From: Solidesulfovibrio carbinolicus
GTDB lineage: Bacteria > Desulfobacterota > Desulfovibrionia > Desulfovibrionales > Desulfovibrionaceae
Reading direction: 5' to 3'
Assembly: GCF_004135975.1 (NCBI RefSeq)
Contig: NZ_CP026539.1
Span: 62,001-126,000 of the forward strand
DNA: 64,000 nucleotides
This document shows, piece after piece, positions 1-64,000 of this stretch. Within the stretch, counting starts at the first letter, position 1, and each line of letters begins with the position of its first letter. A program made the translations under genes and the position numbers. The notes beneath the pieces are model-generated. The model saw only the letters and a program-made list of their open reading frames with translations, searched no databases and was not told where the DNA came from.

Positions 1-163
1 CGCAGGAAGCCTCTCAGCTTGCCCTTCAGCTCTGGCTTGTCTTTGGCCTTTCCATCACGAAAAATTCTACTTTTCAGAACAACCTTTTTTCGAGGGGATT
101 ACCATCTGAACTTTTTCAATACCGCGAGCGCAAATTCAACCCCTCGCTGAAAGGTGTCTTTTA
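1..163. other. Left-edge non-coding stretch
   Basis: No convincing reading frame, RNA gene or promoter is visible here. The stretch is less GC-rich than the glycan locus and lies just outside the proposed left end of the insertion sequence, so it is probably the tail of a flanking accessory region. Confidence 0.5.
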
Positions 164-1890
164 CCTAACCTGAGCGATTCAGACTTCTGTCGGCACAGAA
201 AATCTTTCCCAATACGCCGAAATATATTACAAATAGTTCCGTCGCCATGGCGCAATTGTCGTCACCCAACAGGTGGAGCTGTCCATGTCCCGGTCCAAAT
301 TCAAAAGTTCCCGTCGCATCGATGCCGTTGAAGTCACATCCGATTGCCTGACTGGGCGGGCCGGACTCCATCTCTTTGCTCGTTATGCGCGGGATTGAGC
401 TTTACCCGCATCTTGACCGGCTCTTTGGCTCCATGCGGAAGCATTCCAAAGGACATCCGATCATCGACCTCTTCATCCAGGTATTCTGTTTCTTCTTCGA
501 CGGGACCAGCCGACACCTGACCCACTTCGACAGCTTGGCCAAGGACGCAGGATACGCTGCCACTATCGAGTTCGCTCCGCAGGAAATGGTGTCATCCCAT
601 TCTGTTAAGCGGTTTTTTCAAGCGTTTTCTTGGCCTCGCATATTTCTGTTTCGCCGCCTACTTCTTCAACTTTTTCTCTGGCGGCTCAAGATGATCAAAC
701 CGCCTGTCGTCATTTTGGGTCTCGACACTATGGTCATGGACAACGATGATGCCCCCAAGCGCCATGGCGTCAAGCCGACCTACAAAAAAGTTCTCGGTTT
801 CCAGCCTCTTCAGATGACCTGGGGAAGGTACATCATTGATGCCGTATTCCGGGGTGGAGACAAGCATTCCAACCACGGAGACACGGCGGCAAAAATGATC
901 CAGCATGCCGTGCACCTCATCAGAACCCGCTACGCTACGGACGTCCCCATCATCATCCGGATGGATTCAGGCTTCTGCGACCAAAAGCTCATGAAAACCA
1001 TAGAAGCGCTCGACGTTGGCTATGTCTGTGGCGGGCGCTTTCTTGCCGAAATAAAAGGGCTTATTGAATCCACGCCGCAAGAAAATTTTCAGCGCCACTT
1101 TGGCCGCTCCGACGAGGACATCTGGGAATTCTTTGAGTTCGGCGATCGGCGGGGAACCTGGAACCGCTTCCGGCGGGTGATCTTCTGGCGACCGTTCCTT
1201 GAAGAAAAACAGTTCCTTCTCCCGGGAAGCCGGCCAGGCACACTCGCGTACACCAACCTCGGTATGGGCTTCGCCGTGGACGAACAGCTCGAAAAGGCTG
1301 GACTCTCCGGCATGGTCCAGGCGGAAGGTGTTATCGCCACCTATCATGGCCGGGGTGCGGATGAACTCGTCCATCGCTCCTTTAAGGACTTTGGCTTCGA
1401 GGAGTTGCCCTTTTTGCGCTTTGCCCCGAACGCGGCCTTCTATTATTGCATGCTGGTGGCCTTTTTCCTCTTCGAAGCTTTCAAAGAGGACGTCACGACT
1501 CCAGTCGTCCCGGTAACGGCCATGCCAGTCACCCTGCGCAGAAAGCTCGTCGATGTCGCCGCCAAGATCGTCACACATGCCGGCAGGACCATCCTCAAGC
1601 TCACAGATGTGGTCATGGAGACCCTTCATTTCAAAGAACTGTGGAAGCTTTGTCTCAGCGCTCCGAAATTTGCTTGGTCCTGATCGCTGATCCGATTGCA
1701 CGCGATAGCTGACGGGAGAGTTGCGTCTTGCGCCAGCCACAAGCAGAACATTTCCCTGCAAACGACATCCCTGGACTCACATCCAACCCTCGAAATGTCG
1801 TTTTACCTCTCGTCCTCGCTGATAAGCCTCCAAAACTTCGTCAGGATGCACGGACACTGCCTCTGCAGAGCGTCAAACGATCAATTTAGG
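164..1890 (+). mobile_element. IS1380-family insertion sequence (tentative ends)
   Basis: The element surrounds the transposase at 285-1683. Candidate terminal inverted repeats are 164-184 (starting CCTAACCTGA) and the reverse complement of 1870-1890 (starting CCTAAATTGA); they agree at 14 of 21 positions, and both start CCTAA at the outer edge. The resulting length of 1727 bp suits the IS1380 family. The four bases outside each end (TTTA on the left, AATG on the right) do not match, so no target duplication is visible. Either one flank has rearranged or the ends are a few bases off. The family call rests on the transposase; the ends are inference. Confidence 0.55.
285..1683 (+). pseudogene. 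IS1380-family transposase, frameshifted near the N-terminus
   Basis: This is a DDE transposase of the IS1380 group. The catalytic pattern is visible as LGLDT (first Asp), RMDSGF (second Asp) and YHGRGADE followed by an RSFKDFG stretch (Glu). Reading starts best at ATG 285, seven bases after an AGGTGGAG ribosome site at 271-278. That frame gives MSRSKFKSS...LTGRAGLHLFARYARD and then stops at 396-398. The rest of the protein (GIELYPHLDRLFG onward) continues in the next frame to 1683. One extra base near 388-393 (GCGCGGG) therefore breaks the gene. A shortened product from TTG 376 or ATG 385 (433-435 aa) is possible but would lack the conserved N-terminal segment. Programmed +1 frameshifting is a less likely alternative. 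Confidence 0.72.
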
Positions 1891-1895
1891 AATGA

Positions 1896-2165
1896 CTAGA
1901 TCAATTCAGTGTTGTGGGGCACTTCAAATATTTTCTTCCGATCAATTGATTGTATTTCTATTGATTTTGAATCTTTTGCCTGCAACAGTTTGCGAAGATG
2001 GGCATTAAACGTTGAGTATGCCAATGTCAACTTCCCCTGATCTGCCAATTTATCGTAGATGTGCTTATTGGCGTACCCTTTATTGTGCATATCCAGAATC
2101 TCGATCTGGCAAGATCTAAATTCTACACGGCCCATACATCGGGCAATGCGACCTGATTTAGCCAT
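1896..2165 (-). CDS. Small TraK-like DNA-binding protein (conjugation/mobilisation type)
   Basis: 89 residues, preceded by an AGGAGAG ribosome site and a consensus-like promoter. The central part (residues about 18-62) has the layout IEILDMHNKGYANKHIYDKL followed by a YSTFNAHLRKLL helix. This resembles the DNA-binding core of TraK-type oriT-binding proteins of IncP-like plasmids, where a G-x(3-4)-I-x-x-x-L helix precedes a SYxTF helix. It is clearly more AT-rich than the glycan genes, which supports acquisition by transfer. No relaxase or mating-pair genes are present here, so it may be a leftover of a plasmid or integrative element. The family call is from pattern memory only; an unrelated helix-turn-helix repressor remains possible. 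Confidence 0.5.
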   Translation of the reverse strand: MAKSGRIARCMGRVEFRSCQIEILDMHNKGYANKHIYDKLADQGKLTLAYSTFNAHLRKLLQAKDSKSIEIQSIDRKKIFEVPHNTELI

Positions 2166-2188
2166 GGTTCTCTCCTGGTTATTCTTTT

Positions 2189-2217
2189 ATCATATTTTAT
2201 GATCCGTTAGTAGTCAA
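2189..2217 (-). promoter_or_regulatory. Sigma70-type promoter with overlapping palindrome, for the TraK-like gene
   Basis: On the minus strand a TTGACT -35 (2212-2217) and a TATGAT -10 (2189-2194) are separated by exactly 17 bases, and the start codon lies 23 bases downstream of the -10. The -10 is one arm of the palindrome ATCATA-TTT-TATGAT (2189-2203). A protein bound there would block the promoter; autoregulation by the small gene is a reasonable inference. Confidence 0.65.
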
Positions 2218-2334
2218 TGACAACTGGTAGCAGTTTATCCGATTAGAAGTGAGCATAACCGATCTTATTCAAGCCCATACTTGCCGATAGTGTCGCTGGC
2301 AAATAAGGTCGAAATGATGACAGAGTGCGCGAAG

Positions 2335-2375
2335 GCAGGACAGGTAAGGTACAAGTACCTTCCGTCCTGTCCTGC
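2335..2375. repeat. 41-bp two-part hairpin
   Basis: The outer arms GCAGGACAGG (2335-2344) and CCTGTCCTGC (2366-2375) are perfect complements, as are the inner arms AAGGTAC (2346-2352) and GTACCTT (2355-2361). They are separated by a two-base AA loop and a small asymmetric bulge (T against CCGT). There is no T-run after either arm, so it does not look like a simple terminator. A recombination or transfer-initiation structure is possible given its neighbours. Confidence 0.75.
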
Positions 2376-2538
2376 GGGACGCTGCTTATTCGCCTGTGGC
2401 TCAACGCGTGTGGGGCGATTCGTTCGCAAGTGACCTCAACGAACTATTTTGTTTAATATGTCCATTTGGACTGTACCTTATCCTGACGTCAGAAATACGC
2501 CTCATACATTGTCCGATTAGAGTTTCCGTTTCCATTTA

Positions 2539-2567
2539 TTGACATAAAACCAACGAAGTCATAGAGT
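2539..2567 (+). promoter_or_regulatory. Sigma70-type promoter for the resolvase
   Basis: A perfect TTGACA -35 (2539-2544) is followed after 17 bases by TAGAGT (2562-2567), a 4-of-6 match to the -10 consensus. It lies about 30 bases upstream of the resolvase start. Confidence 0.55.
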
Positions 2568-2598
2568 CTTTCCTGACGCTTTGGCGTCGGGAGGCATC

Positions 2599-3159
2599 GT
2601 GCAGGGCCAACGCATCGGCTACGTCCGTGTCAGCAGTCTGGACCAGAACCCGGGACGGCAGCTTGAGCTGGTCCGGGCGGATAAGGTGTTCGTCGACATG
2701 GCCTCGGGCAAGGACACACGGCGGCCGCAGCTTGAAGCGTTGCTCGATTTCGTGCGCGAGGGCGACGTGGTGGCGGTGCACAGCATGGACCGCCTGGCCC
2801 GCAACCTCGACGATCTGCGCCGTTTGGTCCAGGGGCTGGTCCGGCGCGGCGTGCGCGTCGAGTTCGTGAAGGAAGGCCTGCATTTCACCGGCGAGGATTC
2901 GCCCATGGCCCAGCTGTTGCTGTCGGTGATGGGCGCGTTCGCCGAATTCGAACGAGCCCTGATCCGGGAACGCCAGCGCGAGGGGATCGCCCTGGCCAAG
3001 CTGCGCGGCGCTTACCGGGGCCGCAAGAAGAAGCTCTCGTCCGAGCAGGGGGCCGAACTGCGCCGCCGGGCCGCCGCCGGCGAGAAGAAAGCCCAGCTCG
3101 CCCGCGAGTTCGGCGTCAGCCGCGAAACCTTGTATCAGTATCTCAAAACGGGCGGCTGA
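2599..3159 (+). CDS. Serine recombinase (resolvase/invertase family)
   Basis: 186 residues from GTG 2599, chosen because a GGGAGG ribosome site (2589-2594) precedes it; a TTG at 2581 is in frame but has no such site. The N-terminal catalytic domain shows IGYVRVSSLDQN with the nucleophilic Ser, followed by HSMDRLARN and the helix AFAEFERALIRERQREG, all typical of Tn3-type resolvases and Pin-type invertases. The C-terminal helix-turn-helix is KKAQLAREFGVSRETLYQYL. It would cut and rejoin DNA at paired crossover sites, resolving cointegrates or plasmid dimers. Its own sites would be expected in the AT-rich gap upstream. It marks the right edge of the accessory region; the glycan locus starts right after it. 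Confidence 0.9.
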   Translation: MQGQRIGYVRVSSLDQNPGRQLELVRADKVFVDMASGKDTRRPQLEALLDFVREGDVVAVHSMDRLARNLDDLRRLVQGLVRRGVRVEFVKEGLHFTGEDSPMAQLLLSVMGAFAEFERALIRERQREGIALAKLRGAYRGRKKKLSSEQGAELRRRAAAGEKKAQLAREFGVSRETLYQYLKTGG

Positions 3160-3244
3160 GCCCGCCGCGTCGACCAATGCCGCCCGCTCGGCAACAGGCG
3201 GCGGTCCAAGCGGCTCCACCTGTTTTCGGGCCGGCGTACCCCGG

Positions 3245-3970
3245 CTACCTGGCCAGCGGCCGGGCCGGCACGCCGCCGACCACTTCGCCGCCGGCTACGT
3301 CCCGGGTCACCACCGCGCCGGCGGCGATGACCGCCCGGTCGCCGATGGTCACCCCGCCCACCACCGTGGCCCCGGCCCCGATCCACACATTGTCGCCGAT
3401 GACGATGGGCGAGCCGACATAGTCCTGATCGATGGAGGATAGGTCGTGCCGGCTGAAATCATGGTCCCCGGTGACCAGGGTCGCCCCCGGCCCGATCAGC
3501 ACCCCTTCGCCTAAAAACAGTCCGCCCTGGCCCGAGGCCAGCACGCTGCCCACCCCGACCCAGCAGCGCGGCCCCAGCCGGATGCCCTCGCCGGGCACGG
3601 CCCGGGACACGTAAGAACACACATACGCCCCGCGCATGACGCGGCAGCAATCCCCGATCTCGATGGCCGCCCGGGAGGCGTGCAGCCGCGCGCCCCGGTC
3701 GATGTAGACCGAGGCCCCCAGGCGGATGGTGGCGGCATGGAACAGCTCCACCCCGTCCTCGATGACCGGCCGGGCCGAACCCGGGGCCAGAAGCGGCCGG
3801 TAGGCCACATGGCGCAGGGCGATGCCGGGCAGGCCCGGGATCCAGCCCAGGAGCCATTGGGGAAGTTGTTCCAGGACGTAGCGCCCGGGCGTGGCCGCCC
3901 GGGTCCGCAGATAGGCGGAAAGGGCCGAGGCGTCGGCCTGGCCCATGTAGTCGCGAAGGCTTTCTGTCAT
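3245..3970 (-). CDS. Left-handed beta-helix (hexapeptide) O-acetyltransferase
   Basis: 241 residues. The C-terminal two thirds are hexapeptide repeats of the [LIV]-G-x-x-x pattern ([65 protein letters not shown]) ending in GGVPARPL, a standard trimeric acetyltransferase fold. The H in [10 protein letters not shown] matches the catalytic His position of LacA/NodL/WcaF-type enzymes. It probably acetylates a sugar hydroxyl of a surface polysaccharide using acetyl-CoA in the cytoplasm. It is transcribed away from the epimerase operon, from the intergenic space 3971-4128. The acceptor cannot be predicted. Confidence 0.85.
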
Positions 3971-4128
3971 GGTGGGATCATAACGGCGGCGCGGCCGTTG
4001 GCGGGTTGCAGGTTTCGGGACGGCGGTCCCGGTCGCGTCCGGCAGCGACGTCGGACCGTTTGCCGGGGGAAAGGGGGCATAGGTGTTGCCTCGCTATACC
4101 CTCGGTGCTATGTGCCTTGCACCGCACT

Positions 4129-5142
4129 ATGCAAGCAATCCCCCCACAACAACTTTTTTGCGAGGCCTTCGCCGGCCGCCGCGTGTTGATCCTTGGCGGC
4201 CTGGGCTTTATTGGTTCGAGCCTGGCCTTGCGCCTGGCGGCCTGCGGGGCCAGGATCACCCTGGCCGACGCCATGATCGAGGAATACGGCGGCAACCCGC
4301 GCAACATCGCGCCCATCCGGGACGACGTCGTCATCAACTATTGCGACATCCGCGACCGCGCCGCCATCGAATGGCTGGTCCGGGACCAGGACTACGTCTT
4401 TCACAGCGCCGCCCAGGTCTGCCACCTCAAAAGCCTGTCCGATCCTTTCCCGGACATCGACATCAACATTCGCGGGACGGCCGTGGTCATGGAAGCCCTG
4501 CGGCGCTTCAATCCGGGTTGCAAGCTCATCAAGCTCGGCTCGCGGGGCCAATACGGTTCGGTGCTCAAACTTCCGGCCGACGAGGACGAGCGCCCCGATC
4601 CCAAGGGCATCTACGAGATTTCGCTATTGGCCGCCGAACACATCATTTCCAGCTACAGCCGCAACCACGGCATCCGTTGCGTGCTCTCCCGGCTGACCAA
4701 CATCTACGGCCCCCGGGCCCAAATGCGCCACAACCGCTTCGGCGTGGCCAACTGGTTCATGCGCCTGGCCCTGGACGGCCAGACTATCCCCATTTTCGGC
4801 GACGGCCGCATCAAGCGCGATTTCCTCTACATCGACGATTGCGTCGACGCCCTGCTGGCCCTGGCCGTCACCCCCGAGGCCGAAGGCGAGGTTTTCAACA
4901 TCGGCCACGACGCCCCGTCCGACTTCCTGACCCTGGCCCAGTGCATCATCGAGGCGGCCGGGACCGGCGACATCGCCTTCACGCCCTTTTCCCCGGAACG
5001 CAAGGCCCAGGAGCCCGGGGATTTCTATTCCAACATCGCCAAGATCACCCGGGTGACGGGTTGGCGGCCCACCACGCCCCTGGCCGAGGGCGTGGCCGAG
5101 ACCCTGGAATTTTACCGCGCCAACCAGGAGCATTACTGGTGA
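4129..5142 (+). CDS. NAD-dependent epimerase/dehydratase (extended SDR) with altered YxxxK motif
   Basis: 337 residues from ATG 4129; an upstream in-frame ATG at 4006 would add about 41 residues of non-conserved sequence before the Rossmann strand. The NAD-binding GGLGFIG is at residues 23-29, and HSAAQVCHLKS and LTNIYGPRAQM match nucleotide-sugar epimerases. The catalytic YxxxK reads Y162-E-I-S-L166: the usual lysine is leucine. GDGRIKRDFLYIDDCVDALL is the typical C-terminal substrate-domain motif. It likely modifies an NDP-sugar, though the missing Lys suggests an altered or impaired redox step. It overlaps the next gene by four bases (GTGA), so the two are co-translated. Confidence 0.85.
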   Translation: MQAIPPQQLFCEAFAGRRVLILGGLGFIGSSLALRLAACGARITLADAMIEEYGGNPRNIAPIRDDVVINYCDIRDRAAIEWLVRDQDYVFHSAAQVCHLKSLSDPFPDIDINIRGTAVVMEALRRFNPGCKLIKLGSRGQYGSVLKLPADEDERPDPKGIYEISLLAAEHIISSYSRNHGIRCVLSRLTNIYGPRAQMRHNRFGVANWFMRLALDGQTIPIFGDGRIKRDFLYIDDCVDALLALAVTPEAEGEVFNIGHDAPSDFLTLAQCIIEAAGTGDIAFTPFSPERKAQEPGDFYSNIAKITRVTGWRPTTPLAEGVAETLEFYRANQEHYW

Positions 5143-5717
5143 CGCCCGGTGTCTTCGTCCATCCCCAGGGGATTTGCCAGTCCGACGCCGTGGGGGAAGG
5201 TTCGCGCATCTGGGCCTTTGCCCATGTCCTGCCCGGGGCCGTCATCGGCCGCGACGCCAACATCTGCGATTTCGTCTTCATCGAGGGCGGGGTCGTCCTG
5301 GGGGACCGGGTCACGGTCAAGTGCCACGTGGCCCTGTGGGACGGCGTGCGCGTGGCCGACGACGTGTTCATCGGGCCGTCCGCCGTGTTCGCCAACGACC
5401 GCCACCCCCGCAGCAGGCGGTACGTGCCGGCCCTGGCCACCACCCTGGGGCGCGGCTGCTCCATCGGGGCCGGCGCGGTGCTGACGCCGGGCGTCGTCGT
5501 CGGGGAGTGGGCCATGGTCGGGGCCGGGGCGGTGGTGACCCGCGACGTGCCGCCTTTTACCCTGGTGATGGGCAATCCGGCCCGGCCGGCCGGGCTGGTG
5601 TGCCGCTGCGGCGGCCGCCTGGAGCCCACGGGCGACGGTTTCCGCTGCCTGCTTGGCGATTGGACGGGCCGGGCGCCCTCGGCCGCCATGGTTTGCCGCG
5701 CCCTGGAGTCGGCGTGA
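5139..5717 (+). CDS. Sugar N-acetyltransferase, WlbB/FdtC-like (hexapeptide fold)
   Basis: 192 residues from GTG 5139, overlapping the epimerase stop. The start VFVHPQGICQS...EGSRIWAFAHVLPGAVIG and the run CDFVFIEGGVVLG...VTVKCHVALWDGVRV are characteristic of the WbpD/WlbB/FdtC acetyltransferases, which N-acetylate 3-amino (or 4-amino) NDP-sugars with acetyl-CoA. The C-terminus has a CRCGGRL...FRC cysteine cluster that may bind a metal, as in several relatives. Neighbouring GT2 and epimerase genes fit a role in building an acetamido sugar. In this locus it is also the best candidate to replace the missing PseH step, but that is speculation. Confidence 0.85.
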   Translation: MTPGVFVHPQGICQSDAVGEGSRIWAFAHVLPGAVIGRDANICDFVFIEGGVVLGDRVTVKCHVALWDGVRVADDVFIGPSAVFANDRHPRSRRYVPALATTLGRGCSIGAGAVLTPGVVVGEWAMVGAGAVVTRDVPPFTLVMGNPARPAGLVCRCGGRLEPTGDGFRCLLGDWTGRAPSAAMVCRALESA

Positions 5718-6793
5718 GCGCGCCGCGCCGCCGGGGCGGCCGGCCGCGTCTGGCCGTGGTGGTGCCGGTCTATGGCAACGAGGGCAGCCTGCCGGAACTC
5801 TACCGGCGCATCGTGGCCGCTGTGGACGGCCTGGGCTTCGAGTTCGTGCTCCAGTTCGTCAACGACCGTTCCCCGGACAATTCCCAGACGGTGCTGGAAG
5901 CCCTGGCCGCCGCCGATCCCCGGGTCTGCGTCCTGCTGCTCTCGCGAAACCACGGTTCGTTCACGGCCATCACCGCCGGCCTGGCCCAGACCGCCGATTG
6001 CGACGCCGCCGTGATCCTTTCGGCCGATCTGCAAGACCCGCCGGAAATGATCCCGGCCATGGCCGCCCAGTGGCGGGCCGGCAAGAAGGTCGTGCTGTGC
6101 TCCCGGCGCACCCGCCAGGACCCAGGGATGACCAAATTCCTGGCCCAGGCCTTCCATTGGCTGTACCGCAAGGCCGTCATGCCCGAGATGCCGCCCGGGG
6201 GCTTTGACTTCTGCCTCATCGACCGTTGCGTGACCCGGGTCATTCTCCAGTCGTCGGAGAAGAAGACGAGCCTCATCGGGCTGATCGTCTGGGCCGGCTT
6301 TGACCGGGCCGTGCTGGAATACGACCGGGCCGAACGGGTCCATGGCCGGTCCATGTGGACCTTTGCCAAGAAGCTGTCCTACGCCTTCCATTCCGTGGTG
6401 GCGTTTTCGTCGTTTCCGCTGCGCGTGTTCGTGTTGCTGGGGCTGGTGATGTCGCTACTCAGCGCCTGCGGCATCGTCTATGCCGTGGTGGCCACCCTGG
6501 CCGGCGTCATCACCATTCAGGGCTGGGCTTCGGTCATCGTGCTGGAACTCGTCATCGTGGCCGCCCTGTTCCTCGGATTCGGCATCCTTGGCGGCTATCT
6601 ATGGAACAACCTGGAACAAACCAGGACGCGCCCCCTCTTTATCATCGAAAAGGTCGTCGGCGGCCAAAACGGCCCCCAGCCGAGCCGGGCGGCGTCTGGC
6701 GAGCGGCCGGCCGCCGGTCGGAGGCCGCGCCTTCGACTCACCTCCAGCTTCCAGCGGCCGCGAGCGCCAGCCGGCCGTCGACGGGGTTGTTGA
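5714..6793 (+). CDS. GT2 glycosyltransferase, polyprenyl-phosphate sugar transferase type (GtrB/ArnC-like)
   Basis: 359 residues from GTG 5714 (GTGA overlap). GT2 signatures are VVVPVYGNEGSLPELY at the N-terminus and ADLQDPPEM around residue 105, the metal/NDP-binding motif of dolichyl/undecaprenyl-phosphate sugar synthases. Two hydrophobic helices at roughly residues 233-300 match the usual C-terminal membrane anchor. It would transfer a sugar from an NDP donor to undecaprenyl phosphate at the inner face of the membrane. After FIIEKVVGG the last 50 or so residues are Arg/Pro/Ala-rich and unlike the family, so the frame probably reads through what used to be non-coding sequence. Confidence 0.88.
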   Translation: MSAPRRRGGRPRLAVVVPVYGNEGSLPELYRRIVAAVDGLGFEFVLQFVNDRSPDNSQTVLEALAAADPRVCVLLLSRNHGSFTAITAGLAQTADCDAAVILSADLQDPPEMIPAMAAQWRAGKKVVLCSRRTRQDPGMTKFLAQAFHWLYRKAVMPEMPPGGFDFCLIDRCVTRVILQSSEKKTSLIGLIVWAGFDRAVLEYDRAERVHGRSMWTFAKKLSYAFHSVVAFSSFPLRVFVLLGLVMSLLSACGIVYAVVATLAGVITIQGWASVIVLELVIVAALFLGFGILGGYLWNNLEQTRTRPLFIIEKVVGGQNGPQPSRAASGERPAAGRRPRLRLTSSFQRPRAPAGRRRGC

Positions 6794-6815
6794 CCTTCCA
6801 GCCGCCACGAGCGCC
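6748..6815. repeat. Imperfect 21-bp direct repeat
   Basis: CTTCCAGCGGCCGCGAGCGC(C) at 6748-6768 recurs at 6795-6815 with two changes (CTTCCAGCCGCCACGAGCGC(C)), 47 bases apart. The first copy sits in the odd tail of the GT2 gene and the second in the intergenic space before the next gene. Confidence 0.6.
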
Positions 6816-6895
6816 GTCGTCGGCAGGGCGGACCGTTTCCCGCGTGCGCGCCGGCCGCGAACGCGTTCACCTCAGCGAAAGCCCCGGGTAACACC

Positions 6896-8365
6896 ATGAA
6901 AATACTCCTGCTCAATGTTCCCGACGCCCACGTCGGCAAAACCACGGACGATTGGGATCTCGAGGCCACCGACATCGGCGTGTTCCCGCCCATGGGCATC
7001 CTCTACATCGCCGGAGCCTTGCAGGCCGGGGGAAAACACGAGGTCGCGCTCATCGACTGCATCCTCGACCGCCTCGATCCCGAGGAGGCGGTCTCCCGGG
7101 CGGCGGCCCATGACCCCGACGTGGTGGGCCTGACCGTCTATACCCCGACCCTGTACGACGCCCTCATCCTGACCCGGCGGCTGCGCGAGCGCCTGCCCCG
7201 GGCCCGCATCGTCTGGGGCGGCCCCCATGTTTCGCTGTATCCCGACGAGTCCATGGCCCAGCCCGAGGTTGACTACCTGGTGCTGGGCGAGGCCGAGGAA
7301 TCCTTTCCGGCCTTTCTTGACGCCCTGGAGCACGGCCAACCCTTCGACCACATCCCGGGCATCGTCTGGCGCGAGGGCGCGACCGTGCGCCGCTCCGGCG
7401 AACCCGGCTACGTCCGCGACATCGACGCCATCCCCTTCCCGGCCTTCGATCTGCTGCCCTTCAAGCGCTATTTCAGCGCCATCGGCACCGGAATGCCCGT
7501 GGGCACCATCTGTTCCTCCCGGGGCTGCCCCTTCCACTGCACCTTTTGCTGCAAGCCCTACTCCACCTACCGTTCGCGTTCGGTGGACAACATTCTTGAC
7601 GAGATCGCGGCCTATTACGCCCAAGGCATTCGGGAATTCTTTTTCTTCGACGACCTGTTCAACGCCTCGGCCAAACGGGTGTCGGCCATTGCCCAGGGCA
7701 TTATCGACCGGAGATTTTCCATTGTCTGGTCATTTCGCGGCCGGGTGGACGCCATCAACGAGGACATGCTGCGCCTGGCCAGACGGTCGGGCTGCCGCCA
7801 GGCGCTTTTCGGCGTGGAAGACGCCACCGACGAGGGTCTCAAGCGGATCAACAAGAAGATCACCGTGGAGCAGGTGCGCCGGGCCGTGCGCCTGTGCCGC
7901 AAATGCGGCATCCTCACCAGCACCAACTGGATCATCGGCTTTCCGCACCACAAAACCCGGGAAGACGTCCTGCACCTGATCGACACGGCCGTGTCCATTG
8001 ATTCCGATTTCGCCCAGTTCAACATCATGATCGCCTATGACGGCACGGCGATCTTCCAGGAAGGCGTGGCCAAGGGCCTTTTCTCGCCCGACATCTGGCG
8101 CGGGCACGCCGCCGCGCCGGTGCCCAACTTCGTCGAACCCATCTGGGAGGAACATCTCTCCAGGGCCGAACTGTCGCAACTGCTCAAGCAGTGCTACCGG
8201 CGCTTTTATTTCCGTCCCCTGTCCATCCTGCGAAAGCTCCTGCGGGTGCGCCGGTTCGGCGAGCTGGCCCTGTTCGCCAAAGGCGCCCTGACCCTTCTGG
8301 GCATCAAGGGGTACCATCGCAAGACCCATCAGGAAGGACAAAGCCGCTTCGTCGATCCCGCCTGA
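6896..8365 (+). CDS. B12-binding radical SAM protein (PF04055 with cobalamin-type N-terminus)
   Basis: 489 residues. The N-terminal segment (about 1-135) has the Rossmann-like B12-binding layout found in such enzymes (PPMGILYIAGAL, VVGLTVYTPT, VWGGPHVSLYPDE, DYLVLGEAEESF). The radical SAM core follows with SSRGC211PFHC215TFC218, which holds the 4Fe-4S cluster, and later FGVEDATDEGLKRINKKIT. Proteins of this architecture often do methylation or other carbon-centred chemistry; the substrate is unknown. About 100 bp separates it from the GT2 gene, and it is followed 13 bp later by a membrane protein gene, so it is probably the first or second gene of a transcription unit. Confidence 0.88.
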   Translation: MKILLLNVPDAHVGKTTDDWDLEATDIGVFPPMGILYIAGALQAGGKHEVALIDCILDRLDPEEAVSRAAAHDPDVVGLTVYTPTLYDALILTRRLRERLPRARIVWGGPHVSLYPDESMAQPEVDYLVLGEAEESFPAFLDALEHGQPFDHIPGIVWREGATVRRSGEPGYVRDIDAIPFPAFDLLPFKRYFSAIGTGMPVGTICSSRGCPFHCTFCCKPYSTYRSRSVDNILDEIAAYYAQGIREFFFFDDLFNASAKRVSAIAQGIIDRRFSIVWSFRGRVDAINEDMLRLARRSGCRQALFGVEDATDEGLKRINKKITVEQVRRAVRLCRKCGILTSTNWIIGFPHHKTREDVLHLIDTAVSIDSDFAQFNIMIAYDGTAIFQEGVAKGLFSPDIWRGHAAAPVPNFVEPIWEEHLSRAELSQLLKQCYRRFYFRPLSILRKLLRVRRFGELALFAKGALTLLGIKGYHRKTHQEGQSRFVDPA

Positions 8366-8378
8366 CGGCGCGTACGCC

Positions 8379-9884
8379 ATGCAAAAACGCCTGCTTGCCC
8401 GTCTCGCCGCCGTACTGCTGGCCTTTGTACCGGCCCTTGTCGCCATGGGGCTCGTGGCGCACTATTTCCAGGCCGATCTGACGGCCTTTTGTCCGGCCTA
8501 CGACGTGGACCAATACATGTACGTCGTCGAGGCGCGGACGTTTGCAGCGGCCGGGTTTTCCGGCGGCTATTACGGCAGCGGCGGCCAGACCGCCAAGTTG
8601 CTGCGCTTTGGCCCTCATGGCGCGGTCCATGCGCTGGTCTACGGCGGCCTGGCCAAGCTTTTGGGCGGCTGGCGGGACTGGCTGGTTCCGGTCCTGAACT
8701 TGGCTTTTGTCACCCTGGCCTTGCTCGGCCTGGGCCGCAAGCTGTCCCTGGGCCGCTTCGCCTGTCTGACGGCGTTTTTCTGCCTGTTCCCCCAGACGCT
8801 GCTGTACCTGCCCCTGTCCTATCAGGAGGCGTTCCAATACGCCGTGGCCTTGCTGCTGGCCCTTGGCCTTAGCGGCTATCTGCTCAAGGCCGCCGCCGGC
8901 GCGGCCAGCGGCCGGGACATGGCCTGGGCCCTGGGCCTAGTCTTTCTCGCCGGCCTGTCGCGCCCGACCTGGGCGGTGCTGTTTCCGGCCCTGCTGTGGG
9001 CCCGGGCCAAACCGGGCTGGCGCGGGTTGGCCTGGTCCCTGGCCGGCGGCGGCGGGTTGCTGGCGGCGACGTACGGGGCCTTTTCCCTGTTCGCCTCGCC
9101 CTGGCACGTCGCCAGCGGCCCGGGCATGCTCCAGGCCTTGGCCCGCCTGGATTTCGGACCGCTCTTGCACCAGGCCGGCGGCAATCTGGCCAGCCTGCTC
9201 AATTTCCAGGACAATGCCGTCAACACCCTCAATCTCCTCATCATCGCCGGAGGCACGGGGCTTTTGGCCGCCGTCTCCTGCCTGGGGAAGCCCCGCCGGT
9301 TCGGCCTGGCGGCCTTTCATGTCTGCAACGTTTTCGGACCCCTGGCCCTCTATGTCGTCGCCTACAACGGCACGGGCTATCAATTGACGCGGCTGCTCTC
9401 CGCCCATTTCCTGCTGTCTTTCGCCATGTTCCTGCTTGGCGCGCCGGCCGGAGCGGCGCGCTGGGCGGCCGGGCCGATTTTGGCCGCCTGCCTGGGCATG
9501 TTGCCCATGTCACTAAAATCCTTCGTTATCTTCGTGCGTCCCGCCTATGACGACTACGCTGGCTACGCTCGCCGGATCGACGCCCTTCGCCGGGATATGG
9601 CCCCGGCGCTGCTACTGTCCAAGGACGCGCCCTCGCCCTGGCTGCGCACCCTGGCTGTTGTCTCGGGAGATGAGACCCTGCCTTCCCTGGCCGCCCCGGA
9701 TTGCTACGGCGTTCAGGTTTATGTCCCGTCCAGCCTGGACGCGCCCCTTAGGGCTGGCTTCGTGCTGCTGGACGCCAAGGCCCATGCCCTGGCCGCCAAG
9801 GCCAACGCCCTGACGCACGTGGCCGACACCGCTCACGGCGCATTGTACCGCAACGACGTGGCATTCGGCTTTGCCGGGAAATGA
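8379..9884 (+). CDS. Multi-pass membrane protein, GT-C-like, unknown function
   Basis: 501 residues, mostly hydrophobic, with about ten predicted membrane helices (for example residues 8-28, 100-120, 145-165, 180-200, 205-225, 275-295, 305-325). The N-terminal loop after the first helix has DVDQYMYVVEARTFA, an acidic periplasmic loop placed where GT-C glycosyltransferases keep their catalytic Asp. This makes a lipid-linked sugar transferase plausible but not proven. There is no clear family motif. It ends just before a small membrane-anchored protein gene, suggesting the two work together. Confidence 0.65.
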   Translation: MQKRLLARLAAVLLAFVPALVAMGLVAHYFQADLTAFCPAYDVDQYMYVVEARTFAAAGFSGGYYGSGGQTAKLLRFGPHGAVHALVYGGLAKLLGGWRDWLVPVLNLAFVTLALLGLGRKLSLGRFACLTAFFCLFPQTLLYLPLSYQEAFQYAVALLLALGLSGYLLKAAAGAASGRDMAWALGLVFLAGLSRPTWAVLFPALLWARAKPGWRGLAWSLAGGGGLLAATYGAFSLFASPWHVASGPGMLQALARLDFGPLLHQAGGNLASLLNFQDNAVNTLNLLIIAGGTGLLAAVSCLGKPRRFGLAAFHVCNVFGPLALYVVAYNGTGYQLTRLLSAHFLLSFAMFLLGAPAGAARWAAGPILAACLGMLPMSLKSFVIFVRPAYDDYAGYARRIDALRRDMAPALLLSKDAPSPWLRTLAVVSGDETLPSLAAPDCYGVQVYVPSSLDAPLRAGFVLLDAKAHALAAKANALTHVADTAHGALYRNDVAFGFAGK

Positions 9885-9894
9885 GGGACAGGAC

Positions 9895-10437
9895 GTGAGG
9901 GCGACGCGACAAGCTTTTTTCCTGCTGGGGTTGCTCGTCGTGGGTCTGGTCTTTCTGACCGCCTCGGGACCGGGATGGCACGAGGCGTGGTGTCTGCTGG
10001 TCCTTCCCGGCCGGAGCGCGCCGACGGCCAAGACCAGGCTCTTGGCCTGCTCCAACATTGAGCAGGACTTCGAGGCCTTCGACGCCGTGGACACGCCGGC
10101 TTCGGAGAACGGCTGGTCGGTGCTTTCACCGCGCGGCGACAAGGCGGTCGTGCGGGTGCGGCTGCGCAAGAGCACGGAGGGGGCCGTTTTCTATCCGCGT
10201 TTGCGCGGCCCCGGGGCGGTGATCGCCGTCAATGAGGCCATGGGCGACATGCGTCGGGAATTGTTCCGGATGTCCCGGACCGACGCAGGCTGGACGGCGA
10301 TCGGCGAACAGCAGTCCCTGTGTTTGCGCTGCGTCGAAAACGGCTGGTCGGACGAAGAGTTCGAGGTGACCGTGGAAATCGAGCTGCAGGGACAGGGAGC
10401 GCAGCTTTGGCATAAGGATAATATAGTATTTTTTTAA
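9895..10437 (+). CDS. Membrane-anchored hypothetical protein
   Basis: 180 residues from GTG 9895 (GAGG ribosome site at 9883-9886). Residues 8-26 (FFLLGLLVVGLVFLTASG) form one membrane segment or uncleaved signal, followed by a soluble domain of beta-rich character. I recognise no family. Its gene follows the multi-pass membrane protein by 10 bp, so it may be an accessory subunit. The C-terminus ends in an AT-rich tract (NIVFF), a sharp change in base composition from the rest of the gene, which hints that the original end may have been lost. Confidence 0.6.
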   Translation: MRATRQAFFLLGLLVVGLVFLTASGPGWHEAWCLLVLPGRSAPTAKTRLLACSNIEQDFEAFDAVDTPASENGWSVLSPRGDKAVVRVRLRKSTEGAVFYPRLRGPGAVIAVNEAMGDMRRELFRMSRTDAGWTAIGEQQSLCLRCVENGWSDEEFEVTVEIELQGQGAQLWHKDNIVFF

Positions 10438-10443
10438 AATGTC

Positions 10444-10554
10444 ATGACCATTAAAATGATCGCTCCGCAAAACCAGCCTAAGTATTGGGGCGGCAATCTG
10501 GAAACCGTCGGATTGTTCGATCTATCCGTGACGCCGGACTCCTACGGCGAATGA
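10444..10554 (+). CDS. Possible 36-residue ORF or gene remnant
   Basis: A short frame from ATG 10444 to TGA 10552-10554 encodes MTIKMIAPQNQPKYWGG followed by a NLETVGLFDLSV stretch. The composition (Trp, Tyr, Pro, no low complexity) looks protein-like, and the frame opens right after an AT-rich tract. No good ribosome site precedes it. It may be the leftover end of a disrupted gene or a small peptide gene; I cannot name it. Confidence 0.25.
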   Translation: MTIKMIAPQNQPKYWGGNLETVGLFDLSVTPDSYGE

Positions 10555-10565
10555 GAAGGCAACCC

Positions 10566-11648
10566 ATGCAGCATGCTCACAAATACGTCGCCGGCCTTGC
10601 GCTGTTCGTCGCTGTTCTCTCTTTCGCGGCCCAGGGTGCGTCGGCCGCAGGCGCTGGGTGGACTACCCCGCCAGCCAACACCATTTTGCAGCGAAACGGC
10701 GACGGCGTCGCCGATTTGCGCTTCGCCCTTGCGCCAGGTGGGCCCAAGACCGAGGTGACGCTGTCGCGTCCCGGGCAAAAGCCGCCGCTATTGCGGCAAA
10801 CCCTGGGCAAGGGAAAGACCACGGGGACTTTTCCCAAGGTTTCCGGGGGGCTTTACGACCTGTGCGCGCGGCCCCTGGACAAGGCGGATGCCGCCAAGGA
10901 TTGCCGGCGCGTCGGCGTCGGCGAAGTCTTTTTGGTGGCGGGCCAATCCAACGCCGTCAGCACCGATCTGAGCCACAAGCGCCACGCCAGCCAGACGGGC
11001 ATGGTGGCCGTCAACGACTACCACGGGGATTTGGACAAGGTAAAAGCCGAGGAAGGCAAGCCCGTCGTCGACCGCCTGGTCTTTACCGGACCCGATGCCG
11101 CCATCACCGCCAATGTCTGCTGGATGCGCCTTGGCGACCTGCTCGCTGCGAAATATCAGGTTCCCGTGGCATTCGTGAACGTGGCCCGGGACGCCACCAA
11201 CTCCGACTGCTGGAATCCGGCGTCAGGGGAATGCTGGCCGCTTTTCGAACAGACCCTGGCCCGGGGAACGTATCGGGCTGTTTTATGGCATCAGGGCGAA
11301 TCCGATGTGATGTGGAACTTTTCCCAGGAAAAGAGCTTTGAAAACATCAAGAGCCTGATTACCGCCAGCCGCAAAATTGCGCCGGGCATCCCCTGGTTTG
11401 TCGCCCATAATTCCTTAAAAAACGAAACACCTTACGCGCAGCAGCCAGTGCGTCAGGCCCAAGCGGCCCTGGCCGCCCAGGGCCTGGCCTGCGCCGGCCC
11501 GGATACGGACGTCATCCGCGACAATCCTGACTGGGTCGGTGTGGCCGATTTCGGCGCAGAAGGGTTGACGCGCCATGGCGAGCTCTGGTTCCCTGTCGTG
11601 GATGCCTTTTTGCGGGAGGGCACGTGTCGGGGGGCGTTTGGGGAGTGA
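10566..11648 (+). CDS. Secreted SASA-type carbohydrate esterase
   Basis: 360 residues. ATG 10566 was chosen because it gives a clean signal peptide (YVAGLALFVAVLSFAAQGASA, cleavage near residue 28) and has a GAGAAGG ribosome site; an upstream in-frame ATG at 10485 would bury the signal. Catalytic motifs of the sialate O-acetylesterase (SASA/DUF303, SGNH) family are GQSN at 126-129 (nucleophile Ser) and WHQGESD at 241-247. A late His in GLTRHGELWF probably completes the triad. It likely removes acetyl groups from glycans in the periplasm, a natural counterpart of the acetyltransferases at 3245 and 5139. The actual substrate is unknown. Confidence 0.8.
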   Translation: MQHAHKYVAGLALFVAVLSFAAQGASAAGAGWTTPPANTILQRNGDGVADLRFALAPGGPKTEVTLSRPGQKPPLLRQTLGKGKTTGTFPKVSGGLYDLCARPLDKADAAKDCRRVGVGEVFLVAGQSNAVSTDLSHKRHASQTGMVAVNDYHGDLDKVKAEEGKPVVDRLVFTGPDAAITANVCWMRLGDLLAAKYQVPVAFVNVARDATNSDCWNPASGECWPLFEQTLARGTYRAVLWHQGESDVMWNFSQEKSFENIKSLITASRKIAPGIPWFVAHNSLKNETPYAQQPVRQAQAALAAQGLACAGPDTDVIRDNPDWVGVADFGAEGLTRHGELWFPVVDAFLREGTCRGAFGE

Positions 11649-11726
11649 GCTTCACGTCGCCCGGCAGGCCGGCCCCTGGCTGACGACGCCCCGAACCGTT
11701 GCCGAGCGCCGCCAAAGGAGACGCCC

Positions 11727-13067
11727 ATGGGACTGACCAACGCCACGCTTCGCTATCTCGCCGGGAAGCAGGCGGCCCTCGGATTGCGGCCGGGCGCGCG
11801 TCTGCTCGACATCGGGCTTTCCGAATTGCGTTGCCATGGCGACGCGGCGGCCCTGGCCGGATTCCTGGACGCCCTGGCCCCGGACACGGGGCGTGCGGCC
11901 GACGACCTCGCGCCGTTTCTGGAGCATTGCTATCTTGGGGACGTTTGCCGGCGTTTCGGCATCGACTATGTCTGCTACGAGGTTTGCGGCGAGCAGCCAT
12001 TTACGTTTTTCGACTTCAACCGCGATAGCGTGGCCGAGGATCAGCAGGGGCGATACGATCTCATTTTCAATCTAGGCACGTCCGAACACATCCTTAATCA
12101 GTATAATTTCTTTAAATCCGTCCACGAGCTGTGCGCTGTCGGCGGCGTCATGCTGCACATCCTGCCGTTTAGCGGCTATCTGCACCATGGCTTTTTCAAC
12201 TATCAGCCCAAGCTCTTTTTTCGCCTGGCCGAACACAACGGCTATGCCGTGACCGATTTCCAGGTGGCCGACGAAGACGTTGTCCAGCGCCTGGACGCCA
12301 TCATCCGCGACAACGCCTCCCAGCCGGATATCGACCGCGTCGCCGCCTCCCACGCCTGTTCCCAGGCCTCCATCCACGTCGCCTTGCGCAAGGACGCCGA
12401 CGTCCCCTTCGCCCCGCCAAGCGACCATGTCTTCATCGGCGTGGAACCCGGCCTTCGGGCCGGCCTGGCCATCGGCCCCGACGGGCCCCAAGCCCGCGCC
12501 CTGCTGGCCGATTTTCCGCATCTCGCCGCGCGCACGCGTTGCCTGTGGACCACCCGCGCCCCGGCCGGACCGGAAGCGGGACCGATTCCGACCCGGCCCG
12601 CGCCGCGCACCCTGGCCGAACTCCAGGCCGCCTGCTCCACCCTGGTGATCGCCGACCGTGACGATCCGGTCCTCATGGGACTGGGGCGGGCCGACATCGT
12701 GCCCTGGGTGGACGGCGACGTCCTGCGCGCCATCCTGTCCGGCCGGGCGGCCTGCCTGCCCGCCGGCGGCGAGGTGGCGGCCATGCTGGCGCGCCAGCCT
12801 GTTCTCAAGACCTGGCTTGGCCGGATCTACGACAACGATCCGGCCAAGGCCGGAACCACCCTTGAGGGAATCACGGTGCGGCAGCTGCCGGACGCCGCGA
12901 CCCTGGCCGAGGAGGTCGACGTGCTGGTCGTGGCCTCCGAAGCCCACCAGCGGGCCATCATGGCCCAGCTGGAGCCGTTTCGGCGGCTGGGCGGCACGGT
13001 GTTGGCCAAGGGCCGTTTCCTGCGCCTGATGCAGGACCTGTGCGCCGAGGCCTTGCCCCGCACGTAG
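11727..13067 (+). CDS. SAM-dependent methyltransferase-like protein with extra C-terminal domain
   Basis: 446 residues after an AAAGGAG ribosome site. The N-terminal half resembles class I methyltransferases (LLDIGLSELRCHG in place of motif I, then FNLGTSEHILNQYNFF and GGVMLHILPFSGYLHHG). The glycine-rich loop is degenerate, so SAM binding may be altered. Residues about 240-446 are a Rossmann-like C-terminal region (LVIADRDDPVLMGLGRADIVPWVDG, VDVLVVASEAHQRAIM) seen in other proteins of glycan loci and resembling a sugar-nucleotide or sensor domain. It converges on the peptidase gene, with only 15 bp between stops. Confidence 0.65.
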   Translation: MGLTNATLRYLAGKQAALGLRPGARLLDIGLSELRCHGDAAALAGFLDALAPDTGRAADDLAPFLEHCYLGDVCRRFGIDYVCYEVCGEQPFTFFDFNRDSVAEDQQGRYDLIFNLGTSEHILNQYNFFKSVHELCAVGGVMLHILPFSGYLHHGFFNYQPKLFFRLAEHNGYAVTDFQVADEDVVQRLDAIIRDNASQPDIDRVAASHACSQASIHVALRKDADVPFAPPSDHVFIGVEPGLRAGLAIGPDGPQARALLADFPHLAARTRCLWTTRAPAGPEAGPIPTRPAPRTLAELQAACSTLVIADRDDPVLMGLGRADIVPWVDGDVLRAILSGRAACLPAGGEVAAMLARQPVLKTWLGRIYDNDPAKAGTTLEGITVRQLPDAATLAEEVDVLVVASEAHQRAIMAQLEPFRRLGGTVLAKGRFLRLMQDLCAEALPRT

Positions 13068-13082
13068 CCGTCGAAACTCCCG

Positions 13083-14393
13083 TCAGACCGGCGTCGGCCA
13101 GGCCTTGTCGATGAGGCCGTGGGCCGCCATGCCTTCCAGACATTCCCTGACCACGGCAAAGGGCGACCCGGTCTTGCGGGCGATGTCCACGGCCGACGTC
13201 TGGCCGTCGAGGCTGAACAGCACCTGCATGAGGCTCATCTTGAGCCGGGCGTAATCAAAGCCGTAGCGGGAAAAGCACAGCTCCCCCTTGAAAAGCGGCG
13301 TCGGAACATGGTCGTATTCGAGCATGTCCACGATGGCCAGGACCAGATCCCGCGAGGCCTCCAGGCTGCCCGGGACCAGACGTTCCGGGCAATCGAGGCT
13401 GGTGTGGTACTCGTTGAAGGGATACTCCGGGTGCCCCTGGGGCAGGGTCCGGCTCAAGGACGCCATGGGCACGCGTATCCCGGGAGCGTTGAACATGCGC
13501 TCGTCGTTGAGAATGACCGTGAGGAAATCCCCGACGGCGTGCTCCCGGCCGTCGTCGCGCAGGGCCAGGGCGGCGCATCGGTCCATGATCGAGTCGCCGG
13601 GGGCGGACTTCTGCAGGACGTGGCCGTGCCCCGTGCCGAGCATCTCCAGAAACAATCCCCCCCGCATGGTCGGAATCAAGGCCTCGTTGTGGCTGAGATA
13701 GGCCGCCGAGCCGATGGTTTCCGGCAGGATCACCAGCCGGTAGGTGTAGCGGCGGCGCGGCAGCCGGGCCAGGCGGCGCATGACGTCGATGCCGACCGCC
13801 ACCCCCGAGAGGTCGTCGTTGACCATGGCCGGATGGCACAGGTGGGCGCAGAAAACGAAGCAGTCGTCGCTTTGGCCGGGCAGCACGGCCTCGCCCACCT
13901 TGAGGGTTCCCGGCGAGAAGGCGGCGTCGATGACCACGCGGTAGCGCGCCTCGGCCAGGGAGTCCTTGAGCGCCTGGGTGCAGCACAGGCCCCAGTCCCG
14001 GGTATAGTAGAAAAACCGGAACGGCACCGCGTCGGGCAACCGGGGATGGACATGGAGCCGGGGCAGGAGTTCCTCGCGCGTGATTTCCCCGCGAAAGGGC
14101 GTGGAATAGGACGCGACGTGCAGGGGATTGTCCCGGCTGGTCAGCAGCACCCGGCCGTCCAGGGTCTCCAGCCGGGCCTCGCGGCAATGCCATTTCTCGG
14201 GCACGGTCCAGGTGAAGCAGGGCGTGCCGGTGGGATACTCGTGGATGGTCATGGGCAGCTGGCCGGCCAGGGCGCGCAGGGCGTCGTCGTAGCCCTCGGA
14301 CACCAGGTCGCGGGGCAACCGCCACAGGGCCTCGATCATTTGGATCATGGACGCGTTTGGGGGCAGCGTGGGCGGCGTTATCGTGTCGGCCAT
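13083..14393 (-). CDS. DUF4910/M28-like zinc aminopeptidase-type protein
   Basis: 436 residues. The metal-binding motif of M28-like peptidases is seen as CAH184LCH187P followed by NDDLSGVAV (Asp193/194), with later LPETIGSAAYLSHNEALIP and LDCPERLVPG. Residues about 360-436 form a winged-helix-like tail (DIARKTGSPFAVVRECLEGMAAHGLIDKAW). This matches the DUF2172/DUF4910 group, which is often encoded in polysaccharide and flagellin-glycosylation clusters. Hydrolysis of an amide bond (peptide or N-acyl sugar) is the likely chemistry; the substrate is unknown. It is the last gene of the minus-strand block. Confidence 0.8.
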   Translation of the reverse strand: MADTITPPTLPPNASMIQMIEALWRLPRDLVSEGYDDALRALAGQLPMTIHEYPTGTPCFTWTVPEKWHCREARLETLDGRVLLTSRDNPLHVASYSTPFRGEITREELLPRLHVHPRLPDAVPFRFFYYTRDWGLCCTQALKDSLAEARYRVVIDAAFSPGTLKVGEAVLPGQSDDCFVFCAHLCHPAMVNDDLSGVAVGIDVMRRLARLPRRRYTYRLVILPETIGSAAYLSHNEALIPTMRGGLFLEMLGTGHGHVLQKSAPGDSIMDRCAALALRDDGREHAVGDFLTVILNDERMFNAPGIRVPMASLSRTLPQGHPEYPFNEYHTSLDCPERLVPGSLEASRDLVLAIVDMLEYDHVPTPLFKGELCFSRYGFDYARLKMSLMQVLFSLDGQTSAVDIARKTGSPFAVVRECLEGMAAHGLIDKAWPTPV

Positions 14394-14420
14394 GGATTGG
14401 ACGGTCCTTTGGATGCCGCC

Positions 14421-16391
14421 CTAGGCGAGCAGGCGGTTGATGCGGGCGGCCAGGGCGGCGCTAAAGGCGGCCGGGCCGGGCTGGGGGGCGTACACGAAGG
14501 CATGGGCCCCGAAATAGCGGCTCAAGGGATCGGTGTTGTCGCGCAGCCAGCGGGCGCAGGCCCGGTCGTCGGGTTCGCCTGGGGCGTGGGTCGCGGTTTC
14601 GGCCTCGGACGGCGTAAGTTCGACAAAGGCCAGCTCGCCGGTGTCGCCGACCAGGGCGTAACGGCCAAGGCCGCCGTCGGTTGCGGCATAGGGCAGATCC
14701 ACGTCCAGGCCGACAAGGCTCCGGAGGTTCTCGGCCAGGGGGGCTAACAGCAGGGGGGTGCGGGAAAACACGTGGGCGATAAGCGCCCCGCCGGCGCCCT
14801 CGGCGTAATAGGTGTTGGGCACATGGGGCAGGTCGGTCCGGCGCAGGTAGTTCACCTGGCTTTGGTGCAACAGCGGCAGGGCCTGGGCCATGAGCTCGGC
14901 GGCGGAGATCTCGATGCGGTTGCCCCGGATGTGGCGGGCGGCGACGCGGGCCATGAGCTCGTCGTGCCGGAACCGGGTGGAGTGGAAAAACACCGTGTCG
15001 CAGCCGTCCAGGACATAGTCCAGGGCGCGTTCCAAGAAACGGTCGGAAAACAGGAAATCGCCCAGGGTCAGGAAGGTGAAGCGGCCTTCCTCCCTGGAGC
15101 GCCGCAGGGCGTCGGCCTGGTACAGCGACATGGAGCCGTACTTGCCGGCCTCGAATCCCGGAGCGGCGGCCACCTCCTCGACGGCGACGATTTCCGCCGG
15201 GACCAGGGAGGCCAGCTCCCGCCAGGCGGGGTAGGCCTCGACGCGGCCTCGGTCGGCGCGGCGGGTGTAGAGCGTAAAGCACACGTCGTGGCGGGCGGCG
15301 GCCTGGGGGATGTTGCCCGAGGCCAGCAAGGAGGGCACGGTGGCCCCCATGAACAGGTCGAGATAGGGCGCTCCCCACACCGGCGCGGTGATGCGCAGCT
15401 TGACGGCGTCGCGCTTTTCCAGCGGCGGCGAGACGCGCCGGCGCCGCCATTTGGCCAACACGGCCGGCCGGTCGTCCGGGGCAAGGGGGCCGTCGGCACT
15501 TGCGCCAAGGGCCAGGGCCTGGCGGGACGTCCGGGCCGCGCCGTCGGCGTCGCCGGCCAACAGCAGCAGCTCGGCCGCCTTTGCCCGGGTGCGGGGGCAA
15601 CAGGGATATTCGTCCAGGGCCGGCAGGAAGGCCGCCGCCGCACCGGCGTGGTCCCCGGCCTGGACGAGCAGGCAGGCCGCCGCGTCCCTGGCCACGACAA
15701 AAAACGGAAAAGCCTCGGCCAGGGCCAGCAGGGCCGGCGCGCGCTGGCCGTCCGGCGCTTCCAGGCACTGGCGCAGACGAGATTCCAGATGCTGCCCGAG
15801 GGAGCGGCCTTCGGCGGCGACAACAGCGTCCCAGGCGGCGGCCAACGGTCCGGGCGGCGGCGATTTGGCCTCGTGGGCCCGGGCGATGGCCCGGCGCAGC
15901 CTGTCCCGCATGGCCCGGGCCAGGGCGGCGACTTCCGGCGGTCCGGCCACGGGCCGGGAGAGCTGCAGATAGAGTTTGTAGGGATAGTCGGGGGCTTCGT
16001 CCAGGTAGCGCCACGGATCGTAGAGGCTCAGCAACGGCAGGCCGGGCGCGAGGGCGGCCACGGTTTCGGCCACGTCCACGAGGTAGGTCGGCGGAACCGT
16101 GTTGACCAGGCAGTCCAGGGGGCCGGCCGTGGCCAGAGCCTCGGGCGGCAGCACGGTCCGTCCCGGCGTCTGGCCCGCCACGACGTCGTGGCGCTGGTCG
16201 AAGCAGGCGGCCGCGTCCAGGTCCGCCTCCCGGTCCAGCCGGGCGATCAGGGCCAGGCCCGCCTCGCCCAGGCCGTAGACGCCGATCCGGCGATAGCCCT
16301 GGGCACGGCAGTGGTCCACCACGGCGTCGAGCTGCTCTGCCGTGACGCGCACGGCCCTGTCGTAAGGAAAATGGAAATGGTGCAACAGCAT
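14421..16391 (-). CDS. Large Rossmann + repeat + GT-like protein, paralog 1 of 3
   Basis: 656 residues from the ATG ending at 16391; longer upstream reading is Arg/Ala-rich and not conserved. Three parts are visible. Residues 35-150 are a Rossmann-like domain (RRIGVYGLGEAGLALIARL; a PPTYLVDVAETV stretch; LLSLYDPW). Residues about 190-320 are helical TPR-like repeats (LLALAEAFPFFVVARDAAAC, AKAAELLLLAGDADGAA). Residues about 340-656 are a glycosyltransferase-like domain starting LRITAPVWG, with a GDFLFSDRFL acidic motif. The same architecture occurs at 44235 and 47907. It probably transfers a sugar or aminated sugar to a surface target; no named family is certain. Confidence 0.7.
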   Translation of the reverse strand: MLLHHFHFPYDRAVRVTAEQLDAVVDHCRAQGYRRIGVYGLGEAGLALIARLDREADLDAAACFDQRHDVVAGQTPGRTVLPPEALATAGPLDCLVNTVPPTYLVDVAETVAALAPGLPLLSLYDPWRYLDEAPDYPYKLYLQLSRPVAGPPEVAALARAMRDRLRRAIARAHEAKSPPPGPLAAAWDAVVAAEGRSLGQHLESRLRQCLEAPDGQRAPALLALAEAFPFFVVARDAAACLLVQAGDHAGAAAAFLPALDEYPCCPRTRAKAAELLLLAGDADGAARTSRQALALGASADGPLAPDDRPAVLAKWRRRRVSPPLEKRDAVKLRITAPVWGAPYLDLFMGATVPSLLASGNIPQAAARHDVCFTLYTRRADRGRVEAYPAWRELASLVPAEIVAVEEVAAAPGFEAGKYGSMSLYQADALRRSREEGRFTFLTLGDFLFSDRFLERALDYVLDGCDTVFFHSTRFRHDELMARVAARHIRGNRIEISAAELMAQALPLLHQSQVNYLRRTDLPHVPNTYYAEGAGGALIAHVFSRTPLLLAPLAENLRSLVGLDVDLPYAATDGGLGRYALVGDTGELAFVELTPSEAETATHAPGEPDDRACARWLRDNTDPLSRYFGAHAFVYAPQPGPAAFSAALAARINRLLA

Positions 16392-16407
16392 GGAGACTCC
16401 GCCCGGC

Positions 16408-17940
16408 TCACTGCTCGGGGCAGCCGTAAAGGCCGATGGTGCCGGCCGTGACCTTGCCCTGGAGCACGAAGCGGTAATGCTGCTTGTCGTGGCGGGCCAG
16501 CCGGTCGCAGACCGCGTCGCCGCGCCGCAGCAGGTCGTGGCGCGCGCCGTCCCATTGGCCGGGGCCGATCTGCTCCGCCTCATGGATCAGGGCCGAAAAT
16601 TCCTGTTCCAGGCCGAGGGGGGCGAGCCGGTTCATGTACCAGTGGCCGATGTCGTAGAATTTTTCCAAAAAGGCATATTCGGCCGGGGGAAAACGCAGCT
16701 TGGTGACCCAGCGGTCCTGGAATTCAACCGACCCGCTGCCGTCAAACAGGTCGTGTTCCTCGCAAAAGGCGTACATGGCGCTGCCCGGGTAGGGGGTGAA
16801 GACGTTGGCCTTGACCCGGTCGGCCAGCACCTGGGCGTTCAGGGCCAGGGTCTGGAGCATTTCGTCCAGGGTTTCCGTGGGCATGCCGAGCATGTTGAGG
16901 GTCCACACGCCCAGGCGGTAGCCCGTGGCCGCCAGCAGTTCGAGCTTGGCCCGGGACTGGGCCACGTTGGCCTTGCGGCGCAGCAGCTTGAGAATCCTGT
17001 CGCTGCCGCTTTCCAGCCCGACGACCACGCGCAGACAGCGGGACTGCCGCAGCCGCAGGGCCACCTCCTCATCCATGTGCAGCAGATGGGTCTGGATGGA
17101 GTAGCCCACGTGCCCCGGAACCCGTGTCTCGAAGGCGTCGCAAAAACGCAGGGTGCGCTCCCGGTTGAGGCAAAACAGATCGTCCATGAAATTGATCACC
17201 GTCACCCCGTAGCGCTCGGCCAGGGCGTTGATCTCGTCGATCATGTCGTCCACGCCGCGCATCCGCAGGTAGCCCAGCTTGGACTGGGGCAGGCCGATGT
17301 GGCGGGAATAGCGTTCCCGGAAAAGGGGGGTGTGGCAGTAGCTGCACGAATAGGGGCAGCCCCGGGAGGAAATGGCCCGCAGCCAGCCGTCCTTGGTGGT
17401 CTTTTCGAGAAACTCGGGTCCGAAAAGTTCGTAGTCGGTGTGCGCCAGCCCGTCCAGGTCCTGCACCAGGGGGTTTAGGCGGTTGCGCACCTCCCGGCCG
17501 TCGCGCCTGGACCAGATGCCCGGAACGCCGGCCGGGTCCCGGCCCGAGGCCAGGGCGTCGACAAAGGCGGGCATGGAGATCTCGCCCTCGCCCACGGCGA
17601 CGTAGTCGAACAGCCCGCTGGCCAGGGTTTCGTCGGGATACAGGGTGGGATGGGCCCCGCCGCACACCGAAGGCACATCCAGGGCCGCCCGCAGACGTTC
17701 GGCGATGAGGCCGATATAGGGGAAGGACGGCGAGGAAAACGAATAGGCCAGCAGGTCCGGGCCAAAGGCGGCGGCCTGCTCGGCAATCCCGGCCAGGGCC
17801 TCTTCGGTCAGTTCCTCATGAACGTGCAGGCCGCGGGTCTCGTGCCCCTCGCGGCGCAGCAAGGCGGAGAGCAACCCCGGCCCGAGGGGATAGCTCGGCG
17901 GCGCGGCCGGGATCTCATAGAAGACAAAGAGGATTTTCAT
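16408..17940 (-). CDS. B12-binding radical SAM protein
   Basis: 510 residues; start at the ATG ending at 17940, with an AAGGA ribosome site and the MKILFVFYEIP N-terminus typical of the family. The B12-type domain covers about 1-165 (VCGGAHPTLYPDET and DYVAVGEGEISMPAF). The iron-sulfur motif is SSRGC195PYSC199SYC202, and LESGSDRILKLLRRK and NMLGMPTETLDEML follow in the core. The C-terminal 150 residues are helical with HWYMNRLAPLG. It is separated by 16 bp from paralog 1 and is probably transcribed with it. The reaction is unknown; sugar or lipid methylation is the usual guess. Confidence 0.88.
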   Translation of the reverse strand: MKILFVFYEIPAAPPSYPLGPGLLSALLRREGHETRGLHVHEELTEEALAGIAEQAAAFGPDLLAYSFSSPSFPYIGLIAERLRAALDVPSVCGGAHPTLYPDETLASGLFDYVAVGEGEISMPAFVDALASGRDPAGVPGIWSRRDGREVRNRLNPLVQDLDGLAHTDYELFGPEFLEKTTKDGWLRAISSRGCPYSCSYCHTPLFRERYSRHIGLPQSKLGYLRMRGVDDMIDEINALAERYGVTVINFMDDLFCLNRERTLRFCDAFETRVPGHVGYSIQTHLLHMDEEVALRLRQSRCLRVVVGLESGSDRILKLLRRKANVAQSRAKLELLAATGYRLGVWTLNMLGMPTETLDEMLQTLALNAQVLADRVKANVFTPYPGSAMYAFCEEHDLFDGSGSVEFQDRWVTKLRFPPAEYAFLEKFYDIGHWYMNRLAPLGLEQEFSALIHEAEQIGPGQWDGARHDLLRRGDAVCDRLARHDKQHYRFVLQGKVTAGTIGLYGCPEQ

Positions 17941-18083
17941 GCAGACATCCTTGTCGGCCGGGGCCGGGGGCGCGGCGGCGTCTCGTGCCGCTTCCACGAA
18001 CGGCTCAGGGGACAATTCGCGGACAACAGCCTAAGTCCTGTAAATTTCTTGAAAAAAACTCGGACTTTCTAAGGGGCGCGACA

Positions 18084-19802
18084 CTAGCCGGCGGCGGCGA
18101 CTTTTTTGGTGTCGTCCATGCTGAGGGCTGAGGTGAAATTCTTAAACACCAGGCCGCTCAGGCCAAATCCGGCGTCGCTGATCCTGCCCAAAAACGCCTC
18201 GTAGAGCCGGGCATAGCGCTGCTTGATCTCGGCGTATTCGACCACGAACAACTGGTGGAACAGGGCGTTTAAGGCTTCGTCGGAGTCGCCCCGGGCCACG
18301 CCGTCGAGCACGGCCAGGAAATGGCGGTAATTGCGCTCGCCCAGATCGTGCTCGTACTGGTTGAAGCTGGCCTTGAAGGCCTGGAACTCCTCCCGGAAGG
18401 CGTCGAGCACCGCCCGGTTCATGGGATTGGTCATGCGGGCGACGAGGTTGCCGATGTTGATTTGCAGGGAATCCATTTCCAGGACGTGGGGATAGCGGGC
18501 GAACATGTTTTCCCACAGCAGGGAGACCCGGCGGCCGACGGGGTCTTCGATGACGTAGGTGGGCTGTTCCCAGTAGTTTTTCGCCTCGATCACCTTTCCC
18601 TCGCTTTTGAGGCGATGGTAGAGCTTGGAGGCCCGCACCAGCATGAGCACGTTGGTGAGGGAGCGCACGCTGCAGGCCAGGCCGCATTTGCGGAGAAACT
18701 CGATGTTGGCGCGCAGGGTCTCCCCGGTGGAGTACGGGCCGAACATGATAAAGCCCACCAGGACATAGAACAGGCCCATGTCCTTGAGCATGAGGGCGGT
18801 TCGGTAGTTGTCCTCGGCGCTGGCGTGCTTTTCGTAGATGGCCAGCTCCTGGTCCGAGCCGGCTTCCGCGCCGATGATGACCACGTCGATGCCCGCCTGC
18901 TTGTACAGGCGCAAAAGCGCCATGTCCTGCTCGGTCTTCATGGTTTCGCAGCGCATGTAGACCTTGGCGGAGATCTTAAGCTTGCGCCTGATGATTTCCT
19001 GGCAAATCGCCCTGGCCCGCCGCTTGCCCGCTTCGCCCGGGTCCTCGAAGGAACTGTCGGAAAAATTGAACAGCCTGGCCTTGTAGTCGCGCGCCAGCAG
19101 TTCCAGCTCGTCCACCACATGGCCCGGGGAACGGCCCCGCCAGCGTTTGCCCTTGTACATGCGCGAATACAGGTTGACGCAGCAAAAGCTGCATTTGCCG
19201 ATGCAGCCGCGCGAAGTGATGACCCGCACGCTTTCGCGCAGTCCGCCGTCCACCGGATCTTTTTGCCCTTGCTCCAGGAAGTCCCGGGCCGGAAACGGCA
19301 GGGCGTCGAGATCCTCGCAGGGCTTGCGGAAGGGATTGGTCTGCACGCCGCCGTGCCCGTCGCGCCAGGCCAGGCCCTGGATGCCGGCAAAATCCGTCTC
19401 GCCCCGGTCCAGGGCCTCCAGGAATTCCAGGGTGGTGTATTCGCCCTCGCCGATGACGATGGCGTCGATGGCGGACTCGCTGGCCAGGATGTCCTCGTAG
19501 AGCATGGACAAAAATGGGCCGCCGGCCAGCACGCGGGCCTCGGGCCGGCGGGCCTTGACGGCGGCGGCCACCTGCCGCACGGCGGCGAAATTGACCATGG
19601 TCAGCTGGAAGCCGTAGACGTCGGCCTCCACGGCGGCGGCCCGGTCGATCTGCTCCTGGCCCCGGCTGGCGAAGCATTGGTGGATGGACGCCTGGCGTCC
19701 CTTCTGGCGCAGGAAGGCGGCGAGGCTGCAAATGCCCAGCGGCACTTCCTGTTCGTATTGGTAGTCTCCATCCATGACGACGTTTATCAGGGCAAGGTTC
19801 AT
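18084..19802 (-). CDS. B12-binding radical SAM protein
   Basis: 572 residues. The start ending at 19802 is preferred over one 15 bases upstream because a GGAG site precedes it and MNLALINVVMDGDYQYE is a normal family N-terminus. The B12-like domain covers about 1-150 (PLGICSLAAFLRQKG; VLAGGPFLSMLYEDIL; VIGEGEYTTLEFLEAL). The cluster motif is TSRGC200IGKC204SFC207C. GAEAGSDQELAIYEKH and VLVGFIMFGPYSTGET belong to the radical SAM barrel. The last 150 residues are helical and acidic, without a known domain. It shares the minus-strand block with two other radical SAM genes, suggesting sequential chemistry on one product. Confidence 0.87.
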   Translation of the reverse strand: MNLALINVVMDGDYQYEQEVPLGICSLAAFLRQKGRQASIHQCFASRGQEQIDRAAAVEADVYGFQLTMVNFAAVRQVAAAVKARRPEARVLAGGPFLSMLYEDILASESAIDAIVIGEGEYTTLEFLEALDRGETDFAGIQGLAWRDGHGGVQTNPFRKPCEDLDALPFPARDFLEQGQKDPVDGGLRESVRVITSRGCIGKCSFCCVNLYSRMYKGKRWRGRSPGHVVDELELLARDYKARLFNFSDSSFEDPGEAGKRRARAICQEIIRRKLKISAKVYMRCETMKTEQDMALLRLYKQAGIDVVIIGAEAGSDQELAIYEKHASAEDNYRTALMLKDMGLFYVLVGFIMFGPYSTGETLRANIEFLRKCGLACSVRSLTNVLMLVRASKLYHRLKSEGKVIEAKNYWEQPTYVIEDPVGRRVSLLWENMFARYPHVLEMDSLQINIGNLVARMTNPMNRAVLDAFREEFQAFKASFNQYEHDLGERNYRHFLAVLDGVARGDSDEALNALFHQLFVVEYAEIKQRYARLYEAFLGRISDAGFGLSGLVFKNFTSALSMDDTKKVAAAG

Positions 19803-19842
19803 GCGGTCTCCGGTCATGCTGGCGAAACCCTCGGGCGCGGGT

Positions 19843-20916
19843 TCAGATGAAATTCACGTGGGCGTTGGGATGGCGCAGTTCCCACAGGTAATCGTTGATC
19901 TTGTCCATCCGGCAATTGACCCGGCAGGCGGCCGGATCAAGGCTCTCGGCGCACCAGCCCAGGGAGGCGGCGCGTTTTTCACCGGTCCAGATGGCCTCGA
20001 AGGTTTCCTCGAAAATGTTGCCGTAGCGGAAGCGCTCGTCCCCCAGGTAGACGCTGCATCCCCAGACGTTGCCCCGGGAATCGATGTAGGACCAGAACGG
20101 CAGGGCGCGGCAACGGTCGTAGCGGCGGCGCTTGGCGTCCCAGGCGCGCATGGCGTCGAGGCGGAAGACCACGGAAAAGGCGTCGGTGGCGTAGGCGTTC
20201 ACTTCCTCGGCCAGGGCGGCGTATTGGCCGTAGACGATGTCCTTGTAGGCGGCCTGTTCGCCCTGGGGATGCTGGGAATAGGGCTTGACCACCAGGTAGT
20301 CCAGGCCCAGATCCCGGCAGCGGCCGGCCAGGGACGGGATTTCCGCCGCGTTTTCCGGCAGCAGCAGGATCTGCGCGCCCAGGGTGCAGGCCGCGCCCTG
20401 GCGGGCCCGGATGGCCACGGCGGCCTCCAGGTTGCCCATGACCGTGTCGAAATCCCGGGCCTTGGTCCCGTGGACGGCGGCGTAGGTCTCGGGGCTGCCC
20501 GCGTTGAGGCTGACCTTGATCCAGCTCGTGTCCCCGAGGATGGCCTCGCTGACGGCGGGCTTCATGAGCACGGCGTTGGTGGTGATGGCGCAGTCGATGC
20601 CGGCTTGCTTGGTCTGGCGGACGATGTCGGCCATGCGCCGGTGCATGAACGGCTCGCCCTCGCCGGCGTACATGATGCTTTTGACGCCAAGACGCCCCAT
20701 CTCGGCCAGGCGTTGGCCCAGGATATCGGCGTCCATGAAGTCCGGGCGGTAGCCGGCGAAGTCCAGCCCGCAAAACCGGCAGCGGTGGTTGCAGGCCCCG
20801 GCCGGGCTCAGTTCCATGTACAGGGGATAGATGGCCTCGCCTTCGAGCCAGTCGGCGACGCGGCGGGGGTGCAGCAAGAGCTTGTGGGAGTCTATCCGGA
20901 ATGCATCGCGCGCCAT
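19843..20916 (-). CDS. Radical SAM protein with SPASM-like C-terminus
   Basis: 357 residues. The cluster motif is AC42NHRC46RFC49G; the barrel shows MYAGEGEPFMH and ITTNAVLM, both typical of SPASM/twitch radical SAM enzymes. The C-terminal region has SRGNVWGCSVYLG, CAESLDP and CRVNC cysteines that could hold an auxiliary cluster. The N-terminus (FRIDSHKLLLHPRRVADWLEG) is closely similar to that of the protein at 51144 (YRMDGHKLYWHLDRVLAWQRG), so these are paralogs, and both end HxNFI. No B12 domain. It sits between another radical SAM gene and the SIS isomerase gene. Confidence 0.87.
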   Translation of the reverse strand: MARDAFRIDSHKLLLHPRRVADWLEGEAIYPLYMELSPAGACNHRCRFCGLDFAGYRPDFMDADILGQRLAEMGRLGVKSIMYAGEGEPFMHRRMADIVRQTKQAGIDCAITTNAVLMKPAVSEAILGDTSWIKVSLNAGSPETYAAVHGTKARDFDTVMGNLEAAVAIRARQGAACTLGAQILLLPENAAEIPSLAGRCRDLGLDYLVVKPYSQHPQGEQAAYKDIVYGQYAALAEEVNAYATDAFSVVFRLDAMRAWDAKRRRYDRCRALPFWSYIDSRGNVWGCSVYLGDERFRYGNIFEETFEAIWTGEKRAASLGWCAESLDPAACRVNCRMDKINDYLWELRHPNAHVNFI

Positions 20917-20931
20917 TGGGCCCTGTCCTGG

Positions 20932-21570
20932 CTAGAAGGTGCTTTTCGTCGAAACGGAATCCATCCAGTAGTGGAGAATGCAGGCGTGGCCCGTTTCCGC
21001 CATGCCGTAGTTGTTGGCCGGAATCCAGAAATTGAGGTCGCCCAGGGCGCGGATGGCGTTGTCCGGCCCCATGGCCGAGATGGTGACCACGGCGGCCCCG
21101 ATCTCGTTGGCGTACCGGCAGGCGTTGACCACGTTGGGCGAGTTGCCCGAGCTGCTGATGGCCACCAGCATGTCCCCGGCCACCAGACGCGAGCGCAGCG
21201 GCTCCACGAAGACCTGGTCAAAGGACACGTCGTTGGCCACGGCGGTGAGCAGGGCCAGGTCGGTGAACACCTGGGTATGGACCTGGGCGTTCTTGGCCAG
21301 GTCGGCGGCGAAATGGCTGGCCATGGAGGCGCTGGCCCCGTTGCCGACCAGATAGATCACCCGGCCGGCCCGGCGCAGGTTCACGGTCACGTCGCGCCAG
21401 TGGGCAAAGGCCGCGTCGCCGGCCAGGGGCCTGGCCGCCGCGCCGGTGACCTCCAGAGCGCCCAGGCAGGCCTGGAGGGAGTCGGTATGCTGCCGCCACA
21501 TGGCCGCGTCAGCCGCCGTTGAGGGCAGTCCACAGTTGGGGGATGGTTTGGGCATGCAGTCCTCGTACAT
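20932..21570 (-). CDS. SIS-domain sugar-phosphate isomerase (GmhA-like)
   Basis: 212 residues. SIS motifs are VGNGASASMASHFAADLAKN and ISSSGNSPNVVNA, matching phosphoheptose isomerase GmhA and related enzymes that bind sedoheptulose 7-phosphate. The start ending at 21570 has an excellent GGGAGGAG site. The gene begins inside the upstream deoxyhypusine-synthase-like gene (about 62 bases of overlap), implying translational coupling. In this locus it could supply a heptose or another isomerised sugar phosphate for the kinase/nucleotidyltransferase at 22484. The exact substrate is unknown. Confidence 0.85.
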   Translation of the reverse strand: MYEDCMPKPSPNCGLPSTAADAAMWRQHTDSLQACLGALEVTGAAARPLAGDAAFAHWRDVTVNLRRAGRVIYLVGNGASASMASHFAADLAKNAQVHTQVFTDLALLTAVANDVSFDQVFVEPLRSRLVAGDMLVAISSSGNSPNVVNACRYANEIGAAVVTISAMGPDNAIRALGDLNFWIPANNYGMAETGHACILHYWMDSVSTKSTF

Positions 21571-22474
21571 AATAACTCCTCCCGCCGTCGGCTACGGTTC
21601 TGACCAACATGGTCTTCCACGGCCTGAAATAGTAGGCGGCGCTGGTGCGCGGGGCTTCCACGCCGAAGTCTTCCGGAAGCTCGTGCATGTCGCACACAAG
21701 GGTGGTGAAGCGGCGGATGCCCTGGCCGTCGCCCCGGGCCTGGTCGGCGTTGCGCGCCATGGCCAGGGCCTTGAGGTACACTTCCGGGGCCATGACGGCG
21801 CTGCCGAAATTCATGACCGCCCCGTGCTCCAGGCGTTGGACGGCGTGGGCGAAAATCAGGAAATCGTCGTAGCTGGCCCGGCCCAGGGCGGCCCCGTCGC
21901 AGTTGGGGTGCTCGTGGACGATGTCGTAGCCGATGCCGACATGGACGGTGACCGGAATGTCCAGGGCGTAGGCCCGGGCGAAAAGGCTCAGGTCGGCGTG
22001 GGGCAGGCCGCTTTCCAGGATGTGCCGCCCGACGGCCTCGCCGAAGCCCAGGCCGTCGGCCACGCCCTGGGCCACGATGTCGTTGAGGCGTCCCGTCTCG
22101 CGCCACAGGCCGAACTGGCCCTGGGCGATGTACGTGGCCACGCATTCGGTGGTGCGCCCGGCCAGGGCGAATTCGAAGTCATGGATGGCGCAGGCCCCGT
22201 TGACCGCGACGCAGTCGACGTAGCCCTGCTCCATCAGATCGAACAGGTAACGCTGCATGCCCGAGCGCAGCACGTGGGCCCCGAGCATGAGGATGCGGGC
22301 CGCGCCGCGCCGCCGGGCCTCGCCAAGCGCCTCGGCCACACGTTCAAAGGCGGGATGCACGCATTCGCTGGCCGTGGGCGCGGCGACGACATCGACCCCA
22401 AGCAGGCTGCGGCGCTCCGAAAGGGGCAAAAGACGCAGGGCGTCGCGGTCAAATCGCGAGTACTTGCTGGGCAT
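21509..22474 (-). CDS. Deoxyhypusine synthase-like protein
   Basis: 321 residues. Motifs of the bacterial deoxyhypusine/homospermidine synthase-like group are VNGACAIHDFEFALAGRTTE, GQFGLWRETG, IPVTVHVGIGYDIVHEHPN and NFGSAVMAPEVYLKAL. The Lys in EVYLKAL falls near where the eukaryotic enzyme keeps its catalytic Lys. Deoxyhypusine synthase uses NAD and spermidine to move an aminobutyl group; bacteria lack eIF5A, so the true reaction here is unknown. Its overlap with the SIS isomerase gene and its place among sugar genes suggest a glycan-related role, for example NAD-dependent handling of an amino-containing precursor. Confidence 0.75.
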   Translation of the reverse strand: MPSKYSRFDRDALRLLPLSERRSLLGVDVVAAPTASECVHPAFERVAEALGEARRRGAARILMLGAHVLRSGMQRYLFDLMEQGYVDCVAVNGACAIHDFEFALAGRTTECVATYIAQGQFGLWRETGRLNDIVAQGVADGLGFGEAVGRHILESGLPHADLSLFARAYALDIPVTVHVGIGYDIVHEHPNCDGAALGRASYDDFLIFAHAVQRLEHGAVMNFGSAVMAPEVYLKALAMARNADQARGDGQGIRRFTTLVCDMHELPEDFGVEAPRTSAAYYFRPWKTMLVRTVADGGRSYYVRGLHAQTIPQLWTALNGG

Positions 22475-22483
22475 GGCGGCAAC

Positions 22484-24013
22484 CTATTTCATGGTGGCGG
22501 TGATGTATTTTTTCATGGACCTGCGGTCCACGAACTTGTCGTTGCCCAGGATGCGCACGGCCAGGGAGCCGGCGACATTGCCGAAAAAGGCCACAAGCTC
22601 CTCGTGCACGTCCATGAAGCAGGCCATGGCGGCCACGGAGAACAAGGCGTCCCCGGCCCCGACCCGGTCCACCACGGTGGAGGAAAATGACGGCACCCGG
22701 ACGAACTCCCGCTGGGGCGTCCACAGCGAACAGCCCCGCGCCCCCTGGGTGACCAGGGCGGCCCGCACGCCCAGCCGGCCGCCGACCTCGACCAGCAGCG
22801 GGCGCACCTCGCTGACCTGGTCGCGGGTTTCCAGGCGCAGCTCGTGCTCGGCCAGGGCGAAAAAATCCGCCCGCGGATAGCGCCCGATGGTGTTGAACCC
22901 CCGGTTGCCGGCGTTGGCCTGGGTGTTGACGGCCAGAAACGGGGCCTGGGCGGCCAGCGCCTCGACCATGGCCGAGGACACCATGCCGTGGCCGAAATCC
23001 GCGACAATGACCATGTCGTAGCCGGCCAGAAGCTGGCGCAGCCTGTCGCACAGGGCCGCGTCGAGCTCGGCCGGCAGCGGGTCGTCCTTCATGACGTAGA
23101 TTTCCAGCACCTTGTTGAGGGAACCTTCGTCAATAAATCGACGCTTGAGGGTCGTGGGGGCCTGGGGGCGGGTGAAAAAATGCGGCGTCACGTTGGGGCG
23201 CAGGCGGTCCCGGATGAAGCCCTCGTGCCGCTGGGTCTCGCCGAGCATGGTCAAAAGCCCCACCTCGCCGGCAAATCCGGCCACATGGTTGGCCACGGCC
23301 AGGGCCCCGCCGGCGTACAGGTCATGGGACAGGTACTTGAGCGCCAGGATGGGGTCCTTGGACGATTTCCCCAGGGCGGCGGTGATCTGGTATTCGTCCA
23401 AAATGGTGTCGCCGACCACCAGCACCTTGAGATCGCGCATGGCCTCAAGCTTGCCCAGCAGCTCGGCCAGGGGGTAGCGCTTGCGGAACATCCGCAGGTA
23501 TTCGTCCATCTCCTCGCCGTATTTGGCGATGTATTTGTTGATGAGGTTGGAGGAGCTGAACACGATGTCCGAGGTGAAGACGAGCTCGGCGCCGATTTCG
23601 CGCACCACCTCGGCCTCGGGGCCGATCTTGCCGGCCGGGTCCGAGGCCACGTCCTTGAATTCGTCGCCCTTGGCGTAGACCGCCGGCCGGATGATCCGCA
23701 GGGTCTGTTCGGCCGTGGGCCATTCGTTGACGGCGACATAGTCGGTCTCGCCAAGCGACGCCAGCGCCTCGGCGCGCAGGGATTCCGTGAAGGCCGGCCG
23801 GTCCGGCCCCTTGTCCACGAACCGGTCCGGGGTGAGGCTGACCATGAGCACGTCGCCGTGCTCCTTGGCCTGGGTGAGGTAGCGGATGTGGCCGATGTGC
23901 AGCAGGTCGAACACGCCGTGGCACAGCACCACCCGCTTGCCCTGTTTGCGCAAGGACGCCGCGATCTCTCCCAGCTCCGCGATGGTTTTGATCTTTCTTT
24001 CGACAGCGGACAT
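22484..24013 (-). CDS. HldE-like bifunctional nucleotidyltransferase/kinase with reversed domain order
   Basis: 509 residues, start ending at 24013 with an AAGGAG site. Residues about 25-150 are a cytidylyl/adenylyltransferase domain (GVFDLLHIGH at 33-42, the HxGH motif; then YAKGDEFKDV). Residues about 195-509 are a PfkB/ribokinase-type sugar kinase (VLVVGDTILDEY; YAGGALAVANHVAGF; VDRVGAGDALFSVAAMA with the catalytic Asp). Canonical HldE, for ADP-heptose synthesis, has the kinase first; here the order is reversed. Together with the GmhA-like and HAD-like genes it could make an NDP-activated heptose-like sugar. The true sugar and nucleotide are unknown. Confidence 0.87.
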   Translation of the reverse strand: MSAVERKIKTIAELGEIAASLRKQGKRVVLCHGVFDLLHIGHIRYLTQAKEHGDVLMVSLTPDRFVDKGPDRPAFTESLRAEALASLGETDYVAVNEWPTAEQTLRIIRPAVYAKGDEFKDVASDPAGKIGPEAEVVREIGAELVFTSDIVFSSSNLINKYIAKYGEEMDEYLRMFRKRYPLAELLGKLEAMRDLKVLVVGDTILDEYQITAALGKSSKDPILALKYLSHDLYAGGALAVANHVAGFAGEVGLLTMLGETQRHEGFIRDRLRPNVTPHFFTRPQAPTTLKRRFIDEGSLNKVLEIYVMKDDPLPAELDAALCDRLRQLLAGYDMVIVADFGHGMVSSAMVEALAAQAPFLAVNTQANAGNRGFNTIGRYPRADFFALAEHELRLETRDQVSEVRPLLVEVGGRLGVRAALVTQGARGCSLWTPQREFVRVPSFSSTVVDRVGAGDALFSVAAMACFMDVHEELVAFFGNVAGSLAVRILGNDKFVDRRSMKKYITATMK

Positions 24014-24056
24014 CCTCAATCTCCTTGTTGCGCCGCCCGCGTCCTGCGGGCGGCCT

Positions 24057-24914
24057 TCAGGTCCAAAGCTGGCGCACGCACGGCAGCGGCCGCAGCCCGT
24101 CAACGGGATCGGCCCGCCATTGCCTGTCCGCCGCTTCCGCCGCGACCGGGGCCTTGACGCCGTCCCCGTCGGCCAGACAGCCCAGGCGCACGGCCCGGAT
24201 CATGGCCTCGGCCTGCCGGGGCAGCCAGCAGTGCCCGGCGGCGTATTCGGCCCCGGCGGCGTCCAGGTCGAGATGAAATTCCACAAGGCTTGCGCCGAAG
24301 CGGTGGACGGCGCGGTGCACCACGCCTTCCTCCACGGTATGGTCGGACCAGCCGGCCGGACAGCCAAAGGCCTCGCGCAGGGTCGCGATGGCGGCAAGAT
24401 TGGCCTGCCGCGCCGGGGCGGGATAGCCCGACACGCAGTGCAGCAGGGACAGGTCGTCGCAACCGGCGTCGCGCAGGGCGGCGACCGCCCGGCCGACCTC
24501 TTCCAGGTCGGCCATGCCCGTGGACAGCACCACCGGTTTGCCTGTCGCGGCGCAGCGCCGCAGCAGGTCCGTCCAGAGCAGTTCGTAGGACGCGACCTTG
24601 AGGGCCTGCACATGGCCGGCCAGCAGGTCCACGGCCTCCAGGTAAAAGGGCGTGCACCAAAAAGCGACGCCATGGTTTTGACAGCAGGCCGCGATGTCGG
24701 GAATAAACGATTCCGGCAGCTCCCACTCCCGACGGCGGCGGTGCTCGGGGCTGCGCGACAGAATTTCCGGCGCGAACAAGGCATCAATTTTAAACAATTG
24801 AAACTTGACGGCGTCGCAGCCGATGGCGGCGGCCGTCTCGATAAACGCCACGCAGCGCTTGAAGTCGCGCGCGTGGTTGCTGGATACTTCCGCGATAAAC
24901 ATCGGCGTCGGCAT
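24057..24914 (-). CDS. NeuB/PseI-family nonulosonic acid synthase lacking the SAF domain
   Basis: 285 residues from the ATG ending at 24914 (GGAGAGG site). Family motifs in order: FIAEVSSNH, AVKFQLFK, WCTPF, KVASYELL, LSTGM, LLHCVSGYPAP, GWSDHT and VEFHLDLD. The enzyme would condense phosphoenolpyruvate with an N-acetyl hexosamine-type sugar, as in sialic, legionaminic or pseudaminic acid synthesis. Family members usually run to about 340 residues with a C-terminal SAF (antifreeze-like) domain that covers the active site. Here the gene stops after the barrel, 43 bases before the next gene start. The usual IEKH is VEFH. It is the first gene of the minus block, divergent from PseF. Confidence 0.85.
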   Translation of the reverse strand: MPTPMFIAEVSSNHARDFKRCVAFIETAAAIGCDAVKFQLFKIDALFAPEILSRSPEHRRRREWELPESFIPDIAACCQNHGVAFWCTPFYLEAVDLLAGHVQALKVASYELLWTDLLRRCAATGKPVVLSTGMADLEEVGRAVAALRDAGCDDLSLLHCVSGYPAPARQANLAAIATLREAFGCPAGWSDHTVEEGVVHRAVHRFGASLVEFHLDLDAAGAEYAAGHCWLPRQAEAMIRAVRLGCLADGDGVKAPVAAEAADRQWRADPVDGLRPLPCVRQLWT

Positions 24915-25100
24915 GGCGCCTCTCCAGGTCCGGCCGGATTGTTGGGGCCCGGGGCAAACCGCCCCGGCCGGCCCGCCAGGCTGCCCGGCGTGTCGGCCGC
25001 TACGCAACATGCATAACGAATGCCACTTTTTTACGCGGATCGGATATTGCATAGGCAGGCCAGGCAGGCCCGCACAACCACCGGCAGGGAGCCCTTTGCC

Positions 25101-25781
25101 ATGCAAATCGCCATCATCCCCGCGCGCGGCGGCAGCAAACGCATCCCGCGCAAGTCCATACGCCCCTTTTTGGGCAAGCCCCTGATCGCTTATGCCATAG
25201 AGGCCTGTCTGCAAAGCGGGCTTTTCGACCATGTGCTCGTCAGCACCGACAGCGAGGAGTTCGCCGCCGTGGCCCGCGAGCACGGGGCCGAAACGCCCTT
25301 TCTGCGGCCGGCCGAGCTGGCCGGGGATTACGTGGCCACGGCCCCGGTGGTGGACCACGCCCTGGATTGGGCCACCCGCCACTGGGGCCGGCCGGACCGG
25401 TTCTGCCAGCTCTACGCCAACCCCTTTGTCACGGCGGAAAACCTCGCCGGCGGCCAGGCGCTGCTGCGCCGGGAACGGGCCAACGTGGTCCTGGCCGTCA
25501 CGACTTTCGCCTACCCGATCCTGCGCGCCCTGGCCTTGGACGAAGCCGGCGGCGTGGGCTACGCCTTTCCCGAATACCGGGAAAGCCGGTCCCAGGATCT
25601 GCCGACGTTCTACCATGACGCGGCCCAATTCTACTGGCACGAACTCGCGGACATTCCGCCCGACCGGACAAAGCCCCGCAACCTCCCCTACGTCGTGCCC
25701 CGCCACATGGCCGTGGACATCGACACCGAAGAGGACTGGACCATTGCCGAACGGCTCTTCCAGGCTTTCCGCCAGCCCTGA
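25101..25781 (+). CDS. pseF: Pseudaminic acid cytidylyltransferase (PseF-like)
   Basis: 226 residues from ATG 25101. The N-terminal IAIIPARGGSKRIPRKSI is the CTP-binding signature of CMP-nonulosonate synthetases, and SGLFDHVLVSTDSEEFA, a GAETPFLRP stretch and FYHDAAQFYW fit the PseF subgroup. It would activate pseudaminic acid (or a related sugar) as CMP-Pse in the cytoplasm. It is the first gene of the long plus-strand block, divergent from the NeuB-like gene with 186 bp between them, and overlaps PseG. With PseB, PseC and PseG present this supports a Pse-type rather than a sialic acid pathway. Confidence 0.88.
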   Translation: MQIAIIPARGGSKRIPRKSIRPFLGKPLIAYAIEACLQSGLFDHVLVSTDSEEFAAVAREHGAETPFLRPAELAGDYVATAPVVDHALDWATRHWGRPDRFCQLYANPFVTAENLAGGQALLRRERANVVLAVTTFAYPILRALALDEAGGVGYAFPEYRESRSQDLPTFYHDAAQFYWHELADIPPDRTKPRNLPYVVPRHMAVDIDTEEDWTIAERLFQAFRQP

Positions 25782-26823
25782 CGCGGCGGCCCCCCCCGGC
25801 CCCGAGGTCGCCTTTTTCTGCGAAGGCTCCCGGGCCCTGGGCCTTGGCCACGTGGAACGCTGCCTGGCCGTGGCCCGGGCCCTTCGCGACGGCCATGGCG
25901 CGGCCTGCCGGTTCGTGTTCCGGGGGGACGACGACGTCCTGCCCAGGCTGGGGGAATTTGCCGTGACGCGCCTGGAACGGGCGGACGATTTTTCCCGCTG
26001 GAACCCGGACCGCGCCCCGGCGGCGGCGGTTTTGGACCTGCGCCACGACCTGGACCCGGCTTTTTTCGACCGGCTGCGGGCCCGGGGCGTCTTTTTGGCC
26101 GCCCTCGACGATCCCACGGCCAACAGGTTACGTTGCGACCTGGTTTTTTATCCGCCCGTGCCCCAAACCCAAGCCCTGGACTGGGCAGGATTTTCCGGGA
26201 TCGTGCTGCGCGGCTGGGAATATGTTCCCCTGCGCCGTGAGTTTGCCCGCCCCAAGGACCCCGCGCCGACGGCCGAACCCGATCCGGGGCGGCCCAGGCT
26301 GCTCGTGGCCATGGGCGGCAGCGATCCCTGCGGCCTGGCCGGGCGCGTGCTGCGCGTGCTTGGGCCGCTGTCCCAGCCCCGGCAAACCACCGTGGTGGCC
26401 GGGGCCCTGGACGCCCGGGCCGGGGAGCTGGCCGCCCTGGCCGGGCCAGACGTCGTGGTGCGCCGCGATGTGCGCGACATGGCCGGGCTCATGCGGGCCA
26501 GCGACCTGGCCGTGGCCGCCTTCGGCATGACCGCCTACGAACTGGCGGCCTGCCGCGTCCCGCAACTATTGCTGTGTCTGACCGACGACCACGCCCTGTC
26601 CGCCTCGGCCCTGGACCGGGCCGGCGCGGCCGTGTCCCTGGGCCGCCACGACACGGTCACGGACCGGGAGATCGCCGCCGCCCTGGAAGCGCTGCTCGGC
26701 CGGCCCGACCTGCGGGCGCGGCTGCGCGAAAACGCGGCGGCGCTGGGGCTTGGCGACGGCGCGGCCAACATCGCCGCCGCCCTGACGCGGCATCTGGAGA
26801 ACGGGTGTGACAAACGACCCTGA
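25744..26823 (+). CDS. pseG: PseG-like nucleotide-sugar hydrolase (GT-B fold)
   Basis: About 359 residues; TTG 25744 is the best in-frame start (GAGG site at 25731-25734) and overlaps the end of PseF. The glycine motif SRALGLGHVERCLAVARAL near the N-terminus and MGGSDPCG in the middle, with the C-terminal donor-binding FGMTAYELAACRVPQL, match UDP-2,4-diacetamido-trideoxy-altropyranose hydrolase. That enzyme releases UDP before condensation by PseI. It is longer than the Campylobacter enzyme but shows no attached acetyltransferase domain. The start codon is the least certain part. Confidence 0.82.
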   Translation: MPNGSSRLSASPDAAAPPGPEVAFFCEGSRALGLGHVERCLAVARALRDGHGAACRFVFRGDDDVLPRLGEFAVTRLERADDFSRWNPDRAPAAAVLDLRHDLDPAFFDRLRARGVFLAALDDPTANRLRCDLVFYPPVPQTQALDWAGFSGIVLRGWEYVPLRREFARPKDPAPTAEPDPGRPRLLVAMGGSDPCGLAGRVLRVLGPLSQPRQTTVVAGALDARAGELAALAGPDVVVRRDVRDMAGLMRASDLAVAAFGMTAYELAACRVPQLLLCLTDDHALSASALDRAGAAVSLGRHDTVTDREIAAALEALLGRPDLRARLRENAAALGLGDGAANIAAALTRHLENGCDKRP

Positions 26824-27745
26824 CGCGCCCCGGCGCTGGAACGGCCACCACGGCCCGGTGCTGCACAGCCGGGACGGCTTCGACGTCATCGACTGCGCCG
26901 CCTGCGGCTTCCGCCATGTCGTGCCCATTCCCGACGAGGACGCCCTGCGCGACATTTACAAGCACGACTACCACGTCAAGGACAAGCCGCTCATGCTCCA
27001 GCACCAGCTGGAGGACCGGGAATGGCTGGAGGCCACGGGCGACGCCCGGCTGGCCGTGCTGGAACGGCTGCTGGGCCGGGTCGGCTCGCTGCTGGACGTG
27101 GGCGCGGGCAACGGGTTTTTCCTGGCCCGGGCCAAGGCGCTGGGCTGGGCCGCCCGGGGCGTCGAGCCCTCGGACAAGGCCGCCGCCCACGCCAGATCCC
27201 TGGGGCTGGCGGTGGACTGCGAGACCTTCGGCCCGGCCTGCGCGGCCCGGCTTGGCCGGTTCGACGTGGTCCATCTGGGCGAGGTGCTGGAGCATCTGCC
27301 CGACCCCGCCGGCATGTTGCGCCTGTGCGGCACGGCCCTTAATCCCGGTGGATTGCTGGCCGTCAGCGTCCCCAACGACTACACCGCCGTCCAGCGCGTC
27401 CTGCACCAGGATCTGGGCGTTCGCCCCTGGTGGGTGGCCCCGCCGCACCACCTGAACTATTTCGACCGCGACAGCCTTGAGGGACTGTTTCGCCGCACGG
27501 GATTTGCGCCCTGCCACGCCGCTGTTTCCTTTCCCATGGAACTCTTTTTGCTCATGGGCAAAAATTATCTGGACGATCCGGCCCTGGGCAGGGAATGTCA
27601 CGCCATGCGCAAAGCCCTGGAGCTGGCGCTTCTTGGCAGCGGCAACAGCCGCCTTCTTGAGGCCCTGCACGAAGGTTTCGCCAGGGCCGGAATGGGCCGC
27701 ACGCTCCTTGTGGTCGGCCGCAAACAACAACAGGACGCGCCATGA
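26807..27745 (+). CDS. SAM-dependent methyltransferase
   Basis: 312 residues from GTG 26807, overlapping the end of PseG. An N-terminal CAACGFRHVVP fragment of a zinc-ribbon precedes a class I methyltransferase domain: LLDVGAGNGFFLARA (motif I), VHLGEVLEHLPDP and GGLLAVSVPND. HHLNYFDRDSLEGLFRRTGF is the common C-terminal segment of sugar and glycan methyltransferases. It probably O- or C-methylates a sugar of the same pathway as the Pse genes. The next gene overlaps it by four bases. Confidence 0.85.
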   Translation: MTNDPDAPRRWNGHHGPVLHSRDGFDVIDCAACGFRHVVPIPDEDALRDIYKHDYHVKDKPLMLQHQLEDREWLEATGDARLAVLERLLGRVGSLLDVGAGNGFFLARAKALGWAARGVEPSDKAAAHARSLGLAVDCETFGPACAARLGRFDVVHLGEVLEHLPDPAGMLRLCGTALNPGGLLAVSVPNDYTAVQRVLHQDLGVRPWWVAPPHHLNYFDRDSLEGLFRRTGFAPCHAAVSFPMELFLLMGKNYLDDPALGRECHAMRKALELALLGSGNSRLLEALHEGFARAGMGRTLLVVGRKQQQDAP

Positions 27746-28491
27746 ACAGACTGCAAGGAAAGATCGCCCTGGTGACCGGCGGCGGACGCGGCATCGGCCG
27801 GGCCGTCAGCCTGGCCCTGGCCGGCCAGGGCGCCGCGGTGATCCTCTCCTGGGTCGCCGACCCGGCCCGGGCCGAGGCCACGGCGGCCGACATCGCCGCC
27901 CGGGGCGGCCAGGCCCGGACCCTGCCCCTTGACGTCGTCGATCCCGCCTCCATCGACGCCGCCGCCGCCGACATCGCCGCCCGGGAAGGCCGGCTGGACA
28001 TCCTGGTCAACAACGCCGGCATCAACCATCCCAACGATTTCGACCGCATCACCCCCGAGGAATGGGACGCCGTCATGGCCGTCAACCTCAGGGGGCCGTT
28101 TTTGTGCACCCAGCGCTGCCTGGGCCTTTTGCGCCAAAGCGCCGGGGCCAGCGTGGTGAACATCGGCTCGGTCAGCGGCCAGTACGGCGGCCCCCGTACG
28201 GCCCATTACGCGGCCAGCAAGGCCGGACTGATCTCCCTGGGCCAGGTGACGGCCCGGTTCGGGGCCCAGTGGGGCATCCGCTGCAACACCGTGGCCGCCG
28301 GCGTCATCGCCTCGGACATGGGCGAGGCGGGCCTGCAAAGCCCGGTGGTGCAAAAGGCCGTGGAAAACGTGCTGGCCAAGCGCCTGGGAACCCCGCAGGA
28401 AGTGGCCGACGCCGTGGTGTTCCTGGCCTCGGACGAGGCCGCCTACATTACGGCCCAGACCATCAACGTCAACGGCGGCCTCTACTTCTAG
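27742..28491 (+). CDS. Short-chain dehydrogenase/reductase (FabG-like)
   Basis: 249 residues. Classical SDR marks: TGGGRGIGRA (NADP-binding), NNAGIN, the catalytic Ser in NIGSVSGQYG and Y-A-A-S-K, ending in the FabG-like INVNGGLYF. In this setting it likely reduces or oxidises a keto-sugar or other small precursor rather than acyl-ACP. It starts within the stop of the methyltransferase gene (ATGA) and is followed by a split transketolase pair. Confidence 0.88.
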   Translation: MNRLQGKIALVTGGGRGIGRAVSLALAGQGAAVILSWVADPARAEATAADIAARGGQARTLPLDVVDPASIDAAAADIAAREGRLDILVNNAGINHPNDFDRITPEEWDAVMAVNLRGPFLCTQRCLGLLRQSAGASVVNIGSVSGQYGGPRTAHYAASKAGLISLGQVTARFGAQWGIRCNTVAAGVIASDMGEAGLQSPVVQKAVENVLAKRLGTPQEVADAVVFLASDEAAYITAQTINVNGGLYF

Positions 28492-28517
28492 GCCCGCCGC
28501 AACAGGACAACGCGCCC

Positions 28518-29354
28518 ATGAATCCCGACCTGCTTGCGCGCCTGCGGCGGTTTGCCGCCGAGCTGCGCGCCTCCATCATCGTCATGAACTGCCACGCCGG
28601 CTCCGGCCATCCCGGCGGCTCGCTGTCCTGCGTGGAGATCGTTTCCTGGCTGTTCGACCAGGAAATGCGCTTTTCTCCCGAAAACATGGCCGATCCGGAC
28701 CGGGACCGCTTCATCCTGTCCAAGGGCCACTCCTGCCTGGCGCTCTACGCGGCCCTGGCCGAAAAAGGCTTTTTTTCCAAGGACGCCTTCCGCAGCCTGC
28801 GCCACGTGGACGGCATGCTCCAGGGCCACCCCGACCGGCTCAAGACCCCGGGCGTGGAATTCAATTCCGGCTCCCTGGGCCAGGGCTTTTCCTTTGCCCT
28901 GGGCTGCGCCCTGGGGGCCAAGCGGGCCGGCCGGCGCAGCCGCGCCTACGCCTTGCTCGGCGACGGCGAACTGGGCGAGGGGCAAGTCTGGGAAGCCTGC
29001 ATGTTCGCCGCCCACCACGCCCTGGACAACCTCGTGGCCGTGGTGGACTACAACAAATTCCAAAGCGACGACCTGTGCACCCGGATCACCGCCCTGGAGC
29101 CCCTGGCCGCCAAGTTCGCCGCCTTTGGCTGGCATGTGCTGGAAATCGACGGCCACGACTTTCGGGAGATCGCCAACGCCTTTGCCCGGGCCCGGGCCAT
29201 GGCGGGGCGGCCCACGGTCATCATCGCCCACACGGTCAAGGGCAAGGGGGTGTCGTTCATGGAAGGCGTGCCCAAATGGCACGGCAGCCTGTGTCCCAGC
29301 GGCGAGGAGCGGGCCTGCGCCCTGCGCGAATGCGGCCTGACGGAGGCGTTGTGA
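28518..29354 (+). CDS. Transketolase, N-terminal subunit (pair 1)
   Basis: 278 residues. The thiamine diphosphate motif is GDGELGEGQVWEA followed by the VVDYNKFQ Asn, and AGSGHPGGSLS and SKGHSCLALYAAL match transketolase N-terminal domains. Transketolases of this split type are encoded as two adjacent genes; the partner is the next gene (TGATG overlap). It would move a two-carbon ketol unit between sugars. In sugar clusters such pairs can serve special pathways, including chain extension or branching. A second pair lies at 38653-40390. Confidence 0.9.
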   Translation: MNPDLLARLRRFAAELRASIIVMNCHAGSGHPGGSLSCVEIVSWLFDQEMRFSPENMADPDRDRFILSKGHSCLALYAALAEKGFFSKDAFRSLRHVDGMLQGHPDRLKTPGVEFNSGSLGQGFSFALGCALGAKRAGRRSRAYALLGDGELGEGQVWEACMFAAHHALDNLVAVVDYNKFQSDDLCTRITALEPLAAKFAAFGWHVLEIDGHDFREIANAFARARAMAGRPTVIIAHTVKGKGVSFMEGVPKWHGSLCPSGEERACALRECGLTEAL

Positions 29355-30286
29355 TGGAAAACATGCGCGACGCCTTCGGCAAGGCCCTGACCCGGCTGGC
29401 CGGCCAACGCGACGATTTCGTGGTGCTCGACGCCGACGTGGCCGGCGGCACCGGAACCCACCATTTCCGCGCCGCCTATCCCGACCGGTTCATCCAGTGC
29501 GCCATCGCCGAGCAGAACATGTTTTCCATGGCCGCCGGCCTGGCCTCCACCGGCGTCATCCCCATCGTGACCTGCTATGGCGTGTTCGCCTCCATGCGCG
29601 CCCTGGAACAGGCCCGCAACTCCATCGCCTATCCCGGCTTCAAGGTCATCATCGCCGCCAGCCACCTGGGGCTCGACGTCGGCCCCGACGGGGCCACCCA
29701 CCAGGCCCTGGAGGACATCGCCATCTACCGGGCCGTGCCCGGCATCCAGGTCGTGTCCCCGGCCGACCCCCACGAGCTGGCTTCGGTCCTGCCTCGCCTG
29801 CTCGACGGCGATTCCCCGGTCTACCTGCGCACCGGCCGCAGCCCCCTGCCCGACGTTTTCGCCCCGGACACGGCCTTTGACCACGGCCGGGCCCAGGTGC
29901 TCCACGAAGGCCGCGACACCGCCATCCTGGCCGTGGGCGTCATGGTTCACCGGGCCGTTGCGGCCGCCAGGCGCCTTCAAGACGAAGGCGTCGGCTGCCG
30001 GGTGCTCAACATGTCCTGGCTTAAGCCCATGGACGAGGCCGCCGTGCTGGCCGCCGCCCGGGAGACCGGGGCGCTGGTCACCTGCGAGGACCACAACAAA
30101 TACGGCGGCCTGGGCGGAGCGGTGGCGGAAATCGTCGGCGAGGGCCATCCCGTGCCCCTGCGGCGGGTGGCCATCCAGGACGTCTACGGCGAATCCGGCG
30201 ACCCGGACGACCTGGCCGCCAAGTACGGCCTGACCACCGACCACATCATGGCCGCCGTGCGCGCGGTCCTGCGGCGCAAGGGCTGA
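29354..30286 (+). CDS. Transketolase, C-terminal subunit (pair 1)
   Basis: 310 residues from ATG 29354, overlapping the previous stop by one base. It carries the pyrimidine-binding domain (CAIAEQNMFSMAAGLA with the catalytic Glu, GLDVGPDGATHQALEDIAIY, VVSPADPHELASVL) and the C-terminal swivel domain (AVGVMVHRAVAAARRLQ; VTCEDHNKYGGLGGAVAE). It completes the enzyme with the 28518 product. A decayed copy of the same family lies at 61351-61476. Confidence 0.9.
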   Translation: MENMRDAFGKALTRLAGQRDDFVVLDADVAGGTGTHHFRAAYPDRFIQCAIAEQNMFSMAAGLASTGVIPIVTCYGVFASMRALEQARNSIAYPGFKVIIAASHLGLDVGPDGATHQALEDIAIYRAVPGIQVVSPADPHELASVLPRLLDGDSPVYLRTGRSPLPDVFAPDTAFDHGRAQVLHEGRDTAILAVGVMVHRAVAAARRLQDEGVGCRVLNMSWLKPMDEAAVLAAARETGALVTCEDHNKYGGLGGAVAEIVGEGHPVPLRRVAIQDVYGESGDPDDLAAKYGLTTDHIMAAVRAVLRRKG

Positions 30287-30287
30287 G

Positions 30288-31535
30288 ATGGAGGGCTTGG
30301 TCGTTGTGGTGCAGGCCGCCTCCCGGGCCTGGAGCGGCGCGCCGGACTGGTGCCTCAACGAGGTGGACGGCCGGCCGGTGGTGGCCCTGACCGTGGCCCG
30401 GGTCCTGGAGCATTTCCCCGGGGCGGCGGTGCGCGTCGCCGCCCCGGCCTTCGACGCCGGCGGCCGGCTCGACGACCTGCCGGCCCTGTTTCCCGGGGCC
30501 GACCTGGGCGTGGTCTACGGCCATGACGCCAGCCCCTTGCGGCGCATGCTGGCCGTCCTTTCCGGCCGGCCCGAGGACGCCTTGTGCCTGCGCATCGACG
30601 GGCTGCATTTCGGCTGGCGGCCCGACCACGCCGCCTTGATGCTCGCCCGCGCCCGGGAGCTGGGCCTGGACTGCGTGAAAATGCCCGACGACTACCCGGT
30701 CCAGCTCACCGCCGACGTCTACCGCCACGGCGCGCTGCGCCGGGCCCTGGCCCTGCTTGAGGGGCATGGGCAGGCGGCGCTTTACCACGTGCACCCCAAA
30801 TTCTTCATGCTGGCCCATCCCGAGGCCTTTGCCTGCCTGCGCCTGGCCGACGCCCCGCCCGTTCCCGACGACTGGCTGCGGCGCTGCCGGGATATCGCCC
30901 GCGACGTCTACACCGAAGGCCGCATGCGCGTGGCCGAGGGCGGTCAGGCCGGGAGCCGCATCGCCGCCGGCGACCAACTGACCTTCCACTACGAGCTGGC
31001 CCTGGAGCACGTGTCCGCAAGCGACGTCGTCCTCGACGTGGCCTGCGGCCCGGGCTACGGCTCCCGGATGCTGGCCGGCCGGGCCGGGCGCGTCTTCGGG
31101 GCCGACCTCGATGCGGCCGTGGCCGCCTGGGCCCGCCGGCCGGGCGATCCCCCGAACCTGGGCTTTCTGGCCGCCGACGTGACCGCCCTGCCCCTGGCCG
31201 ACGCCTGCCTGGACATGGTCACGAGCTTCGAGACCCTGGAGCATGTCGAGCCCGACCCGTATTTCCGGGAGCTTCGACGCACGCTGCGCCCGGGGGGGCT
31301 GCTGGCGCTGAGCACCCCGCAAAACCGGCTGGGCCATATCCCGGTCAACGCCCAGCACCGGCGGGAATATTCCCTGGACGAACTGCTGGCCCTGGTGCGG
31401 CCGCATTTTGCCGTCGAGGCCGTCATCGGCGTGAAGCAGGGCCGCATCGTCTTTCCCGGCGATCCCTTTGGGCAAAACACGATGCTCCTGTGCCGCCGGC
31501 CGGCCCCGGAAGCAGTCGAAAGCCGCAAGCCATGA
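30288..31535 (+). CDS. Fusion: nucleotidyltransferase-like domain + methyltransferase
   Basis: 415 residues. Residues 1-200 resemble the SpsF/spore-coat cytidylyltransferase group (VVVVQAASRAWSGAPDWCLNEVDGRPVVAL, then LRIDGLHFGWRPDH), though the usual GxGxR nucleotide-binding loop is unclear. Residues 215-410 are a class I methyltransferase (VVLDVACGPGYGSRML; VTSFETLEHVEPDPYF; GGLLALSTPQNRLGHIP). A single protein would therefore both activate or recognise a sugar and methylate it. The gene begins 1 bp after the transketolase stop and overlaps the ATP-grasp gene by four bases. Confidence 0.75.
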   Translation: MEGLVVVVQAASRAWSGAPDWCLNEVDGRPVVALTVARVLEHFPGAAVRVAAPAFDAGGRLDDLPALFPGADLGVVYGHDASPLRRMLAVLSGRPEDALCLRIDGLHFGWRPDHAALMLARARELGLDCVKMPDDYPVQLTADVYRHGALRRALALLEGHGQAALYHVHPKFFMLAHPEAFACLRLADAPPVPDDWLRRCRDIARDVYTEGRMRVAEGGQAGSRIAAGDQLTFHYELALEHVSASDVVLDVACGPGYGSRMLAGRAGRVFGADLDAAVAAWARRPGDPPNLGFLAADVTALPLADACLDMVTSFETLEHVEPDPYFRELRRTLRPGGLLALSTPQNRLGHIPVNAQHRREYSLDELLALVRPHFAVEAVIGVKQGRIVFPGDPFGQNTMLLCRRPAPEAVESRKP

Positions 31536-32770
31536 CCAAAACCCTCATCATGATCGGCGCGGGCCTGGAAACGGTTCCGGCCATCATCAAGGCCAAGGCG
31601 CTGGGGCTTCGCGTGGTCGCCGTGGACGCCGACCCCAACGCCCCGGGCTACGCCCATGCCGACGAAGCCGTGGCCGGCTGCGTCTACACCCCGCAAATAA
31701 GCGTGGACGCCCTGGCCGCCTGGGCCCGGCGGGGCGGCCGGCCCGACGGCGTCATGTGCGCGGCGGTGGACGCCCCCCATACCGTGGCCGCCGTGGCCGA
31801 ATACTTCGGCTTGCGCGCCGCGAGCCGGGAAACCGCCGCCCTGGCCACGGACAAGCTGGCCATGAAGGCCCGGCTGGCCGCCCGGGGCATCCCCGTGCCC
31901 TGGTATCAGGCTGTTTCGGGGCCGCAGGAGCTGGCCGAGATCATTGCCGCCCGCCCGGGCACGCTCATCGTCAAGCCCGTGGACAGCCGGGGGGCGCGCG
32001 GGGTGCTGCGCCTGGTTCCGGGCTCGCCCCGCACGCCCTCGCCCCGGGAGGCCTACGACGCGGCCGCCAAGGAGTCGCCCACGGGCCGGGTCATGGTGGA
32101 AGCGTATCTGGACGGCCCCCAGGTCAGCACCGAAGGGCTGTGCGTGGAAGGCACGCCCTACACGCCCGGTTTTTCCGACCGCAACTACGAATTCCTGGAC
32201 CGCTTCGCCCCGAGCGTCATCGAAAACGGCGGCGAGCTGCCTTCCGTCCTGGCTCCCGACGTCCGGCAGGCGGTCAAGGATCTCACCGGCCGGGCCGCCC
32301 TGGCCCTGGGCATCGACCACGGGGTCTACAAGGGCGACATGGTGGTGCACCAGGGGAAGCCCTACGTCATCGAGATCGCGGCCCGGCTGTCCGGCGGCTA
32401 TTTCTGCACCCACGAAATCCCCTGGAATACCGGCGTGCGCTTCGTGGAGCAGGCCATCCGCCTGGCCGTGGGCGAAGTGCCCCAGGCCGCCGACCTGACC
32501 CCGGTCCACGACCGGGGCGTGGCCCAGCGCTACCTGTTCGCGCCCACGGGGACCATTGCGCGCATCGAAGGCGTGGAGCAGGCCCGGGCCGTGGCCGGCG
32601 TGCGCCTGGTGGAGCTGCGGGTTCGGCCCGGCGCGAGAATCGAAGGGGTCACCAGCCATCCGGCCCGGGCCGGGGTCGTCATGGCCGTGGCCGACAGCCG
32701 AGACGAGGCCGTGGCCGCCGCCGAGGAGGCCGTTTCGCGCGTCGTCTTCGTCAGCGAGCCTCACCCATGA
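31532..32770 (+). CDS. ATP-grasp domain ligase
   Basis: 412 residues. The fold is typical of carboxylate-amine ligases: preATP-grasp Rossmann (IMIGAGLETVPAI, VVAVDADPNAPG), ATP-binding strands (TLIVKPVDSRGARGV, VMVEAYLDGPQVSTE) and metal-binding YVIEIAARLSGGYF. Such enzymes join an acid to an amine or thiol using ATP. The substrate may be an amino sugar, an amino acid or an acyl side chain for the glycan. It is flanked by the methyltransferase fusion and a GH57-like enzyme, with four-base overlaps on both sides, so the three are translationally coupled. Confidence 0.82.
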   Translation: MTKTLIMIGAGLETVPAIIKAKALGLRVVAVDADPNAPGYAHADEAVAGCVYTPQISVDALAAWARRGGRPDGVMCAAVDAPHTVAAVAEYFGLRAASRETAALATDKLAMKARLAARGIPVPWYQAVSGPQELAEIIAARPGTLIVKPVDSRGARGVLRLVPGSPRTPSPREAYDAAAKESPTGRVMVEAYLDGPQVSTEGLCVEGTPYTPGFSDRNYEFLDRFAPSVIENGGELPSVLAPDVRQAVKDLTGRAALALGIDHGVYKGDMVVHQGKPYVIEIAARLSGGYFCTHEIPWNTGVRFVEQAIRLAVGEVPQAADLTPVHDRGVAQRYLFAPTGTIARIEGVEQARAVAGVRLVELRVRPGARIEGVTSHPARAGVVMAVADSRDEAVAAAEEAVSRVVFVSEPHP

Positions 32771-34737
32771 AGCTGTTCGCCATCTTTCATTGCAACCTGA
32801 TGTTTTCCTCCATCCCGGAGCGGCTGCGGCCAGAGGTCGTGCGGCGCTGCTACCGGCCGTTGCTGGCCCTGGTCGGCGAGCATGGCTTTCCCCTGGGCAT
32901 CGAGGCCACGGGCCTGACCCTGGAGTTCCTGGCCGAGATCGCCCCGGACTGGATCGCCGATCTGCGCGGCCTGATCGGGCGCGGGGCCTGCGAACTCGTC
33001 GGCAGCGGCTACAGCCAGCTCATCGGCCCCCTGGTCCCGGCCTCGGTCAACCGGGCCAATCTGCGCCTGGGCCACGAGGCCTACGAGCGCATCCTCGGGG
33101 TCCGGCCGCGTCTGGCCCTGGTCAACGAACAGGCCTGGGCGGCCGGACTTGTCGCCCATTACCGCGAAGCAGGCTACGCGGGCGTGTTCATGGACTACGA
33201 CAACCCGGCCCGCTACGCCTCCCCGCCCTGGCCCGAGGCCACGGCCCGCCGGCCCCAGCGGGCCCTGGGCGCGGCCGGGGACAACATTCCGGTCATCTGG
33301 GGCCGCTCCATGGTGTTCCAAAAGCTCCAGCGCCTGGCCCACGGCGAACTGGAAGCCGAGGCGTATCTCGACTACCTGGAGCAGCAAGGCCCGGGCTGGC
33401 TGCCGGTGTACGGCAACGACTCGGAAATCTTCGACTTCCGGCCGGGCCGCTTCGAGGCCGAAGCCCCGCTGCGCCCGGACGGCGAATGGGCGGCCGTGGC
33501 CCGGGCCTTTAGTGCCCTGCGGGAGCGCGGCCACGTCTTTCGCCTGCCCGGCCGGGCCCTGGACGATCTCACCGCCGGGGACCCGGGGCGGCTACTGTCC
33601 CTGGGGTCGGCCGAACAGCCGATCCCGGTCAAGAAGCAGCGCAAGTACAACGTGACGCGCTGGGCCGTCACCGGGCGCGACGACTTTCGCCTCAACTCCC
33701 TGTGCCGGGCCGTGGCCGCCCGGCTGGAGGAATGCGCCGGCGAGCCGACGGTCGCAAACGACGCCTTGTGGCGCGAACTGTGCTTTTGCTGGTCCAGCGA
33801 CCTGCGCACCCACATCACCCCGGAACGCTTCGACGAGGCCGCCCGGCGCCTCGACGCCCTGGCCGGGCGGGCGGGCGCCGTCGTGCGCCAGCCCGCCGTG
33901 GTCTGCGCCGGCGAGCCGGTCGCCGTCCAAGGGCGGCTCCTGACCGTGCGTGCCCCAGGCGTGCGGGCCGTGCTCAACCTGGCCAAGGGCCTGGCCGTCC
34001 ACGAAGCCGCCTTTGCCGACCACGACTTCGATCCGGCCTTCGGCACCCTTGAGCACGGCTTTTTCCGCGACATCCATCTCGGAGCCGATTTTTTCTCGGG
34101 CCATCTCGTCATGGAAGGCCCGGGCGCGCCCAAGGCCACCGATCTCGCGGCGATCACGCCTTTGCTGAGGGAAACGGAAAGCTATATCGAGGTCTGCTGT
34201 TCCTTGGCCCTAGCCGGGGGCCGGCTGGACAAGGCCGTGCGGCTGCACAAAAACGCCCAGCGCCTTGACGTCCTCTACGGCCTGCGCCTGGCCGCGCCGC
34301 CCCCGGGCTATCTGCGCCTGGGCCACGTCACCCTGCTCACCGCCCCCCTGGACCCGGAAAGTTTATTTTACGCCGCCGCCAACGGCGGGCAGCGGGAATA
34401 TTTTTCCCTGGCCGGCAAGGATTTTGACCATGGCGATCACGTTTCGTTCCTGGTATCCTGCCAGCAGGCCGTGGGTATGACGGATTCCCGAGTCTTGCTT
34501 GGCGGGAGACGCCTGGCGGACGGCCAAGAACGGGTTGTGGCCATAGAACCGCTTTGCGCGGAACATGCCTTCGTGGCCCTGGCGACCTGCCGCCAGGCCA
34601 CCCCCGCGCCCTTTGTCCGCATCGCCTTTTCCTCCCACGAGCTGGACGAGACCCGGGAATACGCAACCTGCCCGGCCGCCGGCTTTGCCTTTTCCACGGG
34701 GTTTTCCATGACGCCGCACACCACAACAGGGCAGTGA
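32767..34737 (+). CDS. GH57-like glycoside hydrolase family protein
   Basis: 656 residues from ATG 32767. The N-terminal barrel region matches GH57-type enzymes (FHCNLMFSSIPERLR; FPLGIEATGLTLEFL; GACELVGSGYSQLIGPLVP; ALVNEQAW with the likely nucleophile Glu; FMDYDN). The C-terminal 300 residues are beta-rich. GH57 enzymes act on alpha-glucans or related sugars; in glycan clusters, members of this group are poorly characterised. It lacks a signal peptide, so it acts in the cytoplasm, perhaps as a transferase rather than a hydrolase. Confidence 0.7.
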   Translation: MKLFAIFHCNLMFSSIPERLRPEVVRRCYRPLLALVGEHGFPLGIEATGLTLEFLAEIAPDWIADLRGLIGRGACELVGSGYSQLIGPLVPASVNRANLRLGHEAYERILGVRPRLALVNEQAWAAGLVAHYREAGYAGVFMDYDNPARYASPPWPEATARRPQRALGAAGDNIPVIWGRSMVFQKLQRLAHGELEAEAYLDYLEQQGPGWLPVYGNDSEIFDFRPGRFEAEAPLRPDGEWAAVARAFSALRERGHVFRLPGRALDDLTAGDPGRLLSLGSAEQPIPVKKQRKYNVTRWAVTGRDDFRLNSLCRAVAARLEECAGEPTVANDALWRELCFCWSSDLRTHITPERFDEAARRLDALAGRAGAVVRQPAVVCAGEPVAVQGRLLTVRAPGVRAVLNLAKGLAVHEAAFADHDFDPAFGTLEHGFFRDIHLGADFFSGHLVMEGPGAPKATDLAAITPLLRETESYIEVCCSLALAGGRLDKAVRLHKNAQRLDVLYGLRLAAPPPGYLRLGHVTLLTAPLDPESLFYAAANGGQREYFSLAGKDFDHGDHVSFLVSCQQAVGMTDSRVLLGGRRLADGQERVVAIEPLCAEHAFVALATCRQATPAPFVRIAFSSHELDETREYATCPAAGFAFSTGFSMTPHTTTGQ

Positions 34738-34740
34738 TCC

Positions 34741-35721
34741 ATGCTCAACGACAAATCCATCCTCATCACCGGCGGCACAGGCTCCTTCGGACGGCGTTTC
34801 GTCGAAATCGTGCTGTCGCGCTATCGCCCCAAACGGCTGGTCATCCTTAGTCGGGACGAACTCAAGCAGCACGAGATGCAGCAAACGCTTTCACCGGAAA
34901 AGCATCCCTGCCTGCGCTACTTCATCGGCGACATCCGGGACCCTGGCCGACTCCAGCGCGCCTTTCGCAAGATCGACGTCGTGGTCCACGCCGCCGCCCT
35001 CAAGCAGGTGCCCGCCTGCGAGTACAACCCCTACGAGGCCATCAAGACCAACATCCTGGGCGGCCAGAACATTGTGGAAACCGCCATCGACGAAGGGGTG
35101 TCCCACGTGCTTGCCCTCAGCACGGACAAGGCGGCCAACCCCATCAACCTCTACGGCGCCACCAAGCTGTGCTCCGACAAGCTCTTTATCAACGGCAACA
35201 GCTATTCCGGCCCCGGAGGGTCCAAATTTTCCGTGGTGCGCTACGGCAACGTCCTGGGCAGCCGGGGCAGCGTGGTGCCCCGGTTCATCAAGGCCCGGGA
35301 GGAAGGCGTGGTCCACATCACCGACCCGAGCATGACCCGGTTCTGGATCACCCTGGATCGGGCGGTGGATTTCGTCCTGCAGTGCATCGAGGTCATGCAC
35401 GGCGGCGAGATCTTCATCCCCAAGCTGCCCAGCATGACCGTCGGCGACATGGCCGACGCCCTGTGCCCCGGCTGCCGGCGCGTCATTACCGGCGTGCGGC
35501 CCGGGGAGAAAATCCACGAGGTCATGATTCCCTTAAACGAGGCGCGCAACGCCTACGAGTTCGACAACTACTACGTCATCAAGCCCGCCTACCGTTTCTT
35601 CGAGCGCACGTCGGAATTTTTCGCCGGCACGAAAGTGCCTGAGAATTTCGAATACAGTTCCGAGACCAACACGGCATGGCTGACGCGGGAGGAGCTCCTG
35701 CGCCTGGTCGAGGGATCATGA
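34741..35721 (+). CDS. pseB: UDP-N-acetylglucosamine 4,6-dehydratase (inverting), PseB
   Basis: 326 residues. LITGGTGSFGRRFVE (NADP-binding), DIRDPGRLQRAF, HAAALKQVPACEYNP, the catalytic LSTDKA and YGATK, and RYGNVLGSRGSVVP are standard for the FlaA1/PseB short form. It performs the first step of pseudaminic acid synthesis, 4,6-dehydration with C5 inversion of UDP-GlcNAc. The next gene, PseC, overlaps it by four bases. Compared with relatives all key residues appear intact. Confidence 0.92.
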   Translation: MLNDKSILITGGTGSFGRRFVEIVLSRYRPKRLVILSRDELKQHEMQQTLSPEKHPCLRYFIGDIRDPGRLQRAFRKIDVVVHAAALKQVPACEYNPYEAIKTNILGGQNIVETAIDEGVSHVLALSTDKAANPINLYGATKLCSDKLFINGNSYSGPGGSKFSVVRYGNVLGSRGSVVPRFIKAREEGVVHITDPSMTRFWITLDRAVDFVLQCIEVMHGGEIFIPKLPSMTVGDMADALCPGCRRVITGVRPGEKIHEVMIPLNEARNAYEFDNYYVIKPAYRFFERTSEFFAGTKVPENFEYSSETNTAWLTREELLRLVEGS

Positions 35722-36866
35722 TTCCCTACGGCCGGCAATGCCTCGACGACGACGACGTCGCCGCCGTGGTCTCGGCCCTGCGCTCGGACTTTTTGACCAC
35801 CGGACCGGCCGTGGCCGCCTTCGAGGGGGCCGTGGCCGCCTACGTCGGCGTGTCCCAGGCCGTGGCCGTGTCCAGCGGCACGGCCGCCCTGCACGCGGCC
35901 ATGCACGCCCTGGGGATCGGCCCGGGCGACGAAGTCGTCGTGCCGCCCATCACCTTCGCCGCCACCGCCAATTGCGCGGTCTACGTCGGGGCCGCCCCCG
36001 TCTTCGCCGACGTCGATCCCGAGACCCTGCTGCTGTCGCCGCGCCAGGTCGCCGCCCGGATCACGCCCAGGACCAAGGCCGTCATCGCCGTGGACTACGC
36101 CGGCCAGACCTGCGACTACGCCGCCCTGCGCGCCATTTGCGCCCCGCGCGGCATCGCCCTGGTCGCCGACTGCTGCCACGCCCTGGGGGCCCGGGACGAA
36201 GCCGGCGTCCGGGCCGGGGCCATTGCCGACGTTTCGGTGCTCAGCTTCCACCCGGTCAAGCACATCACCACCGGCGAAGGCGGCATGGTGCTCACCAACG
36301 ACCCGGCGCTGGCCGACCGGGCCCGCGCCTTCCGCAGCCACGGCATCAGCCAGGACGCCGCCGCCCGCAGCGCCCACGGCCCCTTCGGGACCTGGGAGTA
36401 CGCCATGGAGGAGCTGGGCTACAACTATCGCATCACCGACCTGCAATGCGCCCTGGGCCACAGCCAGCTGCGCAAGCTCGACGGCTTTTTGGCCCTTCGC
36501 CGCCGCTTCGCCGCGCTCTACGACGCCCTTTTCGCCGACTGCCCCGGCATTGAACCCCTGGCCCGCCGCCCCGGCATCGACCACGCCTACCATCTCTATG
36601 TGACGCGCCTGCCCGCCGCCCGGCGCAAGGCCGTTTTCGAGGACATGCGCCGCCGGGGCTTCGGGGTCAACGTCCACTACATTCCGGTCCACCTCCACCC
36701 GTTTTACCGCCGCACCTTCCAGACCGGGCCGGGCCTTTGCCCCACGGCCGAGGCCGCCTACGAACGGCTGCTCAGCCTGCCCCTGCATCCGGCCATGGCC
36801 GAAGCCGACGTCCGGGCCGTCGCCGAAAACCTCCGCCAGGCCCTGGCCGACGCCCCGGCCCGCTGA
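35718..36866 (+). CDS. pseC: UDP-4-amino sugar transaminase, PseC-like
   Basis: 382 residues. A DegT/DnrJ/EryC1 aminotransferase: YGRQCLDDDDVAAVVSAL, VSSGTAALHAAMHALG, VDYAGQTCDYAAL and SFHPVKHITTGEGG with the PLP-binding Lys. NYRITDLQCALGHSQL and VNVHYIPVHLHPFY complete the family pattern. It would convert the 4-keto product of PseB into a 4-amino sugar using glutamate and PLP. The pair is followed by HAD and kinase-like genes rather than a GNAT (PseH), which is absent from the window. Confidence 0.92.
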   Translation: MIPYGRQCLDDDDVAAVVSALRSDFLTTGPAVAAFEGAVAAYVGVSQAVAVSSGTAALHAAMHALGIGPGDEVVVPPITFAATANCAVYVGAAPVFADVDPETLLLSPRQVAARITPRTKAVIAVDYAGQTCDYAALRAICAPRGIALVADCCHALGARDEAGVRAGAIADVSVLSFHPVKHITTGEGGMVLTNDPALADRARAFRSHGISQDAAARSAHGPFGTWEYAMEELGYNYRITDLQCALGHSQLRKLDGFLALRRRFAALYDALFADCPGIEPLARRPGIDHAYHLYVTRLPAARRKAVFEDMRRRGFGVNVHYIPVHLHPFYRRTFQTGPGLCPTAEAAYERLLSLPLHPAMAEADVRAVAENLRQALADAPAR

Positions 36867-36897
36867 CCCCCTTTTTGCCGCAACCGACGAGGCCGCC

Positions 36898-37515
36898 GTG
36901 AACGTGGGAATCGACCTGGACAACACCATCATCCGCTACGACGGGCTGCTGCGCCGCCTGGCCCTGGCCCAGGGCCGCGTTCCGCCCTCCATGCCCGAAA
37001 ACAAGCAGGCCATCCGGGACCATGTCCGCCAGCGCCACGGGGAAACGGCCTGGCGCGAACTCCAGGCCCGCCTCTACGGCGAGGCCGTGGCCGAGGCCGA
37101 ACTCCACGACGGCGTCTGGGATTTCCTGGCCGAACTGCGCCGGCGCGGCCTGCCCTTCCAGATCGTCAGCCACAAGACCCGCCGGCCGGCCGCCGGGGAC
37201 CAGACCGTGGACCTGCGCCAAAAGGCCATGGAATTCCTGGAGGCCAAGGGCTTTTTCCGGGCCGACGGCCTGGGCATGGACCGCCGGGACGTCCATTTCT
37301 GCGACACCCGGGCCGACAAAACGGCCGCCATCGCCCGCCTGGGCCATACGGTGTTCATCGACGACCTGGAGGAAGTGTTCCTGGACCCCGGCTTTCCGCC
37401 GGGCGTCCTCAAAATCCTTTTTTCTCCGGCCCCCACGACCCGGGCCGCGGACGCGCGCCTGCTGCCCACCTTCGCCGCCATCGCCCGGGCGGTGCTGGGC
37501 GAGGCCGCCGTCTGA
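36898..37515 (+). CDS. HAD-family hydrolase
   Basis: 205 residues from GTG 36898. The DxDxT motif reads GIDLDNTIIRYD, LPFQIVSHKTRR follows, and a later TVFIDDLEEVFL holds the second acidic pair. This is a small phosphatase of the HAD superfamily with a helical cap between the two halves. In this locus it may remove a phosphate from a sugar phosphate, as GmhB does in heptose pathways. The substrate is unproven. It is followed 11 bp later by an APH-like kinase gene. Confidence 0.78.
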   Translation: MNVGIDLDNTIIRYDGLLRRLALAQGRVPPSMPENKQAIRDHVRQRHGETAWRELQARLYGEAVAEAELHDGVWDFLAELRRRGLPFQIVSHKTRRPAAGDQTVDLRQKAMEFLEAKGFFRADGLGMDRRDVHFCDTRADKTAAIARLGHTVFIDDLEEVFLDPGFPPGVLKILFSPAPTTRAADARLLPTFAAIARAVLGEAAV

Positions 37516-37526
37516 CCGGACGCCCC

Positions 37527-38528
37527 ATGGAACCCGATCAGGCCCAGGCCCTGGTGGCCGCCCATTTCCGGGAAACCCCGGTCCACTGCCGGCGCATCGT
37601 GGCCGGCCGCAACAGCCGGCTTTTCGCCGTGGCCTGCGCCTCGGGGCGGCGCTACGTGGTCAAGTGCTATTGCCAGCCCACGGCCGAGGGGAAATGCCGG
37701 CGCGCCAACGAATGGCGCGCCCTGACGTTTCTGCGCGGCCAGGGCATCGACAACGTGCCCGAACCCCTGGCCACCTTTCCCGAGGCCAACGCCTCGGTGC
37801 TGGGCTTCCTGGACGGCGTCGCGCCCCTGGCCCCGGGTACTACAGACATCGACGCCCTGGTCGGCTTCCTGAAGCGGCTGCGCCGGGCCGGAGAAACCCC
37901 CGAGGCCCGGGAACTGGACCGGGCGGCCGATGCCTGCTTCACCTTGGACGAGGTGGTGGCCGGCCTCGACGGGCGGGTGCGCCGCCTGGCCGCCCTGCCG
38001 GCCGGCGACGCCGTCACCCGCGACATGCAGGACTGGCTTGGCGGCGAATTTGCCGCGCGCCGCGACCAGGCCGTGGAGGCGGCCCGGCGCGTGCTGCCCG
38101 ACGCGCCCCTGCCCCAAGCCCGCCGCGCCTTGAGCCCCTCGGACTTCGGCTTCCACAACGCCCTGCGCGCCCCGGAGGGCCGGCTGCTGTTCGTGGATTT
38201 CGAGTATTTCGGCTGGGACGACCCGGCCAAGACCATGGCCGACGTCCTGCTCCACCCCCATCCTGCCATGTGCCTGCCGCCCGAGCTGGCCGGGCGCTTC
38301 CGCCGGGGCGCGGGCCGGCTCTACGCCGACGATCCCGGCCTGCCAGCCCGATTTGATTGCCTTTTTCCGCTGTACCGGCTTAAATGGTGCACCATCATGC
38401 TCAATGAATTCATCGCGGCCGACCTCCAGCGCCGCCGCTTTGCCGGGGACGACCGGCCCGACGCGGCGGCCATACGCCGCGATCAGCTGCGAAAGGCCGT
38501 CGCCCTGCTGCGCCAGGACGCGGCCTGA
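37527..38528 (+). CDS. APH-family kinase-like protein
   Basis: 333 residues with the aminoglycoside/choline-kinase fold. The N-lobe shows YVVKCYCQPTAEGKCRRANEW (the ATP-binding Lys), and the C-lobe has LSPSDFGFHNAL as catalytic loop and FVDFEYFGWDDP as the metal-binding DFG-like element. The catalytic loop differs from the usual HxDxxxxN, with S-D-F-G-F-H-N. It probably phosphorylates a sugar or amino alcohol. It follows the HAD gene and precedes transketolase pair 2, so a phosphorylated sugar intermediate is plausible. Confidence 0.7.
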   Translation: MEPDQAQALVAAHFRETPVHCRRIVAGRNSRLFAVACASGRRYVVKCYCQPTAEGKCRRANEWRALTFLRGQGIDNVPEPLATFPEANASVLGFLDGVAPLAPGTTDIDALVGFLKRLRRAGETPEARELDRAADACFTLDEVVAGLDGRVRRLAALPAGDAVTRDMQDWLGGEFAARRDQAVEAARRVLPDAPLPQARRALSPSDFGFHNALRAPEGRLLFVDFEYFGWDDPAKTMADVLLHPHPAMCLPPELAGRFRRGAGRLYADDPGLPARFDCLFPLYRLKWCTIMLNEFIAADLQRRRFAGDDRPDAAAIRRDQLRKAVALLRQDAA

Positions 38529-38652
38529 CCCCCAACCGTCCCGGCGGGACGGCCGGACAGCCCGGCCGAACCCCGCCGCGACACAGCCGGCGGCCTCCCG
38601 CCCAGGCTCCGAAACGGGAACCAGGGACAGCCGTCAGCGCGAGGATGCGACC

Positions 38653-39459
38653 TTGGACCAACGATCACGGGAGCTGCGAAAGACGATCATCGAGGTGTTG
38701 CACGCGGCGGGGCGCGGCCATGTCGGCCCGTCCCTGTCCCTGGTTGAGATCCTGCGCGTGCTCTACGATTCCGTGCTGCGCTACGACCCGGCCCGGCCCG
38801 ACGACCCCAACCGGGACCGGTTCATCCTGAGCAAGGGGCACGGCTGTCTGGCCCAGTATGTGCTTTTAAAAGACAAAGGCTTTGTCTCCAAGGACGCCCT
38901 GTTCGGCTTTTGCCGCTACGACGGCTGCCTGGGCGGCCATCCCACCGGCGATATCCCCGGCGTGGAGATGGCCACCGGCAGCCTGGGGCACGGCCTGTCC
39001 CTGGCCGTGGGCATGGCCCTGGCCGCCCGGATCAACCGGGCGGCCCACCGGGTCTTCGTGCTCCTGGGCGACGGCGAATGCGGCGAGGGCACCATCTGGG
39101 AGGCGGCCATGGGGGCCGCCAAGCACGGCCTGGACAACCTGACGGCGCTGGTGGACTACAACAAGCTCCAGTCCTACGGGGACACCGAGGCCGTGTCGGG
39201 GCTGGAGCCCTTCGCGGCCAAATGGGCCAGCTTCGGCTTTGCCGTGCGGGAAACCGACGGCCACGACGTGGCCGAGCTGGAAGCGAACCTGGCCGAGCTG
39301 CCCTTCACCCGGGGCAAGCCGTCCCTGCTCATCTGCCACACCGTCAAGGGCAAGGGCCTGCCCTTTGCCGAACACAATCCCAAGTGGCACCACAAGACCA
39401 AGGTGACCGACGAGGAACTGGCCGACATGGTCTGCTGCATCGAGGGACGCCATGCGTAA
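38653..39459 (+). CDS. Transketolase, N-terminal subunit (pair 2)
   Basis: 268 residues from TTG 38653, preceded by GAGGA at 38641-38645; upstream sequence in this frame is Arg/Pro-rich and not conserved. GDGECGEGTIWEA and VDYNKLQSYG (thiamine-diphosphate motif), GRGHVGPSLSLVEIL and SKGHGCLAQYVL match transketolase N-terminal domains. It differs clearly from pair 1 at 28518, so the two pairs probably have different substrates. It overlaps its partner by 8 bases. Confidence 0.88.
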   Translation: MDQRSRELRKTIIEVLHAAGRGHVGPSLSLVEILRVLYDSVLRYDPARPDDPNRDRFILSKGHGCLAQYVLLKDKGFVSKDALFGFCRYDGCLGGHPTGDIPGVEMATGSLGHGLSLAVGMALAARINRAAHRVFVLLGDGECGEGTIWEAAMGAAKHGLDNLTALVDYNKLQSYGDTEAVSGLEPFAAKWASFGFAVRETDGHDVAELEANLAELPFTRGKPSLLICHTVKGKGLPFAEHNPKWHHKTKVTDEELADMVCCIEGRHA

Positions 39460-40390
39460 AACCTGTCTCGATCACGTCTACAAGCTGGCCTGCCGGGACG
39501 AGCGGGTGGTGTTTATCGGCTCCGACCTCGGGGCCGGGGTGCTGGACCAGTTCCGGCGGGAAATGCCCGAACGCTTCTTCATGGAAGGCATCGCCGAGGG
39601 GCATGTGGTGGGCATGGCCAGCGGCCTGGCCCACGAGGGCAAGATCGTCTACCTCAACACCATCCAAAGCTTCCTCACCCGGCGCTGTTACGAGCAGATC
39701 GTGCTGGACGCCTGCCTGCACAACCTAAACGTCCGCTTCATCGGCAACGGCGGCGGCATGGTCTACGCCCCCCTGGGACCGACCCACTGGGCCACGGAGG
39801 ACCTCTCCATCCTGCGCGTCATCCCCAACATGACCGTCCTGGTCCCGGCCGACGCCGAGGAAATGGCCCGGCTCATGCCGGCCACCCTGGACCACCGGGG
39901 GCCGCTGTTTATCCGGCTGGCCAAGGGCTACGATCCCGTCGTGACCCGGGAGGAGACCTTCGAGATCGGCCGGGCCTACAGCTACCGCGAAGGCGGCGAC
40001 GCCCTGATCGTCGGCTGCGGCGTGGTCCTTGGCCCCATGCAGGAGGCGGCCAAGCGGCTGGCCGCCCAGGGCGTCGAGGCCGGCGTGCTGCACCTGCCCA
40101 CCATCAAGCCCCTGGACGCCGAGGCGGTGCTGTCCCGGGCGGCCCGGGCGGCCTGCGTGGTGACGGTGGAGGAAAACACCGTTCTTGGCGGCCTTGGCGG
40201 CGCGGTGGCCGAACTCTTGGCCGAAGCCTGCCTGGAGAGGCCCTTGCGCTTCAAACGGATCGGCCTGGAAGACCGTTTTTCCAAGCATTACGGCTCGCAG
40301 CAGGACCATTTCGACCGTGTCGGCATCAGCGGGGAAGGCATCGCCGCAGCCGTGCTCGGCCTGCTGGGGCGCGCCCCGAACCGGCCCTGA
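39452..40390 (+). CDS. Transketolase, C-terminal subunit (pair 2)
   Basis: 312 residues. FFMEGIAEGHVVGMASGLA carries the Glu of the pyrimidine-binding domain; NGGGMVYAPLGPTHWATEDL and VLVPADAEEMARL follow, then the swivel domain VVTVEENTVLGGLGGAVAE. It completes pair 2 and probably acts on a sugar intermediate of this cluster rather than in central metabolism. The partner starts at 38653. Confidence 0.88.
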   Translation: MRKTCLDHVYKLACRDERVVFIGSDLGAGVLDQFRREMPERFFMEGIAEGHVVGMASGLAHEGKIVYLNTIQSFLTRRCYEQIVLDACLHNLNVRFIGNGGGMVYAPLGPTHWATEDLSILRVIPNMTVLVPADAEEMARLMPATLDHRGPLFIRLAKGYDPVVTREETFEIGRAYSYREGGDALIVGCGVVLGPMQEAAKRLAAQGVEAGVLHLPTIKPLDAEAVLSRAARAACVVTVEENTVLGGLGGAVAELLAEACLERPLRFKRIGLEDRFSKHYGSQQDHFDRVGISGEGIAAAVLGLLGRAPNRP

Positions 40391-40419
40391 CCACGCCCCA
40401 GGCCAAGGGAGAACCGACC

Positions 40420-41082
40420 ATGGGCAAACGCCTGGATTTTTTCACGCCGCTGCATACCCGCACCAAACGGGAATACCTGCCGCGCATGATCGACGACAAA
40501 GTCCATTGCATGCGCAAGGCCAAGGAATACGAAGCCGACTACTGGGACGGCGACCGGCGCTACGGCTACGGCGGCTACCGCTACGACGGCCGCTGGCAGC
40601 CCCTGGCCCGGCGCGTCATCGACCACTACGGCCTCACCAACGACAGCGCCGTGCTGGACGTGGGCTGCGGCAAGGCCTTCCTGCTCCACGAGCTGCGCGC
40701 CCTGCTGCCCGGCATCCGGCTGGCCGGCTGCGACATCTCGCGCCATGCCTTGCGGGAGGCCCCGGAATCGGTCCGGGGTGACCTCTTCCACCACCGCGCC
40801 CAGGACCCCCTGCCCTTTGGCGACAAGGCCTTTGATCTCGTGGTGTCCATGGGCTGCCTGCACAACCTGCGCGTTTTCGAACTGTCCACGGCCCTAGGGG
40901 AAATCCAGCGCCTGGCCGATAACGCCTATGTCCTGGTGGAGAGCTACCGCGACGAGCAGGAATTGTTCAACCTCCAGTGCTGGGCTTTGACCTGCGAATC
41001 CTTTTTCGACGACGCGGAATGGGTCTGGCTCTACGAGCATTTCGGCTACACCGGCGATTACGAATTCATCTACTTCGAGTAG
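40420..41082 (+). CDS. SAM-dependent methyltransferase (small, class I)
   Basis: 220 residues after an AAGGGA site. Motif I is VLDVGCGKAFLLHEL; further LAGCDISRHALREAP and FDLVVSMGCLHNLRVFEL fit the class I fold. An N-terminal segment, LDFFTPLHTRTKREYLPRM, is unlike common methyltransferases. It is likely a sugar O- or N-methyltransferase. It is followed 11 bp later by a radical SAM gene, suggesting a joint modification step. Confidence 0.82.
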   Translation: MGKRLDFFTPLHTRTKREYLPRMIDDKVHCMRKAKEYEADYWDGDRRYGYGGYRYDGRWQPLARRVIDHYGLTNDSAVLDVGCGKAFLLHELRALLPGIRLAGCDISRHALREAPESVRGDLFHHRAQDPLPFGDKAFDLVVSMGCLHNLRVFELSTALGEIQRLADNAYVLVESYRDEQELFNLQCWALTCESFFDDAEWVWLYEHFGYTGDYEFIYFE

Positions 41083-41093
41083 CGGGAGAAGAC

Positions 41094-42161
41094 ATGCGAC
41101 TGTATACGGGGCTCAAGATTTTCCACTACCAGAACAAGCTGGATTCCCTGCCGCAAGACCAGCCCGCGATCCTGCCGCCCATCCACATCCGCATCAAGCC
41201 GACCAACGCCTGCAACCACAACTGTTCCTACTGCGCCTACCGGGCCGACAATCTTCAGCTCGGCCAACACATGAACATCCGCGACCGCATCCCTGAAGCC
41301 AAGATGGCCGAGATCGTCGAGGACTGCGTGGCCCTGGGCGTCAAGGCCGTGACCTTCAGCGGCGGCGGGGAGCCGCTGTGCTACCCGCACATCGTCAAGA
41401 CCGCCAACGCCCTGGCCGACGGCGGCGTGGGCATCGCCACCCTGACCAACGGCGCGCTGCTGCAAGGCGCGGCGGCGGACGTGTTCGCCCATCGCGGAGT
41501 CTGGGTGCGCCTGTCCATGGACGGCTGGGACGGCCCGAGCTACGCCCGCTACCGCAACGTGCCCGAAACCGAGTTCGCCCGGGTGATGGACAACATCGAG
41601 GCCTTCCAGAGGCGCGGCGGCTCCTGCTTTCTCGGAGTGAGCTTCATCGTCGGCCAGGAAAACGCCGACCACGTGTTCGAGATGGGACGCCGCCTCAAGG
41701 ACGTCGGCGTGGCCAGCCTCAAGTACTCGCCCTGCGTGGTGAGCAACGACGGCCGGGAAAACAACGCCTACCACCTTCCCATCTTCGACAAGGTCAAGGA
41801 GCAGACCGCCCGCGCCGCCGCGGAGCTGGCCGACGCGGGGTTTGAAATCTTCGACTCCTACCACCGGCTGGACGAAAAATTCACCAAATCCTACTCCTGG
41901 TGCCCCTACCTGCAGATCCTGCCGGTCATCGCGGCCGACCAGCGGGTCTATTCCTGCCAGGACAAGGCCTACAACCTCGATTGCGGCCTGCTCGGCTCCA
42001 TCCGCGACCGGCGTTTCGCCGACTTCTGGCGCGACGGCAAGGACAAGTTCTTCGCCATCAACCCGGCCCGGGACTGCAACCACCACTGCGTGGCCAACGG
42101 CAAAAACCGGCTGGTCCACGAATACCTGGACGCCGACCCCCGGCACCTGCCCTTCGTGTAG
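41094..42161 (+). CDS. Radical SAM protein with SPASM-like C-terminus
   Basis: 355 residues from ATG 41094, behind a GGGAGAAG site. The cluster motif is NAC40NHNC44SYC47AYR, and TFSGGGEPLCYPHI is the usual barrel glycine motif. C-terminal cysteines in WCPYLQ, YSCQDKAYNLDCG and DCNHHC could bind auxiliary clusters. No B12 domain. The neighbours are a small methyltransferase and a C-methyltransferase-type protein, so a role in sugar modification or glycan maturation is likely but unproven. Confidence 0.87.
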   Translation: MRLYTGLKIFHYQNKLDSLPQDQPAILPPIHIRIKPTNACNHNCSYCAYRADNLQLGQHMNIRDRIPEAKMAEIVEDCVALGVKAVTFSGGGEPLCYPHIVKTANALADGGVGIATLTNGALLQGAAADVFAHRGVWVRLSMDGWDGPSYARYRNVPETEFARVMDNIEAFQRRGGSCFLGVSFIVGQENADHVFEMGRRLKDVGVASLKYSPCVVSNDGRENNAYHLPIFDKVKEQTARAAAELADAGFEIFDSYHRLDEKFTKSYSWCPYLQILPVIAADQRVYSCQDKAYNLDCGLLGSIRDRRFADFWRDGKDKFFAINPARDCNHHCVANGKNRLVHEYLDADPRHLPFV

Positions 42162-42166
42162 CCGCC

Positions 42167-43360
42167 ATGACCGTCGCCTGCCGACTGTGCCGATCCGACC
42201 GGGCCGCCCCCCTGCTCGACTTCGGGCCACAGCCCAATTCCATGCGCCTGCTGGCGCGCGCCGACGAGCCCTTCCAGACCCATCCCCTGGTCCTGTGGGC
42301 CTGCGCCGCCTGCGGCTTCGTCTTCATCGCCGACCCCATGCCGGCCGACGCCTTCTACACCAGCGTGCAGCAGCCCACCCTGACCTCGCCGCCGCCCCAC
42401 CTCGACGAGCTGGTACGAGAGATCGCCGCCGCCTGGCCGACCACGGCCCGCATCCTCGACATCGGGGCCAACAACGGCCGGCTGCTGGCCAGCCTGCGCC
42501 AGGCCGGCTTTGGCGCGCTGCACGGCGTCGAGCCCTCCGACATGCGGCTGGCGGCCCGGGAACTCGGCCTCGACGTGGCCGGCGGCTACTTCACCAACGC
42601 CTGGGCCCGGGATTTCATCGCCGCCCGGGGCCATCCCGATCTGGTCGTGTGCCGCCACGTCATCGAGCACGTCCAGGACCTGGACGACTTCGTGGCCGGG
42701 CTGGCCGCGCTCCTGGCCCGGGGCGCCGCCCTCATCCTGGAAACCCCGGACCTTGAGGCCACGGCCGAACGCGGCGACTGCAGCGTCATCTGGGAACAGC
42801 ACGTCAACTATTTCGACCTCCCCACCTTGGGCCGCCTGCTCGGGCGGCATGGGCTGGCCGTGGCCGACGCCCGCCGGATCGCCTTTGGCGGCGGGTCCCT
42901 GCTGTGCCGGATCGCCGCCGGCGACGCCCCGCCGCCGGCCCTCCCGGTCTCCCGGACGGCCCTGGCCGCCAACGTCCTTTACAGCGCGGCGGCCATCGGC
43001 GAGCTGGCCGCCGGCCTGCGCGCCAAGGGCAAGCGCCTGGCCGGCTTCGGGGCCGGGGAACGCGGGGCCATGGTCATCAACCTGGCCGGCCTGGGCGGCC
43101 TGCTCGACTACGTGGTGGACGACAGCCCCCACAAGGCCGGCCGGTTTCTGCCCGGCAGCCGGCTGCCCATCCTGCCAAGCGAAACCCTGCGCCGCCAGCC
43201 AGCGGATTACTGCCTGCTCTTTCCCATGAACGGCAAGGCCGTGGAAACGGCCATCATGGGCCGTTTCGCCGGCCTTACCGAAAACGGCACGGCCTTTATC
43301 GAACTGTTCCCGGCCTCGGGCGGCGTCTTGGCCGTCCACGAACCCGGAGCCGGGGCCTAG
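42167..43360 (+). CDS. C-methyltransferase-type protein (zinc-ribbon + MTase + Rossmann tail)
   Basis: 397 residues. N-terminal zinc site CRLC...CAACGF, methyltransferase motif ILDIGANNGRLLASL with CRHVIEHVQDLDDF, and a C-terminal Rossmann-like domain (LAGFGAGERGAMVINLAGL; YVVDDSPHKAGRFLPGS). This three-part layout is that of TylC3/NovU-type sugar C-3 methyltransferases. It would add a carbon methyl group to a keto-sugar bound to NDP, which fits the idea of a branched sugar in this locus. The family is well known; the particular sugar is inferred. Confidence 0.85.
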   Translation: MTVACRLCRSDRAAPLLDFGPQPNSMRLLARADEPFQTHPLVLWACAACGFVFIADPMPADAFYTSVQQPTLTSPPPHLDELVREIAAAWPTTARILDIGANNGRLLASLRQAGFGALHGVEPSDMRLAARELGLDVAGGYFTNAWARDFIAARGHPDLVVCRHVIEHVQDLDDFVAGLAALLARGAALILETPDLEATAERGDCSVIWEQHVNYFDLPTLGRLLGRHGLAVADARRIAFGGGSLLCRIAAGDAPPPALPVSRTALAANVLYSAAAIGELAAGLRAKGKRLAGFGAGERGAMVINLAGLGGLLDYVVDDSPHKAGRFLPGSRLPILPSETLRRQPADYCLLFPMNGKAVETAIMGRFAGLTENGTAFIELFPASGGVLAVHEPGAGA

Positions 43361-43371
43361 CGGGACGCGCC

Positions 43372-44208
43372 ATGGACAAAATCATTCTCGTCACCGGCGG
43401 CCAGGGCCTGTTCGGCCGCTATTTGCGCGCCGAACTCGGGGAGGCGGGCCGGTATCCGTCGCGGGAAGAGCTCGACGTCACGGACGCGGCCGCCGTGGAA
43501 AGACGGCTGGCCCGGGGCGATGTGGACTGGGTCATCAACTGCGCCGGCACGGCCAGGGGCGGGCTGGAAAGCCAGCTGCGGGCCAACGCCCTGGCCGCCG
43601 GGGAGCTGGCCCGGGCCTGCGCCGCCCATGGCGCGGGGCTGGTCTTCATCAGCACCGCCCGCGTCTTCGGCCAGGGCGTCGGCCCTTTTGCCGAGGACGA
43701 TCCGCCGTGCCCGGTCGACGACTACGGCCTGAGCAAATATCTGGGCGAACGGCTGGTGGCCCGCGAACTTCGGGCCGGGCGCTACCGCATCGTGCGCGTC
43801 AGCATGGCCCTGGGCCTCAATCCCCGCGCCCCCCACGGCCAGCTCATCCCCCGGCTGCTGGAACTGGCGGCGCGCGGCGAGCCGGTCCGGGCGGCGGCCG
43901 ACCAGCGCACCTCGGTGGTCCACGCCGCCTGGGCGGCCCGGATGCTGGCCCAATGTTGCCGGGACGACGCGCCAAACGGCGTTGTCCACGTCGCCAGCCG
44001 GGACCTCGTGTCCCTGTACGATCTGGCGGCCTACGTCTTTGCCGGGCTGGGCCTGCGCCCCGGCCCCGTGCCGGCCCGGGGCGCGGATTTCCACGCCCCG
44101 GGCCTGGCCCCGCCGGCCGACCAGGGGCTGCGCTCCGTCACCTGGCCCGCCTGCGGCGACTGGCGGCAGGCGGCGGACCTGTTCATCTGCGAACGGCTGG
44201 CGGCCTGA
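43372..44208 (+). CDS. RmlD-like NAD(P)-dependent sugar reductase (SDR)
   Basis: 278 residues. LVTGGQGLFGRYLRAELG binds the cofactor; NCAGTARGGLESQLRANA and ISTARVFGQG and the catalytic YGLSK match the RmlD/dTDP-4-dehydrorhamnose reductase fold. It probably reduces a keto-sugar made earlier in the pathway. It follows the C-methyltransferase by 11 bp and precedes a large Rossmann+GT-like protein, so these genes may build and transfer one methylated sugar. Confidence 0.82.
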   Translation: MDKIILVTGGQGLFGRYLRAELGEAGRYPSREELDVTDAAAVERRLARGDVDWVINCAGTARGGLESQLRANALAAGELARACAAHGAGLVFISTARVFGQGVGPFAEDDPPCPVDDYGLSKYLGERLVARELRAGRYRIVRVSMALGLNPRAPHGQLIPRLLELAARGEPVRAAADQRTSVVHAAWAARMLAQCCRDDAPNGVVHVASRDLVSLYDLAAYVFAGLGLRPGPVPARGADFHAPGLAPPADQGLRSVTWPACGDWRQAADLFICERLAA

Positions 44209-44234
44209 CCGCGCCGGCCCTGGGAAACCCGGAC

Positions 44235-46235
44235 ATGACCACGCTTTTAAACGTCCGTCTCGACTACGACTCCGCCGACCGGCTCCCCGAAGCCCGCATC
44301 CCGGACCTGCTGGCGGCCCTTGACGCCTGGGCCGGGCCGAACCGGCGCACGGTCGGCGTCTACGGCATGGGACAGGCCGGCCAGATCGTGCGCCGGCTCC
44401 TTGAGGGTGATCCCCGGTTCGTCGTGGCCGCCTGTTTCGACGCGCGCGGCCCGGCCCTGGCCGGGAAAGGCGTCCACGCCCCGGACCGGCTGTCCGCCTT
44501 TGGCGGCCTGGAACTGCTCATCGACACCACGCCGCCCATCCATCAGCTCGACGTGGCGGCGGCCGTGGGCCGGGCCCTGCCCGGCTGCGACATGCTAAGC
44601 CTCTACGATCCCCTGGCCCACATGCACACCGAGCGGCTCTACTATGAATATTGGTGCGCCTGCCTGACCCCGCGCCAGACCACGCCCGAAGCCGCCCGGC
44701 TCGGCCAGACGCTGCTTGAGGCCGCCCTGGCGGCCATGCACGGCTGGCACGAGGCGGCCGGCCCGGTCGCCGTGGACCGCCTGCGCCCGATTCTGGCCCA
44801 AATGCGCCGCAGCTTCGGCGACCACCTGGAAGCAGAACTGGGCCAGGCCCTGGCCCAGCCCCCGCACCAACGCATCGCCGCCCTGGAGCGCCTGGCCGAA
44901 GCCTTCCCCTTTTTCGTCCTGCCCCGGGACGCGGCGGCTACGCAGCTCGTGCAGGACGGCCGGCCCAAGGACGCGGCGGCCCTGTTCGCCCCGGCGCTCA
45001 CGCGCTATCCCTTTTGCCACCACACCCTGACCAAGGCGGCCGAACTGGCCCTTTTGGCCGACGACGCCGGTCAGGCGGCGGCCTTGCTCGCCCGCGCCGC
45101 CGCCGCCATGCCCGGCTCCCGGCGCATCGCGGCCCTTATGCGGGACACGGCTTCGCCCCGGGACGCGGGCCGGGCGCGCCAGCGCGTCCTGAACCGCTGG
45201 ATGGCCCGCCGCGCACGGCCGATGCCGGCCACGCGCCAGACGCGCCTGCGCATCATCACGCCGGTGTGGGGGGAAGCCTACATCGAGACCTTCATGGAGG
45301 TCACCGTGGCCTCGCTGTTGGCCGAGGGCAACCTGCCCCAGGCGGCGGCCGGCCACGACATCGGCTACACCCTGTACACGCGCCAAGCCGACGTGGCCGC
45401 CCTGGAGCGCCACCCCAACTACAAGGCCCTCACCGACTGCGTGCCCGTGGACCTGCTGCGCATCGAGGACGTGCTGGCCCAGCCCCAGTGGAGCCACAAC
45501 CACAAGTACGGCCTGATGTCCCTGCTCCAGACCGACGGCCTGCAACGCGCCCTTGGCGAGGGCGCCCACAGCTTCCTGCTGCTGGCCGACTTCGTGCTGT
45601 CCGACCGATTCCTGACCAGCGTCCTGGCCCGGTTGGACCAGGGGGCAAACACGCTGTTTTTCCAAAGCCTGCGCACCTGCGAGGACCAGATGCGCCAGGA
45701 CCTGGCCACGGGGTTCACCCGGCATGGACGCCTGGCCGTGCCATCCCGGGAGCTGTTTCGCCTGGGGGAGCGCCACCTGCACCCGGCCTACCGCAAGCAT
45801 TTCCTGCCCGGCCAGGTGATGCGCACCCCCAATTCCCTCTACGCCCGCACCGCTCCTGGCGACGTCATCCAGCACACCTTTGCCCAAAACGCCATGTTCG
45901 TCGGCCCCTGCGACGAGAACGTCGAAATCCACCGGACCCTGGACGTCGATCTCGGCTACAACTCCGCCGACGCCGGCCTGGACAACCACCACATCGTTCG
46001 GGACAATCGCGACATGCTGTTTTTCGAACTGACCCAGGAACACGAAGAGGCCGCCACCCACTTTCCCGGCACCCCCGACCACAAGGCCTACGCCTATTGG
46101 GCCTACCGCCACATGGACCCCCTGAACCGGCATCTGGCCGCCTTTTCCACCCTTTTCACCGCCACCGAAGACCGCCCGGCCTTTGGCCAGGCCGAGCTCG
46201 ACCTGTCCTGCGCCGTCGCCGGACTGCTCGTCTAA
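44235..46235 (+). CDS. Large Rossmann + repeat + GT-like protein, paralog 2 of 3
   Basis: 666 residues. Like the 14421 gene product: a Rossmann-like N-terminal domain (VGVYGMGQAGQIVRRLL; IDTTPPIHQLDVAAAV; MLSLYDPLA), a helical repeat region (LERLAEAFPFFVLPRDAAA; LTKAAELALLADDAGQAA) and a GT-like domain starting LRIITPVWGEAYIETFMEV, with LADFVLSDRFL as its acidic site. Of the three copies this and paralog 1 are the most alike. The start ATG 44235 is 26 bp after the SDR stop. Each paralog may transfer a different sugar or use a different acceptor; no family name is secure. Confidence 0.7.
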   Translation: MTTLLNVRLDYDSADRLPEARIPDLLAALDAWAGPNRRTVGVYGMGQAGQIVRRLLEGDPRFVVAACFDARGPALAGKGVHAPDRLSAFGGLELLIDTTPPIHQLDVAAAVGRALPGCDMLSLYDPLAHMHTERLYYEYWCACLTPRQTTPEAARLGQTLLEAALAAMHGWHEAAGPVAVDRLRPILAQMRRSFGDHLEAELGQALAQPPHQRIAALERLAEAFPFFVLPRDAAATQLVQDGRPKDAAALFAPALTRYPFCHHTLTKAAELALLADDAGQAAALLARAAAAMPGSRRIAALMRDTASPRDAGRARQRVLNRWMARRARPMPATRQTRLRIITPVWGEAYIETFMEVTVASLLAEGNLPQAAAGHDIGYTLYTRQADVAALERHPNYKALTDCVPVDLLRIEDVLAQPQWSHNHKYGLMSLLQTDGLQRALGEGAHSFLLLADFVLSDRFLTSVLARLDQGANTLFFQSLRTCEDQMRQDLATGFTRHGRLAVPSRELFRLGERHLHPAYRKHFLPGQVMRTPNSLYARTAPGDVIQHTFAQNAMFVGPCDENVEIHRTLDVDLGYNSADAGLDNHHIVRDNRDMLFFELTQEHEEAATHFPGTPDHKAYAYWAYRHMDPLNRHLAAFSTLFTATEDRPAFGQAELDLSCAVAGLLV

Positions 46236-46250
46236 ACGCCGCCCCTCGCC

Positions 46251-47831
46251 ATGGCCACACGCACGCTGCTTATCGCCACCGCCAAACACGGACACATCCG
46301 GGACGCCCTGAAGGCCGTGGCCGCCGCCGAGCCCCGCTCGCGCCTGTCCCTGCTCCTGCTGGAGCGGGAGCGGGGGCATTTCGAGCCGGACCCCAGGGTG
46401 GGCCGACTCCACTATTTCGCCAAGCCCCTGCACCCCCTGTCCCTGCCCCTGGCCCGGGCCCTGGCGGCGGCCAAGCCGGACCATGTCTGCATCGTCTGCG
46501 GCCTGTACTACGACCACGACAACGTCGTCGGGGCCGTGGAAACCCTGCTGGCCGCCATGGGACGCCGGGCCCGGGTCTCCCTGTTCGTCCAGCGGGAATT
46601 CTGCGACCCGCCGCGCCTGCCGCGCCTGCCCCTGTGGCGGCATCTGCTGACCGCCCTGCTCCACCTCGGCATCGCGGCGGCTCTCCGGCTTCTGGCTCCG
46701 CTGACCACGGTCCGGGCCGGCGAAATCTTCTCCACCCGGATCGGCCATCTGGCCTACGACTGCGAAATCTATCTGTGTGAACGGGAGCTTGGCTACCACA
46801 AAGGCTGTTTCGACCTGTTCCATCTCAAGGACGGCCAGGCGGCCAACCAGACCCTTTTCGCCCTGTTCGCCCGCCACATGCGCATCACCCCCCTGGCCCG
46901 CCACATCCACGAGGCTGTCCGCCGCTACGGCCTGGAGGGCCACGAATTGCACTTGGTCACCCGCCGCCTGGGGACCGCCCGGGACCCGGAGTGCCTCATA
47001 CCGGCCACCGCCCCCCATATCGCCTTCAGCCCCGGGGAGCACGACCGGGCCGCGCGGGAGATGGCCGCCCTCGGCATTCCCCGGGACCGGCCCTACGTCT
47101 GCCTGTTGGGCCGGGACCCGGCCTACCTGGAGTGGCTCAAGCCCCTGGGCAACGACAGCCGGCTCCAGGAACCGCGCAACATCGACATCAACGACTATCT
47201 CCCCACCGTCGACGCCCTGGCCGGAGCCGGCTGCACGGTGCTGCGCATGGGCTCCAAGGTCATGGCCGCCCTGGCCACGGACAACCCCCGGGCCATCGAC
47301 TACGCTAAGCATCCGGCCCGCTCGGATTTCATGGACATCTATCTTTCGGCCACCTGCCGCTTCTTTGTCGGCTCGGGCAGCGGGCTGCAGGAAGTGCCGG
47401 TGATTTTCCGCGTCCCCTGCCTGCTCATCAACGGCTTCCAGTTCGAACTGCTCCAGGCCTGCTCGCCGCAAAACATCCTGCTGCCGCAGCTGATCCGCGA
47501 CAACGAACTGGGACGTATCCTGCGCGTCGATGAAGTGCTGGCCCTGGGCCTGGGAGACTGGGGGGTGGAGCGGTTCGCCGAAAGCACGCGCTATCGGGCG
47601 CTGCGCAACACGCCCGAGGAGATCCGGGAGGCGGCCGTGGAAATGCACCGCCGGCTGGAGGGCACCTGGGTCGAAGAGCCCGGCGACGCGGCCTTGCAAA
47701 AGCGCTTTTGGGGGCTTTTTACGCCCTCGGTCTACAACAGCTGCTTCGTCGCCCGCATCGGGGCCGATTTTCTGCGCCGCCACGCCCCGGTCCTGCTCCC
47801 GGAGGCGGTTGACGGACAGGCTCAGGAATGA
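46251..47831 (+). CDS. TIGR04372-like glycosyltransferase
   Basis: 526 residues. VCLLGRDPAYLEWLKPLG, the NIDINDYLPTVDALAGAGCTVLRMGSK region and YLSATCRFFVGSGSGLQEV are typical of the TIGR04372 putative glycosyltransferase family, which is common in glycan loci. A hydrophobic segment near residues 132-160 (LLTALLHLGIAAALRLLAPL) could touch the membrane. It lies between paralogs 2 and 3 and probably adds one sugar of the glycan. Confidence 0.72.
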   Translation: MATRTLLIATAKHGHIRDALKAVAAAEPRSRLSLLLLERERGHFEPDPRVGRLHYFAKPLHPLSLPLARALAAAKPDHVCIVCGLYYDHDNVVGAVETLLAAMGRRARVSLFVQREFCDPPRLPRLPLWRHLLTALLHLGIAAALRLLAPLTTVRAGEIFSTRIGHLAYDCEIYLCERELGYHKGCFDLFHLKDGQAANQTLFALFARHMRITPLARHIHEAVRRYGLEGHELHLVTRRLGTARDPECLIPATAPHIAFSPGEHDRAAREMAALGIPRDRPYVCLLGRDPAYLEWLKPLGNDSRLQEPRNIDINDYLPTVDALAGAGCTVLRMGSKVMAALATDNPRAIDYAKHPARSDFMDIYLSATCRFFVGSGSGLQEVPVIFRVPCLLINGFQFELLQACSPQNILLPQLIRDNELGRILRVDEVLALGLGDWGVERFAESTRYRALRNTPEEIREAAVEMHRRLEGTWVEEPGDAALQKRFWGLFTPSVYNSCFVARIGADFLRRHAPVLLPEAVDGQAQE

Positions 47832-47906
47832 TTTTTGCTATGTTTTCGCCGCACCAGGAAAAACGCACCAGCCGCCGCCGGCCACCGGACCCGGCCTTGA
47901 CACGCC

Positions 47907-49892
47907 ATGCGGATACACGCCCTCAACATTCCTTTTGACCGGCTGGCCGAACCCGCCGACCAGGATCTGGCCGCCTTGCGCCACCGGCTCGACGGCCTGC
48001 TCGACGGCTTGCCGGAGCCGGCTGGCCAGGCGTCCCGGCGCGTCGCCGTCTACGGCATGAGCCCGGCCGGCCGGCGCATCCGCCGCGACCTGGCCGAAAA
48101 CCGCCCCCACTGGGACGTCGCCGCCTACGATCTGCGCGGCGCGGCGGCCAGCGACGCCTTTGCCGTCCTGCCCGTCTCCGAGCTGGCTTCGCCGCCGCCC
48201 CGGGTCGTCGTCAACTGCGCCCCGCCGCGCGGCGTCCTGGCCTCCACGGCCTGCATCGAACAGGCCGCCCCGGACGCGGACATGATCCTGTGGCACGACC
48301 CCCACGAGTACGTCGAAACGGCCCACGACGCCTACGATCTCTATTTCGAGGCCCTCTCCCCCCAGCCCGCTCCCGCCGCCGCGAGCCTGGCCGCGGCCGT
48401 GCGCCACAGTTACCTGGCGGCCGCTTCCCGGCAGTGGCGGGAGGCGGCCGCGCCCGAGGGGGAGGGGAGCGACGATCTCGGCCAGACCCTGGACCGGACC
48501 CTTTCAGCGATCCTGCGCGACGAGGCCGACGACGACCAGGGCAAAGTCCGGCGGCTGCTGGAACTGGCCGACCGCCATCCTTTTTTCACCATCGCCCGCG
48601 ACGCCGCCGCCTGCCTGCTGGTGCGCCTTGACCGTCCCGGCCAGGCCGTGGCCGCCCTGGCCCCGGCCGTGCGGCGCTATCCCCATTGCCATCGGACCCT
48701 GGCCAAGCTCGCCGAGCTGCACCTGCTGGCCGGGGACCGGGAACAGGCCCGGCAGTGCGCGGCCCGGGCCACGCCCTTGGTGTCCTCGGGTTCCCGGCTG
48801 CGCCGGGACTACGAGCTCCTGGCCGCCCAGCCCCGGGAGGCCGTGGCCGGAAAATGGCGCGCCCGCCCCCTGCGCCCGCCCTTGCAGCCGCGCCAGGTCG
48901 CCCTGCACTGCGCCGTGCCGGTCTGGGGCGAGGCCTTTGTCGATCTCTTCATGCGGGTGACGCTGCGTTCGCTGTTCGCGCCGGGCAACCTCCCCTACGC
49001 CGTCGGGCGCCACCCCGTGCGCTTTACCATCTACACCGACCCCGCCGACGTCGACCGCATCCGGGCTTATCCGGAGTGGCGACGCCTGAACGAACTGGCC
49101 GACGTCCGCCTGGAACGCATCGACGACGTCCTGGCCCAGAGCGACGGCCCCGGCGGCAACCGCTACGACCGCATGTCCCGATGCCAGGACCATGCCCTGG
49201 CGACGTCAGGCCGGGAAAACCGGTTCACCTTTTTTCCCCTGGCCGATCTCCTGTTCTCGTCGCATTTCCTGCAGCGCGGCCTGGAGTGGCTGGAGGCGGG
49301 CTACGACACGATCTTTTTCGCCGGCATGCGCTACGCCAAGGAGCGCCTGCTGCGGGAAGCCGTTCCCCAGCTGTCGCGCGACGACGCCATCATCGCCCCG
49401 GCCAAGACCCTTTTTGCCCACGCCGCCAAGGCCATTCACCCCATCTATCAGCGCAAAATCCGCGGCGACCATGCCGAGCTGCATCCCAATTCCTACTTCG
49501 CCGCCGACGCCGACGGGAATATTTACCAGCATTTCTTCGCCCCCACCCCCATCTTCATCGCCCCGCAGCCTGCCGCCGTGTCCATCGCCGCCACCCTGGA
49601 CGCGGATCTCGGCTACAGCGTCACGGACGGGGGCCTGGGCAATTTCCGCTACGTCACGGACACGGCGGACTTCCTGCTGCTGGAGCTCACCAGCGAACAC
49701 GCCGACACCGGCGAACGGCAGATTCCCGGCCCATGCCCCATGGCGGCCTGCGCCAACTGGCTGCGGCACGCCATCGATCCCGTCAACAAGCTGCTCGGCG
49801 CCCACACGGTCATCCTGCGCCAGGCGGACGGCCCGGGACTCGCGCCCGAAGCCCGGCGGCTGGCGCGCCAGGTGCGAAGCCTGCTCCTTTGA
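47907..49892 (+). CDS. Large Rossmann + repeat + GT-like protein, paralog 3 of 3
   Basis: 661 residues with the same plan as the products of 14421 and 44235: Rossmann part (VAVYGMSPAGRRIRRDLA; VVNCAPPRGVLASTACI; MILWHDPHEYV), repeat part (LLELADRHPFFTIARDAAACL; LAKLAELHLLAGDREQARQ) and GT-like part beginning AVPVWGEAFVDLFMRVTLRSL, with FTIYTDPADVDR and LADLLFSSHFLQ in place of the acidic motif. The last differs by losing the Asp of DRFL, so its activity may differ. The ribosome site is weak. Confidence 0.68.
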   Translation: MRIHALNIPFDRLAEPADQDLAALRHRLDGLLDGLPEPAGQASRRVAVYGMSPAGRRIRRDLAENRPHWDVAAYDLRGAAASDAFAVLPVSELASPPPRVVVNCAPPRGVLASTACIEQAAPDADMILWHDPHEYVETAHDAYDLYFEALSPQPAPAAASLAAAVRHSYLAAASRQWREAAAPEGEGSDDLGQTLDRTLSAILRDEADDDQGKVRRLLELADRHPFFTIARDAAACLLVRLDRPGQAVAALAPAVRRYPHCHRTLAKLAELHLLAGDREQARQCAARATPLVSSGSRLRRDYELLAAQPREAVAGKWRARPLRPPLQPRQVALHCAVPVWGEAFVDLFMRVTLRSLFAPGNLPYAVGRHPVRFTIYTDPADVDRIRAYPEWRRLNELADVRLERIDDVLAQSDGPGGNRYDRMSRCQDHALATSGRENRFTFFPLADLLFSSHFLQRGLEWLEAGYDTIFFAGMRYAKERLLREAVPQLSRDDAIIAPAKTLFAHAAKAIHPIYQRKIRGDHAELHPNSYFAADADGNIYQHFFAPTPIFIAPQPAAVSIAATLDADLGYSVTDGGLGNFRYVTDTADFLLLELTSEHADTGERQIPGPCPMAACANWLRHAIDPVNKLLGAHTVILRQADGPGLAPEARRLARQVRSLLL

Positions 49893-49939
49893 GCCAACGC
49901 GCCGTGAACACTCCACCACCGCCAAAGGACGAGCCATTC

Positions 49940-51151
49940 ATGCCCTCCCCCACTCCATGCCCTGTCTGCAGCGCCCGGGACGCCGCGCCCTTCCTGCACC
50001 GGCCCGACCATTTCCTCAGCATCTTCCTGGCCGACGAGGACATCCCCGGCATCGACGTGGAATTCGCCTTCTGCCCGACCTGCTGCCACATCTTCCTGCG
50101 CTCCGCCTACGACAATCCCCGCTACGAGGCCCTGGCCCGCCGGCTCTACCAACGCTACGCCCTGCTCGAGCAGGCCGTGCGCCCCTTTCCCCAGCGCGAC
50201 CGCCACTATTTGGCGGCCGTGGATTTCTTCGTCCAGGCAGCCGCCCCCGGAGACAAGCCCTTGTCCGTCCTGGACGTGGGCTCCAACCGGGGCGATTTCC
50301 TCTTCCTGCTCAAGGAGGCCCTGCCCCGCATCCGGGTCCAGGGCGTGGAGCCCTCGGCCCTGCCCTTCCACGGCGTGCCGACCATCAACCAATGTTTCGA
50401 GGATTGCCGGTTCGACGCCCCCTTTGACGTCGTCATCGCCCGGCACGTGGTGGAGCACCTGGCCAGGCCCCACCCCTTCATGGCCCAGGCGGCGCGCTGC
50501 CTTCGCGACGACGGGCTGCTGTTTCTCGAAGTGCCCAACCTCCACTACGACCTGCCGCGCGGCATCGAGAACTTCATCCCGGAACACATCCACCACTTTT
50601 CCCTGCATTCGCTTAAAACCCTGCTGTCCTGCTCGGGCCTGGAGCTTGTCCACATCGATGACTCCCGGCCCGAGGGCTTGCGCCTGCTGGCCCGCAAGAC
50701 CCAGGCCCCGGAGGACGCCGCCTGCCGCACGCGCCACGACCTGCCCGAGGCCATGGCCATCGAGCGCCGCCACATCGACGGCTACGCCGCCAAGATCGCC
50801 TACTGCGTCGAGCGCATCCGCCAGGCCGTGGAGGCCGGACGCCGGCCGGCCTTCTATGGCTTTGGCAACGTGTTTTTCTGCGTCCTGGCCGAACTGCGAA
50901 AACACCTGCCCCCGGGCGTCTTCGAGGCCGCCGGCCCGGTCATTCTCGACGACACGCCCTCCAAGATCGGCAAGGCCTTTCGCGGCATCCCCATCGTCTC
51001 CCCGGACCAGGGCCTTGCCCATGGCGATTTCGCCGTCATCGTCTGCACCATGAATCCAAGCCACAAGGAACTCATGCGCCAAAAGGCGGCGGCCCTGGCC
51101 GCCGGCCGGGCCATGGTCCTGACCGCCTGGGAAGAGAACGTCTATGTCTAA
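49940..51151 (+). CDS. C-methyltransferase-like protein (zinc-ribbon + MTase + Rossmann tail)
   Basis: 403 residues from ATG 49940 (AAAGGA site); a GTG at 49904 is in frame and could be the start. It has a CPVC...CPTCCHIF zinc site, MTase motif VLDVGSNRGDFLFLL with ARHVVEHLARPHPF, and a Rossmann-like tail (FYGFGNVFFCVLAELRKH; VILDDTPSKIGKAF). This is the same architecture as 42167 and 53130, so three C-methyltransferase-like proteins sit in one locus. It overlaps the next radical SAM gene by 8 bases. Confidence 0.82.
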   Translation: MPSPTPCPVCSARDAAPFLHRPDHFLSIFLADEDIPGIDVEFAFCPTCCHIFLRSAYDNPRYEALARRLYQRYALLEQAVRPFPQRDRHYLAAVDFFVQAAAPGDKPLSVLDVGSNRGDFLFLLKEALPRIRVQGVEPSALPFHGVPTINQCFEDCRFDAPFDVVIARHVVEHLARPHPFMAQAARCLRDDGLLFLEVPNLHYDLPRGIENFIPEHIHHFSLHSLKTLLSCSGLELVHIDDSRPEGLRLLARKTQAPEDAACRTRHDLPEAMAIERRHIDGYAAKIAYCVERIRQAVEAGRRPAFYGFGNVFFCVLAELRKHLPPGVFEAAGPVILDDTPSKIGKAFRGIPIVSPDQGLAHGDFAVIVCTMNPSHKELMRQKAAALAAGRAMVLTAWEENVYV

Positions 51152-52241
51152 GCACACGACCCCAAACGACGCCTACCGCATGGACGGCCACAAGCTTTAC
51201 TGGCACCTCGACCGCGTCCTGGCCTGGCAGCGCGGTGAACCTATCGCCCCGCTGCATATCGATTTCGGCATCACCACGGGCTGCAACTTCGCCTGCCGCT
51301 ATTGCTACGGCATGTTGCAGGGCCGAAAAGGCAAGAAAAACGCCTTCCATATGCCCCAGGACGCCATCCTGCGCTTTTTCACCGACGCCAAGGCCGTGGG
51401 CGTGCGCTCCATCGCGCTTATCGGCGAGGGGGAAAACACCCTCAACCCCGCCCTCTATCCGGCCATCGCCCACGCCGGCCGCATCGACCTCGATCTGAGC
51501 CTGGCCACCAACGGCCTGGAGCTGCCCCTTGCCGGCCTGGACGAGGCGCTGTCCGTGCTGCGCTGGATCCGGTTCAACATCAGCGCCGCCTCGCCCGAAG
51601 GCTACGCCGCCATCCACGGCGTCGGCCCGGCCGACCACGCCCGGGTGCTGGCCAACATCCGGGCCTGCGTGGAGCGCAAGCGCGCGCTGGGGCTTGGCGT
51701 CGCCATCGGCCTGCAGGCCGTGCTGTTGCAAGGCAATCTCCAGGAAGTGGTCCCCCTGGCCCGGCTGGGCCGGGAGCTTGGCGTGGACTATCTGGTCGTC
51801 AAACCCTGCTCCGACACCTACGACAGCGCCCTGGGCGCGCCCCTTGACGCCTACGAGCAGCTGGAAACCGATTTCGTCGAAGCCGAAGGCTTCTCGGGCG
51901 AGGGCTACAACGTCATCGTCAAGCGCCAGAAAATCGGCAACAAGGGCGTCAAAGCCTACCGGACCTGCTACGGCACGGAGTTCCTGCTGGCCATCAGCGG
52001 CAACGGCAACGTCTATCCCTGCGGCCACTGGTTCAAGTACGCCGACGACAAATACCTGATGGGCAACATCATCGAACAGCGTTTTTCCGACATCGTCGCG
52101 TCCCAGCGCTACGCCGACGCCCAGCGGGCCATCAAGAACGTCAACGTCAACAGGGACTGCGAAAGCAACTGCCGGCAGCACTACATCAACAACTTCCTGC
52201 AGATGCTGGCCGACAAGCCCGACCACATCAACTTCATCTAG
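51144..52241 (+). CDS. Radical SAM protein with SPASM-like C-terminus
   Basis: 365 residues. The cluster motif is TGC47NFAC51RYC54YGM; IALIGEGENTLNP and LATNGLEL follow. Later cysteines in YRTCYGTE, VYPCGHWFKY and DCESNCRQH suggest auxiliary cluster sites. The N-terminus (YRMDGHKLYWHLDRVLAW) and C-terminus (DHINFI) strongly resemble the minus-strand protein at 19843, a paralog that sits beside a sugar isomerase gene. Function unknown; it probably modifies a sugar or a peptide linked to the glycan. Confidence 0.87.
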   Translation: MSKHTTPNDAYRMDGHKLYWHLDRVLAWQRGEPIAPLHIDFGITTGCNFACRYCYGMLQGRKGKKNAFHMPQDAILRFFTDAKAVGVRSIALIGEGENTLNPALYPAIAHAGRIDLDLSLATNGLELPLAGLDEALSVLRWIRFNISAASPEGYAAIHGVGPADHARVLANIRACVERKRALGLGVAIGLQAVLLQGNLQEVVPLARLGRELGVDYLVVKPCSDTYDSALGAPLDAYEQLETDFVEAEGFSGEGYNVIVKRQKIGNKGVKAYRTCYGTEFLLAISGNGNVYPCGHWFKYADDKYLMGNIIEQRFSDIVASQRYADAQRAIKNVNVNRDCESNCRQHYINNFLQMLADKPDHINFI

Positions 52242-52251
52242 GGGAGGAGCC

Positions 52252-53109
52252 ATGCACGTCCTGCTTCTTGGCGCAACGGGAATGCTCGGCACGGCCTTTG
52301 CTTTTAAATTTGCCGAAAAAGGCCTTCCCTTCACCCCCCTGGGGCACCGGGACTTGCGCATCGAATCGGCCGACTCCGTGGCGGCGGCCTTCGCCGCCCA
52401 TCCCGCCGACGTGGTCGTCAACTGCACGGGCATCGTCAGCATCAATCCCTGCGAGGACGATCCCGAGCACTGCACCGCCGTCAACGCCCTGGGCGCGCTC
52501 TACGTCTCGCGCCAAGCGGCCGCCCGGGGCATGACCATGGTGCAGTTCAGCTCCCATGCCGTGTTCGACGGCCAGAAAGAAGGCTTTTACACCGAGGACG
52601 ACGTGCCCCGGCCCCAAAGCGTCTACGCCGTGTCGAAATACGCCTGCGAGGTCTACGCCGCCCTGTGCCCCAGCCACTACGTCCTGCGCGTGCCGGCCAT
52701 GTTCGGCCCCCGGCGTAACGACTCCCTGGGCTTTGTCGACAAGATGCTCGCCTTCATGGAACAGGGGCGCGAACTGCGCGTGGCCGACGACAAGATCGAT
52801 TCGCCGACCTACAGCCTGGACGTGGCCGAAACGGCCATCGGCCTGCTTTCGGACAAGGCCCCTTACGGCCTCTACCACGCCGCCAACGACGGCTGCGTGA
52901 GCTATTACGACTTCATCGACGCCGTGCGCGAGATGACCGGGTTGCAGGCGACCCTGCATCGGGCCAAGGACGCGGATTTTCCTTCCCGCGTGCCCAAGCC
53001 CTTGCGCACGGCCATGCGCTCGGTCAAACTCCCCGCCTTGCGCGGCTGGCGCGAAGCCCTGGCCGACTATCTCCAATCCCGCGGCCGCCAGGCCGGCCAA
53101 AGCCGTTGA
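52252..53109 (+). CDS. RmlD-like NAD(P)-dependent sugar reductase (SDR)
   Basis: 285 residues after a strong GGGGAGGA site. LLLGATGMLGTAFAF binds the cofactor; NCTGIVSINPCEDDP, FSSHAVFDGQKEGFYTED and the catalytic YAVSK, plus YGLYHAANDGCVSYYDF, identify the dTDP-4-dehydrorhamnose reductase-like group. It is the second such reductase here (the other at 43372), each next to a C-methyltransferase-like gene, consistent with reduction of a 4-keto sugar after methylation. Confidence 0.85.
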   Translation: MHVLLLGATGMLGTAFAFKFAEKGLPFTPLGHRDLRIESADSVAAAFAAHPADVVVNCTGIVSINPCEDDPEHCTAVNALGALYVSRQAAARGMTMVQFSSHAVFDGQKEGFYTEDDVPRPQSVYAVSKYACEVYAALCPSHYVLRVPAMFGPRRNDSLGFVDKMLAFMEQGRELRVADDKIDSPTYSLDVAETAIGLLSDKAPYGLYHAANDGCVSYYDFIDAVREMTGLQATLHRAKDADFPSRVPKPLRTAMRSVKLPALRGWREALADYLQSRGRQAGQSR

Positions 53110-53129
53110 CCGGCGGAGTCCGCATCCCT

Positions 53130-54263
53130 ATGCCCCACAGCCGTTGCCTTCTGTGCGCCCATGACGCCTTTCTGGACGTCTCCCCACCCGGCCTGGTCGG
53201 GGTCACCTCGGACTGCAAGCCCTGGCCCCGGGCCGGGGAGCTGCGCCTGTGCCGGCGCTGCGGCCATGTGCAAAAAGCCCTCACGCCCCAGTGGCTGCGG
53301 GACGTGGCCGAAATTTACGCCGGCTACGAACTCTATCCCTTAAGCGCCCTGTCCGAACAGATGATCCGCGTCGGCGACGGCTTCGTGTCCCGCAACGGCC
53401 ATCTGGCCGACCGGTTGGCCGGGGTTCATCCCATTGCGGAGACCGGCGACATTTTGGACATCGGCTGCGGCAACGGCGGTTTTTTGCGGGCGTTTTCGAA
53501 GCGTTTTCCCGGCTGGCGGCTTTTTGGCTGCGAACAGCAGGCGGACCGGCGGCAAGACATCCTGGGCCTGCCGGCGGCAGGCGGCTTCTACCAGGGCGAC
53601 ATCGAGGCCATCGACCGCCGGTTTGACGCCATTTCCCTGGTCTACGTCATCGAACACCTTTTTGACCCAGCCGCTGTCTTGCGGGCCATCCGCCAAAAGC
53701 TCGCTCCCGGCGGCTTCGTTTTCGTCAAGACGGCCGATCTGCGCACCGGCCCCTTTGATCTGGCCGTGGCCGACCACTGCCACCACTTCACCTTGGAAAT
53801 GCTCGCCTGCCTGCTTGGCCGGACCGGCTTTGCCGTGACCCGGGCCTTTGACGACTGGGTGGACAAGGAAATCGGGCTGGTGGCCGTGGCGGCGGACCAG
53901 CCCGCCCCCGGCCCCATGCCGCCGGTTCCCCTGGCCGAGGTCGAAGCCGTGGTGCGGGCCAATCTGGGGGTCATGGCCGCCATCCGGGACAAGGCGGCGG
54001 CCAGCGCCGTGCGCCCCCTGGGCATCCTGGGCACGGCCATTTCCGCCACCTGGCTGGCCAACCAGCTCGGCCCCGGCGCGGCCTCGTTTTTCGTGGACGA
54101 GGACACCTCCCGGGTCGGCCGGACCCATATGGACCGGCCGGTCCTGAGCCTGGACCAGGCCCCGGCGGGTTGCGCCGTCTGCGTCCCCTTTCCGCCGCCG
54201 GTGGCGGCCAGGATCGTCTCCCGCGTGGGCCAAACGCGGCCGGACATCACGTTTTTGGCCTGA
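53130..54263 (+). CDS. C-methyltransferase-like protein (zinc-ribbon + MTase + Rossmann tail)
   Basis: 377 residues from ATG 53130 (GGAG at 53114-53117); a TTG at 53106 overlapping the previous stop is an alternative. CLLC...CRRCGHVQK binds zinc; ILDIGCGNGGFLRAF is motif I, with VYVIEHLFDPAAVL and GGFVFVKTADL. The tail LGILGTAISATWLANQLG and VDEDTSRVGRTHMD is Rossmann-like. This is the third C-methyltransferase-like protein in the locus; its partner reductase lies immediately upstream. Confidence 0.82.
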   Translation: MPHSRCLLCAHDAFLDVSPPGLVGVTSDCKPWPRAGELRLCRRCGHVQKALTPQWLRDVAEIYAGYELYPLSALSEQMIRVGDGFVSRNGHLADRLAGVHPIAETGDILDIGCGNGGFLRAFSKRFPGWRLFGCEQQADRRQDILGLPAAGGFYQGDIEAIDRRFDAISLVYVIEHLFDPAAVLRAIRQKLAPGGFVFVKTADLRTGPFDLAVADHCHHFTLEMLACLLGRTGFAVTRAFDDWVDKEIGLVAVAADQPAPGPMPPVPLAEVEAVVRANLGVMAAIRDKAAASAVRPLGILGTAISATWLANQLGPGAASFFVDEDTSRVGRTHMDRPVLSLDQAPAGCAVCVPFPPPVAARIVSRVGQTRPDITFLA

Positions 54264-54307
54264 CCTCGGCCGGTCCATTTGCCAACCCGACAGGAAAACG
54301 GTGCGCC

Positions 54308-56401
54308 ATGTTCAGAACGGTTTTGGCCGATACGCCCCTTGGCGACGACGGCTCCCTTTTCATCTTCCTCGGCGCGCCGGCCGCCGCCGGCATCAAGCGC
54401 AAGCTGGCCTTCCCGGCGGTCAACGAGGCGGTCCTGCAGGGCGTGACGGCGCTTCCGGTCCAGGCCCTGCTTGACGGCGTGACCGTGGTCATCGACGCCG
54501 CCGCCTACGCCAGGGACAAGGTCTGGATCGATGCCGTGCAAAAGCAGCTGGCCATGGTCTACTGCAAGCACGTGCTGTTCCCCCGCCAGTCGGGCACCAT
54601 CCCGGATGTGGCCGGAGCCCGGCAGGAAGAGGGCTATTTACTGCTGCAGCGGGAAATCCAACGGGCCGAGAACGTCGCCCTGTATTTGCAATCACCCTTG
54701 TGCAACCGGCTGCGGGGCCTGGGCCGGGGTCTGGCCACGGCCGTCCTGCTGCCCGGGCCATCCCTCAACAAGGTCGCGCCCTTGCTGCCGGAACTGCGGG
54801 AAAAATGCCTGATCGTGTGCGTGCCGCGCACCGTCGCCTTTTGCCTTCAGGCCGGGGTCGAGCCGGATTTCGTCGTAAGCCTTGACACGGCAGCGCGCAT
54901 GCAGCACCTGGTCCGTCCATCCCGGCCCCTGCCCGAGACCTACCTGGTGGCCTTGAGCCCCGGGGCCCTGGCCCGGCCCGTGCGGCGCTATCGGGGCCTC
55001 TTCCTAATGGACAGCTTCGACACGTCCATCCTGCCCAATCCCTACCGCCTGCGGGAATCCTGGCTGAGCTGCGCCATTTCCACCCTGGGATTGGCCGAGC
55101 TGCTGGGGGCCGGCGTCGTCTTCCTGGCCGGCGGCGATCACTCCTGGGAAGACCCCGACTCCCTCTCCACGTACTGGAACACGATCCCGTCTGCGCCCTT
55201 CAAGGGGAACGACACGGCCTTCCGACCCCACGACGGGCCGGCCATGGTCCGGGACCTGGAACAATGGGCCCCGATCGACGTGCCCGAGGGGGCGCACATG
55301 CAGGCCCCGGCCTCGGGCCCCACCCCCGTGGGCCTGCCCGACCTCTACGCCCGGTTCCCTCTGCGCGACCGTAACGGCAACATGGTCTTCACCTATTTCC
55401 ACTATTTCGCCATCAGCGCGGAGCTGGAACAGGTGGCGCGGGAGATGGCCCAGGTTGGCATCCGCTGCCATCTGCTGGAGGAGCGCGGCATTCTGTCGCC
55501 CGAGGTTTTCAGGCCCGGCGGCCGGGACCTGCTGGCGACCTTCCCCCCCATCGACAGACCCGCCTTCCTCGCCAGGGCGGACGCGGCCCATTCCCGGCGG
55601 GAAGCCGTCCGCCACGCCCAGTATGCCCGGGAGCTCGAAGCCACCGCCAACAACGTGTCCAAGCAGGCCGCCTACCTCACCCTGCGCCTGCTTGACGGCG
55701 AGGTTACTGAGGCCCGGCAGCATCCTTACGTGCAGGCCATCGAACAGGCCTCGATCCAGCGCAAGATGCCTGCCGTGCGAGACTACGCCTTCCGGGTCAA
55801 GTTCGATTGCGACTACGCCTTCTACGTCCACCAGTTGCGCAGCCTCGTCATCGACTCCAGGGAATTCCCCCCCCTGAAAGACACCTTCTACCAGCAGCGC
55901 ATCCGGCAGTGCCAGGAGCGGGTGACCCCCGAGAACTTCGAGCAGGTCCGCAAGGAACTGTTTCCCCAGGAAGAGGCCCTCGCCGTTCAGACCACCGCCC
56001 TGGCCTGCCGCACCTGGGCGGCCAGGCTGGAAGAAGGCGCGGCTCTGTGCCGGGTGTATCAGGCCGCCGCCGCTGGGGAGGTGGTGGTGCTGTGGTGCCT
56101 GCCCGAGGAAAAGGCCGACTGCTTCAAAGCCGTACGGCAAGCCGTCGGGGCGTTTCGGCCGCACTTCGCCACCCTGACCATGCAGGAGGAACTGGCCTCG
56201 GCCAGCAAGACCATCGAGTACGTGTATTTCGAGCATTTCCTGCTCTACGCCCACGCTTGCCCCCACGCCCAAGTGACCAGCCGGGGCTTTGCACGGGAGT
56301 ACGGCAACCTGCTGGAGCTGGCGGACCGCAAGCGCCTCGTCCCCATGCATGTACTGGAATGCCGATTCCTCCCCGGTGAGGACAAATGTCCTCGCGCCTG
56401 A
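54308..56401 (+). CDS. DUF115/MAF-type glycosyltransferase
   Basis: 697 residues from ATG 54308. The central region has VLLPGPSLNKVAPLLPELR, IVCVPRTVAFCLQAGVEPDFVVSLDTA and VVFLAGGDHSWEDPDSLST. These are marks of the DUF115 domain found in motility-associated factor (MAF) glycosyltransferases and in MptE-like proteins. MAF enzymes transfer Pse/Leg-type sugars to flagellin Ser/Thr. With pseB, pseC, pseF and pseG present this is the best candidate for the final transfer step. The link to flagellin is inference; no flagellin gene is in the window. Confidence 0.78.
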   Translation: MFRTVLADTPLGDDGSLFIFLGAPAAAGIKRKLAFPAVNEAVLQGVTALPVQALLDGVTVVIDAAAYARDKVWIDAVQKQLAMVYCKHVLFPRQSGTIPDVAGARQEEGYLLLQREIQRAENVALYLQSPLCNRLRGLGRGLATAVLLPGPSLNKVAPLLPELREKCLIVCVPRTVAFCLQAGVEPDFVVSLDTAARMQHLVRPSRPLPETYLVALSPGALARPVRRYRGLFLMDSFDTSILPNPYRLRESWLSCAISTLGLAELLGAGVVFLAGGDHSWEDPDSLSTYWNTIPSAPFKGNDTAFRPHDGPAMVRDLEQWAPIDVPEGAHMQAPASGPTPVGLPDLYARFPLRDRNGNMVFTYFHYFAISAELEQVAREMAQVGIRCHLLEERGILSPEVFRPGGRDLLATFPPIDRPAFLARADAAHSRREAVRHAQYARELEATANNVSKQAAYLTLRLLDGEVTEARQHPYVQAIEQASIQRKMPAVRDYAFRVKFDCDYAFYVHQLRSLVIDSREFPPLKDTFYQQRIRQCQERVTPENFEQVRKELFPQEEALAVQTTALACRTWAARLEEGAALCRVYQAAAAGEVVVLWCLPEEKADCFKAVRQAVGAFRPHFATLTMQEELASASKTIEYVYFEHFLLYAHACPHAQVTSRGFAREYGNLLELADRKRLVPMHVLECRFLPGEDKCPRA

Positions 56402-56431
56402 TCCCCCCGCACGGCCTGCAAGGAGCCCAGC

Positions 56432-58825
56432 ATGAACACCCTCTCCAAGAAAGACGCCCAATGGGACCGCATCGCCGTCTCGGGCAAGGTGCTGGTGGTC
56501 AAGCCAGACGACAACGGATTCTATCCCGTGGGCTTTTCCTACCTCCTGGGCGCCTGGGATGAGGTCGGCATCCGTTACGACTATGTTGACATGTTCCTGT
56601 ATCCCGACACGGATATCGAAGACCTGCTGCGTCGCAACGAGTACCTGGCCGTGTGCACCGGCGGGCTCCTTGGGTCCCTGACCTTCTTCCAGACCTTGTT
56701 CGCCCGTGTCAAAAAGACAAAGCCCGACCTGCCATGCGTGCTTGGCGGCAACGTGACCACCGACTTTCCCACCGCCCTGCTCTTTTCTCAAACCGAGGCG
56801 GATTACCTTGTCTTCGGCGAGGGCGAGATCACCGGCACCTTGCTGCTGTCGCACATCCAGCAGCACGGCGCGGCCCCCACGGACCTCCTGGGCGTGGCCT
56901 ACCGCTCCACCGCCACGCCAGAGGGCTTTATCCGCAACAGACACCGGCCGCCCCTGGACCTCGCGGCCCACAACTGGCAGCCGACCTGGAAATTTCTGGA
57001 GGTGGACCGCTACGCCCAACGGCCCCACTGCACCCTGCGACTGTTCCCCGTGCTGACGGGTCGGGGCTGCAAGGGGCGCTGCTCCTTCTGTTCTCCCACG
57101 AACGGGGCCTACAGAGGCCGCCCCCTGGATCACGTGTTCCAGGAGATCGAGGGCATCATCAAGACGTACGACTTCGACTACCTGCACTTCCTCACCGAAA
57201 TCTTCTTTCAGCAAGAGGCGGAGGTGCTGGAGTTCTGCCGCCGCTACAAGACCCTTGCCCGCCCCAAGCCCTGGGCTTGCCTGCAGCGGATGGATACCTC
57301 GCCCCGGGTGCTGGCCGCCATGAAGGACGCCGGGTGCTTCACCATCAACGTCGGCGTCGAGAGCGGAAGCGACCGCGTGCTGCGGGAGATGAAAAAGGAC
57401 ATCACCGTGGCGCAGATCCGCTCGTTCGTCGACCGAATGAAGGCCTGCGACATGGGGGTGGAAGCCTCGTTCATGGTGGGCAACTACGACGAGACCGAGA
57501 CGGACATCATCAGCACGGTGGACCTGATGCTGGAACTTGGCGTGGGCGGACCCAAGGCCATGTGCGTCAACTACCCAGGCACCCTCAACTTCATTCGGGC
57601 CCAGAAGCGCGGGCTGGTGCCGGACGTGCTGCAGTACGCCAAGGCGCTGCGACGCGCCTACACCTTCGACTGGCTGCAGCACATCGAGGCCCACAAGTCG
57701 GGAGACATCCAGTACCTGAACATCACCGCCATGGACGACGACACCTTGTTCGAGGTCGTGGTGCGGGAACTGCGGCGGCTGCACGAGTACGGGTACCACG
57801 TTCGGGACGTGCAGGCGACGCCCGTTCCCCAGGCCGCCGGGGACGCGCTGCCCGAGGCCTACGACCTGCGCGGGGCGTGCCCGTTCTGCGGGGCTGGCAT
57901 GTCGGCCCGGGTCTACCTGGACGATTTCCAGTCGTTCGAGGACGCCGCCTGCCCCCACTGTCTGGCCTACCAGCAAAAGTCCTTCTTCGCGCCCCTGGAT
58001 GTGCCGGAGGTGCGCGTCGCCTTCGCCGAACGGCGTCCCAGGCTTGATAAGGCGCGTCGCTGCGTGCTCCTGGGGCCGGACCAGGCCATCCGGACCGTGC
58101 TGCGTCGGGGGTGGGCGGGGTTCGACTTCTCCCGGGTGGTCGGCGTCGTCCCCTTGAAGGAAGGCAACCCGTGTCAGGCCCGGTTCCTCGGCCACCTGCC
58201 TGTCCTGGATCTGGCGGTGCTGCGGAACCATGGCGTGGACCTGGCGGTGTCCGTGGCCGCCGGTCCCGCAGGCCTGCGGGACAGCCTGGGCGAGGCGGCC
58301 ATGGAGACCTTGCGGCGCCAGGGCGTGGATGTCGTCTCCCTGTTTCCATTCGGCGTCATCGGCCGCGACGTGCCCGTGACGGACCTGCCGGCCGGCAAGG
58401 TCCTGGCGGTGGCTTCGGCCCAGCCGCCCGCGGTGCGCAGCCTGCTGCAGGACCTGCGTCGCGCCGGCTGCGAGGTCTCTCTCCTCGTTCCGCAGCCCAA
58501 GCAGGGGGCCTACCTGGAGCACCTCACCGGACAGGAACACATCTTCCCCGGAAAGATGTTCCACGCCCAGGCCATGTCCGAAGCCCTGCTCCAGGCCGTC
58601 CGCCAGGAGGGCTACGACTACGCCGTGTTCCCCTACTCCCAGTCCCTGGAGTTCTACGAGAACGTGCTGAAATGTATCATCGCCTGCGGCATTGACGACA
58701 TCTACATCTACCACGCCAACAACAGCACGGTGTCCCAGGAGGATCACATGGCCTTCAAGCTGCCGCATCACGTCAGGATGCGCGCCATGGGACACCGGCC
58801 CTGCGAAGCCGCGTTCCTCCCATGA
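56432..58825 (+). CDS. Giant B12-radical SAM fusion protein, paralog A
   Basis: 797 residues, AAGGAG site. Order of parts: B12-type Rossmann domain (about 18-165; LGGNVTTDFPT, YLVFGEGEIT), radical SAM core with TGRGC213KGRC217SFC220 and VGVESGSDRVLREMKKDIT, and a zinc-ribbon (C483PFC486...C507PHC510). A C-terminal half of about 260 residues follows with two Rossmann-like parts (RCVLLGPDQAIRTVLRRG; KVLAVASAQPPAVRSLLQ) and a shared FYENVLKCIIACGIDDIY motif. Such a tail on a radical SAM protein is unusual. Its paralog (775 aa) is convergent at 58979-61306. The chemistry is unknown. Confidence 0.85.
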   Translation: MNTLSKKDAQWDRIAVSGKVLVVKPDDNGFYPVGFSYLLGAWDEVGIRYDYVDMFLYPDTDIEDLLRRNEYLAVCTGGLLGSLTFFQTLFARVKKTKPDLPCVLGGNVTTDFPTALLFSQTEADYLVFGEGEITGTLLLSHIQQHGAAPTDLLGVAYRSTATPEGFIRNRHRPPLDLAAHNWQPTWKFLEVDRYAQRPHCTLRLFPVLTGRGCKGRCSFCSPTNGAYRGRPLDHVFQEIEGIIKTYDFDYLHFLTEIFFQQEAEVLEFCRRYKTLARPKPWACLQRMDTSPRVLAAMKDAGCFTINVGVESGSDRVLREMKKDITVAQIRSFVDRMKACDMGVEASFMVGNYDETETDIISTVDLMLELGVGGPKAMCVNYPGTLNFIRAQKRGLVPDVLQYAKALRRAYTFDWLQHIEAHKSGDIQYLNITAMDDDTLFEVVVRELRRLHEYGYHVRDVQATPVPQAAGDALPEAYDLRGACPFCGAGMSARVYLDDFQSFEDAACPHCLAYQQKSFFAPLDVPEVRVAFAERRPRLDKARRCVLLGPDQAIRTVLRRGWAGFDFSRVVGVVPLKEGNPCQARFLGHLPVLDLAVLRNHGVDLAVSVAAGPAGLRDSLGEAAMETLRRQGVDVVSLFPFGVIGRDVPVTDLPAGKVLAVASAQPPAVRSLLQDLRRAGCEVSLLVPQPKQGAYLEHLTGQEHIFPGKMFHAQAMSEALLQAVRQEGYDYAVFPYSQSLEFYENVLKCIIACGIDDIYIYHANNSTVSQEDHMAFKLPHHVRMRAMGHRPCEAAFLP

Positions 58826-58978
58826 GGTAAGTGGACGGGAGCGGCACCGGCAAATTCAGGCCGCTACGACCGCTACAATCGACTGAGCGTACGATTTTTC
58901 CCGTTTTCTGAGGTTGCCCCTGTTACCTCCATTAAAAGACATCGCCCCGACTGGGCCTCATCAGGCAATATCTCTCCG

Positions 58979-61306
58979 TCAGGATGGCCTTGGAACGAGC
59001 GGCATGGACGGAGGATAGGGCATGGAGACCAGTCGTCGCCGTTCCTCGTCGGGGACCTGACTGTTGTTGACATGCCAGGCGTACGCCACGGGAATGCCGC
59101 AGGCGGCCAAACATGCCAACACGTTGCCGTATCCCGTCAACTCTTTGATAAACGGCACCACCGCGCAGTCCGCGTCGGAGGTGAGCGCCGCCTCCGGCAG
59201 GGTTTGCGCGTTGAAAAGCGAGCCAGGACAGGTAATGGTTGAACCATTCACCAGGTCTTCCACTTCGATGAGGGAAGGTGAATCCTGGAGGATCAAAACC
59301 GAGACTGTGCAGCCCCTGGCCCGCAACGATCGCAGCAGTTCGCGCACCGGCTCCTGCCTGGCGCAACAGGCCACCAGCACGTGGGCGCCGGCCAGGGACT
59401 CCAGGCAACATTCCACGCCCAGACGACCGTAAGGAAAGACCGAACGTACCCCAAGGCGGCCGGCCTCGTGCAAGGCGCCCAGGGCTCGGAAGCCCGCCCC
59501 TCCCCGGCTGATGAGGTTGGACAGGGCATCCCCGGCTGCGGCGCCTAGGGCCACCAGCGTGTCCGCGCTGTGCGCCACCTCCTCCGGTGAAAGTTGCCGA
59601 AGATTGCCGATCCAGCTCCCCTCGTGCAGGGGATCGCTGTCGGCGGAACGCAGAAAGCCCGCCACCTTGTCATACGGGAACCCTTCCACCCCGAGCTTGA
59701 GGAACGCCCGCACCTGGTCGGCCGTCCCCACCACGGCAATGCTTCCGGCCGACTCCAGTTCCACCAGAGCCGCCTCCTGGGCCTGCCGCAGAACCGGAAT
59801 AATCCGGGCGGGAAAGTGCACGTGGGGTTCACCGCATTCCGGACACAGGTGTTCCTGGAATGCCGAGGGGTCGTCGATGCTCGCCTTCTTTTCCACGATG
59901 CCGCGGCAGATGGGGCATGTCCCGCGCAGCTGGTAGACGATCCCGTCCTGGGTGCTGGCCGTCACTTGACGGTAGCAATATCCTTGGGAATACAGCCGCC
60001 GCATTTCGCGGACCACGGTGGCGAACAGCAGGTCGTCATCCATGGCGGTAATGTTGAGGTAGCGTCGTTTGCCGGAATAATGGTCCTCCATTTGCCGCAG
60101 ATAGGAGGGATTGTAGGCGTCGTGTGGGTCCAGAATGTACTGCAGATCGTCACGAACCAGGCCCAGCCTCCGCGCGCGCTGGTAGTTGAGGGTGCCCGGA
60201 TAGGTGATGCACAAGACCATGGGTCCGAAGGCGTCGAGGTCGAGCATCAAGTCCACGGTTTTGGCCATGTCCTCGGGGGTCTCCTCGAAGTTGCCAAAGA
60301 TAAACGATGCCTCGACTTGGATCTCCTGTTCCTTGAGGGCGGCGATATAGGCCCGGGCCTGGTCGGTGGTAATGTTTTTCTTCATCTTTTTGAGGATGGC
60401 GTCGCTGCCGCTTTCCAGACCCACGGTCACGGTGAAGCACCCCGCTTCCTTCATGAAGGCGAGCACTGACAGCGGCGTATCCATGCGCTGGGGGCACATC
60501 CACGGCTTGCGGCCCTTGAGGCGCGAATACCCCCGGCAAAACGCAATAATCTGTTCTTCAGTTTGAAAAAATACTTCGTTAATGAAGTAGAAATAATCGA
60601 AATCGTAGTGGGAGATCAGGTATTCCAGCTCGGCGAGGACATGTTCCACGGGCCTGCCCCGGTAACGACCGTTGGTGGGAGAGCAGAAGGCGCAGCGGCC
60701 CGTACAGCCCCGCCCAGTCAGCACCGGGAAGAACCGCTTCTGCAGTTTTTGGGAGTAGGAGTACCGGTCCACCTCCACGAAGTCCCAGGTCGGCATCCAG
60801 TTGCGGCTGGTCAGATCCAGGAAAGGCCGTCGGGCGTTGCGGACGTGCGATCCTGGCGCCTGGGGGGTCCGGTAGGCGACGCCTTCCAGGGAGGTGGGGC
60901 TGATGCCGTGGACGTCGATGTGCTGCAGCAGCAAGGTGGCGGTAATCTCTCCCTCGCCGATGACCAGATAATCTATATCCAGGTACTCGAAGAGGATCTG
61001 GGAGGAGAAGTCCACGACGATGTTGCCGCCCAGTATGCAGGCGAGGCGGGGATTGACCCGCTTGGCCGTGGCGAAGATTTCCTTGAAGTGGGGAAGGGAC
61101 CAGAGCAACCCCCCTACGCACACGGCCAGGTAGTCGTGGGTACGCAGATGGGCTTCCAGGTCGAACGTGGGGTGGAGATGGAGGTCAATGTAATCGAACT
61201 CGATCCCGGCCGATTTCAAGGCTGTGGCCACGTAAGCGTAGCCGATGGGGAAGAAGTAGTTATCCGACGGTTTCACCAGGAGGACTTTACGTGACAGGGC
61301 GGGCAT
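58979..61306 (-). CDS. Giant B12-radical SAM fusion protein, paralog B
   Basis: 775 residues; the start ending at 61306 follows a GAGGA site, while another Met 12 bases upstream lacks one. B12-type domain (about 8-150; LGGNIVVDF, YLVIGEGEIT), radical SAM core with TGRGC201TGRC205AFC208 and VGLESGSDAILKKMKKNIT, a CPICRG...CPECG zinc-ribbon, then the same two-part C-terminal region as the 56432 protein, ending with GYGNVLACLAACGIPVAY. The two genes are convergent with 153 bp between them, so the pair arose by duplication with inversion or by independent insertion. The function is unknown. Confidence 0.85.
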   Translation of the reverse strand: MPALSRKVLLVKPSDNYFFPIGYAYVATALKSAGIEFDYIDLHLHPTFDLEAHLRTHDYLAVCVGGLLWSLPHFKEIFATAKRVNPRLACILGGNIVVDFSSQILFEYLDIDYLVIGEGEITATLLLQHIDVHGISPTSLEGVAYRTPQAPGSHVRNARRPFLDLTSRNWMPTWDFVEVDRYSYSQKLQKRFFPVLTGRGCTGRCAFCSPTNGRYRGRPVEHVLAELEYLISHYDFDYFYFINEVFFQTEEQIIAFCRGYSRLKGRKPWMCPQRMDTPLSVLAFMKEAGCFTVTVGLESGSDAILKKMKKNITTDQARAYIAALKEQEIQVEASFIFGNFEETPEDMAKTVDLMLDLDAFGPMVLCITYPGTLNYQRARRLGLVRDDLQYILDPHDAYNPSYLRQMEDHYSGKRRYLNITAMDDDLLFATVVREMRRLYSQGYCYRQVTASTQDGIVYQLRGTCPICRGIVEKKASIDDPSAFQEHLCPECGEPHVHFPARIIPVLRQAQEAALVELESAGSIAVVGTADQVRAFLKLGVEGFPYDKVAGFLRSADSDPLHEGSWIGNLRQLSPEEVAHSADTLVALGAAAGDALSNLISRGGAGFRALGALHEAGRLGVRSVFPYGRLGVECCLESLAGAHVLVACCARQEPVRELLRSLRARGCTVSVLILQDSPSLIEVEDLVNGSTITCPGSLFNAQTLPEAALTSDADCAVVPFIKELTGYGNVLACLAACGIPVAYAWHVNNSQVPDEERRRLVSMPYPPSMPLVPRPS

Positions 61307-61350
61307 GTTCTTCCTCATTGTTGCAGTCGTTTCGGCGTATTGCGGGTCCA

Positions 61351-61476
61351 GGGGACCACAGCGGCCAGCTCCGCCGGGTCTGCGGGCGAGAGCACGCGCA
61401 TGTCGGAGGTGGCACGGCAGATGGCGATGTCCTCCTGGCACTGGCGGATGGCGTCGTCCGGCCCACGTTCAAGCCC
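61351..61476 (-). pseudogene. Transketolase C-terminal subunit remnant
   Basis: On the minus strand this stretch reads GLERGPDDAIRQCQEDIAIC followed by RATSDMRVLSPADPAELAAVV. It aligns well with GLDVGPDGATHQALEDIAIY and VVSPADPHELASVL of the intact transketolase C-subunit at 29354. Only about 42 codons of the roughly 310 survive, and no start codon with a ribosome site is present. It lies between the toxin-antitoxin pair and the radical SAM gene, marking an old deletion or rearrangement junction. Confidence 0.6.
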
Positions 61477-61558
61477 GGTCCTGCACGCGCACACCCTTGG
61501 CTTTTTTGAAGCATTCATCCGTCAACGGCGGGTTGTCGGGATCGGAAAGCCCCATCCG

Positions 61559-61855
61559 TCAGTACCCGGCTTCTTTTTGGTGGCGCAGGGCCAACACCAG
61601 GATCATTTCGGCATGCAACTCGTAGACCAGCACATACCCGGACAGGCCGAAGGGAATCAGCAATTCCCGGTGTTCCGGGTCCAAATCCTCGGCCGGACGG
61701 CCGGCGTTGGGAAATTTTTTCAAGATAGCCGCGTATTTTCTGATGGCCGACACCGCGGCCCGCGCGGCGTCGGCGTCCTTTTCGGCAAGGAAACGGTAGG
61801 CCCGCTGCACGCCCAGGAGCGCGGCAGGCGACCACACCAGCTTCAAATGTGGCAT
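61559..61855 (-). CDS. ParE/RelE-family toxin
   Basis: 98 residues. LVWSPAALLGVQRAYRFLAEKDADAA, AILKKFPNAGRPAEDL and GYVLVYELHAEMILVLALRHQKEAGY follow the ParE/RelE toxin pattern, a small alpha/beta fold that poisons gyrase or translation. It starts 13 bases inside the upstream antitoxin gene, as in classic antitoxin-toxin operons. Which target it has is not visible from sequence; ParE is slightly favoured by the antitoxin type. Confidence 0.88.
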   Translation of the reverse strand: MPHLKLVWSPAALLGVQRAYRFLAEKDADAARAAVSAIRKYAAILKKFPNAGRPAEDLDPEHRELLIPFGLSGYVLVYELHAEMILVLALRHQKEAGY

Positions 61856-62136
61856 TTCGGCGGTTCCACGTCGTTTCCCGCTTCCAACTCGGCCAGCCAG
61901 GCGTCGGCTTCCTCGGCCGTCACATGCAGACCGGTCAGCATAAAGGCCTCATGGGCGGCCAGGGCTTCCTGGCGCAAGGCTTCCCGCTGCTCTTCCCTGG
62001 CCACATACGTTTCCAGCGCCTGGAGCATGAGCGCGTGCGGCGTGCGCTTGCGCATCCGCGCCAGCTGTTGCAACCGCTCCCGCAAGGCCACGGGAAGCTT
62101 GATGCTCGTCGGCGTGGCCTGAGTCTGCGTCGGCAT
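61843..62136 (-). CDS. Ribbon-helix-helix antitoxin (ParD/CopG-like)
   Basis: 97 residues after an AAGGAGGA site. The start TPTSIKLPVALRERLQQLARM with RTPHALMLQALETYV is the ribbon-helix-helix DNA-binding domain; the C-terminal tail (ADAWLAELEAGNDVEPP) would wrap the toxin. It should neutralise the ParE-like protein encoded downstream and repress its own operon. A pair of direct repeats at 62163-62179, about 27 bp before the start, is a candidate operator. Confidence 0.85.
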   Translation of the reverse strand: MPTQTQATPTSIKLPVALRERLQQLARMRKRTPHALMLQALETYVAREEQREALRQEALAAHEAFMLTGLHVTAEEADAWLAELEAGNDVEPPKCHI

Positions 62137-62162
62137 GAGGGCGTCCTCCTTATAGTCTTTTT

Positions 62163-62179
62163 AACTACCAGAAACTACC
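62163..62179. promoter_or_regulatory. Candidate antitoxin operator: AACTACC direct repeats
   Basis: AACTACC occurs at 62163-62169 and again at 62173-62179, ten bases apart, one helical turn. Ribbon-helix-helix repressors commonly bind such tandem half-sites just upstream of their own gene. The assignment is inference. Confidence 0.45.
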
Positions 62180-62232
62180 GCGTCAAGACGGCGATTGGCC
62201 ACGGCTGGGGCTGGGGCGGCCTGGGAACGCCG

Positions 62233-62248
62233 GGCCGGACGTCCGGCC
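62233..62248. repeat. 16-bp perfect palindrome
   Basis: GGCCGGACGTCCGGCC reads the same on both strands. It lies just past the T-run of the terminator at 62257-62309 and may be a protein-binding site or a second hairpin of the termination region. Confidence 0.6.
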
Positions 62249-62256
62249 AAGCCAGC

Positions 62257-62309
62257 CAAAAAGCGCGGCCGGGCAGGGTCATCCGGCCAAAGCCCCCCTG
62301 CCCGGCCGC
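62257..62309 (-). terminator. Rho-independent terminator of the NTP transferase operon
   Basis: A 14-bp perfect stem (62265-62278 GCGGCCGGGCAGGG with 62296-62309) encloses a 17-base loop. Read on the minus strand it is followed by GC and five T (62258-62262), the classical arrangement. It lies downstream of the NTP transferase stop at 62429, so it should end the operon that includes the glycerophosphotransferase-like gene. Confidence 0.78.
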
Positions 62310-62428
62310 TTGTGGCGCGCCGCGCTCGTGTCATTTCCCCGCAAAACGCCTCAAGCGTGTCGCGGGCAACAGATGCAACCCTCATGTTCTCTTACAAACT
62401 GCCCTCGCCATTTGTCAGGGACGCGCCT

Positions 62429-63103
62429 CTACACCGCGAACAGCTGGCGGGCGTTTTGCAAATCTTCCTCGAAATCGACCTCGATGCAGCGGTAGTCCGA
62501 CACGTCCATGGGCACGAAGGTCACGCCGCGCTCGATGACCAGTTCCATGGCCTTCTCAAAATAATCCTTGTCCCCGCACTCCCGAAGCGCCTGCCGGAAG
62601 ACTTCCAGGTGATGGGCGCCGATGGTGTTGATGCCCAGGGCCTCGCCTTCGGGTTCGCTCACGGTCTTGGAGATCTCCACAATGCCGCCCCGATGGTCGG
62701 TGCGGTACTTGACCTCTTCCTCGGCGCACTTCTTCTTGTCCACGGCCACCACGTTGCCGCCCCGGGCGATCATGTCGGCGATGATCTGGGGATCGAACAC
62801 CACGTCGCCGTTGACCCACAGCGCGTCCTCACGCTCGACATGCTCCAGGGCGCACAGCAGGCTTTTGGAGGTGTTGGTCAGGTAAAATTCCGGGTTGTAC
62901 TTGTACAGGACGCTGGGAAAATGCTCCATTAAAAGCGCCATCTTGAACCCGACGACCACGATGATCTCGCTCAGGCCGTTTTCCCGCAAAATGCGGATCT
63001 GCCGGCCCATGATGGTTTCTCCGCTGGGCAGCTGGGACAAGGCCTTGGGAAACGGCTTGCCCAGCCGGGAACCGACGCCGGCCGCCAGAATGATCGCTTT
63101 CAT
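62429..63103 (-). CDS. NTP transferase (LicC/GlmU-type nucleotidyltransferase)
   Basis: 224 residues. The nucleotide-binding loop is AIILAAGVGSRLGKPFPKAL, with VVVGFKMALLMEHFP, LWVNGDVVF and YRCIEVDFEEDL typical of small cytidylyltransferases that activate choline, glycerol or sugar phosphates. Its start overlaps the stop of the CDP-glycerol glycerophosphotransferase-like gene by four bases, so it likely supplies that enzyme's activated donor, for example a CDP-linked alcohol. Confidence 0.82.
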   Translation of the reverse strand: MKAIILAAGVGSRLGKPFPKALSQLPSGETIMGRQIRILRENGLSEIIVVVGFKMALLMEHFPSVLYKYNPEFYLTNTSKSLLCALEHVEREDALWVNGDVVFDPQIIADMIARGGNVVAVDKKKCAEEEVKYRTDHRGGIVEISKTVSEPEGEALGINTIGAHHLEVFRQALRECGDKDYFEKAMELVIERGVTFVPMDVSDYRCIEVDFEEDLQNARQLFAV

Positions 63104-64000
63104 GGGAACCTCTCGTTGTTGGGGTTCACGTCAGGGGATCGGCCCAGGGCCGTCGAAACCTCCGTCAGGGCCCCAAGCAGGCGCTGCCCCGCCCGGGCAT
63201 CGGGCTCGGCAAAAGACAGTTCCTTAAGCTTCTGCCGAGCCTGGATAAAGTCGTCCTTGCCGTCAAGCAGATCGGCCATGGCGGCAAGCAAGCTTTTGGT
63301 GTCGCGCGCCTTGGGGCCTGGAGTGAAGGCGTCGTAGTCAAAGAGCAGTTCGCGGTTGCGCGTGACGTACGCCTCAAAGTCGTAGGGAAAAAAGAGCATG
63401 GGCTTGTCGGTCAACAGGAAATCGAAATAGATGGAGGAATAATCCGTCATCAGCAGGTCGGCCAGGCGCAGCAGCGGGTAGGCGTCGCTTTCCGGGGGAC
63501 AAAAGCGCAAATGCTCGATCTGTCCCGTAAAATCGAGCCTGATGTAGGGATGGAACTTGCAGACGAGCAACACGCCGCGTGCTCGGGCAAAGTCCGCGAA
63601 CAACGGGTAATCAAACGCGCCGTCGCCCCAGGGATCGCCGCCGAGATCCCGGAAGGTCGGCATGTAAAACACGATTTTCAGGCCTTGCTTTTTCGCCCTG
63701 ACCAGCTCGACGTACAGGGTCTGGTCGACGTTGATCATGTCGAGCTTGTCCGGGGCGCGCTGCAAGGCGTCGTTGCGCGGATAGCCCAGGTCCCAGAAGG
63801 CCTTGGCGCGAAAGGCCCGGGCAAAGGCTTTTTCCCGGAAAAAGGGGGAAGTGGACAGCACGGCGTCGTAGCCGGAATAGCCAACGGTCAGATCCCGGGC
63901 CTTTTCCGGGTTCATGTTCACGGCGGACTGAATTTCGGGAAAGCCGATGGCCTTGAGCGGAATGCCGTGCCACAGCTGCACCAGAAAGGCCCCCTGGGTG
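63100..64000 (-). CDS. CDP-glycerol glycerophosphotransferase-like protein (TagB/TagF family), N-terminus outside window
   Basis: The gene runs off the right edge; about 299 C-terminal residues are visible. VQLWHGIPLK, VLSTSPFFREKAF, GYPRNDAL, VFYMPTFRD, CKFHPY and the LMTDYSSIYFDFLLTDKPMLFFPYD region are the hallmark motifs of the TagB/TagF glycerophosphotransferase domain. It would add glycerol-phosphate or a similar group to a surface polymer. The GTG codon at 63981 in front of QLWHG is internal, not the true start. It is translationally coupled to the NTP transferase. Confidence 0.85.
   Translation of the reverse strand, partial: TQGAFLVQLWHGIPLKAIGFPEIQSAVNMNPEKARDLTVGYSGYDAVLSTSPFFREKAFARAFRAKAFWDLGYPRNDALQRAPDKLDMINVDQTLYVELVRAKKQGLKIVFYMPTFRDLGGDPWGDGAFDYPLFADFARARGVLLVCKFHPYIRLDFTGQIEHLRFCPPESDAYPLLRLADLLMTDYSSIYFDFLLTDKPMLFFPYDFEAYVTRNRELLFDYDAFTPGPKARDTKSLLAAMADLLDGKDDFIQARQKLKELSFAEPDARAGQRLLGALTEVSTALGRSPDVNPNNERFP

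Follow-up and report, generated by a model that had tools for sequence, protein, structure and literature searches.

A convergent pair of B12-binding radical SAM proteins with a putative sugar C-methyltransferase-type module in a plasmid-like glycan island

Radical SAM methylases add a carbon where ordinary methyltransferases cannot reach. GenD1 and GenK, which have gentamicin precursors as substrates, are described as radical SAM methyltransferases of class B, and AprD4 as a radical SAM diol dehydratase whose target is the sugar portion of a precursor of an aminoglycoside (PMC5461906). In the accounts of TsrM, TokK and OxsB, a B12 domain is followed by the radical SAM core (PMC8992657, PMC13331322). 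The words zinc, sugar and glycosyl do not occur in the main text of a 2025 review of the class (PMC13331322). A radical SAM protein and a glycosyl transferase are reported together in a block of a Brachyspira plasmid (PMC4267127).

Here we analyse a 64,000-nucleotide stretch of Solidesulfovibrio carbinolicus DNA (contig NZ_CP026539.1, positions 62,001 to 126,000; hereafter the window) that encodes two B12-binding radical SAM proteins, A and B. Like the class B methylases GenK, GenD1, TsrM and TokK, both have an N-terminal B12-binding Rossmann domain and a CxxxCxxC core, but they differ from these enzymes by a cysteine ribbon and Rossmann modules added past the core. Neither this architecture nor its context is described in the titles or abstract openings of the open-access PMC papers among the matches listed. 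We read A and B as cobalamin-dependent sisters of class B type that modify sugars of a surface or flagellar glycan, a reading to which we assign a probability of roughly one half.

Architecture and integrity of the gene pair

The initial annotation had described two convergent genes of about 780 residues, each with a B12 domain, a radical SAM core and a ribbon. All of this is borne out: A and B, of 797 and 775 residues, face each other with 153 bp between their stop codons, and each contains the named parts in that order (Table 1). PF02310 scores 43.4 bits in A and 59.5 bits in B, against a cut-off of 32.1, and PF04055 also exceeds its cut-off in both, with the CxxxCxxC motif present; nothing beyond these two domains reaches a Pfam cut-off in either protein. 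Judged by their sequences, both copies look intact. Of 63 positions that are invariant in seven relatives, A retains 57 and B 60, and all cluster cysteines are kept, which argues against an inactive second copy.

Table 1. Coordinates of the gene pair, its domains and selected neighbouring genes (positions count from the first letter of the window)
Feature	Position	Strand	Evidence
TcaB9/mycarose-type sugar 3-C-methyltransferase (Methyltransf_13 + Methyltransf_23 + Methyltransf_14)	42167..43360	+	PDB 4rv9, E 1.2e-40
SPASM radical SAM protein	51144..52241	+	homologues beside 3/8 relatives
RmlD-like reductase	52252..53109	+	Pfam; homologues beside 2/8 relatives
SAM methyltransferase	53106..54263	+	Methyltransf_23, 9.3e-20
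MptE-like protein, 30 bp upstream of A, same strand	54299..56401	+	PF01973, 2.7e-13; NCBIfam FlagModPseD 17.8 bits (cut-off 670)
Gene A, B12-binding radical SAM protein, 797 aa, ATG	56432..58825	+	ORF; Pfam B12-binding 3.6e-11, Radical_SAM 3.4e-15
A B12-binding domain, residues 30-134	56519..56833	+	PF02310
A radical SAM core, residues 208-365, CxxxCxxC (C213/C217/C220)	57053..57526	+	PF04055; cysteines invariant in nine members
A Cys4 ribbon, residues 476-535 (C483, C486, C507, C510)	57857..58036	+	cysteine conservation, profile match
A Rossmann module 1, residues 536-640, Methyltransf_14-like	58037..58351	+	hhalign 95.9% to PF08484-type domains
A Rossmann module 2, residues 646-797, orphan, NVLKCIIACGI	58367..58822	+	likeness to B; no other convincing relative
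Gene B, B12-binding radical SAM protein, 775 aa, ATG	58979..61306	-	ORF; Pfam B12-binding 3.6e-16, Radical_SAM 1.2e-15
B Rossmann module 2, residues 627-775, NVLACLAACGI	58982..59428	-	profile searches; PF13579 below cut-off, E 0.0017
B Rossmann module 1, residues 513-610	59477..59770	-	hhalign profile, alignment, module 1 profile search
B Cys4 ribbon, residues 455-509	59780..59944	-	motif and nine-member alignment
B radical SAM core, residues 196-353	60248..60721	-	PF04055
B B12-binding domain, residues 13-124	60935..61270	-	PF02310

A and B are 44% identical over A 15-771 (BLASTP, E 0) and form sisters in a 12-row tree with support 98/98. The B12 domains agree at 53% of positions (67/127), the linker and core at 56% (142/255) and the part just past the core at 49% (34/70); the values are 29% for the ribbon (16/56), 23% for module 1 (25/109) and 38% for module 2 (47/124, A 646-775). 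Module 2 is thus better conserved between the two copies than module 1. Elsewhere in the genome no further full-length member was found, the next best place matching A 90-396 only, at 32%. A scan of positions 58700-61600 for terminators and promoters returned no excess over shuffles, and full-length structure modelling gave nothing usable (pLDDT 47.8).

NCBIfam has models for a number of named B12-radical SAM families, HpnJ, BchE, ApyD and PhpK among them. Of the best 25 of 27 families for A and the best 25 of 31 for B, none reached its cut-off: A scored highest with HpnJ (90.1 bits, cut-off 577.6), and B with BchE (113.9 bits, cut-off 481.35) and HpnJ (113.3 bits). The best sequence match in the PDB is AprD4 (6fd2; E 4.7e-18, positions 162-403), the core of which resembles that of A and B. 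A and B might accordingly modify sugars by radical SAM chemistry other than methylation, through an AprD4-like dehydration or deoxygenation, an epimerisation or a rearrangement, with a B12-type domain that is no methyl carrier. An RmlD-like reductase is encoded upstream of A, the partner of AprD4 is described to be a reductase, AprD3 (PMC5461906), and other methyltransferases of the island could supply methyl groups. However, the match is confined to the common core of a much shorter chain (457 residues), the scores with the NCBIfam AprD4 model (NF033070), 54.3 and 64.9 bits, fall far short of its cut-off of 500, and PF02310 is above its cut-off in both proteins. We consider a non-methylating function rather unlikely and favour cobalamin-dependent methylation.

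Ribbon and Rossmann module 1 in a small subfamily

Profile searches and alignments place A and B in a subfamily of ten proteins (A, B, L024, G083, G344, G352, G370, G545, G559 and G141). The B12 domain, the core, the Cys4 ribbon and module 1 are present in all nine members that were aligned, and the tenth, G141, known from an ORF reading only, has the core motif, the ribbon cysteines and module 1. PF02310 exceeds its cut-off in six of the seven members other than A and B; the remaining one, L041, falls short with 29.7 against 32.1 bits. Of seven confirmed loci, only L024, from a Rhodospirillales MAG, is alike over most of the query (53%). Full-length relatives among 395 genomes of the phylum are those of G083, G344, G352 and G370.

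The subfamily appears, from these searches, to be small, patchy and rare. In another 58 genomes, drawn from the genus, family and order, the matches listed leave the tail uncovered; 11 of these genomes match at E 1e-30 or better, but the alignments stop by about position 430 of the 810-position model. The orders of G352, G344 and G370 (11, 46 and 18 genomes) held no further members at the thresholds used beyond these three themselves. In the order of G083, 22 of 141 genomes matched at E 1e-60 or better, and among the matches listed those extending past model position 600 of 719 were G083, G545 and G559.

Three of the four ribbon cysteines are invariant in the nine members, and the ribbon profile matches ribosomal protein L33 with an E value of 0.001; the element is likely a zinc ribbon. 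It is unlike the Methyltransf_13 zinc domain of TcaB9-type sugar C-methyltransferases (hhalign 11.8%), a domain without Pfam match in A or B. A protein of the G018 genome (L046, 8722-10791, + strand) also combines a B12-type domain, a radical SAM core and a Cys4 ribbon with another tail that has no module 1 match, so the ribbon by itself has a broader distribution than the subfamily.

Module 1 can be connected to a known domain. A profile of nine rows aligned with a profile of PF08484, the C-terminal domain of sugar C-methyltransferases, over 76 columns (hhalign 95.9%, single-pair E 5.6e-9); the latter profile has 11 rows, 10 of them distinct, and includes the window's own gene (L088). As controls, PglD_N gave 61%, the N-terminal domains of three island proteins 17%, the B12 domain 0.6%, the SAM-methyltransferase domain 0.5% and SDR 0.4%. 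Since PglD_N is itself similar to PF08484 (66%), module 1 belongs to a broad Rossmann type, within which the sugar C-methyltransferase form is the closest among the domains tried. Pfam finds no match to PF08484 in A or B at E values up to 1, and in L067 scores 11.7 bits against a cut-off of 23.5. On this profile-level likeness we regard module 1 as a remote homologue of PF08484. Searched against the 395 phylum genomes, the module 1 profile hit seven places in six genomes, namely A, B, four known members and G141.

In module 1 the pair probably shares a C-terminal domain type with the TcaB9/mycarose 3-C-methyltransferases, one of which is encoded in the island, but it lacks their class I SAM-methyltransferase domain (Pfam, E up to 1). 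This bears on whether the tail matches a known methyltransferase: it does so in module 1, with the C-terminal domain of such enzymes and not with their catalytic domain. The larger part of the tail is accounted for by the ribbon and the sugar-C-methyltransferase-type module, a combination typical of this small subfamily, and it offers a domain signature for finding such enzymes.

Module 2 and the C-terminal slot

The slot that follows module 1 differs between members: it holds little, a glycosyltransferase domain or, in A and B only, an orphan Rossmann module. L041 to L044 end about 20-100 residues past module 1, and L024 has a distinct end of about 240 residues without Pfam match. In L067 and L068 the slot is occupied by PF13524 (Glyco_trans_1_2; E 1.3e-13 and 4e-17), a domain that we take to be of GT-B, CgeB-like type. 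The respective single ORFs, in which a B12-radical SAM protein and a glycosyltransferase domain are joined, lie at 6112-9054 (- strand) of L067 and 8079-11021 (+ strand) of L068. Pfam finds no PF13524-type GT-B C-terminal half in A or B.

A structure model of the A tail, of moderate quality (pLDDT 66, pTM 0.50), predicts two Rossmann-like units, in agreement with the initial annotation; it gives no support for contacts between them, and the best fold matches are generic. The motif N-V-L-x-C-[IL]-x-A-C-G-I had been placed at the very end of both proteins. It is present in both but not terminal, lying in A at residues 744-754, 43 residues before the end.

The two proteins had further been credited with a shared, novel C-terminal half. 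Because the ribbon and module 1 are common to the wider subfamily, this holds for module 2 alone, which is private to the pair in the collections searched. Against the 395 phylum genomes, including their own, the module 2 profile gave 17 matches at E up to 0.1; the convincing ones are A and B (E 3e-91 and 8e-81), and the next best, at 0.005, we took as chance. Nine plasmid records were matched, with a best E of 3. Viral contigs contained no match to the tail and none to module 2; searched with the core, they gave one distant locus, L049. A weak match to the tail was seen in G390 (E 9.5e-4). As a stand-alone search unit, then, module 2 is found convincingly in A and B only, and module 1 also in the B12-radical SAM relatives. 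The novelty of A and B resides in module 2, which has no relative in the collections searched, and the B12-radical SAM enzyme kind itself is already known.

Several sub-cut-off signals suggest a GT-B-like half as a candidate identity for module 2: Glyco_trans_4_4 in B (E 0.0017), Glyco_transf_4 in A (0.052) and EarP in A (0.013 with Pfam, 0.0021 with NCBIfam). Module 2 also occupies the slot of the extra part in L067 and L068, and could on this basis be the eroded N-terminal half of a GT-B glycosyltransferase, inherited from an ancestor like these fusions. Comparison with the C-terminal part of L067 and L068 (hhalign 0.4%) lends that origin no support, and we regard it as possible, if doubtful. 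For module 2 we rejected a shared origin with module 1, PF08484, PglD_N, SDR, the N-terminal domains of proteins of the MptE island, the SAM-methyltransferase domain, the B12 domain or the L067/L068 part (hhalign at most 7.6%).

Genomic setting and proposed function

A and B sit in a plasmid-like glycan island. PseB, PseC and PseF exceed the curated NCBIfam cut-offs and a NeuB/PseI-like protein falls below; SPASM radical SAM proteins, transketolase halves and several methyltransferases are encoded as well. The pair had been described as flanking the end of a Pse/MAF block. It does lie at the island end, with A 30 bp after the MptE-like gene, which presumably merits the label MAF-type; PseB, PseC and PseF are encoded upstream of A at a distance of about 20-31 kb. 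With the B12-radical SAM proteins at 6896-8365 (+), 16408-18015 (-) and 18084-19817 (-), the window has five of this kind. A transketolase N half is located at 28596-29354 and a second, N-like/C pair at 38353-40390 of this nonulosonate-type island. The protein encoded at 21512-22474 (-) has Pfam matches to an ArgZ-like C-terminal domain and, below cut-off, to deoxyhypusine synthase; its gene adjoins SIS and HldE-like sugar genes.

Window proteins other than PseC were compared to the ORFs that neighbour eight relatives from other genomes, within stretches of 16-20 kb and with thresholds of E up to 1e-8 and at least 80 residues. Homologues of the B12-radical SAM protein at 18084 occur at six of the eight loci, weakly at two. 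Both transketolase halves, the SDR of 27742 and the radical SAM protein of 41097 are each represented at four loci, the SPASM protein of 51144 at three, and the RmlD-like reductase, the methyltransferase of 40420, NeuB and the CMP-sugar synthetase at two each. None of the eight has a homologue of PseB, the MptE-like protein, the TcaB9-type methyltransferase, the NTP transferase, the TagF-like protein or several others. Ten loci of 11-30 kb served for comparison: three archaeal, three plasmid matches to A (those of Azospirillum and Smac51 among the plasmid matches so used), three from related genomes and one viral contig. There, both transketolase halves occur at one locus and the C half at one more, SPASM at one and NeuB at one, and the RmlD-like reductase and the 40420 methyltransferase at none of the ten. 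These counts, small and from stretches of unequal length, favour a sugar-type setting with transketolase chemistry over a Pse/MAF setting.

That module 1 is of a type common to sugar C-methyltransferases, and that relatives are fused to a glycosyltransferase domain, points to a sugar substrate. A and B might instead act on a non-sugar partner in the island, such as a lipid carrier or the side chain of a peptide or of a protein like flagellin, with module 1 as a mere structural spacer. The sub-cut-off family scores, which include HpnJ, BchE, ladderane-lipid and RiPP enzymes, and the MptE-like gene that precedes A would be compatible with such a target. Those scores lie far under the cut-offs, however, two relatives carry the glycosyltransferase-domain fusion and sugar-type genes adjoin several relatives, making a non-sugar target quite improbable.

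We conclude that a surface sugar is the most likely substrate of A and B, and C-methylation its probable modification. In such a reaction, for which GenK and GenD1 set a precedent on gentamicin precursors, cob(I)alamin would be methylated by one SAM and a second SAM cleaved at the [4Fe-4S] cluster; the resulting 5'-deoxyadenosyl radical would abstract a hydrogen from an unactivated sugar carbon, to which methylcobalamin would deliver its methyl group. The ribbon and the Methyltransf_14-like module, the part common to sugar C-methyltransferases, would most likely hold the nucleotide- or carrier-linked sugar, with module 1 contacting it. Two copies may serve two positions or two sugars. Pse-type sugars, named as methylation substrates by the initial annotation, may be among the targets; overall, its reading of the pair is partly supported. 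A subfamily built for sugars would point to surface sugars, branched or C-methylated, that have yet to be described.

The C-terminal slot may accept exchangeable partners, a glycosyltransferase domain in two relatives and the orphan Rossmann module in A and B. More speculatively, and on balance unlikely, the unit would be an exchangeable sugar-modifying machine in which the slot partner (the glycosyltransferase of the relatives or, in A and B, a new fold that binds sugar or carrier) takes up the modified sugar or hands it on, thereby coupling radical C-methylation and glycosyl transfer in one polypeptide on a growing surface glycan.

The right edge of the window (62898-64000, 1.1 kb) is 99.5% identical to the S. 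magneticus plasmid pDMC1. At the far end of the contig, which is 132.7 kb long, the final 7.8 kb (124898-132673) are 98.6% identical to a stretch of pDMC1 annotated there with ParA, which makes the contig plasmid-like. Between B and the NTP transferase gene, positions 61558-62052 resemble DNA of plasmid RelE/ParE toxin and CopG antitoxin pairs. In pDMC1 a Tn3 transposase gene adjoins a shortened copy of the NTP transferase gene; the copy in the window (62429-63103) is longer.
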